Shown: piece after piece, positions 1 through 30,651 of the stretch
How positions within the stretch are numbered: the stretch's first letter is position 1
Layout: each line of letters opens with the position of its first letter
From: a virus
Strand: one strand, 5' to 3'
Virus record (IMG/VR): IMGVR_UViG_3300048837_002296
Coordinates: 1 to 30,651 of that record
DNA length: 30,651 nt
Translations under genes and position numbers: made by a program
The notes under the pieces: model-generated
What the model saw: only the letters and a program-made list of their open reading frames with translations
Database searches by the model: none
What the model was told of the DNA's origin: nothing

Positions 1-254
1 AGTCGCTGGCACGGGCGCATGCCGCCGCGCCTGCGTGTTTTGGCGTGATTTGGCGGGTGGGATCGTGCATCCGCGTGCGTCTGCGGCGTGATGCGGCTTT
101 CGCCACTGCAACAGATCCGCCCGTTTGGGGGTAGCATTTCGGCTAAGGTCTGGACAGCGGTGACGGTCGAGGAAGCCGCCCGGGCATCGACGGGTCCTTC
201 CTGGCCAATAGCCCATGCGGGGGGCGCGAGCGCGGCGCTTCGATAGCGTCAGGG
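1..254. other. Left-edge stretch without a convincing gene
   Basis: All three plus-strand frames are closed by stops early (around 46, 89 and 132), so at most the last ~43 codons of an upstream gene could lie here, and nothing in them is recognisable. An imperfect hairpin, GCATC with GATGC around CGC and GCG, lies at about 66-94. No good -35/-10 pair was found. It is probably the junction between the early region of the prophage and the methyltransferase genes. Confidence 0.4.
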
Positions 255-360
255 TGCAAACCGAGGTTTGCAGGGTTTGCGGTTTGCAGGCCCCATCCCT
301 GGGGCCTGCCGCTTCGCGGCCAGCCTGCGGCTGTCCAAATCCGCTCCAGGCGGATTTGTG
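255..360 (+). repeat. Palindromic element, family 1, copy A
   Basis: A dense run of hairpins. TGCAAACC-GA-GGTTTGCA is at 255-272. H1 is GCAGGCCCC (286-294), loop ATCCCT, GGGGCCTGC (301-309). A small GCCGC/GCGGC hairpin is at 308-320 and CAGCC-tgc-GGCTG at 321-333. GTCC follows, then H3: CAAATCCGC (336-344), loop TCCAG, GCGGATTTG (350-358). The H1 loop is identical to that of copy B at 4977-5050 and the GTCC-CAAAT-loop-ATTTG frame is shared, but the stem bases differ in a compensating way. There is no U tract, so it is not an ordinary terminator. It precedes the methyltransferase gene. Known REP-like repeats of betaproteobacteria cannot be excluded. Confidence 0.75.
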
Positions 361-381
361 CACTCCCCGATACACATCACG

Positions 382-413
382 AGCCCGCCCACGGTTCTCC
401 GTCGGCGGGCTTT
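382..413 (+). terminator. Terminator-like hairpin before methyltransferase 1
   Basis: AGCCCGCC (382-389) pairs with GGCGGGCT (404-411), with an inner ACGG/CCGT stem, followed by only a short T run. The CCCGCC...GGCGGG core is the same as in the hairpins at 11294-11313 and 26101-26132, both also directly ahead of a start codon. It may be a weak intrinsic terminator or a processing site inside the operon. Confidence 0.5.
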
Positions 414-432
414 CCATTTCGAGGTTCCGATC

Positions 433-1854
433 CTGAACACGCTCAACGTCGAGTACCGCGAGGTCGAGACGCTGATTCCCTACGCCCGCAATCCGCGCAC
501 GCACAGCGACGAGCAGGTCGCGCGCATCGCCGCCAGCATCGCCGAGTTCGGCTGGACCAACCCGATCCTGGTCGATGGCGAGCACGGTGTGATCGCCGGT
601 CACGGCCGGCTGCTGGCCGCACGCAAGCTGGGGCTCGCCGAGGTGCCGGTGATCGAGCTTGCGCACCTGACGCCTGCGCAGAAGCGCGCCTACGTGATCG
701 CCGACAACCGGCTCGCGCTCGATGCCGGCTGGGACCAAGCGATGTTGGCGCTGGAGTTCGCCGAACTGGCCGACGCCGGCTTCGACCTGGACCTGACCGG
801 CTTCTCGGCCTCCGAGATCGAAGGCCTGCTCGACGCCATCGAGAAGACGGAACCGTCCGCCGAAGAGGACACGAGCGCTTTGGTCCGCGACCCGGACGAG
901 GACGACGTCACACCGCCCACGGTGGCGGTCACACGCCCCCGCGATCTGTGGCTGATCGGTGAACACCGACTGCTCTGCGCCGACAGCAGCGACGCGGCCG
1001 CCGTCGCGCGCCTCCTCGAGGGCGAGCGGGCGCACCTGCTCTTCACCAGCCCGCCGTATGCCAATCAGCGCGACTACACCACCGGCGGCATCGCGGACTG
1101 GGACGCGTTGATGCAGGGCGTGTTCGGCGCCGCCCGCAGCGCGCTGCACGAGGACGCGCAAATCCTGGTCAACCTTGGCCTGGTCCATCGCGACGGCGAG
1201 TGGCAGCCGTACTGGGACGGCTGGATCGCATGGATGCGCACTCAAGGCTGGCGCCGCTTCGGCTGGTACGTCTGGGATCAGTCGGTGACCGTGCCCGGCG
1301 ACTGGGCCGGGCGCCTCGCGCCGCGCCACGAGTTCGTGTTCCACTTCAACCGCCAGGCGCGCAAGCCGAACAAGATCGTGCCCTGCAAGTGGGCCGGGCA
1401 CGAGACGCACCTGCGCGCCGACGGATCGTCCACCGCGATGCGCGGCAAGGACGGCAAGGTCGGCGCCTGGAACCATGCCGGACAGCCCACGCAGGAGTTC
1501 CGCATCCCAGACTCGGTCGTCGAGGTGACGCGCCAGCGCGGCCGCATCGGTGAAGGCATCGATCATCCGGCGGTGTTCCCGCTGGGCCTGCCGAAGTTCT
1601 TCATCGAGGCCTACACCGACGCGGGCGAGATCGTCTTCGAGCCGTTCGCGGGCTCGGGCACCACGCTGCTGGCCGGCCAACTCACCGGCCGCCCGGTACG
1701 CGCCATCGAACTCGCCCCCGAGTACGTGGACGTCGCGCTGCGCCGCTGGCTGCAGCACCACCCGGGCACGGCGCCGGTGCTGGAGGGCAGCGGCCGGACC
1801 TTCGCCGAAGTCGCCGCCGAGCGGCTGGGCGAGACGGCGGAGGTCACTGCATGA
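433..1854 (+). CDS. ParB-like/N4-N6 DNA methyltransferase fusion 1
   Basis: This is a site-specific DNA methyltransferase with an N-terminal ParB/Srx-like domain, a combination common in phages and plasmids, where it may protect phage DNA from host restriction. Numbered from the start used here, the ParB-like part spans about residues 5-105 (DNRLAL and the GHGRLLAARKLGL segment). Motif IV TSPPY is at about 205-209 and the SAM-binding motif I FEPFAGSGTT at about 402-411. Motif IV before motif I is the beta-class order, and SPPY is typical of N4-cytosine enzymes, though this does not prove the target base. The start is unclear: no ATG lies near, the nearest upstream in-frame GTG (358) is inside the palindromic element, and homology with the next gene begins around 427-433. 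CTG 433, eight bases after GAGG (421-424), is my best guess. The stop overlaps the next start (ATGA). Confidence 0.88.
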   Translation: MNTLNVEYREVETLIPYARNPRTHSDEQVARIAASIAEFGWTNPILVDGEHGVIAGHGRLLAARKLGLAEVPVIELAHLTPAQKRAYVIADNRLALDAGWDQAMLALEFAELADAGFDLDLTGFSASEIEGLLDAIEKTEPSAEEDTSALVRDPDEDDVTPPTVAVTRPRDLWLIGEHRLLCADSSDAAAVARLLEGERAHLLFTSPPYANQRDYTTGGIADWDALMQGVFGAARSALHEDAQILVNLGLVHRDGEWQPYWDGWIAWMRTQGWRRFGWYVWDQSVTVPGDWAGRLAPRHEFVFHFNRQARKPNKIVPCKWAGHETHLRADGSSTAMRGKDGKVGAWNHAGQPTQEFRIPDSVVEVTRQRGRIGEGIDHPAVFPLGLPKFFIEAYTDAGEIVFEPFAGSGTTLLAGQLTGRPVRAIELAPEYVDVALRRWLQHHPGTAPVLEGSGRTFAEVAAERLGETAEVTA

Positions 1855-3113
1855 GCTGGCTGGCCGATCGCATCGAGCTCTGGCCGATCGACAAGCTGCT
1901 GCCCTACGTGCGCAACGCCCGCCAGCACTCGGACGAGCAGATCGCCCAGATCGCGGCCTCCATCGCGGAGTTCGGCTTCGTCAATCCCATTCTCACCGGC
2001 GCCGACGGTGTGCTGGTCGCGGGCCATGGGCGGCTTGCCGCCGCGCGCAAGCTGGGCCTGCCCACAGTGCCGGTGGTCGTGCTCGATCACCTGACGCCGA
2101 CCCAGCGCCGCGCCCTGGTGCTCGCGGACAACCGGCTCGCGGAACTCGCGACCTGGGACGATGCCCTGCTGCGCATCGAACTGGAGGCGCTGCAGGACGA
2201 TGGCTTCGATCTCGATCTCACCGGATTCGACGCCGATGCACTGGCAGAACTGCTGGCCGATGAGGAACCACAGATCGAGGGCCGGACGGAGGACGACGCC
2301 GCGCCCGACGTGCCCGAGGAACCCGTCTCCCGGCCGGGCGACGTCTGGCGGCTCGGGCCGCACCGCCTGGTCTGCGGCGACGCGACCACCGCCGAGGCCT
2401 ACGCGCGCCTGTTTCCGGACGGCGAGCGGGCGGACATGGTGTTCACCGATCCGCCCTACAACGTGAACTACGCCAACAGCGCGAAGGACAAGCTGCGCGG
2501 CAAACACCGCCCCATCCTCAACGATGCGCTGGGCGAAGGCTTCTACGATTTCCTCTTTGATGCGCTGGCGCTGATCATGGCGCACACCCGAGGCGCGATC
2601 TACGTCGCCATGTCCTCCAGCGAACTGGACACGCTGCAAGCGGCCTTCCGCGCCGCCGGCGGCCACTGGTCGACCTTCATCATCTGGGCCAAGAACACCT
2701 TCACGCTCGGGCGCGCCGACTACCAGCGCCAGTACGAGCCGATCCTCTACGGCTGGCCCGAAGGCGCGCAGCGCCACTGGTGCGGCGACCGCGATCAGGG
2801 CGACGTCTGGCAGATCAAGAAGCCAGCGAAGAACGATCTGCACCCGACCATGAAGCCAGTGGAACTGGTCGAACGCGCGATCCGCAACTCCAGCCGCCCG
2901 GGCGATGTGGTGCTGGACCCCTTCGGGGGTTCGGGCACGACGCTGATCGCCGCTGAGAAGTCCGGCCGCATCGCGCGGCTGATCGAGCTCGATCCCAAGT
3001 ACGTGGATGTGATCGTACGCCGCTGGCAGGATTTCACCGGCCAGCAGGCTACCCGCGAGGCCGATGGCGTGGTGTTCGATCAGGCGGCCGCGTCCTGCGC
3101 GACGATGCGATAG
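1851..3113 (+). CDS. ParB-like/N6-adenine-type DNA methyltransferase fusion 2
   Basis: This is a second methyltransferase (420 aa) with the same architecture as its upstream neighbour. The ParB/Srx-like domain covers about residues 8-105 (ADNRLAE at 92-98). The beta-class catalytic core has motif IV DPPYN at 200-204, HPTMKP at 331-336 and motif I LDPFGGSGTT at 355-364. DPPY is the usual signature of N6-adenine methyltransferases, whereas the neighbour has SPPY, so the pair may modify different bases. The N-terminal domains are clearly paralogous (PYxRNxRxHSDEQ, ASIAEFG, NPIL in both), which suggests a tandem duplication followed by divergence of the catalytic half. The start ATG overlaps the previous stop. 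The 3' end overlaps the convergent DUF3489-like gene by 34 bases. Confidence 0.92.
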   Translation: MSWLADRIELWPIDKLLPYVRNARQHSDEQIAQIAASIAEFGFVNPILTGADGVLVAGHGRLAAARKLGLPTVPVVVLDHLTPTQRRALVLADNRLAELATWDDALLRIELEALQDDGFDLDLTGFDADALAELLADEEPQIEGRTEDDAAPDVPEEPVSRPGDVWRLGPHRLVCGDATTAEAYARLFPDGERADMVFTDPPYNVNYANSAKDKLRGKHRPILNDALGEGFYDFLFDALALIMAHTRGAIYVAMSSSELDTLQAAFRAAGGHWSTFIIWAKNTFTLGRADYQRQYEPILYGWPEGAQRHWCGDRDQGDVWQIKKPAKNDLHPTMKPVELVERAIRNSSRPGDVVLDPFGGSGTTLIAAEKSGRIARLIELDPKYVDVIVRRWQDFTGQQATREADGVVFDQAAASCATMR

Positions 3114-3685
3114 ACGCGCTCGCCGCCCTGGGGCTTGTCGGAGACGATGGCGAGACCCAGCTTCTTCTTGAGCGCCCCGGCCAGGGTGCCGCGCACCGTG
3201 TGCGCCTGCCAACCGGTGGCATCCATGATCTGGCGGATCGTGGCGCCCTCGGGGCGGCGCAGCATCGCGATCACCTGCGCCTGCTTGCTGTCGGCGCGGG
3301 TGCGGCGCGGCTCGGCGCTGCGATGCGCATCCTGCGCCCAGGCCGCTTCGGCGGCGTTCACCGCCGCCTCCAGGTCGGCCTCGTCGCGCGCCGTCTGCGC
3401 CTGCTCGGCCCGGGCGATCACCGCATCGAGTTTCGCAACGAAGGACTGGCGCGGGGCGGTGCGGGCACCCGGGCGCGGCACGCCCAAGGCCTCGTAGCCT
3501 GCGTCGGCAACGACCCAGACCTCGCCCTGGCGGGCGATCAGGGCGCGGTTGGCCAGGCCGTCGAGCACCTTGCGGCGGGCACCGCCTTGGATGTGCTCGG
3601 GGAACCAGTCGATTCGGCCGTCGCTGTGCTCGAGCGCATGGGCCAGGATCGCGTGCTGGGCGGGGGTCAGGGTGATGGTGCTCAT
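3080..3685 (-). CDS. DUF3489-type winged-helix protein
   Basis: A 201-aa protein starting MSTITLTPAQ, with a good ribosome site (AGGAG, 6-nt spacer). The C-terminal ~70 residues (KQAQVIAMLRRPEGATIRQIMDATGWQAHTVRGTLAGALKKKLGL...VYRI) match the DUF3489 pattern, a winged helix-turn-helix of unknown role found in phages and many proteobacteria. The N-terminal part (LTPAQHAILAHALEHSDGRIDWFP) is also typical of the family. The middle (about 95-125) is rich in Ala and Glu and probably helical. It lies on the strand opposite the late genes with two other small genes, so a regulatory role is plausible but inferred. Its stop end overlaps the end of methyltransferase 2. The 14 bases AGGAGCAGACCATG at the start are identical to those of the next upstream minus-strand gene. 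Confidence 0.85.
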   Translation of the reverse strand: MSTITLTPAQHAILAHALEHSDGRIDWFPEHIQGGARRKVLDGLANRALIARQGEVWVVADAGYEALGVPRPGARTAPRQSFVAKLDAVIARAEQAQTARDEADLEAAVNAAEAAWAQDAHRSAEPRRTRADSKQAQVIAMLRRPEGATIRQIMDATGWQAHTVRGTLAGALKKKLGLAIVSDKPQGGERVYRIVAQDAAA

Positions 3686-3719
3686 GGTCTGCTCCTGGAT
3701 AGGGATGGATCGGCGCGAG

Positions 3720-3965
3720 TCAGTCTTCCCACAGGTGCTCGCCATCGAGGCTGATCCACAGGCGCGCATCGCACGCGGTGGCCATCTCGCGCACCGCCAA
3801 GCCGGTTTTGAGGTGGGTGCCGGTCTTGCCGGTGAAGTCGTAACGCTGGCCGTCGTGCATCACGGTCGCTGGGCCTTGCTCGTCGAACTCGATTCGGATC
3901 AGGCGGGTGCCGAGGGCGTTTCCGTTGGTGTCGGTGACCTGGGGTTGGCGGATGCGCAGGGTCAT
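3720..3965 (-). CDS. Small conserved-looking phage protein, unknown function
   Basis: An 81-aa protein starting MTLRIRQPQVTDTNGNALGTRLIRIEF, chosen because of AGGAG with a 6-nt spacer. I do not recognise it. It has no membrane segment or signal peptide. The alternating pattern (GPATVMHDGQRYDFTGKTGTHLKTGLAVREMA) suggests a small beta-rich fold. It is likely cotranscribed with the DUF3489 gene 34 bases downstream and is preceded by one copy of the duplicated leader. Confidence 0.65.
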   Translation of the reverse strand: MTLRIRQPQVTDTNGNALGTRLIRIEFDEQGPATVMHDGQRYDFTGKTGTHLKTGLAVREMATACDARLWISLDGEHLWED

Positions 3966-3992
3966 GGTCTGCTCCTTGGTGCGTGGTGATCG

Positions 3993-4037
3993 GGTGAGGT
4001 GATGAACGCGCTGTTCGCGTGAGAAGCCAAGCGTTCT
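3993..4037 (-). repeat. Duplicated leader, copy 1
   Basis: This 45-nt segment matches 4354-4398 at 38 of 45 positions in the same orientation. Each copy ends about 30 bases before the ATG of a minus-strand small gene. The best-conserved blocks are GTGATGAACGCGCT and GAAGCCAAGCG as read on the plus strand. It could be a shared promoter or operator, or a remnant of a gene duplication. Confidence 0.7.
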
Positions 4038-4048
4038 TGCTTGGCTTC
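4023..4048. promoter_or_regulatory. Perfect 10-bp inverted repeat between two minus-strand genes
   Basis: GAAGCCAAGC (4023-4032), loop GTTCTT, GCTTGGCTTC (4039-4048). It lies 10 bases after the stop of the 88-aa gene and overlaps leader copy 1. There is no T run on either strand, so it is a poor intrinsic terminator. It could be an operator or an mRNA-stabilising hairpin. Confidence 0.55.
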
Positions 4049-4058
4049 GCATTGCTCG

Positions 4059-4325
4059 TCAGACCTTGCGCAACACCGCGATGCCGGCCTGCGCCAGTTC
4101 GAGCGCGGCGGCGTGGAAGGCCATCTCGCCGACCCAGGGCGCAGCCCTTGCGTCGTCAAACAAGCGGTCGATGACCGGCCGGGCCTTGGCGCGCATCGCG
4201 GCGCAGGCGGCTTCGAGCTCGTCGCGGCTGGCGGCGGCCACCTCCTTGCGGCAAGTGCGCACCAGCACGGTCAGGGCGGCCTCGGCGAGCTTGGTGGCGA
4301 GAAGGTCGGGGATGTGGGGGTTCAT
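4059..4325 (-). CDS. Small helical protein, unknown function
   Basis: An 88-aa protein MNPHIPDLLATKLAEAALTVLVRTC...AVLRKV. The start is supported by AAGGA with a 6-nt spacer (the frame stays open far upstream, but without coding character). It is Ala/Leu/Glu-rich, almost certainly all-helical and soluble. I do not recognise a family. It heads the three-gene minus-strand cluster and is divergent from the terminase genes, so promoters for both directions probably lie in 4326-4445. Confidence 0.6.
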   Translation of the reverse strand: MNPHIPDLLATKLAEAALTVLVRTCRKEVAAASRDELEAACAAMRAKARPVIDRLFDDARAAPWVGEMAFHAAALELAQAGIAVLRKV

Positions 4326-4353
4326 CGGGCGTCCTTTCGGTCGGGTGGTTCGG

Positions 4354-4398
4354 GGTGACGTGATGAACGCGCTTCTCGCCCGTGAAGCCAAGCGTTTT
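4354..4398 (-). repeat. Duplicated leader, copy 2
   Basis: Partner of 3993-4037 (38 of 45 identical), placed upstream of the 88-aa gene. Translated on the minus strand both copies give RLAS-x-A-x-SAFITSP, but neither has its own start and ribosome site, so a peptide is unlikely. It sits in the divergent gap before the terminase operon, where a promoter would be expected. Confidence 0.68.
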
Positions 4399-4445
4399 CT
4401 GCGGGTGTTGGCCAAGAACTGACGATGACTTGATCGAAGAGGGCC

Positions 4446-4976
4446 ATGGGCATCTCGATTCGCGCCTACGCCCGCCACCGTGGGGTATCGGACACCGCCG
4501 TGCACAAGGCCATCCGCACCGGACGCATCACGCCCGAGGCGGACGGCACCATCGACCCAGACCGGGCCGACCGCGACTGGACCCGGAACTCCGAGCCCCC
4601 GAAGGCGGGAACGGGCTCCCGGACCGTGAAGGTGCGGGTGGCGGAGGATCCGGCCCCCAACCTCGCCACCGGCCTGCCCGCAGGCGGCACCACGCTCGTG
4701 CAGGCGCGCACGGTCAACGAGGTGGTCAAGGCGCAGACCAACAAGGTGCGGCTGGCCCGCCTCAAGGGCGAACTGGTCGATCGCCACCAGGCCATCGCGC
4801 ATGTGTTCAAGCTCGCCCGTACGGAGCGCGACGCCTGGCTCAACTGGCCGGCGCGGATCTCGGCGCAGATGGCGGCCCGGCTCGGCGTGGAGGCCCACAC
4901 CCTGCACGTGGCCCTGGATGCCGCCGTGCGCGAGCACCTCGCCGAGCTCGGGGAACTCAAGGTTCGGGTCGATTGA
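4446..4976 (+). CDS. Terminase small subunit
   Basis: A 176-aa DNA-binding subunit of the packaging motor, which would recognise the phage packaging site. Residues 4-28 (SIRAYARHRGVSDTAVHKAIRTGRI) form a typical Nu1/'elements of external origin'-like helix-turn-helix. The centre is a charged linker and the C-terminal half (about 90-176) is helical, suited to oligomerisation and contact with the large subunit. AGAGGG lies just before the ATG. The position directly upstream of the large terminase supports the call. The stop TGA (4974-4976) shares its last base with the ATG of a 24-codon mini-ORF created by a palindromic insert. Confidence 0.88.
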   Translation: MGISIRAYARHRGVSDTAVHKAIRTGRITPEADGTIDPDRADRDWTRNSEPPKAGTGSRTVKVRVAEDPAPNLATGLPAGGTTLVQARTVNEVVKAQTNKVRLARLKGELVDRHQAIAHVFKLARTERDAWLNWPARISAQMAARLGVEAHTLHVALDAAVREHLAELGELKVRVD

Positions 4977-5050
4977 TGAAACACATCCCTGTGTTTCACC
5001 CTGCCGGGCGCGCTGGCGCGCGTCCAAATTCGTTCCCGACGAATTTGTGA
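4976..5050 (+). repeat. Palindromic element, family 1, copy B, with mini-ORF
   Basis: H1 is TGAAACAC (4977-4984), loop ATCCCT, GTGTTTCA (4991-4998). H2 is GCGCGC-tg-GCGCGC (5008-5021). GTCC follows, then H3: CAAATTCGT (5025-5033), loop TCCCG, ACGAATTTG (5039-5047). H1 loop and H3 frame match copy A at 255-360 while the stems differ by paired changes. The insert lies between two TGATG sequences (4974-4978 and 5048-5052). An ATG at 4976 opens a 24-codon reading frame whose TGA overlaps the terminase ATG, so translational coupling could still pass through it. The peptide itself (starts MKHIPVFHPAGRAG) looks like a by-product of the hairpins. Confidence 0.78.
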
Positions 5051-7023
5051 TGGACGAGTTCGCCTATGAGGGCTGGGACGTCATCGAGCGCGCTTGGCGC
5101 GAGGGCCTCACGCCGGACCCGCTGCTCACCGTCTCCGAATGGGCCGACCGTCACCGGGTGCTGTCGAGCAAGGCCTCGAGCGAGCCGGGGCGCTGGCGCA
5201 CCAGCCGCACGCCGTATCTGAAGGCGATCATGGACTGCCTGTCGCCGACCTCGCCCATCGAGCGCGTGGTGTTCATGAAGGGCGCCCAGGTGGGCGCGAC
5301 CGAGACCGGCTCGAACTGGATCGGCTACGTGATCCACCACGCCCCCGGGCCGATGATGGCGGTGTGGCCCACCGTGGAGATGGCCAAGCGCAACTCCAAG
5401 CAGCGCATCGACCCGCTGATCGAGGAGTCGCCGGTGCTCTGCGAACTCATCGCTCCGGCGCGTTCGCGCGACTCGGGCAACACCATCCTCGCCAAGGAGT
5501 TTCGTGGCGGCGTGCTGGTGATGACCGGCGCGAACAGCGCGGTGGGCCTGCGCTCGATGCCGGTGCGCTATCTCTTTCTCGACGAAGTGGACGCCTACCC
5601 GCTCGACGTCGAGGGGGAGGGCGATGCGATCTCGCTGGCCGAGGCGCGCACGCGCACCTTTGCGCGGCGCAAGATCTTCATCGTCTCGACGCCGACGATC
5701 GCGGGCGCCTCGGCCATCGAGCGCGAGTACGAGGCCTCTGACCAGCGGCGCTACTTCGTGCCCTGCCCGCATTGCTCGCACCGGCAGTGGCTGCGTTTCG
5801 AGCAACTGCGTTGGGAGAAGGGACGGCCCGAGACGGCGGCGTATGTGTGCGAATCGTGCGAGACGGCGATCGCCGAGCACCACAAGACCTGGATGCTGGA
5901 GCACGGCGAGTGGCGCGCGACGGCGGAAGGCTCGGGCAAGACGGCGGGGTTTCATCTGTCGTCGCTGTACAGCCCGCTGGGCTGGCGCGCCTGGCGCGAG
6001 ATCGCCGCCGCGTGGGAGGCCGCCGTCAGTAAAGAGTCGGGATCGGCCGCTGCCATCAAGACTTTCAAGAACACCGAGCTCGGCGAGACCTGGGTCGAGG
6101 AGGGCGAAGCGCCCGACTGGCAACGCCTGCTGGAGCGCCGCGAGGACTATGCCATCGGCACCATTCCCGCCGGCGGGCTCTTGCTCACCGCCGGCGCCGA
6201 CGTGCAGAAGGACCGCATCGAGGTCTCGGTCTGGGCCTTCGGGCGTGGCAAGGAGGCCTGGCTCATCGAGCACCGGGTGCTGATGGGCGACACCGCACGG
6301 GATGCGGTGTGGAAGGCGCTGGCCGGGATGCTCGCCGAGACCTGGACCCATGCCTCGGGCGCGGCCATGCCGCTGGCCCGCTTGGCGATCGACACCGGCT
6401 TTGCCACGCAGGAGGCCTACGCCTTCGTGCGCGCCTGCCGCGACGCGCGGGTGATGGCCGTCAAGGGCGTGCGGACCGGTTCGATGGGGGGCGCGGCCCT
6501 GATCGGCACACCGACGGCGGTCGATGTCTCGCAGGCGGGCAAGAAGCTGCGCCGGGGCATCAAGGTGTATGCGGTCGCGGTGGGGCTTGCCAAGCTGGAG
6601 TTCTACAACCACCTGCGCCAGAGCGCGGAGGTGGCCGACGACGGCGTGACGGTGACCTACCCGGCCGGTTTCGTCCACCTGCCCAAGATCGACGCCGAGT
6701 TCCTCCAGCAACTGTGCGCCGAGCAGCTCGTCACCCGGCGTGATCGCCACGGCTTTGCGGTGCGCGAGTGGCAGAAGATGCGCGAGCGCAACGAGGCGCT
6801 GGACTGCTACGTGTATGCCCGTGCTGCTGCTGCGGCCGCAGGGCTCGACCGCTTCGAGGAACGCCACTGGCGCGAACTGGAGCGGCAACTGGGGCTGGCC
6901 AGTCCGCCAGCCCTTGAAACACCTACTGAATCGATCACCGAGGCCACCCATCGAGGTGGCCTGGGTGTTTCTGGCAACCGCAACACCGGCCGGCGCGTGA
7001 TCAAGAGCCGCTGGCTGTCCTGA
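5050..7023 (+). CDS. Terminase large subunit, GpA family
   Basis: A 657-aa ATPase/nuclease that drives DNA into the prohead and cuts it. The N-terminal ATPase has the Walker A-like GAQVGATET at 78-86 and Walker B LFLDEVD at 175-181. A zinc knuckle follows (CPHC 239-242, CESC 267-270). The nuclease domain begins around LTAGADVQKDRIEV (380-392, D384 a probable metal ligand) with LAIDTGFAT downstream. The C-terminus ends RRVIKSRWLS. The start is ATG 5050 (GTG 5047 is possible). No Shine-Dalgarno is visible because the palindromic insert abuts the start, so expression probably relies on coupling from the TGATG. Near the C-terminus (6916-6971) a two-layer hairpin is built into the coding sequence. 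Confidence 0.96.
   Translation: MDEFAYEGWDVIERAWREGLTPDPLLTVSEWADRHRVLSSKASSEPGRWRTSRTPYLKAIMDCLSPTSPIERVVFMKGAQVGATETGSNWIGYVIHHAPGPMMAVWPTVEMAKRNSKQRIDPLIEESPVLCELIAPARSRDSGNTILAKEFRGGVLVMTGANSAVGLRSMPVRYLFLDEVDAYPLDVEGEGDAISLAEARTRTFARRKIFIVSTPTIAGASAIEREYEASDQRRYFVPCPHCSHRQWLRFEQLRWEKGRPETAAYVCESCETAIAEHHKTWMLEHGEWRATAEGSGKTAGFHLSSLYSPLGWRAWREIAAAWEAAVSKESGSAAAIKTFKNTELGETWVEEGEAPDWQRLLERREDYAIGTIPAGGLLLTAGADVQKDRIEVSVWAFGRGKEAWLIEHRVLMGDTARDAVWKALAGMLAETWTHASGAAMPLARLAIDTGFATQEAYAFVRACRDARVMAVKGVRTGSMGGAALIGTPTAVDVSQAGKKLRRGIKVYAVAVGLAKLEFYNHLRQSAEVADDGVTVTYPAGFVHLPKIDAEFLQQLCAEQLVTRRDRHGFAVREWQKMRERNEALDCYVYARAAAAAAGLDRFEERHWRELERQLGLASPPALETPTESITEATHRGGLGVSGNRNTGRRVIKSRWLS
6916..6971 (+). 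repeat. Two-layer hairpin inside the end of the large terminase gene
   Basis: The outer stem is GAAACACC (6916-6923) with GGTGTTTC (6964-6971). The inner stem is AGGCCACC (6941-6948) with GGTGGCCT (6955-6962), loop CATCGA. It is read in frame as LETPTESITEATHRGGLGVS. The inner part resembles a phage intrinsic terminator, and the outer arms match the H1 stem of element B. It could be an in-frame palindromic insertion or a hairpin acting between the terminase and downstream genes. Confidence 0.6.
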
Positions 7024-7035
7024 CGAGGAGACGCT

Positions 7036-7527
7036 ATGTCACTGACCACCCGCATCGAGAGCCTGGTCATCCGCGTCGCGCAGGAGTTCAACGACGTCCG
7101 CGCGAAGGCCGGGAACCTCGCCCAGCTCACCACCACCGACAAGTCGAGCCTGGTGGCGGCCATCAACGAGCTGAAGGCCGCGGTGGTGGCCTCGGGCGCG
7201 ATCGACGACACCCAGGTCGCCACCACCAGCACCTACTCGTCGAGCAAGATCGTCACGCTGCTCGACACGCTCAAGGCCGAGATCCTGGGCGGGGCCGATG
7301 CCGCCTACGACACGCTGCTGGAGATCCAGCAGTTGCTGCAGGACGGCACCAGCGGCCTGGACGCCTTGCTCACTGCGGTGAACCACCGCGTGCGCTTCGA
7401 CGCCGCGCAGACCCTGACGGCTACCGAGCAGGCCCAGGCGCGCAGCAACATCGGCGCCGTGGCCGCGGCTGACGTGGGCGACACCGACACCGACTTCGTC
7501 GCGATCTTCGAAGGGGCCCTGGTCTGA
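7036..7527 (+). CDS. Fibre stalk-like protein in the head module
   Basis: A 163-aa protein. After a short N-terminal peptide (MSLTTRIESLVIRVAQEF), the segments SSLVAAINELKAAV, SSSKIVTLLDTLKAEILGGADAAYDTLLEIQQLLQD and RFDAAQTLTATEQAQARSNIGA are typical of trimeric phage tail-fibre stalks. GAGGAG lies 6-7 bases before the ATG. Finding it between terminase and portal is unusual; it may form head decorations or fibres, or be a fibre gene moved here. The N-terminal 18 residues resemble those of the next gene product, suggesting a common anchor. The TGA overlaps the next ATG. Confidence 0.7.
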   Translation: MSLTTRIESLVIRVAQEFNDVRAKAGNLAQLTTTDKSSLVAAINELKAAVVASGAIDDTQVATTSTYSSSKIVTLLDTLKAEILGGADAAYDTLLEIQQLLQDGTSGLDALLTAVNHRVRFDAAQTLTATEQAQARSNIGAVAAADVGDTDTDFVAIFEGALV

Positions 7528-7919
7528 TGAGTCTGGCCTCGCGCATCGGCGCCTTGGCCGGCCGCATCGGGCGGGAGGTCAAGGTCAAGGTCGGCGCCGA
7601 CCACCCGGGTCTGGCGCGCGCCTGGGTGTGTTTCGGCTATGTCGGCAACCAGATCGTCGTGCGTGCTGCGCACAACGTCGCTTCGGTCACCCGGCTGGCC
7701 GCAGGGCGCTACCGCGTGCACTTCGCCAGCCCGCTGCCGGACGCGAACTACTGCTGGGTGGGCGTGGCCCGCAGCAGCACCAACAGCGGCACGCAGCGGC
7801 TGCTGATCGTACGTGCGACCGCCGACGAGAAGACGCCGACGCACGTCGATGTGGGCTGCGCGACCACCGCCGCGTCCTTCGCCGACTCCGCCGAGATCAA
7901 CCTCGTGGTCTACCGCTGA
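7527..7919 (+). CDS. Fibre tip-like protein
   Basis: A 130-aa protein. The N-terminus MSLASRIGALAGRIGREV parallels the preceding protein. Residues ~30-130 (ARAWVCFGYVGNQIVVRAAHNVASVTRLAAGRYRVHFASPLPDANYCWVG...) match the compact beta domain found at the C-terminal tips of many phage tail fibres (pattern AWVxF...IRASxNVxSVTxxGxGxYxVxFxxPMPxANY). I infer a surface-exposed receptor-binding or decoration role, probably together with the stalk-like protein. It is coupled on both sides by TGATG junctions. Confidence 0.7.
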   Translation: MSLASRIGALAGRIGREVKVKVGADHPGLARAWVCFGYVGNQIVVRAAHNVASVTRLAAGRYRVHFASPLPDANYCWVGVARSSTNSGTQRLLIVRATADEKTPTHVDVGCATTAASFADSAEINLVVYR

Positions 7920-8140
7920 TGGCCTACACCCAATCCGACCTGGACGCCCTGCAAGCCGCACTCGCCAAGGGCGAGAAGCGCGTCAGCTTCGGCGACAAGA
8001 CGGTCGAGTACCGCAGCGTGGAGGAACTGCAAGCTGCTATTCGCCAGGTGAAACGCGAGCTCTTCGAGCAGGCCGTGGCCACGGGGCTGTGGCCCAGCGC
8101 GCCGCGGCAGATCCGGATCACGACGACCAAGGGGACGTGA
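7919..8140 (+). CDS. gpW-like head-tail joining protein
   Basis: A 73-aa protein MAYTQSDLDALQAALAKGEKRVSFGDKTVEYRSVEELQAAIRQVKREL. The helix-turn-beta-hairpin-helix pattern (short N-terminal helix, VSFGDKTVEYRS hairpin, then a long helix) is characteristic of lambda gpW, which completes the head after packaging and prepares it for tail attachment. Its place directly before the portal matches lambda (W then B). It overlaps both neighbours through TGATG junctions. Confidence 0.88.
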   Translation: MAYTQSDLDALQAALAKGEKRVSFGDKTVEYRSVEELQAAIRQVKRELFEQAVATGLWPSAPRQIRITTTKGT

Positions 8141-9657
8141 TGGGCTGGCGCACCTCACAAACGCCAGCAAGCTGGCTCAGCACCCTCAAGCGCCGGCTGC
8201 TCGGCACCAGCCCCACCTACGACGGCGTGGGCGGCGGCCGTAGGGCCGTCGCCTGGCAGGTCGGCAATCCCGGGGCGGTCGCGGCGCTGGCTTTCACGCA
8301 GAACGAACTGCGCGCCAAGAGCCGCGATCTCGCCCGGCGCAACGCCTGGGCCGCCGCGGGCATCGAGGCGTTCGTAGCGAATGCCATCGGCACTGGCATC
8401 AAGCCGCAGAGCATGGTCGAGGACGCCGCGGTACGCGAGGCCATCCACGCGTTATGGTGGGACTGGGTGGAGGAGGCCGACGCCGCAGGACTCACCGACT
8501 TCTACGGCCTGCAGGCGCTCGCCTGCCGCGCGATGCTCGAAGGCGGCGAGGCGCTGGTGCGCCTGCGCTGGCGCCGCCCGGAGGACGGTCTGCCGGTGGG
8601 TCTGCAGCTGCAGGTGCTGGAGCCCGAACACCTGCCGACGACGCTCAACCGCGACCTGCCCTCGGGCCACGTCATCCGCGCCGGCATCGAGTTCGACCGG
8701 CTCGGGCGGCGCGTGGCCTACCACCTCACCCGCTCGCATCCGGGCGACGGGAGCCTGGCGCCGATGTCGGGCACGGGTACCTCCGCGGGAGGTCTCGACA
8801 CCGTGCGCGTGGGTGCCTCCGAGGTCATCCACCTGTTCCGCCCGCTGCGCCCGGGGCAGATCCGCGGCGAGCCCTGGCTCGCGCGGGCGCTGGTGAAGCT
8901 GCACGAGCTCGACCAGTACGACGACGCGGAACTGGTGCGCAAGAAGACCGCGGCGATGTTCGCCGGCTTCATCACGCGGCTCGCGCCCGAGGACACCCTG
9001 ATGGGCGAAGGGCTGCCGGACGCCCAGGGCGCGGCGCTCGCCGGGCTGGAACCCGGCACCTTGCAGATCCTGGAGCCCGGCGAGGACATCAAGTTCTCGG
9101 CCCCCGCCGATGTCGGCAGTTCCTACGCCGAGTTCATGCGCCAGCAGTTCCGGGCCGTGGCCGCCGCCATGGGCATCACCTACGAGATGCTCACCGGCGA
9201 TCTCACCCAGGTGAACTACTCCAGCATCCGCGCGGGGCTGCTGGAGTTCCGCCGCCGTTGCGAGGCCATCCAGCACGGGGTGATCGTGCACCAGCTGTGC
9301 CGCCCGGTGTGGCGCGCCTGGATGGAGCAGGCGGTGCTGGAAGGCGCGCTGAACCTGCCCGGGTTCGCGCGCCGCCGGCGCGCGTACCAGGCCGCCAAGT
9401 GGATCCCGCAGGGCTGGCAGTGGGTCGATCCACTCAAGGAGTTCAACGCGCTCAAGCTCGCGATCCGCGCAGGGCTGATGAGCCGCTCGGAGGCGATCTC
9501 GGCCTACGGCTACGACGCCGAGGACATCGACCGCGAGATCGCGGCGGACAACCGGCGCGCCGATGAACTGGGGCTGGTCTTCGACTCGGATCCGCGGCAC
9601 GACCAAGCATCGAGGCCGGTGCCGACACCTGCGCCCGACACCGAACTTCAGGACTGA
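8140..9657 (+). CDS. Portal protein, lambda family
   Basis: A 505-aa protein forming the dodecameric portal at the capsid vertex through which DNA enters and leaves. Typical lambda-type portal segments are LARRNAWAAAGIEAFVANAIGTGIKPQ, VLEPEHLP, VIHLFRPLRPGQIRGEPWLARAL, FRAVAAAMGITYEMLTGDLTQVNYSSIRAGLLEFRRR and GWQWVDPLKEFNALKLAIRAGL. The length is as usual for the family. The ATG overlaps the gpW stop. The extreme C-terminus is a polar tail that may interact with the protease or scaffold. Confidence 0.96.
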   Translation: MGWRTSQTPASWLSTLKRRLLGTSPTYDGVGGGRRAVAWQVGNPGAVAALAFTQNELRAKSRDLARRNAWAAAGIEAFVANAIGTGIKPQSMVEDAAVREAIHALWWDWVEEADAAGLTDFYGLQALACRAMLEGGEALVRLRWRRPEDGLPVGLQLQVLEPEHLPTTLNRDLPSGHVIRAGIEFDRLGRRVAYHLTRSHPGDGSLAPMSGTGTSAGGLDTVRVGASEVIHLFRPLRPGQIRGEPWLARALVKLHELDQYDDAELVRKKTAAMFAGFITRLAPEDTLMGEGLPDAQGAALAGLEPGTLQILEPGEDIKFSAPADVGSSYAEFMRQQFRAVAAAMGITYEMLTGDLTQVNYSSIRAGLLEFRRRCEAIQHGVIVHQLCRPVWRAWMEQAVLEGALNLPGFARRRRAYQAAKWIPQGWQWVDPLKEFNALKLAIRAGLMSRSEAISAYGYDAEDIDREIAADNRRADELGLVFDSDPRHDQASRPVPTPAPDTELQD

Positions 9658-9662
9658 CACCG

Positions 9663-10886
9663 ATGCTGCCCCATCTCGCCTCCCGGCTCTTTGGCACGCC
9701 CTTGCTCGTCCAGCGCGCCAAGCTCGACCTGATCCTCGCGGTGCTCTCCGAGCGCTTGCATCTGGCCGCGCCGGACGTCGAACTCGCGCCGCCGCTGCCG
9801 AGGGCCCCGAACCCTGCGGCGTCTGCGTCAAGCTCGATCGCGGTCCTGCCGATCCACGGCACCCTGGTCAAGCGCACGCTGGGGCTGGAGGCGGCCTCGG
9901 GGTTGACCAGCTACGCCGAGATCGGCGCGCGGCTGGAGGCGGCCCTTGGCGACCCGATGGTCGCCGGCATCGTGCTCGACATCGACTCGCCCGGCGGCGA
10001 GACCGGCGGCTGCTTCGAACTCGCCCGCCGCGTGCGCGAGGCGGCCGGCCTCAAGCCCGTCTGGGCCGTGGCCAACGACGCCGCCTTCTCCGCGGCCTAC
10101 GCCATCGGCTGCGCCGCCGATCGGCTCTTCGTCACCGAGACCGGCGGCGTGGGCTCGATCGGCGTGATCGCGCTGCACGTCGACCAGTCGGTCAAGGACG
10201 CCCGGGACGGCTTGCGCTACACCGCGATCACCGCGGGGGCGCACAAGAACGACTATTCGCCGCACGAGCCGCTTCACGATGCCGCCCGCGCGGCGCTGCA
10301 GGCCGAGGTGGACCGGCTCCACGCGCTCTTCGTCGCGCACGTGGCGGCGATGCGCGGCCTGTCCGAAGACGCGGTGCGCGCGACCGATGCGGCGCTCTTC
10401 TTCGGCCCGCAGGCCGTCGAGACGGGGCTGGCCGACGGGGTGGCCACGCTCCCCGCCGTGCTCGCCGAGTTCGACCGACATCTTTCTGCCGCGCGGCGTC
10501 CGTCTTCCCCGCCGCGCCAAGCCCCGACCGGGAAGGCGACCGTTTTCCGAGGAACCCCCACCATGACCGATACCCCGTCCGAAACGCTCGGTGTGGATGA
10601 GGCCGCCGCCCTGGTGGCCGAGGCCCGCCGCGAAGTGGCGCAGTCCGCGCAAGCGATCGCGGAACTGTGTCTGCTCGCCGGCTGCCCCGAGCGTGCCGCC
10701 GAGTTCATCGCCGCCGGCCGCACCGAAGCCGAGGTGCGCCGCGCCCTGATCGAGGCGCGCGCCGCCCACAGCATGGAGTCGGCCGTGCGCTCGACCCACG
10801 CGCCCCAGGACTGGGCCGCCCCCGGCGCCGATCCGGCCGCCTCGCCCGTGGTCGCCGCCGTGAAGAAACTCGTGACCCGGGAGTGA
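9663..10886 (+). CDS. S49 prohead protease with C-terminal scaffold region
   Basis: A 407-aa protein corresponding to lambda gpC. The SppA-like protease domain (about residues 55-280) contains LPIHGTLV, LDIDSPGG, the likely nucleophile S143 in AFSAAYAIG and the likely base K195 in GAHKND, giving a Ser-Lys dyad. The segment after ~285 is Pro/Arg-rich, followed by a helical, Ala/Glu-rich domain (about 301-407) that corresponds to the lambda Nu3 scaffold. The protease would mature the prohead by cleaving scaffold and itself. An internal in-frame start (10563) could make the scaffold alone. Confidence 0.92.
   Translation: MLPHLASRLFGTPLLVQRAKLDLILAVLSERLHLAAPDVELAPPLPRAPNPAASASSSIAVLPIHGTLVKRTLGLEAASGLTSYAEIGARLEAALGDPMVAGIVLDIDSPGGETGGCFELARRVREAAGLKPVWAVANDAAFSAAYAIGCAADRLFVTETGGVGSIGVIALHVDQSVKDARDGLRYTAITAGAHKNDYSPHEPLHDAARAALQAEVDRLHALFVAHVAAMRGLSEDAVRATDAALFFGPQAVETGLADGVATLPAVLAEFDRHLSAARRPSSPPRQAPTGKATVFRGTPTMTDTPSETLGVDEAAALVAEARREVAQSAQAIAELCLLAGCPERAAEFIAAGRTEAEVRRALIEARAAHSMESAVRSTHAPQDWAAPGADPAASPVVAAVKKLVTRE
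10563..10886 (+). CDS. Nested scaffold (Nu3-like), in frame within the protease gene
   Basis: Met301 of the protease frame is preceded by GAGGA (10549-10553) with a 9-nt gap, a credible internal ribosome site. The product would be 107 aa (MTDTPSETLGVDEAAALVAEARREVAQSAQAIAELC...), almost entirely helical, as expected of a scaffolding protein. Lambda uses the same arrangement: Nu3 is read from an internal start in C. Whether the internal start is used here is inference from the ribosome site and the domain boundary. Confidence 0.68.
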   Translation: MTDTPSETLGVDEAAALVAEARREVAQSAQAIAELCLLAGCPERAAEFIAAGRTEAEVRRALIEARAAHSMESAVRSTHAPQDWAAPGADPAASPVVAAVKKLVTRE

Positions 10887-10889
10887 ACC

Positions 10890-11267
10890 ATGCCCACGCT
10901 CACCCAAGCCCCCAACCTCGGCGACCTGCTGAAGTACGAGGCGCCGAACCTGTATTCGCGCGAGCAGGCGACCGTGGCCGCCGGGCAGAACCTGCCGCTC
11001 GGCGCCGTGGTCGGCCGCGAGACGGCCACGGCCAAGCTCAAGGCCCTCGACCCCGCGGCCGGCGACGGCAGCGAAGTCGCCGTGGGCGTGCTCGCGCTGG
11101 CCGTGGATGCGACGCTGATCGACCGGGAGGACGCGATCCTGATCGCCCGCCACGCCATCGTCGCGCGAAACGCACTGGTCTGGCCCGCGGGGATCACCAC
11201 CGCGCAGCAGCTCGCTGCGATCGCACAGCTCGAAGCGCGCGGCATCGTGGTGCGCGACAGCGCCTGA
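10890..11267 (+). CDS. Head decoration protein, lambda gpD-like
   Basis: A 125-aa protein that would bind as trimers on the expanded capsid and stabilise it. It shows the family pattern: an acidic/polar N-terminal arm (SREQATVAAGQNLPLGAVVGRETATAKLKALDPAAGDGSEVAVGVLALAVDAT) followed by ARHAIVARNALVWPAGITTAQQLAAIAQLEARGIVVRDSA at the end. GGGAG precedes the ATG. It lies between protease/scaffold and major capsid, the same order as lambda C-Nu3-D-E. Confidence 0.92.
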   Translation: MPTLTQAPNLGDLLKYEAPNLYSREQATVAAGQNLPLGAVVGRETATAKLKALDPAAGDGSEVAVGVLALAVDATLIDREDAILIARHAIVARNALVWPAGITTAQQLAAIAQLEARGIVVRDSA

Positions 11268-11293
11268 TTCCGCCCCTCCCCACACCTCGGACG

Positions 11294-11313
11294 ACCCGCC
11301 ATTCGGCGGGTTT
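11294..11313 (+). terminator. Terminator-like hairpin after decoration gene
   Basis: ACCCGCC (11294-11300), loop ATTC, GGCGGGT (11305-11311), then TT. It has the same CCCGCC/GGCGGG core as the hairpins at 382 and 26101. The T run is very short, so partial termination or mRNA processing between D and E is more likely than a full stop. Confidence 0.5.
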
Positions 11314-11385
11314 GGCTTCGGCCGCCGCGACGCGGCTTCACATCGGCTGCGTCGATGTGAGCCTGCGCCGAAGCGGCGCTTTGTC
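11314..11385 (+). repeat. Palindromic element, family 2, copy C1
   Basis: It begins GGCTTCGGC. H1 is TCACATCG (11338-11345), 7-nt loop GCTGCGT, CGATGTGA (11353-11360). The linker GCCTGCGCCG (11361-11370) follows, then H2: AAGC, loop GGC, GCTT (11371-11381), extendable by two pairs, then TGTC. GCTTCGGC (11315-11322) can also pair with GCCGAAGC (11367-11374), which would exclude H2, so two alternative folds are possible. It is tandem with copy C2 at a period of 78 bases. Confidence 0.75.
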
Positions 11386-11391
11386 GTTTTT

Positions 11392-11446
11392 GGCTCCGGC
11401 GTCACGCGGCTGCGCCGCATGAGCCTGCGCCGCAACTTCGTTGTGG
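11392..11446 (+). repeat. Palindromic element, family 2, copy C2
   Basis: It begins GGCTCCGGC. H1 is TCACGCG (11402-11408), loop GCTGCGC, CGCATGA (11416-11422) with one mismatch. The linker GCCTGCGCCG is identical to copy C1. H2 is CCGCAAC (11430-11436, overlapping the linker end), loop TTC, GTTGTGG (11440-11446), with one G-T pair. The GTGGAG at the end of the element also forms the ribosome site of the major capsid gene (ATG 11456), so folding of H2 could hide it. Confidence 0.72.
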
Positions 11447-11455
11447 AGTCTCCCG

Positions 11456-12457
11456 ATGCTCAACCCCTTCGATTCCCCCAGCTTCTCGATGGCGAGCCTG
11501 ACCGCCGCCATCAACCTGATCCCCAACCGCTACGGGCGGCTGGAAGCCTTGAACCTGTTTCCGGCCAAGCCCGTGCGCACGCGCCAGGTCGTCCTCGAGG
11601 AGTACGCCGGGCGCCTGAACCTGCTGCCCACCCGGCCGCCCGGCTCGCCGGGCACGGTGGGCGAACGCGGCCAGCGCTCCTTGCGTTCCTTCGTCATCCC
11701 GCACATCCCGCACGACGACGTGGTGCTGCCCGAGGAGGTCCAGGGCATCCGGGCCTTCGGCTCGGAGACGGAAGTTGAGGCCGTCGCGGGCGTGCTGGCG
11801 CGGCATCTGGAGACCATGCGCAACAAGCACGCGATCACCCTCGAACACCTGCGTATGGGCGCACTCAAGGGCCAGATCCTGGACGCCGACGGCAGCACGA
11901 TCTACGACCTGTTCGACGAGTTCGATCTCAGGCCCACCACCATCGCCTTCGATCTGGCCAATGCCGCGAGCGACGTCAAGGGCCACTGCTACGAGGTGCT
12001 GGCGCACATCGAGGAGAACCTGAAGGGCGAGTTCATGACCGGCGTGCACGTCCTCTGTTCGCCCGAGTTCTTCCGAGCGCTCACCGGCCACAAGTCGGTC
12101 AAGGAGGCCTATACCCAGTGGCAACAGGGCGCGATCCTGATCAACGACGTGCGCGCCGGCTTCGTCTTCGCCGGCATCACCTTCGAGGAGTACCGCGGCC
12201 AGGCGACCGACGCCCACGGCAACGCGCGCCGCTTCATCGCCGCGGGCGAGGCCCACGCCTTCCCGCTGGGGACGGTGGACACCTTCGCCACCTACTTCGC
12301 CCCGGCCGACTTCAACGAGACCGTGAACACCCTGGGCCAGCCGCTCTACGCCAAGCAGGAGCCGCGCAAGTTCGACCGCGGCACCGATCTGCACACCCAG
12401 AGCAACCCGCTGCCGATGTGCCACCGGCCGGGTGTGCTGGTCAAGCTCACCGTCTGA
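11456..12457 (+). CDS. Major capsid protein, lambda gpE family
   Basis: A 333-aa protein, the main shell subunit. Family features are an N-terminal arm MLNPFDSPSFSMASLTAAINLIPNRYGRL, an acidic E-loop/spine region (VLEEYAGRLNLLP...HIPHDDVVLPEEVQGIRAFG), and C-terminal segments INDVRAGFVFAGITFEEYRG, RRFIAAGEAHAFPLGTVDTFATYFAPADF and CHRPGVLVKL. Length and neighbours match Phage_cap_E. The start ATG 11456 has GTGGAG at 7 nt, within palindromic element C2. A small CACCGT-ctg-ACGGTG hairpin (12448-12462) spans the stop codon. Confidence 0.95.
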   Translation: MLNPFDSPSFSMASLTAAINLIPNRYGRLEALNLFPAKPVRTRQVVLEEYAGRLNLLPTRPPGSPGTVGERGQRSLRSFVIPHIPHDDVVLPEEVQGIRAFGSETEVEAVAGVLARHLETMRNKHAITLEHLRMGALKGQILDADGSTIYDLFDEFDLRPTTIAFDLANAASDVKGHCYEVLAHIEENLKGEFMTGVHVLCSPEFFRALTGHKSVKEAYTQWQQGAILINDVRAGFVFAGITFEEYRGQATDAHGNARRFIAAGEAHAFPLGTVDTFATYFAPADFNETVNTLGQPLYAKQEPRKFDRGTDLHTQSNPLPMCHRPGVLVKLTV

Positions 12458-12470
12458 CGGTGCCTGTGCG

Positions 12471-12755
12471 ATGGTGCGTGTGGAGGATCTGTACGACGCC
12501 GCCGAGCGCGCGGGACTCTTGACGCCCGTCGTGGTGGGCGCCGCCACCGTGCACTGCGCGTTCCGTGCGCCGGACGAGACGGTGCTCGACGGCCTGGCGC
12601 TGGCGCGCGACTTCGAGCTCGAGTACGCGGCCTCGCGCCTCGCGCTCGCCCCGGGCGACGTGGTCACCATCGCCGGCGAGCCCTACCGCGTGCGCGAGGT
12701 GCGAGCGCTCGGCGACGGCTGCGAGTGCCGGGCCCAGCTTGCGAGGCTGCCATGA
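12471..12755 (+). CDS. Head-tail joining protein, gpFII-like position
   Basis: A 94-aa protein MVRVEDLYDAAERAGLLTPVVVGAATVHCAFRAPDETVLDGLALARDFELEYAASRLALAPGDVVTIAGEPYRVREVRALGDG. The beta-rich second half with GDVVTIAGEPYRVREV is typical of small phage head-tail connector proteins that cap the portal after packaging. The call rests on this pattern and on its place between major capsid and tail terminator. The Shine-Dalgarno is weak. The stop overlaps the next ATG (ATGA). Confidence 0.75.
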   Translation: MVRVEDLYDAAERAGLLTPVVVGAATVHCAFRAPDETVLDGLALARDFELEYAASRLALAPGDVVTIAGEPYRVREVRALGDGCECRAQLARLP

Positions 12756-13177
12756 ACTCGGTGCGCGAGCGCCTGCTGCGCACCCTCGTCGATCGGCTCA
12801 GGGCGGCCCTGGCCCCGGCACCCGTGCTGCGCCAGCCGGCCACACCGCTGCCCCGCGAGGCCGGCCCCGCACTGCTCGTCCTCGTCGAGGGCGACGCCCT
12901 CACCGCGCACGCCAACCGGCTGGTGGAGCGCTCGCTCACCGTGCGCCTGGTCGCGCTCGCGCGCGGCGCGGACGCCTTCGACGCGGCCGACCGGCTGATC
13001 GTCGCCGCCCACGCCGCCGTGCTCGCGGACCCGAACCTGGGCGGCCTGGCGCTCGCCGTGCGCGAGCTCGACGCCGACTGGGACGCCGACGACCTCGATG
13101 CCGGCACGGTGACGCTGCCGGCGCGCTACGAGATCCGCTACCGCACCACGCTGACCGACCTCACGACCACGGGATGA
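12752..13177 (+). CDS. Tail terminator-like protein (gpU/minor tail type)
   Basis: A 141-aa protein with an N-terminal helix (RERLLRTLVDRLRAAL), a beta strand and loop (PALLVLVEGD), the segment RSLTVRLVALARGADAFDAADRLIVAAHAAVLADPNLGG and a final LPARYEIRYRTTLTDLT. This is the usual pattern of tail-terminator proteins that cap the tail tube and join it to the head. It overlaps both neighbours (ATGA on each side). Confidence 0.75.
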   Translation: MNSVRERLLRTLVDRLRAALAPAPVLRQPATPLPREAGPALLVLVEGDALTAHANRLVERSLTVRLVALARGADAFDAADRLIVAAHAAVLADPNLGGLALAVRELDADWDADDLDAGTVTLPARYEIRYRTTLTDLTTTG

Positions 13178-13401
13178 CCCATCCAATGCACATCGAACTG
13201 CTCCAAGCCCACACCCACGCCGGTCGGCGCTTGAGCGCCGGCGCGCGGCTGGACCTGCCCGAGGCCAGCGCCCGCTGGCTGATCGCCCGGGGCGTGGCCC
13301 GGCTCGTCACGCCGGACTCCCCGGCGCCATCCCTCAAACCCTCGCGCCGTGACGGTCCCGCCGCCGCGGCCCCGTCCACGCCCACCCCCACGGGAGACTG
13401 A
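13174..13401 (+). CDS. Small DUF7210-like phage protein
   Basis: A 75-aa protein. The core (IELLQAHTHAGRRLSAGARLDLPEASARWLIARGVARLV) is the common small phage fold seen between tail terminator and tail tube genes in many prophages; the function is unknown. The C-terminal third is a Pro/Ser/Ala-rich disordered tail. The ATG at 13174 overlaps the previous stop; a second in-frame ATG at 13186 is possible. Its stop lies 2 bases before the decoy ATG at 13404. Confidence 0.7.
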   Translation: MTHPMHIELLQAHTHAGRRLSAGARLDLPEASARWLIARGVARLVTPDSPAPSLKPSRRDGPAAAAPSTPTPTGD

Positions 13402-13403
13402 CC

Positions 13404-13526
13404 ATGGCCTACTTCTGGCTTCGGCCGCTTCGCTTAACGCCCACTACGCGGGCATTAGCCTTCGCCGCAACGCGCCGACACGGCGCGTTGTCCGGACCCA
13501 TTGCTGATCGCTGAGGAGGCACGGCA
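13404..13526 (+). repeat. Palindromic element, family 2, copy C3, with a duplicated tail-tube start
   Basis: ATGGCCTACTTCTGG at 13404 closely matches the real tail-tube start ATGGCTTACTTTTCTGG at 13527. Between them lies the element. It begins GGCTTCGGC (13417), with H1 TAACGCCC (13435-13442), 7-nt loop ACTACGC, GGGCATTA (13450-13457) with one mismatch. The linker is GCCTTCGCCG (13458-13467). H2 is CAACGCGCCG, loop ACA, CGGCGCGTTG (13468-13490), then TCC. The upstream ATG keeps a ribosome site (GGGAG); the downstream start has its own GAGGAGG. Confidence 0.75.
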
Positions 13527-14279
13527 ATGGCTTACTTTTCTGGACAGGGACGCGTTTACATCGGCGCGCGCGACTCGGCAGGCCATCCCGCCGGCCTCAC
13601 CTTCGTCGGCAACGTGCCGGAACTGAAGGTGTCGTTGTCGGTGGAGACGCTGGAACACCAGGAGGCGCAGTCCGGCCAGCGCCTCACCGACCTGCAGCTC
13701 ATCAAGACCAAGAAGGGCGAGTTCGCCTGCACGCTGGAGGAGCTCAGCAGCGGCAACCTCGCGCTCGCCCTCTACGGCCACTCGACCACGGTGGCACCGG
13801 GCACGGTCACCGGCGAGGCGCTGCCCAACCCGGTCATCGCGGGCCACCTCTATCCACTCGCACACCAGAACGTCTCGGCGGTGCAGATCCAGGATTCCGA
13901 CAGCCCGCCCAAGCCCCTGCCGGCGGCGCAGTACCAGGTGCATGCCAAGCACGGCTCGGTGCTGATCCTCGACGCCACGACCGGCGGCCCCTATGTCGAG
14001 CCCTTCACCGTGGATTACGCCTTTGGTGCCGCGCAGAGCACGGCGATGTTCACCCGGCCGCTGCCCGAGCGCTGGATCCGCTTCGAGGGCCTGAACACCG
14101 CCGACGCCAACCGCGAGGTGGTGATCGACCTCTATCGCGTGGCGATCAACCCGGCCAAGGAGTTGTCGATCATCACCGACGAGTTGCTGAAGTTCGAACT
14201 CTCCGGCCAGGTGCTGGCGGATCTCTCCAAGCCCGCCGACGGCGAACTCGGCCAGTTCGGCCGCCTGGTGCTCTTGTAA
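13527..14279 (+). CDS. Major tail tube protein
   Basis: A 250-aa protein that would polymerise into the non-contractile tail tube. Typical segments are the N-terminal GQGRVYIGARDSAGHPAGLTFVGNVPELKVSLSVETLEHQEAQSG, then IKTKKGEFACTLEELSSGNLALALYG and RWIRFEGLNTADANREVVIDLYRVAINPAKELSIITDELLKFELSGQVLAD near the C-terminus, where strands of a lambda gpV-like fold are expected. GAGGAGG lies 7 bases before the ATG. The place just before the G/T chaperones and tape measure confirms it. Confidence 0.93.
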   Translation: MAYFSGQGRVYIGARDSAGHPAGLTFVGNVPELKVSLSVETLEHQEAQSGQRLTDLQLIKTKKGEFACTLEELSSGNLALALYGHSTTVAPGTVTGEALPNPVIAGHLYPLAHQNVSAVQIQDSDSPPKPLPAAQYQVHAKHGSVLILDATTGGPYVEPFTVDYAFGAAQSTAMFTRPLPERWIRFEGLNTADANREVVIDLYRVAINPAKELSIITDELLKFELSGQVLADLSKPADGELGQFGRLVLL

Positions 14280-14289
14280 GGGGATGGCG

Positions 14290-14718
14290 ATGACCGATAG
14301 CAATACCGACTTCCAGACCTTCCCGCCCGTGCCCCAGGTGGTCACGGTGGCGGGCACCGCGGTGGAACTCACGCCGATCCGCCTGGGCGAGTTGCCGCGG
14401 ATCCTCGCCGCGGTGCGGCCCATCGCCGCCGATCTCTCGGCCGAGCCGGATTGGCTCGCGCTGCTGGCCCGGCACGGCGAGGCGGTGCTGGAGCTGCTCG
14501 CGCTCGCCACCCGGCGCGAGCGCGCCTGGATCGAGGGGCTGGCGCTCGACGAGGCCGTCACCTTGGCCGCCGCCGTGTTCGAGGTGAACGCGGATTTTTT
14601 CGTGCGGCAGGTGGCGCCGAGCATCGCGCAGGTGGGCGAGCGGCTGGCGCCGATCCTCTCGGCTGGGACGATGCCGTCGCCCGGCTCGTCGCCTGCGGCC
14701 ACCGCCACACCGAGGTGA
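14290..14718 (+). CDS. Tail assembly chaperone, gpG-like
   Basis: A 142-aa protein MTDSNTDFQTFPPVPQVVTVAGTAVELTPIRLGELPRILAAVRPIA...ALDEAVTLAAAVFEVNADFFVRQVAPSIAQVGERLAPIL. This is the usual N-terminal pattern of phage tail assembly chaperones that coat the tape measure before tube growth. An upstream ATG (14284) is in frame, but GGGG (14280-14283) is correctly spaced only for 14290. After about residue 125 the zero frame degenerates to a Pro/Ser-rich tail while coding quality continues in the -1 frame, as expected for a lambda G/GT system. The likely slip site is at 14595. Confidence 0.82.
   Translation: MTDSNTDFQTFPPVPQVVTVAGTAVELTPIRLGELPRILAAVRPIAADLSAEPDWLALLARHGEAVLELLALATRRERAWIEGLALDEAVTLAAAVFEVNADFFVRQVAPSIAQVGERLAPILSAGTMPSPGSSPAATATPR
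14595..14601 (+). promoter_or_regulatory. Candidate -1 frameshift heptamer T TTT TTC
   Basis: The zero-frame codons are GAT TTT TTC, giving a perfect X XXY YYZ slippery heptamer. A slip of -1 leads into the frame that encodes GWDDAVARLVACGHRHTEVMGYTLAQ and ends at 14882. GAT and TTT are disfavoured codons in this strongly C/G-ending context, which hints at selection for the run. A slip nearer 14660, where coding quality switches frames, is also possible. Confidence 0.5.
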
Positions 14719-14882
14719 TGGGCTACACGCTCGCGCAAGTGCGCGGCTTGCTGGCCGCCCACGGCCGGCTGGAACGTAGGCAGAACGCCTTGCGGCTGGC
14801 CTTGCACGCGGTGGCGGCCCAGGGCGACCGGGCGGCCATCGAGCGGCTGCAGCGCGACTTGTGGGAGGACGTGCGGCCATGA
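14718..14882 (+). CDS. T-like extension of the tail chaperone (second frame)
   Basis: The -1 frame relative to the chaperone is open from before 14451 to 14882 and carries good coding sequence from about 14660 (GWDDAVARLVACGHRHTEV, then MGYTLAQVRGLLAAHGRLERRQ...LWEDVRP). It is most likely reached by -1 frameshifting to give a G-T fusion that bridges the tape measure and tail tube. A separate start at ATG 14718 (TGATG with the G stop) would give a 54-aa protein; this is the range listed. The conserved-looking residues upstream of that ATG favour the fusion. The stop overlaps the next ATG. Confidence 0.65.
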   Translation: MGYTLAQVRGLLAAHGRLERRQNALRLALHAVAAQGDRAAIERLQRDLWEDVRP

Positions 14883-15520
14883 AACTGACGCTGGCCACCT
14901 CCGGACTGCTCGATCCAAGGAAGCTCTCCGCCTGGAGCGCCGAACGCCGGCGGGCGATCCATGCCGCCGTCGCCAAAGGGATGGTCTCGGGCGGCCGTGA
15001 CGTGCGCGAGGCCGCCCGCGCCCAGATGCGCAGCGCCTTCCAGGTCCGGCGCGCGAGCTTCGTCGCCTCGCTGCAGGCCAAGGTGTTCGACCGCAAGCCC
15101 GAACGGCTGCCCGCCCTGTGGGTGGGAAGTCGAATCCCCTGGCTCGGTATTCACACGCATGGCGGCACGGTGGCGGGCCGGATGCTGATCCCGCTGCTGC
15201 CGGGACGGATCGGCCCCAAGCGCTTCCGTCAGGTCATCGACGGCCTGATGCGCTCGGGCAACGCCTTCTTCGTCGAGAAGAACGGCCGCGTGCTGCTGAT
15301 GGCCGAGAACCTCCGGGAGAACACCGCACAGCTCAACCGCTTCAAGCGCGCCGAGCGCGAGCGCAGCGGCGTCAAGCGCCTGCAGCGCGGCCAGGAGATC
15401 CCCATCGCCGTGCTGGTGCGGCGGGTGGAGTTGAAGCGCCGGTTCGATCTCGCAGCAGGCGTGCAAGGCGCCTTGCCCAAGCTCGCTGCCGCGATCGGGC
15501 GTGAATTGGACAAACTCTAA
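14879..15520 (+). CDS. DUF6441-like minor tail protein
   Basis: A 213-aa protein beginning MKLTLATSGLLDPRKLSAWSAERRRAIHAAVAKGMVSGGRDVREAARAQMRSAF. The basic, helical N-terminal half and the central WVGSRIPWLGIHTHGGTVAGRMLIPLLPG segment match the DUF6441 type found between the chaperones and tape measure of many siphophages. The function is not established; a role in tail completion is usually inferred from position. It is coupled by ATGA upstream and TAATG downstream. Confidence 0.72.
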   Translation: MKLTLATSGLLDPRKLSAWSAERRRAIHAAVAKGMVSGGRDVREAARAQMRSAFQVRRASFVASLQAKVFDRKPERLPALWVGSRIPWLGIHTHGGTVAGRMLIPLLPGRIGPKRFRQVIDGLMRSGNAFFVEKNGRVLLMAENLRENTAQLNRFKRAERERSGVKRLQRGQEIPIAVLVRRVELKRRFDLAAGVQGALPKLAAAIGRELDKL

Positions 15521-18500
15521 TGGCAACCGAGCGAGCCCAGATCCTCATCACCGCCGTTGATGAGACGCGACGGGCCTTCCAGTCCGTACAGGGAAATCTC
15601 GCCCGCCTGCGCGGCGAAGCCGCCCAGGTCGGCCAGGTGCTCTCCCGCATCGGCGGCGCGATCGGCCTTGGGCTGGGGGTGCGCGAACTGGTCGAGGTCG
15701 CCGACCAGTACAAGAACCTGCAGGCGCGCCTCAAGCTCGCGGTCACCTCGCAAGAGGAGTTCAACCGCGCCGACGCGGCCCTCTTCGAGATCGCCCAGAA
15801 AAACCGCGCGCCCCTGGCAGAGACCATCACCCTCTATGCGCGGCTCGCACCCTCGGTGCAGGCGTTGGGGCGTTCGCAGGCGGACGTGCTGGCGGCTACT
15901 GATGCCATCGGGCAGGCCGTGTCGCTCTCCGGCGCATCCAGCGACGCGGCGGCCGGTGCCCTGCTGCAGCTGGGGCAGGCCTTCGCCTCGGGCCAGCTGC
16001 GCGGTGAGGAGTTCAATTCCGTCATCGAGCAGACGCCGCGCCTGGCGCAGGCCATCGCCGACGGCATGGGCGTACCGCTCGGCGCGCTGCGGGCCCTGGC
16101 TCAGGAAGGCAAGATCACCTCCCAGGCCGTGCTCGACGCCCTGCTCAAGGAGCGGACGCGCCTGGCCGAGGAGTACGCGAGCCTCCCCGATACGGTGTCG
16201 GGCGCGCTCACCCGCTTGAAAAGCGCCTTCCAGCGCGCCTTCGGCGAACGCGACGCGAGCTCGGGTGTGACGGCGGGACTGGCGCAGGCGATCCAACTGG
16301 TCGCCCGGCATCTCGAACTGCTGATCGACTTGGCCGGTGTCGTACTGGTCGCCGCCCTCGGCCGGATGGCGGGCGCCTTCGCATCCGGCGTGGCCGCCAC
16401 CCGGGCGGAAGCGGCCGCGCGCCTGGCCCACCTGCGCACGCTGCAAGCCGAGGCGCTCGCCCGGGTGCGTCTCGCCGATGCCGCCTTGGCCCAGGCGCGT
16501 GCACAAGGGCTCGTCACGAGCGCGCTGGTCGCGGAGGCGGCCAAGGCCCGGCTGCAGGCCACTGCCGCCTCCGGTGCGGTGGCCCAGGCGATCGCCTCTA
16601 CCACCGTGTTCGGGCGTGCGGTCGGGCTGTTGCGCGGCGCACTGGCCTTGCTGGGCGGCCCGATCGGCGTGCTGGTCACCGGCGTCACCCTGCTGGGCGG
16701 TGCGCTGTATTCCTCGCGCGATGCGCTGGTGGAGTTCGGCGGGCGTACCGCCTCCATCCGCCAGATCGTCGCGGCGACCTGGGACCTGGTCGTCGAGAAG
16801 GTCGGCGACGTCGTCGGTGCCTTGGGTCGGCTGGTCGGCACCAACGATCTGTCCTGGGCCCGCGTGCGCGCGGCGATGGTCGGCGCGCTGAACGCCATCG
16901 GCACGGCCGTCCGCGCGATGGTCAACGTCGTCATCGGCGCGTTCAACGCCATCGGCAGCGTCGTGGGCATCGCGGCCGCCTTCCTGGTCGAGCGCTTTCG
17001 TAACGCCTTCTCCGACATCGGAGAGCTGGCGAAGGCCTTGGGCCAGGACGTGGCAGCGGCCTTCAGCGGCGACTTTTCGATGCAGGCGCTGCGCGCAGCA
17101 CTCGGCCGCCAGCTCGGCGAGGTGCGGGATTTCGGGAAGGAGCTGGCTGGAGCCGTGCGCGACGCCGTCTCGCGCGACTACGTCGGGGAGGCCGCGCAAG
17201 CCATCGCTCGGCGCATCCGCCCCGAATCAACCCAGGCGGGCGTCTTCGGCCGTCCGCAGCCGCAGGCCTTGTCCGCCCCCGACAAGGCAGGCGAAGCAGC
17301 GAAGCTCGCCCTCGTGCAGGCCCAGGCCGAGGCCGAATTCAAGCTCCTCAAGGACGCGTTGGACCGTCAGGCGCGGGCGCTGGACGCATCCCTCGAAGAC
17401 CGGCTGATCTCGCTCAAGGACTACTACGCGGCCAAGACCCGGATCGAGCAGCAGGAGATCGATGCGGAGATCCGGCGCGTGCAGGTCTCGCTCGCGGAGC
17501 AGCAGCGCCTGCAAAAGACCGGCAAGGACGAACCGGCACGCCTCAAGGCGAAAGCCGAGGTCGCCAAGCTCGAAGCGGAGCTCACCGTCCTCAACAACAA
17601 GCGCGCCGACATCGAGCAGGCCAACGCCAGAGCGGCCGCGCAGGCCGAGCGCGAACTGGCCGATGCCCTGGCCGCCGCGCGCGAGGAGCTGGCCCAACTC
17701 ACCGGCACGGCCACCGACGCCGACCGGCGAGCGGCCATCGAGCGCAGCTATCGGGATCTGCGCGTGCGCCTGGCGGCCGAGAGTGACCCCGATGGCGTCT
17801 CACTCATTGACCGGCTGATCGACGTGAAGGCCGCCCAGGCCAACCTCGCCGTGCTCGAAGCCCAGTGGCGGCAGGTCACCGAGCGGCTGCGAAACGCCCA
17901 GGAAGCCATCCAGATCCAGACCCAGGCGGGCTTGCTCACCGAAGCGCAGGCCCGCCAGCAGATCGTGGTCTTGCAACAGCAGTCGGCGGCCGAGATGCAG
18001 CGGCTCCTGCCCGCGATGCAGCAGGCGGCTGAGGCCATCGGGCCGGAGGCGGTGATCCGCGTGCAGGCCTTCCGCAACGAGCTGGAGCGCACGCGCATCG
18101 TGACCGACGAGCTCGCGCCGCTGTGGAACCGCATCGGCGAAGGCTTCGGGCAGGCCGTGCAGGGCATCGTCACTGGGGCGCAAAGCCTGCGCGAAGGGCT
18201 CTCGAACATCTTCCGCAGCATCTCGGAGGCCTTCCTGCAGCACCTGGTCATCCAGCCCTTCCAGCAGTGGGTGGCGATGCAGGCGCGGATGCTGGCGATG
18301 AAGCTGGGCTTTGCCCAGCAAGAAGCGGCCATCGAGCAGGCCGCGGCCGCCCAGTCGGTGGCCACCAAGCAGGCCGAGACGGCGGCCAAGGTCAGCGCCA
18401 ATGCCGCCGAGGCCGGGTCAGGCGCGGCCGCCTCCCAGGCCGCGATTCCCGTCGTGGGGCCGGGGCTGGCGCTCGCGGCGATGGCGGCGATGGTGGCCGC

Positions 18501-18906
18501 CGTCATGGCGCTGATGGGCAAGGTCAAGAAGTTCGCTGTGGGCGGCTATGTCACCGGCCCCGGCACCTCGACCTCGGATTCGATCCCGGCGCGGCTGTCG
18601 GCCGGCGAGTACGTGGTGCGGGCTGCCGCCGTCAAGCGCGTGGGCGTGGCGTTTCTGGATGCCTTGAATGGCCTCAAGGCCCCGCCCGCGTGGGACGGCC
18701 AGCGCCTGGCCTTGGCCGCCGGCGGCCTGGTGCCGCAAGTGAACGTGCCGCCTGCGCAGCCGCAGGTGCAACAGGCCGTGCGCATCGTCAACGCCATCGA
18801 CCCGGGCGTCACCCACGACCACCTGCAGACCCCCGCCGGCGAGCGGGTGATCCTCAACATCATCGGGCGCAACGCGCGCGCGGTGCGCGCGGCGCTCCAG
18901 GGGTAA
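15520..18906 (+). CDS. Tail tape measure protein
   Basis: A 1128-aa protein that sets tail length and is ejected during infection. Residues ~1-230 form the tape-measure N-terminal domain (LARLRGEAAQVGQVLSRIGGAIGLGLGVRELVEVADQYKNLQARL...SGQLRGEEFNSVIEQTPRLAQAIADGMG). Hydrophobic stretches follow around 265-295 and 365-400 and again near 980-1007 (PVVGPGLALAAMAAMVAAVMALMGKV). Residues ~590-900 are long charged coiled-coil helices. The C-terminal GGYVTGPGTSTSDSIPARLSAGEYVVRAAAVKRVG is a hallmark of tape measures. Its length predicts a tail of roughly 150-170 nm by the usual ~1.5 Å per residue rule. Confidence 0.96.
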   Translation: MATERAQILITAVDETRRAFQSVQGNLARLRGEAAQVGQVLSRIGGAIGLGLGVRELVEVADQYKNLQARLKLAVTSQEEFNRADAALFEIAQKNRAPLAETITLYARLAPSVQALGRSQADVLAATDAIGQAVSLSGASSDAAAGALLQLGQAFASGQLRGEEFNSVIEQTPRLAQAIADGMGVPLGALRALAQEGKITSQAVLDALLKERTRLAEEYASLPDTVSGALTRLKSAFQRAFGERDASSGVTAGLAQAIQLVARHLELLIDLAGVVLVAALGRMAGAFASGVAATRAEAAARLAHLRTLQAEALARVRLADAALAQARAQGLVTSALVAEAAKARLQATAASGAVAQAIASTTVFGRAVGLLRGALALLGGPIGVLVTGVTLLGGALYSSRDALVEFGGRTASIRQIVAATWDLVVEKVGDVVGALGRLVGTNDLSWARVRAAMVGALNAIGTAVRAMVNVVIGAFNAIGSVVGIAAAFLVERFRNAFSDIGELAKALGQDVAAAFSGDFSMQALRAALGRQLGEVRDFGKELAGAVRDAVSRDYVGEAAQAIARRIRPESTQAGVFGRPQPQALSAPDKAGEAAKLALVQAQAEAEFKLLKDALDRQARALDASLEDRLISLKDYYAAKTRIEQQEIDAEIRRVQVSLAEQQRLQKTGKDEPARLKAKAEVAKLEAELTVLNNKRADIEQANARAAAQAERELADALAAAREELAQLTGTATDADRRAAIERSYRDLRVRLAAESDPDGVSLIDRLIDVKAAQANLAVLEAQWRQVTERLRNAQEAIQIQTQAGLLTEAQARQQIVVLQQQSAAEMQRLLPAMQQAAEAIGPEAVIRVQAFRNELERTRIVTDELAPLWNRIGEGFGQAVQGIVTGAQSLREGLSNIFRSISEAFLQHLVIQPFQQWVAMQARMLAMKLGFAQQEAAIEQAAAAQSVATKQAETAAKVSANAAEAGSGAAASQAAIPVVGPGLALAAMAAMVAAVMALMGKVKKFAVGGYVTGPGTSTSDSIPARLSAGEYVVRAAAVKRVGVAFLDALNGLKAPPAWDGQRLALAAGGLVPQVNVPPAQPQVQQAVRIVNAIDPGVTHDHLQTPAGERVILNIIGRNARAVRAALQG

Positions 18907-18909
18907 GCC

Positions 18910-19980
18910 ATGGCCTTGCTCTTCATCGACGGCTTCGACCACTACGACCCGCAGGCGCTGGATCCCTTCGGCGATCCGTGGCTCGCGCGCGGCAAGGCGG
19001 CGTATCTGTCGCCGCAGGCCACGCGCATCCCCGGTCGGCGACCCTCGTCCTACGCCTTGCGTCTGCCGGCAGGTGCCGGCGGCGGCTACGTCAAGAACCT
19101 GGAGACCGGGCGCGCCAGCCTCATCGTGGGTGCGGCGCTGCGCGTGGCGCCGTTCGAGAACACCGGTGAGGAGCCGGTGCTGCTCGGCGTGCGCGACACC
19201 ACCGCGCAGGTGGCCCACCTCGTGCGCATCGGCGAGGACGGCCGGCTCAAGCTCTACCGGCGGACGGGATCGGGGATGAGCGGCTGGGACCAGTTGATCT
19301 CGACCTCGGTCACGACGGCGGCCGTGCGGGGGTGGCACTACGTCGAACTGCAGGTCGTGCAGGGCACGAGCAACGGCACGTTGAACGTGCGCCTCAACGG
19401 CGTGCTCGCGATCACCCTGTCGGCGCAGAACACCACGCAGGGCGGCGGGCCGCTGCTCACCGCCTTCGCAGGCAGCGTGCCGGGCCAACCCTGCCCGGTC
19501 ACCGTCGATGTGGACGACCTGTACCTGGCCGACACCTCGGGCACGATCAACAACACCTTCCTCGGCGACGTGCGGGTCGATGCCTTGAAGCCGCAAGCGC
19601 CTGGGGCGCTGAACCAATGGACGGTCGAGCCCGTGGGGCTGCCCGCTTGGGCCGCGGTGAGCGACGGCGATGAGACGACGGCGCTGCGCGCGGCCACGGC
19701 GGGCCTGCGCCAGACGTTCGACGTCGAGGCGCTGCCCGCGATGACCACCCCGGCGATCCACGGCGTGCAGGTGACCCTGCTCGCGCGCAAGACGGATGCG
19801 GGCACCGGCCGCGTGCGTGGGCTCGTGGCGAGCGGCGCGCAGATGGCGGTCAGCAGCGACATCAACTTGCAAGAGCAACTGGCCTGGCACACGGCGCTGT
19901 TCGAGCGCAACCCGAACGGGAACGTGCAGTGGACGGAGGGCGCCTTCAACGCGGCCGAGTTCGGGCTGGAGTCGGCATGA
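18910..19980 (+). CDS. Distal tail protein with a lectin-like domain
   Basis: A 356-aa protein. The N-terminal part (MALLFIDGFDHYDP...WLARGKAAYLSPQATRIPGRRPSSYALRLPAG) and the strands RGWHYVELQVVQGTSNGTLNVRLNGVLAITLSAQNT and VTVDVDDLYLADTSG look like a concanavalin A/LamG-type beta sandwich, often found in phage tail proteins that bind glycans. The second half (about 225-356) contains WTVEPVGLPAWAAVSDGD and FERNPNGNVQWTEGAFNAAEFGLES. The exact role is unknown; its position after the tape measure suggests the tail tip. The stop overlaps the next ATG. Confidence 0.72.
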   Translation: MALLFIDGFDHYDPQALDPFGDPWLARGKAAYLSPQATRIPGRRPSSYALRLPAGAGGGYVKNLETGRASLIVGAALRVAPFENTGEEPVLLGVRDTTAQVAHLVRIGEDGRLKLYRRTGSGMSGWDQLISTSVTTAAVRGWHYVELQVVQGTSNGTLNVRLNGVLAITLSAQNTTQGGGPLLTAFAGSVPGQPCPVTVDVDDLYLADTSGTINNTFLGDVRVDALKPQAPGALNQWTVEPVGLPAWAAVSDGDETTALRAATAGLRQTFDVEALPAMTTPAIHGVQVTLLARKTDAGTGRVRGLVASGAQMAVSSDINLQEQLAWHTALFERNPNGNVQWTEGAFNAAEFGLESA

Positions 19981-21536
19981 CCGAGCGTGTGCTGGCCGAG
20001 GCTCTGGCAGAGGCCGCCGCCCAACCCGCTGCGATGGCGCAGGTGGTCGAACAGCGTGCCGAGTCGATCTCGCGCGCGGCCTTCGGAGCGCTGGCCGCCA
20101 CCGCCTTCGTCGAGACCTCGGCCCAGCCGCTGCCGGGCGCTCATCTCTCGACGCTGTGGGCCGAGACGCTGGCCGAGCCCGCGCCGCCGCTGCGCGCCGC
20201 CGCCTTGCTCGTCGAGGTGTTGCGCCGCGACACCGCCGCGGCGGCGATGGTCGCAGAAGCGATGGAGGCCTTCGGCGAGACGCCCTGGCCCGAGGCTCCA
20301 CGCGGGGTGTTCGCCTTCCGTCACGACTGGGCCGAGCCCCTCATCGAGCGCCTGCAATGGGCCACCGGCGTGGTGCGCCTCGCCTCGGGCAACGAGGCGA
20401 GGCAGGGGCTGCGGCGCGTGCCGCGGCGATCCCTCACCTACCACGTGGGCCACGGGCGCGCGAGCGACGCGCTGGTGGCCGAGTGGCTCGCCGACCATCT
20501 GGGCCGGCTCGCCTGGTGGCCGCTGCCGCAGCACGTGGTGAGGCTGACCACGGCGGCGGACACCGGCGCGGGGCTGCTTCCGGTGACGCCGGTGGATGAG
20601 GCGGGCTTTGCGCCGGCCGCCGCACAGCTGCGCCTGGAGGAAGACGGCCTGCACTGGCCTGCGGATCGTCGCTTCGCGCTGCTGATGGCCCCGGACGGCT
20701 GGCAGGTGCTGGCGCTCACCGAGGTGGAGCCGGAGCGGCTGTGGCTCACCGAGCCGCTGGCGCGGGCCGTCCCCGCGGGCGCGACCGTCCTGCCCCTGGT
20801 CGAGGGCCTCGCAGTGGAGCCGGCCGAGTTCACGCAGTGGGTGCCGGGCATCATTGCCGGCAGCGTCACCGCGCAAGTCGCCTTCGAGCCGCTGCCGGAC
20901 GAAGGGCGGCTCGACGATCCCTGGCTCGACGGCCTGCCCGTCTGGCCCGACGGCAACTGGCGCGACGACCCCACCCATACGGCGGATGGCGTGGTCACGC
21001 GGCAGGACCTCTCGCCCGCCGACCCCTGGGTCCGCCGTGACGACCCGTGGCCGACGAGCACCTTCCAGCGCCGGTTTCTGGCGGCCGGGCGCGAAGACAT
21101 CGCCCGCTGGCGCGCGCGGCTGTACCGCGCCCAAGGGCGGCTCGGTGCCTGTTGGCTGCCCGACGGGTTGGCCCCGGTGCTGCGCGTGCAGGCCGAGGCC
21201 GAGGTCGAGGCCGGGTACTTGCGCGTGGACGCCGAGGCCGGCGCCGCCTTCTGGCACCGACCGGCCGCCGCGCTGATCCTGCACCCCGACGGCACGCGCC
21301 AGGCCGTGCTCACCGCCACATTCCACAGCGACGATGGCGGCGTACTGGTCTTGTGCTCCGGCCTCGAGGCGCCTGTGCCCGCTGGAAGCCGGGCCATCCG
21401 CCTCGCACGTTGCCGGCTCGACCACGACGCCGTCGATCTGTACTGGCACACCCCCGAGCTGGTCGAGATCCCCCTGACCCTGCGCCGGCTGCCCGAGCCG
21501 CGCGGCAACGATCGCAGCAGCTACACCGCATACTGA
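19977..21536 (+). CDS. Distal tail protein of the gpM/gpL region, unknown fold
   Basis: A 519-aa protein. The N-terminal ~100 residues are helical and Ala/Glu-rich. From ~103 the pattern FRHDWAEPLIERLQWATGVVRLASGNEARQGLRRVPRRSLTYHVG is shared by a class of siphophage tail-tip proteins. Two Trp/Asp-rich stretches (DDPWLDGLPVWPDGNWRDDPTH and DPWVRRDDPWPTSTFQRRF) and a closing beta-rich region follow. I recognise the phage tail family style but no named function. The ATG overlaps the upstream stop. Confidence 0.7.
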   Translation: MTERVLAEALAEAAAQPAAMAQVVEQRAESISRAAFGALAATAFVETSAQPLPGAHLSTLWAETLAEPAPPLRAAALLVEVLRRDTAAAAMVAEAMEAFGETPWPEAPRGVFAFRHDWAEPLIERLQWATGVVRLASGNEARQGLRRVPRRSLTYHVGHGRASDALVAEWLADHLGRLAWWPLPQHVVRLTTAADTGAGLLPVTPVDEAGFAPAAAQLRLEEDGLHWPADRRFALLMAPDGWQVLALTEVEPERLWLTEPLARAVPAGATVLPLVEGLAVEPAEFTQWVPGIIAGSVTAQVAFEPLPDEGRLDDPWLDGLPVWPDGNWRDDPTHTADGVVTRQDLSPADPWVRRDDPWPTSTFQRRFLAAGREDIARWRARLYRAQGRLGACWLPDGLAPVLRVQAEAEVEAGYLRVDAEAGAAFWHRPAAALILHPDGTRQAVLTATFHSDDGGVLVLCSGLEAPVPAGSRAIRLARCRLDHDAVDLYWHTPELVEIPLTLRRLPEPRGNDRSSYTAY

Positions 21537-21538
21537 CC

Positions 21539-22324
21539 ATGAGCGAGGGCCCCCTGTTCGAAGTCGAGCTCTACGTCTTCGAGGGCGCGAGCGGCAGCTT
21601 CTACCTCACCCCGCACGAGTTCGACGTGGAGATCGGCGGCCGGCACTACGAGCAGTGCCCCCTCGAGCGCAGCGCGCTCGCGCTCGGCGCCGAGGCGGCC
21701 AAGTCAGCGCTGGAGTTGAGGCTGCCACCCAACCACGCGCTGGTGCGGCATCTGCTGCAAGCGACCCTCACCGGCGAGGCGACCGCGGTGCGGCTGCGCG
21801 TGGCGCAGCGCGCCGACTGGGACGATGCCTGGTGGCTGTCCGGCACGCGCTGGATGGGCCGCGTGCTCGGGGTGGAGGTGGCCGATGACTCTGCGCGCAT
21901 CCGCTGCGAGTCCGCCCAGGTGAGCTTGAAGCGCATCGGCCTGCGGCGCCTGTACAGCCGTGCCTGCTCGCACGTGTTGTATTCCGCCGCGTGCGGGGCG
22001 ACGCCGATTCTGGCCACCGCCGAAGTGATCCGCTCCGAAGGCCGCCAGGTGGAACTGGCGAGCCTCCCGCCCGAGGTGGCCGGCATGCTCGCCGGCGGCT
22101 GGTTGCAGACGCCGGCAGGCGCGCGCCACATGATCGTGAGCGAATCGACCGCGGGCGTGGAACTGCTCTATCCGGTGGGGCTTGCGCCGCAGACGCCGGT
22201 CGAGCTCGTGGCCGGCTGCGATCACAGCATGCCCACCTGCGCCGCGCGCTTCAACAACCTCAGCAACTTCGGCGGCTTCCCCTTCATCCCGTCGAAGAAC
22301 CCGTTCTCGACGGGCGTCTTCTGA
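21539..22324 (+). CDS. Tail protein of the DUF2163/BR0599 type
   Basis: A 261-aa protein. The N-terminal half (ELYVFEGASGSFYLTPHEFDVEIGGRHYEQCPLERSALALG) and the closing Cys-His-Cys motif CDHSMPTCAARFNNLSNFGGFPFIPSKNPF are characteristic of the BR0599/DUF2163 family, which sits between the tape measure and tail tip in GTA-like and lambda-like tails. In gene transfer agents the corresponding protein is a hub component that may bind an iron-sulphur cluster or metal; that is family knowledge, not shown here. Confidence 0.85.
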   Translation: MSEGPLFEVELYVFEGASGSFYLTPHEFDVEIGGRHYEQCPLERSALALGAEAAKSALELRLPPNHALVRHLLQATLTGEATAVRLRVAQRADWDDAWWLSGTRWMGRVLGVEVADDSARIRCESAQVSLKRIGLRRLYSRACSHVLYSAACGATPILATAEVIRSEGRQVELASLPPEVAGMLAGGWLQTPAGARHMIVSESTAGVELLYPVGLAPQTPVELVAGCDHSMPTCAARFNNLSNFGGFPFIPSKNPFSTGVF

Positions 22325-22342
22325 ACACGCGGAGACTCTCTC

Positions 22343-22570
22343 ATGTGGTACCTGGTCGTCATCGTCGTGGCAGCGCTGGTCTCGGCGGCGCTGGCGCCCA
22401 AGCCGCCCGCTCCCAAACCCGCCGAACTCTCCGACCTCGACGCGCCCACGGCCGAGGAGGGCCGACCGATCCCGGTCGTCTTCGGCGCGGTGCTGCTGCG
22501 CGGCGCCAACGTCGTGTGGTACGGCGACCTGGAGGCCGAACCGATCAAGAAGAAGGGCGGCAAGAAATGA
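22343..22570 (+). CDS. Small tail-region protein with N-terminal hydrophobic segment
   Basis: A 75-aa protein MWYLVVIVVAALVSAALAPKPPAPKPAELSDLDAPTAEEGRPIPVVFGAVLLRGANVVWYGDLEAEPIKKKGGKK. A hydrophobic N-terminal stretch (3-17) is followed by a Pro-rich linker. The segment EEGRPIPVVFGAVLLRGANVVWYGD resembles the start of the gpJ-like tail proteins, so it may be a hub accessory. The ribosome site GGAGA is well spaced. The stop overlaps the next ATG. Confidence 0.72.
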   Translation: MWYLVVIVVAALVSAALAPKPPAPKPAELSDLDAPTAEEGRPIPVVFGAVLLRGANVVWYGDLEAEPIKKKGGKK

Positions 22571-22776
22571 GCATCGACGTCCTCGTCACCATCGCCCACG
22601 TGCGCGCCGCGGGGCTCTGCGTGCACGGCACGCGCACCTGGTTCGCGCGCCAGGGCCTGGACTTCCGGGCCTTCCTCGCCCGGGGGCTTCCCGCCTCGAG
22701 CTTGCTCGCCACCGGGGATGCGATGGCCGCACGCGTGGTCGAGGTCGCGCAGGCCTGCCATGAGGAGCCGCGCTGA
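22567..22776 (+). CDS. Small tail-assembly-region protein, unknown function
   Basis: A 69-aa protein MSIDVLVTIAHVRAAGLCVHGTRTWFARQGLDFRAFLARGLPASSLLATGDAMAARVVEVAQACHEEPR. The motif CVHGTRTWFARQGLDFRAFLARGLPAS is common in small phage proteins located immediately before the tail tip gene; no function is assigned to them. It is coupled by ATGA upstream and TGATG downstream, so it is clearly part of the tail operon. Confidence 0.75.
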   Translation: MSIDVLVTIAHVRAAGLCVHGTRTWFARQGLDFRAFLARGLPASSLLATGDAMAARVVEVAQACHEEPR

Positions 22777-25055
22777 TGGGCGGTAGCCGCAAGAAGCAGA
22801 CCGTCGGCTACCGCTACCGGATCGGGATGCACCTGGTGCTGTGCCAGGGGCCGGTGGATGCAGTGCAGGAGATCCAGATCGGCGACCGCAGCGCCTGGGG
22901 CGATGCGAGCCGCGCGCCGCTGGCGAGCGGCCATGGGCTGGGGCGCCTGCGCATCGATCGGCCCACGCTCTTCGGCGGCGACGAACGCGAAGGCGGCGTG
23001 GTGGGTGACCTCGACGTGCTCGCAGGCAGTGCCGCGCAAGACCGCAACGACTACCTGATGAGCCACCTGGGCGCAGCGATCCCGGCGTTCCGCGGGGTGT
23101 TGTCGATCGTGGCACGCAAGATCCTGTTCGCCGCGAACAACCCCTACCTCAAGCCCTGGGCGGTGCGCTTGCGCCGCTTCACGGCGGGCTGGGCGGGCGA
23201 GCCCTGGATGCCCTGGAACGCCGAGGTGCGGACCTGGGATGCCGGCACCGGGGCCTATGTGACCGTCGGCATGAACCCGGCCCACATCCTGGTGCAGTGC
23301 CTCACCGACCCGCACTGGGGCATGGGCTATCCGCCATCCACCCTCGGCGCAAGCTTCTGGAACGCGGCCTGGGCGCTCGAAAGCGAAGGCTTCGGCCTGA
23401 ACCTGGTCTGGACGCGCCAGCAACCGATCGAGGCCTTCATCGCCCAGGTGCTCGACCACGTCGGCGGCATCCTCTACCTCGACCCGGAGCAAGGCACGTT
23501 CGAATTGAAGCTCCTGCGCGACGATTACTGGATCGACGGGCTGCCGGTGCTCGGCCCCGACGAGATCGTGCGCATGGAGCGCTTCGAGCGCGCGCAGTGG
23601 GCGGAACTGCCCAACGAGATCACCGTGGTCTACACCGACTGGGCGACGGCCAAGGAGGCCACCGTCACGGTGGAGAACCTCGCCGCGATCCAACTGCAAG
23701 GCGGGGTGATCAACCAGCGGCGCGACTATCCGGGCGTGAACCACGGGCCGCTGGCCGCGCGGCTGGCGCTGCGCGACCTGCGCGCACTCGGCTCGCCCCT
23801 GGCGCGCATGACCTTGACCATCGTCCCCGGCGCCCTGGAGCGTCCGCCCCTGCCGGGAGACGTGTTCCTGCTGCATTGGCCACGCCTGGGCATCGAGCGC
23901 ATGGTGGTGCGCGTGACCGGCATCGACACCGGCACGCTGGGCGCCTCCGAATGGCGCATCGAGGCCGTGGAGGACGTCTTCGGCATGGGCCAGACCGTGC
24001 TCACGCCCACCCCGCCGCGCCTCGAGGAGCCGCCGCTGGAGGCGCTGCCGCCGACCCTGGTTCTGGCGGTCGAGGTGCCGTACTGGGAACTCGCGCGGCG
24101 CCTGAGCCGGGCCGACCTCGCCACCCTCACCGACACCGACACCTACGTGGGGGCCTTGGCCTGCGCGGGTGGGGCGGGGCAGTTGAACTGGCAGCTCGCC
24201 ACCGGGCCCACGAGCGCCGATCTCGAGGCGGTGGCCCCGGAAGACTACGCACCCCTGCTCACGCTCGGCCAAGCGCTGCCGGCCACCGAAGCCGATGCCG
24301 TGGCCGTACCGGTGACGGCGCTGGCCCAGCCCGAGCGCCTGGCGGTCGGCGACTACGCCTATCTCGTCGATGCGCTGGGTGCGATCCGCGAGGCCGTGGC
24401 GATCCTCGCCTTCGATGCCGCCGCGGGCACGGTGGATCTCGCCCGCGGAGTGCTCGACACCACGCCGCAGGCCCACGCGGCCGGCACGCGGCTGGTGGGT
24501 GTGGGCGAATGGCTGGCCGCCGAGACCACCGAGCGCGCGCCGGGCGAGTCGGTCTTCGTCGCCGCCGTCCCGCGCACGGCCAGCGCCGAGGGCGATGCGG
24601 TGCTCGCCGCCAACGGCGCACCGATCGTGCTCGCGGGCCGCCAGGCGCGGCCGTACCCGCCGGGGCGCATCCGACTCAACGGCCAGACGGAGCCCGCCGT
24701 GGTCGCCGGCGACCTCACCCTCACCTGGGCACACCGCGACCGCACCCAGCAGACCGCCTACCTCGTGCGCCAGGACGAGGGCGACATCGGCCCCGAACCG
24801 GGCACCACCTACACCGTGCGCATCCAAGACGGCCACGGCACCCTCGTGCGCACCGAGGCCGGCATCACCGGCAACGCCTGGACCTGGGACGTGGCCAGTG
24901 CCGCCCTGGACGCCGGCATCTCGGGAGATACCGTCACCGTCGAGATCGAGGCCGAGCGCGACGGGATCAAAAGCTGGCAGGCGCAAGTGCGCACCGTCGA
25001 ACGCGCCGGCTACGGCTTGCGCTGGGGGCAGCACTGGGGCGGGGTGTCGCCATGA
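22776..25055 (+). CDS. Tail tip/hub protein, gpJ-like
   Basis: A 759-aa protein. The N-terminal hub region begins KKQTVGYRYRIGMHLVLCQGPVDAVQEIQIGDRSAWG. LFGGDEREGGVVGDLDVLAG, AAIPAFRGVLSIVARKI, NPAHILVQCLTDPHWGMGYP and IEAFIAQVLDHVGGILYLDPEQGTFELKLLRDDY follow; these are typical of the phage tail protein family that forms the adsorption hub. The C-terminal ~230 residues (DGAL... to WAHRDRTQQTAYLVRQDEGDIG...) contain fibronectin-like beta strands. It would sit at the tail tip and connect to receptor-binding proteins. Its stop lies within the stem of palindromic element D. Confidence 0.9.
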   Translation: MGGSRKKQTVGYRYRIGMHLVLCQGPVDAVQEIQIGDRSAWGDASRAPLASGHGLGRLRIDRPTLFGGDEREGGVVGDLDVLAGSAAQDRNDYLMSHLGAAIPAFRGVLSIVARKILFAANNPYLKPWAVRLRRFTAGWAGEPWMPWNAEVRTWDAGTGAYVTVGMNPAHILVQCLTDPHWGMGYPPSTLGASFWNAAWALESEGFGLNLVWTRQQPIEAFIAQVLDHVGGILYLDPEQGTFELKLLRDDYWIDGLPVLGPDEIVRMERFERAQWAELPNEITVVYTDWATAKEATVTVENLAAIQLQGGVINQRRDYPGVNHGPLAARLALRDLRALGSPLARMTLTIVPGALERPPLPGDVFLLHWPRLGIERMVVRVTGIDTGTLGASEWRIEAVEDVFGMGQTVLTPTPPRLEEPPLEALPPTLVLAVEVPYWELARRLSRADLATLTDTDTYVGALACAGGAGQLNWQLATGPTSADLEAVAPEDYAPLLTLGQALPATEADAVAVPVTALAQPERLAVGDYAYLVDALGAIREAVAILAFDAAAGTVDLARGVLDTTPQAHAAGTRLVGVGEWLAAETTERAPGESVFVAAVPRTASAEGDAVLAANGAPIVLAGRQARPYPPGRIRLNGQTEPAVVAGDLTLTWAHRDRTQQTAYLVRQDEGDIGPEPGTTYTVRIQDGHGTLVRTEAGITGNAWTWDVASAALDAGISGDTVTVEIEAERDGIKSWQAQVRTVERAGYGLRWGQHWGGVSP

Positions 25056-25120
25056 TCGCCGGGCCGTCCCAAGATCATGGCGCGCCCCCTCGGGGGGCCG
25101 CCGCCCAGCGGCGGGGGCCG
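25048..25120 (+). repeat. Palindromic element D at the glycosyltransferase start
   Basis: The first stem is CGCCATGATC (25048-25057) with GATCATGGCG (25073-25082), a perfect 10-bp pair around a 15-nt loop that spans the stop of the tail tip gene. CCCCC-tc-GGGGG (25085-25096) and CCGCCGC-cca-GCGGCGG (25098-25114) follow. ATGA occurs at both ends (25052 and 25121), 69 bases apart, so the reading frame is kept. The C-rich/G-rich part resembles palindromes I associate with Burkholderiales genomes, so this one may belong to a known repeat class and differs from families 1 and 2. Confidence 0.65.
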
Positions 25121-25714
25121 ATGAGTCCGCCGCGCATCGACGTGCATCTGCTCACCCTCGACGAGCCCCAGCACTGGCGCGAGGAATGCCTCGCGAGCCT
25201 CGCCGGCGCGCCGATCCGCCTGCACCGGCTGCCCGGCATCCCGGGGCGTGTCGGGAAGGCGCGAGCGGCGGGCTTCGCGCGAGGGACCTTGGCGCTCGTG
25301 TCCTTCGTCGATCCCGACGACCGCTACGAGGCCCGCGCCTTCGCGCACCTGGCCGATGCGCTCGATGCCTGTCCCTCCGCGGTGCTCGCCTACACCGACG
25401 AGGCACTGATCGACGAGCACGGCGACAGCCTCGGCGTGCGGCGACTGGCCTACAGCGCCTTCCAACACGCCCATTCGGCCAGCCACGTCCACGGCCTGAT
25501 CGTGATGCGCCGAAGCGCCGTCGATCCGGTGCTGACACGCATCGCCGATCTCGACGCCGGCGCCGACTGGCTGCTCACCCGCCTCGTGGCCCGGCAGGGC
25601 AGCGTGTTGCACCTGCCCCTCGTCGGCCGCCACTGGCGGCAGCACCCGAACCAGCACCACCGCCGCACGAGCACCACGGCCCTGCGCTCTCTGCGGGGTT
25701 TTGCAAGCCTTTGA
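25121..25714 (+). CDS. GT2-like glycosyltransferase in the tail module
   Basis: A 197-aa protein. RIDVHLLTLDEPQHWREECLASLAG resembles the first strand-helix of GT-A enzymes. SFVDPDDRYEARAF (DPDD at 64-67) is the sugar-nucleotide/metal motif. YTDEALIDEHG (91-101) matches the YSDEDxIDExG motif of family 2 enzymes. It is short for a full enzyme. An in-frame start at 25052 would add 23 residues encoded by the palindromic insert; the listed ATG is where the protein fold starts. It may modify virion proteins or be a remnant; the acceptor is unknown. It sits between the tail tip and the DUF2793 gene. Confidence 0.75.
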   Translation: MSPPRIDVHLLTLDEPQHWREECLASLAGAPIRLHRLPGIPGRVGKARAAGFARGTLALVSFVDPDDRYEARAFAHLADALDACPSAVLAYTDEALIDEHGDSLGVRRLAYSAFQHAHSASHVHGLIVMRRSAVDPVLTRIADLDAGADWLLTRLVARQGSVLHLPLVGRHWRQHPNQHHRRTSTTALRSLRGFASL

Positions 25715-25726
25715 GGAGATGAACCA

Positions 25727-26077
25727 ATGCCACAGACCGATCCGAACCTGGGCCTCGCCTACGGCTGGACGCTGGGCGAGTCCGGCTGGCACACCGGGAT
25801 GGACGCGAACCTGAAGCGCCTGGGCGCCGTCGTGGGCCTTGCGGTGACGAGCCGCAGCACGACCACGCCGCCTGCCAGCCCCGCCGAAGGGGATCGCTAC
25901 ATCGTGCCGGCTGGCGCCACCGGCGCCTGGGCCGGCAGGACCGACCAGATTGCAGTGTGGGTCAATGGTGCCTGGGAGTACCACGCCCCGAAGGTCGGCT
26001 GGCTGGCCTTTATTGCCGCCGAGGACAAGCTCGCCGTCTACAAGACCGGCGGCTGGAGCGCCGGCGTTCCCGTCTGA
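25727..26077 (+). CDS. DUF2793 virion-associated protein
   Basis: A 116-aa protein with the DUF2793 signature PPASPAEGDRYIVPAGATGAWAGRTDQIAVWVNGAWEYHAPKVGWLAFIAAEDKLAVYKTGGWSAG and an N-terminal PNLGLAYGWTLGESGWHTGMDANLKRLGAVV that is common to these proteins. Members lie next to tail-fibre and tail-tip genes; a structural or receptor-proximal role is inferred. GAGGAG precedes the ATG. It is followed by a terminator-like hairpin. Confidence 0.85.
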   Translation: MPQTDPNLGLAYGWTLGESGWHTGMDANLKRLGAVVGLAVTSRSTTTPPASPAEGDRYIVPAGATGAWAGRTDQIAVWVNGAWEYHAPKVGWLAFIAAEDKLAVYKTGGWSAGVPV

Positions 26078-26100
26078 CCCGCACCCCGTCCGTCACCCCC

Positions 26101-26132
26101 GAACCCGCCCGCGTGGCGGGTTCGTCGTTTTT
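26101..26132 (+). terminator. Intrinsic terminator after the DUF2793 gene
   Basis: GAACCCGCC (26101-26109), loop CGCGT, GGCGGGTTC (26115-26123), followed by GTCGTTTTT. With a 9-bp GC-rich stem and five T residues it is the best intrinsic terminator of the window. It separates tail from lysis genes, and the next ribosome site GGAGA follows immediately, so some read-through is expected. Confidence 0.7.
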
Positions 26133-26143
26133 GGAGACCGCCC

Positions 26144-26446
26144 ATGACTGAACCGACCCAAGCCCCCGCCCTCGTCGAGAACATGCTGCTCCTGCGCCGC
26201 GAGGACTTCGACGACCTGCTCGACCGCGCCGCCGAGCGCGGAGCCGAGCGGGTGCTCGCGCACCTCGGCCTCGAGAATGGCCACGCAGCAAGGGACATCC
26301 GCGAACTGCGCGATCTGCTCGAAGCCTGGCGCGACGCGCGCCGCACGGCATGGCAGACCACCATCAAGGTGGCCACGACCGCCATCCTCGCCGCACTGCT
26401 GGTCGGAGCCGCCATCAAGCTGAAGCTGATGGGAGGTGGCCAATGA
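26144..26446 (+). CDS. Small single-TM lysis-region protein, DUF6127-like
   Basis: A 100-aa protein. Residues ~1-70 are charged and helical (LLLRREDFDDLLDRAAERGAERVLAHLGLEN...DIRELRDLLEAWRDARRTAWQ). A single membrane segment (about 74-95, IKVATTAILAALLVGAAIKLKL) lies near the C-terminus, so the soluble part would face the cytoplasm or form a coiled coil. Such proteins precede GTA-type holins in several prophages. A holin-like or holin-modulating role is inferred. GGAGA is at 7 nt; the stop overlaps the next ATG. Confidence 0.7.
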   Translation: MTEPTQAPALVENMLLLRREDFDDLLDRAAERGAERVLAHLGLENGHAARDIRELRDLLEAWRDARRTAWQTTIKVATTAILAALLVGAAIKLKLMGGGQ

Positions 26447-26919
26447 TCGAGACACTGCTCGGTGGCCTCCTGGGCGGAGCCTTCCGCTTGGCGCCCGAGG
26501 TTCTCAAGTGGCTGGACCGCAAGGGCGAGCGCAGCCATGAACTTGCCATGCAGGACAAGGCGCTGGAGTTCGAGAAGCTGCGCGGCGCCCAGCGCATGGC
26601 CGAGATCGGCGCGAGTGCAGATGCCGCGTGGAACACCGGGGCCATCGAGGCCTTGCGCGAAGCGGTCGCGGCGCAGGGGCGGCCCTCGGGCGTGAAGTGG
26701 GCCGATGCGCTGTCCAGCAGCGTCCGTCCGGTGATCACCTACTGGTTCATGGCGCTGTACTGCGCGGCCAAGACTGCCGCCTTCGTGGGTGCCATCGAGG
26801 CCGGGGCGGACTGGATCCCCGCCATCCAGGCGGCCTGGACCGAGGCCGACCAGGCCCTGTGGGCCGGGGTGCTGAACTTCTGGTTCCTCGGCCGCGTGTT
26901 CGACCGGGTGCGGCCGTGA
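26443..26919 (+). CDS. GTA-type 3TM holin
   Basis: A 158-aa protein. The N-terminal LGGLLGGAFRLAPEVLKWLDRKGERSHELAMQDKALEFEKLRGAQRM, the middle WADALSSSVRPVITYWFMALYCAAKTAAFVGAI and the final DQALWAGVLNFWFLGRVFDR are hallmarks of the 'holin of 3TMs for gene-transfer release' family. Membrane segments are expected around 5-20, 103-122 and 140-155. It would permeabilise the inner membrane and let the endolysin reach the cell wall. GGAGG lies just upstream. The stop overlaps the GTG of the endolysin gene. Confidence 0.85.
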   Translation: MIETLLGGLLGGAFRLAPEVLKWLDRKGERSHELAMQDKALEFEKLRGAQRMAEIGASADAAWNTGAIEALREAVAAQGRPSGVKWADALSSSVRPVITYWFMALYCAAKTAAFVGAIEAGADWIPAIQAAWTEADQALWAGVLNFWFLGRVFDRVRP

Positions 26920-27371
26920 TTGCGGTACCCCAAGCGGCCATCGAGCTGGCCAAACGCTTTGAGGGCTTCCACCGCGTGCCCAAGCACGATCCCAACCGCG
27001 CCTATCCGTACATCTGTCCGGCCGGCTATCCGACGATCGGCTATGGTCACCTCTGCGATCCGAAGCACCCGCCGATCACCGAAGCAGAGGCCGAGGCCTA
27101 CCTCGCCCAGGATCTGAAGGTGGCGCTGGCCGCCACGCTGCGCTACTGCCCTGTGCTGGCGACCGAGCCGGAAGGGCGGCTCGCGGCCATCGTGGACTTC
27201 ACCTTCAACCTCGGCGCCGGGCGGCTGCAGACCTCGACGCTGCGGCGGCGGGTCAATCAGCGGGACTGGCCCGCAGTTGCAATGGAACTACGTCGATGGG
27301 TCTACGGCGGCGGTAAGATGCTCCCAGGGCTCGTAGCACGTCGTGATCTCGAGGCTCGATTGGTTCAGTGA
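26916..27371 (+). CDS. GH24 endolysin (T4-type lysozyme family)
   Basis: A 151-aa muramidase cleaving the glycan strands of peptidoglycan. The likely triad is Glu16 (RFEGFH), Cys34 (ICPAGYPT) and Thr40 (PTIGYGH). The usual E-x8-C/D-x5-T spacing is stretched by a 9-residue insert (HDPNRAYPY region). IVDFTFNLGAGRLQTSTLRRRVNQRDW and the closing MLPGLVARRDLEARL are typical of the family. There is no cleavable signal or clear SAR segment, so export would depend on the holin. The GTG start overlaps the holin stop (GTGA). No Rz/Rz1 spanin gene is visible afterwards. Confidence 0.9.
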   Translation: MIAVPQAAIELAKRFEGFHRVPKHDPNRAYPYICPAGYPTIGYGHLCDPKHPPITEAEAEAYLAQDLKVALAATLRYCPVLATEPEGRLAAIVDFTFNLGAGRLQTSTLRRRVNQRDWPAVAMELRRWVYGGGKMLPGLVARRDLEARLVQ

Positions 27372-27420
27372 GTGTTGACCTCCGAACTCCTTGAGGCAGA
27401 TGCGCTTGCAAACGACGAAG

Positions 27421-29595
27421 TCAGCGAAGCCAAGCGGGAAGCTGAACAGGGGCCGAGGCTGCGAAGCGTTCCTGGATGGTGAAGAAGAGCTTCCCGGCCC
27501 TTTCCAGCACGGGATCGGGAAGCACGACGCCCCGCTGCGACCACGACGAAACCAGTTGAAGAGCGACCGTGGTCTTCCAGCCATCGGGCAAGTCGATGCC
27601 CTTCTCTTTAGCGGAAGCCTTGATTCGATCGGGAAGACTGCGGGACCTACCGTCGTCTTCTGGCAGGCGAAGCGGCTCTGACAAGAGAGGATTGAGGACT
27701 GGTAGGATGACGTCCTCTCCAAGGATGTCTTCAATCTCGACGGTAGCTCCTGGCTGTTGTAAGGCCTCGTCGAGCATGACGATGTTGCTGTCTTTCCCGA
27801 GATACAACTCCTTGAGAAGTGCATCGCGCCTGACTCGACCAGCCTCGTCGGAATCGAGAAGGATCAGGGGCCGAACGTCCTGCCCGAGGAACAAGGCCGC
27901 TATGTGACCGACGAGCTTAGTCCCGCCGCACGGCGTGATGTAGATGTCCTCCGAAAGCACGGGAAGACCCTTCGCACGGCACTGCTGGTTAAGTGCGTGA
28001 AGGTAGTAGTAATCGCTCATGCCCTCGACGAGCACATTCTTCTTGTGCTGGAAGAGGCCGCGCAACATGGCGTAGCCAGCGGCGGCTTGCAGCGGAAAGA
28101 TGGTCTCGCGGTCTCTGGGCCATGTATCGGCACTGATCCGCGAGTGGCCCGTGTTGTCCTCCGTGACAGGGCGGACGCGATAGATGTGCTCGCCGTCCAC
28201 GAGGAACGGCGAGTGGGTCGTATATACGAGCTGGTTCTTCTCGGCCAGGCGCTCGAAGAAGACCAGAAGCTCCTGCTGAGCCGTTGGATGTAGGTTCATC
28301 CCCGGCTCGTCGAGAAGAAGGATTGCGTCCTTGTGCCCCTCTTCGGACTCTACGAGGAACACCAGGTAGAAGGAGAAGAACCACTGGAAGCCCTTGCTTC
28401 GGGCTTCCAGCTCGATTTCCACATCCGGCCTTCGGTCGTCAGCGACCCAGATTCGGAAATAGTCGCCGTCAGCGTGATAGCGTATCTTGTGCCGGCGCTG
28501 CGACCACCAGTCAGAGAACCGGGTGCTTATGTCGTTCGACGCAGAGTTGAGGCGGATCGCGCGCTCCTCTTTTCGCCGTTGATCCTTGGCAACGGTCTCG
28601 GCGTTTGGCTGTTGGCCGTTCTGACGTTGCGCCCTAGCTTCTTCCGCACCTAGGTCAGCTATGTCCTTCGCGTCGAGCGCGACATGCTTGAACATCGCAT
28701 TGATCGTGCGTACGCGAGGATTGTTTCGATCACGTTGAAGGTCTTCGAGGAACCGCGGCAGATAAATCGCACTGTCAAGGACACCGTAGTTCTCGAAGTA
28801 GATCAGAACGGGAAGCGCGTCTTCGATCAAGCTGTCGAGCTTGGGCAGGACTGGTCCTTCCTTGGCTGCTTCGAGAATCGGATCAACTGCCTCGTGGAGC
28901 GCTTCGATAAGATCGGCGGTCTGTGGGCTGCTCTTGGTCTCTGCCTCAGCCTTTAGCTTGGCGAGCGTCTTGGCCCCGGCGTCACCGCGAAGGTCTGCGG
29001 AACCCTTGAGCTTGTCCTGCCACTGAGTCGCCCACTGTGCGAGCGCGTTCCTTGTCTCGGCAGTTGCCTCTTCCTGCTCGGGCGTTGGTGCTCGGAGGCG
29101 ACGCGCGCCGCTGGCAAAAGCCTTCAGTCCAGCAAGTATGGGCTCTGGCGAAAGGGGTTGCTCGGCGATATCAGGTTCGTATTCGAACGTGATGGAGCCG
29201 TCGTAGTAGCGCGTCGCAATCACTTCGGTTGGCGGGATCTGATCGGGTGGCAGCAGATCCGCCATATCTGCTTTCAGTGCATCGTCAACCGCAAAGGCGA
29301 CGGAGCAGACAGGCCAGTCACTACCCTTCGAGCCACCGCCGACGAAATCCCGCATGTAGCGGTCGCGCGGAAACTCGCGCATTGGGTCGTATGGCTCCGG
29401 GGACGCCGGATTGAACTTGTGCAAGGCCTTTAGGAGCGCGGTCTTTCCAGATTCGTTACGCCCAACAAATGCCGTCACTTGGTCAAGCAAGATCCAACCA
29501 CTGTCATCGATGTTTCTGAAGTTCTGGATTCTGAACCGCTTAGGGAAGGTGTTCAAAACGCCCGCGGCGATGGCCACTGAGGCGAGATATTCCAC
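27421..29595 (-). CDS. OLD-family ATPase with TOPRIM nuclease domain
   Basis: A 724-aa protein. The ABC-type ATPase has Walker A GRNESGKT (45-52), signature SKGFQWFFSF (about 400-409), Walker B AILLLDEP (424-431) and the H-loop THSPF (460-464). The TOPRIM nuclease follows with VEGMSD (523-528, E524) and LLDSDEAG (579-586). Helicase partners (GajB-like) are not present in the window. OLD nucleases are known in phage defence and phage interference. The first in-frame start matching the fold is GTG 29595, with weak ribosome site; the frame continues upstream into the IS flank. GC and codon use are visibly lower than in the phage genes. It converges on the endolysin gene with a 49-bp gap. Confidence 0.9.
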   Translation of the reverse strand: MEYLASVAIAAGVLNTFPKRFRIQNFRNIDDSGWILLDQVTAFVGRNESGKTALLKALHKFNPASPEPYDPMREFPRDRYMRDFVGGGSKGSDWPVCSVAFAVDDALKADMADLLPPDQIPPTEVIATRYYDGSITFEYEPDIAEQPLSPEPILAGLKAFASGARRLRAPTPEQEEATAETRNALAQWATQWQDKLKGSADLRGDAGAKTLAKLKAEAETKSSPQTADLIEALHEAVDPILEAAKEGPVLPKLDSLIEDALPVLIYFENYGVLDSAIYLPRFLEDLQRDRNNPRVRTINAMFKHVALDAKDIADLGAEEARAQRQNGQQPNAETVAKDQRRKEERAIRLNSASNDISTRFSDWWSQRRHKIRYHADGDYFRIWVADDRRPDVEIELEARSKGFQWFFSFYLVFLVESEEGHKDAILLLDEPGMNLHPTAQQELLVFFERLAEKNQLVYTTHSPFLVDGEHIYRVRPVTEDNTGHSRISADTWPRDRETIFPLQAAAGYAMLRGLFQHKKNVLVEGMSDYYYLHALNQQCRAKGLPVLSEDIYITPCGGTKLVGHIAALFLGQDVRPLILLDSDEAGRVRRDALLKELYLGKDSNIVMLDEALQQPGATVEIEDILGEDVILPVLNPLLSEPLRLPEDDGRSRSLPDRIKASAKEKGIDLPDGWKTTVALQLVSSWSQRGVVLPDPVLERAGKLFFTIQERFAASAPVQLPAWLR

Positions 29596-29679
29596 ATGGT
29601 GACTAATCTGGCGTTTTTGCGGTCTCAAACAAGGGCATTTCGCCCTTGTGGACGGCCCTTTGGCCGGTTGTGGACGCAC
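29596..29679. other. Gap between OLD gene and transposase, probable IS end
   Basis: It contains a perfect inverted repeat ACAAGGGC (29629-29636), loop ATTTC, GCCCTTGT (29642-29649), and GGCC-cttt-GGCC further on. The terminal inverted repeat of the IS should be here, but its partner lies outside the window, so the exact boundary cannot be set. An A/T-richer stretch (about 29609-29617 on the plus strand) may carry a promoter for the OLD gene; no convincing -35/-10 pair was found. Confidence 0.4.
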
Positions 29680-30651
29680 TCATCCCTGCAGCCCCTGCAA
29701 AAGCCTGCGCCGAGCCATCCACAGATTGCTCAGCGCAAACAGCGTCATCAGGTTGGCCGTGTTCTTGGCCAGCCCCCGGTACTTGACCTTGACGTAGCCG
29801 AACTGCCGCTTGATGACCCTGAAGGGGTGTTCCACCTTGGCCCGGATGCTGGCCTTGGTCTGCTCCAGCTTCTCCAGGATGGCTCCCATGGGCGTGCCCT
29901 TGTCCATCGCACGGCGCTTGCCCGGCATCATCGCAATGTGCCAGTTCACGTCGGGGTGCTGGGCCTGAATCTCTTTGCGCTTCTCAACGCCCCGGTAGCC
30001 CGCGTCGGCAAAGACATCGGTTTCTTCACCATGGACCAGCTTGCTGGCCTGCGTCACATCATTGACGTTGGCTGCCGTGCCCACCACGGTGTGAACCAGC
30101 CCAGAGTCGGCATCCACGCCGATGTGGGCTTTCATGCCGAAGTGCCACTGATTGCCCTTCTTGGTCTGGTGCATCTCGGGGTCACGGGTGCCGGTGCTGT
30201 TCTTGGTGGAACTGGGTGCGGCAATCAAGGTGGCGTCCACCACCGTGCCTTGGCGCAGCATCAGGCCCTTGTCGGTGAGCGTGGCGTTGACGGTGGCCAG
30301 GATTCGTTCGGCCAGATGGTGTTCTTCCAGCAGGTGCCGGAATCGAAGGATGCTGACCCGGTCCGGAATGCGTTCGACGCTGGACAAGCCGACAAACTCC
30401 CGGTACAGCGCGGTCTCGAAGAGGGCCTCTTCCATGGCCAGGTCGGACAGGCCGAACCATTGCTGGACGAAGTGGATGCGCAGCATGGTCTCCAGCTCAA
30501 ACGGGGGCCTGCCGGTCTTGGCACGCGGGGCGTGCGGTGCAATCAGCGCCAGCAGCTCGGACCACGGCACCACCAGGTTCATCTCGTCCAGAAACACAGC
30601 CTTGCGCGTGCGCCGCTTGCTCAGGTTCAGTCCAAGGTCTTGTTGCTTCAT
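29680..30651 (-). CDS. IS5-family transposase
   Basis: A 323-aa DDE transposase, complete from ATG at the window edge to the stop. The N-terminal region SKRRTRKAVFLDEMNLVVPWSELLALIAPHAP...GRPPFELETMLRIHFVQQWFGLSD is typical of the IS5 group. Catalytic residues are expected in GTVVDATLIAAP (first D), VFADAGYRG (second D) and RAKVEHPFRVIKRQFG (E). No frameshift or internal stop is seen, so it may be active. It lies right behind the OLD gene, in the same orientation. Confidence 0.93.
   Translation of the reverse strand: MKQQDLGLNLSKRRTRKAVFLDEMNLVVPWSELLALIAPHAPRAKTGRPPFELETMLRIHFVQQWFGLSDLAMEEALFETALYREFVGLSSVERIPDRVSILRFRHLLEEHHLAERILATVNATLTDKGLMLRQGTVVDATLIAAPSSTKNSTGTRDPEMHQTKKGNQWHFGMKAHIGVDADSGLVHTVVGTAANVNDVTQASKLVHGEETDVFADAGYRGVEKRKEIQAQHPDVNWHIAMMPGKRRAMDKGTPMGAILEKLEQTKASIRAKVEHPFRVIKRQFGYVKVKYRGLAKNTANLMTLFALSNLWMARRRLLQGLQG
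29680..30651 (-). mobile_element. IS5-group insertion sequence, partial (one end outside window)
   Basis: The transposase defines the element; its inverted repeats are not both in the window. The left boundary (plus-strand coordinates) lies somewhere in 29596-29679. The insertion next to the OLD gene and near the prophage end suggests either an accessory-gene hot spot or the edge of the prophage. Confidence 0.7.

Follow-up and report, generated by a model that had tools for sequence, protein, structure and literature searches.

An OLD-type nuclease gene beside a phage endolysin is probably the last, accessory gene of an Hma defence operon

The DNA analysed here (the window) is one entire IMG/VR record of 30651 bp. 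It carries a phage head-tail-lysis block, mainly on the plus strand, with PHROG matches to terminase, major tail, tape measure, tail and endolysin proteins; against named phages, its tail and terminase proteins stay below 60% identity in every match. Beyond the late genes, and opposite to them in direction, lies an OLD-type gene flanked by the endolysin on one side and an IS5-family transposase on the other (Table 1), just as the first-pass annotation had described. That annotation was also right in calling the gene a real OLD ATPase-TOPRIM gene of lower GC content: the ORF ending at 27421 (minus strand) exceeds the Pfam cut-offs for AAA_15, AAA_21 and OLD-like_TOPRIM, and its GC content is 58.8%, against 70.9% for positions 4800-27371. 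As relatives are encoded at 74 loci (84,980 species genomes searched), it is no chance ORF.

Table 1. Features of the window, from the start of the late block to the IS5-family element.
Feature	Position	Strand	Basis or remark
Terminase large subunit	4801..7023	+	phrog_15; marks the block as phage
Tail protein	22776..25055	+	Phage-tail_3, phrog_1101; query for related phages
DUF6127 protein, lysis end	26144..26446	+	profile match; synteny marker
Endolysin, final gene of the late block	26916..27371	+	Phage_lysozyme, phrog_7 endolysin
Gap from endolysin stop to OLD stop, 49 bp	27372..27420	.	convergent junction, likewise in G001, G002 and G005
OLD-type gene (ABC ATPase + TOPRIM nuclease), minus its first codons	27421..29543	-	Pfam domains; homology to relatives
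Presumed IS5 target tetranucleotide at the IS/OLD junction, single visible copy	29540..29543	.	sequence reading
IS-derived 5' extension of the OLD ORF (gene start of the first-pass annotation)	29544..29595	-	missing from relatives
IS5-family element, incomplete	29544..30651	-	transposase NF033581; end motif and distance as in the IS of NZ_CP065407.1
IS5-family transposase, 323 aa	29680..30651	-	NCBIfam NF033581

Two peculiarities of the phage block itself deserve mention. Two head-to-tail genes on the plus strand (358-1854 and 1851-3113), each matching phrog_498 (DNA methyltransferase) and ParB-like nuclease families, are in part about 70% alike in DNA and represent a tandem duplication that related phages have too. 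The middle of the tape measure gene (about 15620-17320) does not align with two of the related phage copies (G001 and G005), while both of its flanks align at about 90-95%; on sequence grounds, it appears to be a variable part of the tail ruler.

The claim that the OLD gene is complete did not hold. Its relatives include those of the metagenome-assembled genome (MAG) SZAS TMP-107 (Proteobacteria; genome G001, locus L002), Dyella sedimenti (G002, L003) and Ramlibacter (G003, L004). The blastn identity to these three and to L076 halts at window position 29543, and all four copies have an ATG of their own just past the break point, which is missing from the window. From 29544 onwards the sequence is an IS5-type end: it starts with GGAAGGT and lies 136 bp from the transposase stop, and in a homologous IS, on plasmid NZ_CP065407.1, an inverted-repeat end that likewise opens with GGAAGGT lies at an equal distance. 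The start at 29595, as well as that of a longer ORF reaching 29679, falls within the IS, and the first residues originally assigned to the gene are IS sequence. The last four bases before the junction (29540-29543) form a tetranucleotide which we take to fit the IS5 target pattern. As all of the remaining 2123 bases (27421-29543) are identical to the OLD copies of L002 and L076 (2123/2123), which are intact, the insertion looks recent. The record stops at the start codon of the transposase, so the IS is incomplete and its far side is out of sight. No near-identical copies of it were found in plasmids, where 19 of 19 records fell into the 60-80% band. Apparently, then, an IS5-family element in the first codons of OLD has displaced the native start from the reading frame and parted the gene from its operon, and the window copy, with its native start gone, may have lost expression.

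The encoded protein has the organization of the OLD family, with an ABC ATPase followed by TOPRIM in one polypeptide and with conserved ATPase and TOPRIM acidic residues. In an alignment of 27 sequences (A1), the Walker positions are invariant, and E509, D513, D566 and D568 are kept in at least 90%. The predicted structure (pLDDT 86, pTM 0.67) has its best Foldseek match in the OLD protein of T. scotoductus (TsOLD, 6p74; E 2.5e-12), which is also the top PDB match by sequence and shares the domain order, but is about 200 residues shorter and of low identity (14%, Foldseek). The VIA-align superposition with 6p74 extends over residues 2-699 of the model (Z 17.0, 332 aligned, rmsd 13.8); so large an rmsd points to domains that are arranged differently. 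The ATPase heads of SMC, Rad50 and PtuA score equal to or above OLD in this comparison because the ATPase domain dominates it.

It was initially proposed that this gene has no visible partner and may act alone like P2 Old. Comparison with the relatives did not support this view: a partner had been sought downstream, while in the relatives the partners lie upstream, which in the window is the far side of the IS. In G001, G002 and G003, the copies in which the upstream side is present, OLD is the final gene behind HmaA, HmaB and HmaC, with gaps of 64, 65 and 63 bp, respectively, between HmaC and OLD (64 bp in L002). L002 has, all in one direction, a 206-aa NYN protein (HEC-09), a 350-aa protein (HEC-08), HmaB (DUF1156), HmaC (DUF499) and OLD; further upstream in G001 there are HmaA (1176 aa, helicase domains and NOV_C by Pfam), a 68-aa ORF and a WYL-domain protein. 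The order in Dyella sedimenti is HmaA, a HEC-09-like gene, HmaB, HmaC and OLD, and that in Ramlibacter is an HmaA-like 1177-aa gene, HmaB, PDC-M61A, PDC-M61B, HmaC (DUF499) and OLD; some of these gene calls were made by simple scripts rather than by a gene finder. PADLOC recognised HmaB (1814 bits), HmaC (1536) and the C-terminal part of HmaA (630), namely HmaB and HmaC in L002, the HmaA part in L003 and HmaB in L004. The operon is collinear among the three genomes by blastn at 74-97% and converges on the phage late genes. A helicase (HmaA), a methylase (HmaB) and an ATPase (HmaC) found together correspond to the Hma, or Type-1 BREX-related, system; the name Hma appears in the accessible part of PMC8565338. 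We therefore consider it probable that OLD is the 3'-terminal accessory gene of an Hma operon, carried as prophage cargo just beyond the endolysin and facing the late genes. The window's own prophage would then have the Hma operon beyond the IS, outside what the window shows, and the operon would be co-transcribed with OLD.

The genes embedded in the operon vary by copy: HEC-09 and HEC-08 in the MAG (L002:479-2161), a HEC-09-like gene in Dyella (L003:1534-2151) and PDC-M61A/B in Ramlibacter (L004:1890-5068). Candidate genes embedded in Hma operons are treated in PMC12988326, as far as its accessible part goes.

Several other identities were considered for the gene. A lone P2-like gene was rejected for this element, as OLD follows Hma genes in the relatives; a class 1 OLD would be a single gene with no defence neighbour, and in G001, G002 and G003 the neighbour is HmaC. 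Gabija (class 2) was rejected as well, since L002 and L003 have HmaC and the endolysin next to OLD and no UvrD-type neighbour. For comparison with class 3 OLD and retrons, no reverse transcriptase was found among the scanned genes of the L002 operon.

Elsewhere, the OLD gene keeps different company. HmaC stands beside it in only 3 of 77 loci, all in this phage lineage and some of the 77 with little upstream DNA, and OLD is therefore not an obligate part, or subunit, of Hma; another locus (L016) gave weak HmaA- and HmaB-like matches (30-33%). Restriction or methylation genes lie directly upstream of OLD in 4 of the 18 loci with a scanned upstream ORF (XhoI with Eco57I methylase, HsdS twice, and a C5 methylase). 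No restriction or methylation family was recognised upstream in the other 14, one of which (L022) matched a PADLOC reverse-transcriptase/PolA model; the upstream gene of L010 resembles the HsdS of L009. With 4 of 18 loci, plus L010 by similarity, a universal companion of restriction systems was rejected too. As judged from these neighbourhoods, the OLD gene resembles a mobile module that associates now with one system, now with another. A C-terminal OLD remnant (residues 653-711, 46%) was also noticed between HmaA and HmaB of another Hma operon (L075:8001-8177).

The first-pass reading of OLD as phage-borne accessory defence cargo is supported by its location in relatives. The window, G001, G002, G003 and a further viral record, G005, have phage genes in common and in the same order, with weak or unaligned stretches in part of the tape measure (G001, G005), in much of 18-25 kb (Dyella) and in more of G003. 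Four collinear phage copies, those of the window, G001, G002 and G005, have OLD directly next to the endolysin; in G003 about 3.1 kb separate it from an endolysin of 31% identity. The record of G005 starts at the OLD start codon. A host gene outside the prophage border would have spoken against phage cargo, and in Dyella OLD was found inside: operon and phage form one 65.8-kb insertion at a tRNA-Ala(CGC) gene (right flank). G001 and Dyella share the operon side as far as Dyella C16:195544, and in other Dyella genomes the host flank that ends near C16:195483 resumes at C16:261315-261316. Nineteen other genomes were searched for the empty site and 7 non-self loci were compared. Both host flanks are present in 4 of the 7, spaced by 91 bp in L094, about 0.2 kb in L099 and about 1.1 kb in L096 and L097, while L095, L098 and L100 lack the right flank within the stretch examined. 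Because the empty site in L094 joins the host flanks, the borders of the insertion are supported. Two repeats compete as the attachment core: one of 10 bp, which matches the tRNA end (195547 and 261313), and a longer one of 13 bp, about 40-50 bp outside it (195495 and 261271). A large serine recombinase, recognised by reading, lies at C16 250209-251606, and the sole tyrosine-integrase match on the contig is at 443648. Large serine recombinases rarely use tRNA genes, and here the recombinase and the tRNA are separated by 9.7 kb of other genes; the Dyella island may thus be composite.

Related prophages were also compared for other cargo at the same locus. The tail query (best 80 of 91 matches) and an endolysin query (best 80 of 327) gave 152 related viral loci (L103-L254), with the endolysin located in 113 and unique in 87; 20 of the 87 unique endolysins are no more than 200 bp from the end of their record. 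In 48 loci the sequence extends 1.5 kb or more past the endolysin; 31 of these have genes with defence-type labels there, that site alone being scanned, and 17 have nothing labelled. The labels are BREX genes (PglZ, BrxH, BrxL; 8 loci), a type II-type methyltransferase (7), HsdR (6), HmaC (2), PLD helicase (2), type III REase (1), OLD (1), a weak type II REase (1) and generic Dpd-like or helicase matches (3). They derive from 16 scanned proteins with PADLOC matches, two blastp matches and blastp clusters; 20 proteins, mostly picked by size, were scanned directly (8/10 and 8/10 matched), including one from L211, which lies outside the 48. The count of 31 includes broad labels (methyltransferase, the weak type II REase and the helicase matches of L204, L208 and L238) and some near-duplicate loci. 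Of the labelled genes, 33 of 39 converge on the late genes. Among the 67 loci with 200 bp or more downstream, just one, L174 (the G005 record), had a full-length OLD of this kind. With a fixed phage position and variable defence genes, the endolysin-side site of this lineage reads, from its gene content, as a prophage defence hotspot. OLD together with BREX-related systems, as well as prophage defence hotspots, are already published; this lineage hotspot, the large methylation-based systems that it frequently carries and the terminal-gene swap described below were not found in the searched titles and abstracts of open-licence papers.

One of these loci, the viral contig L120, comes from a close relative of the phage and has a nearly identical HmaC (98%, blastp). 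Its alignment with L002 runs to L002:7966 (95.8%) and resumes at 10208 (93.3%); between the matching HmaC and endolysin flanks, L120 has a single 276-aa gene in place of OLD. Neither PADLOC (at 1e-10) nor a PDB sequence search (at 0.1) gave a match to the product. A 71% relative of its C-terminal 195 residues is found beside the endolysin of a more distant phage (L257, endolysin 44% identical to that of the window); within L257:1-3364 it follows, after 10 bp, a 921-aa SNF2-type helicase which shares 30% identity with the BrxH-type helicase of L192. A low-confidence model of the 195-aa part (from two sequences, pLDDT 69) is all-helical, and this part has an invariant RNYAAH motif, which fits the Rx4-6H pattern given in the accessible part of PMC3710099. 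Foldseek returned no match to the model at E 0.001 or better (a HEPN entry ranks 8th, E 0.58), so only the motif suggests HEPN, and a HEPN RNase is one possible identity of the L120 protein. L002 and L120, with shared HmaC and endolysin flanks and different last genes, form a natural swap, and the replacement agrees with an accessory-effector slot behind HmaC. We put forward only tentatively, as an idea that we are more inclined to doubt than to defend, that the lysis end is a dedicated bay for whole methylation-based systems (Hma, BREX, type I/III restriction), moved between Proteobacteria classes, and that the endolysin-adjacent gene is a swappable suicide-effector slot, taken by OLD-TOPRIM or, in the sister phage, by the all-helical protein with the HEPN-like motif.

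How might such an operon work? HmaB would methylate the lysogen's own DNA, and HmaA and HmaC would restrict unmodified incoming DNA. OLD, an ABC ATPase with a TOPRIM nuclease, would serve as a second line of defence, triggered by a continuing infection or by inhibition of the core, and would then cut nucleic acid and end either the infection or the cell. Each of these biochemical steps, trigger included, would follow from family knowledge and from PMC12839542, which, in its accessible part, proposes OLD-linked nucleases as backup suicidal effectors on the basis of gene neighbourhoods. Within the operon-in-prophage reading, we regard this backup role of OLD as an evenly balanced proposition. 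The L002/L120 swap makes the backup-effector idea for BREX-related systems testable.

The TOPRIM-linked OLD-ABC effectors of BREX/Hma described there are similar to the present case, as an OLD ATPase-TOPRIM protein is encoded beside a DUF499-DUF1156-helicase system and is proposed to be a backup effector. Here, by contrast, the gene is prophage-borne and beside the endolysin, with the terminal gene swapped between sister phages; the main text of PMC12839542 does not contain the word 'prophage'. P2 Old, a class 1 protein, is likewise an OLD family gene on a prophage, but it is a single gene, whereas here the relatives have a defence operon of large genes upstream. The accessible part of PMC10568477 defines the OLD classes and reports that the P2 old locus also hosts other defence genes. 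Gabija (GajA-GajB) likewise combines an ATPase-TOPRIM protein and a helicase in one defence operon, but that helicase is UvrD-type, while HmaA is SNF2-type and three or more genes away. Like the P2/P4 hotspots (PMC9122126, accessible part), the site described here belongs to a temperate phage and combines a fixed position with variable defence genes; it differs in phage lineage and in that its cargo often includes genes of large methylation-based systems. The plausible picture of a lone P2-like Old gene is corrected, and attention is drawn to a prophage lineage with multi-gene methylation-based defence systems.

Other explanations have to be weighed against an accessory gene of Hma. P2 Old acts alone against lambda, and a stand-alone class 1 OLD could in the same way exclude rival phages by itself, its place behind Hma being mere shared cargo space. 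Most relatives do have no Hma neighbour, 14 of the 18 loci with a scanned upstream ORF gave no restriction or methylation family, and the 63-65 bp gap leaves no overlap with HmaC. Against this stand the constant order and spacing behind HmaC in three genomes, the four loci with restriction or methylation genes directly upstream (together with the HsdS-like gene of L010), and the different gene in the very same place behind HmaC in L120. We find this explanation quite unlikely, even though the OLD protein, as its scattered neighbourhoods suggest, may have autonomous activity. Another scenario, unlikely to a lesser degree, concerns the window copy: the IS5 element would have silenced OLD, polar effects or a deletion would perhaps have removed the operon, and nothing functional would be left. 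The native start is indeed lost from the frame, no upstream partner is visible and the record ends within the IS. Still, 2123 bases identical to intact copies mean that there is no decay yet, and IS5-type elements can drive neighbouring genes. Moreover, such dead cargo in one phage is compatible with the accessory-gene reading for the lineage.

The Hma-OLD block might also be a chromosomal host island bordering a prophage that itself would end just past the endolysin. On one hand, the 20 of 87 unique related endolysins close to a record end and the G005 record beginning at the OLD start codon would fit such an end, and the possibly composite Dyella island, with its serine recombinase and 9.7 kb of other genes before the tRNA, as well as the competition between the 13-bp and 10-bp repeats as border, points the same way. 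On the other hand, the same junction occurs in Dyella (Gammaproteobacteria), in the Proteobacteria MAG and, with 3.1 kb extra, in Ramlibacter (Betaproteobacteria), the DNA shared by G001 and Dyella ends past the operon at the 10-bp repeat matching the tRNA end, and the host flanks are adjacent in L094. A host island is thus very improbable, and the sequence comparisons support OLD as prophage-borne defence cargo.

Two observations were made at the edges of these islands. Between the recombinase and the tRNA-Ala, the region of G002 C16:251636-261051 (L085) is possibly a second defence module; its genes encode a DUF2924 protein, a helicase of 1537 aa that includes an MTES_1575 nuclease domain, and an IrrE-like peptidase accompanied by an HTH gene, and two more are unrecognised. 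At the far phage end in G001, C15:1-620 departs from the Dyella recombinase region and appears transposase-like by eye.
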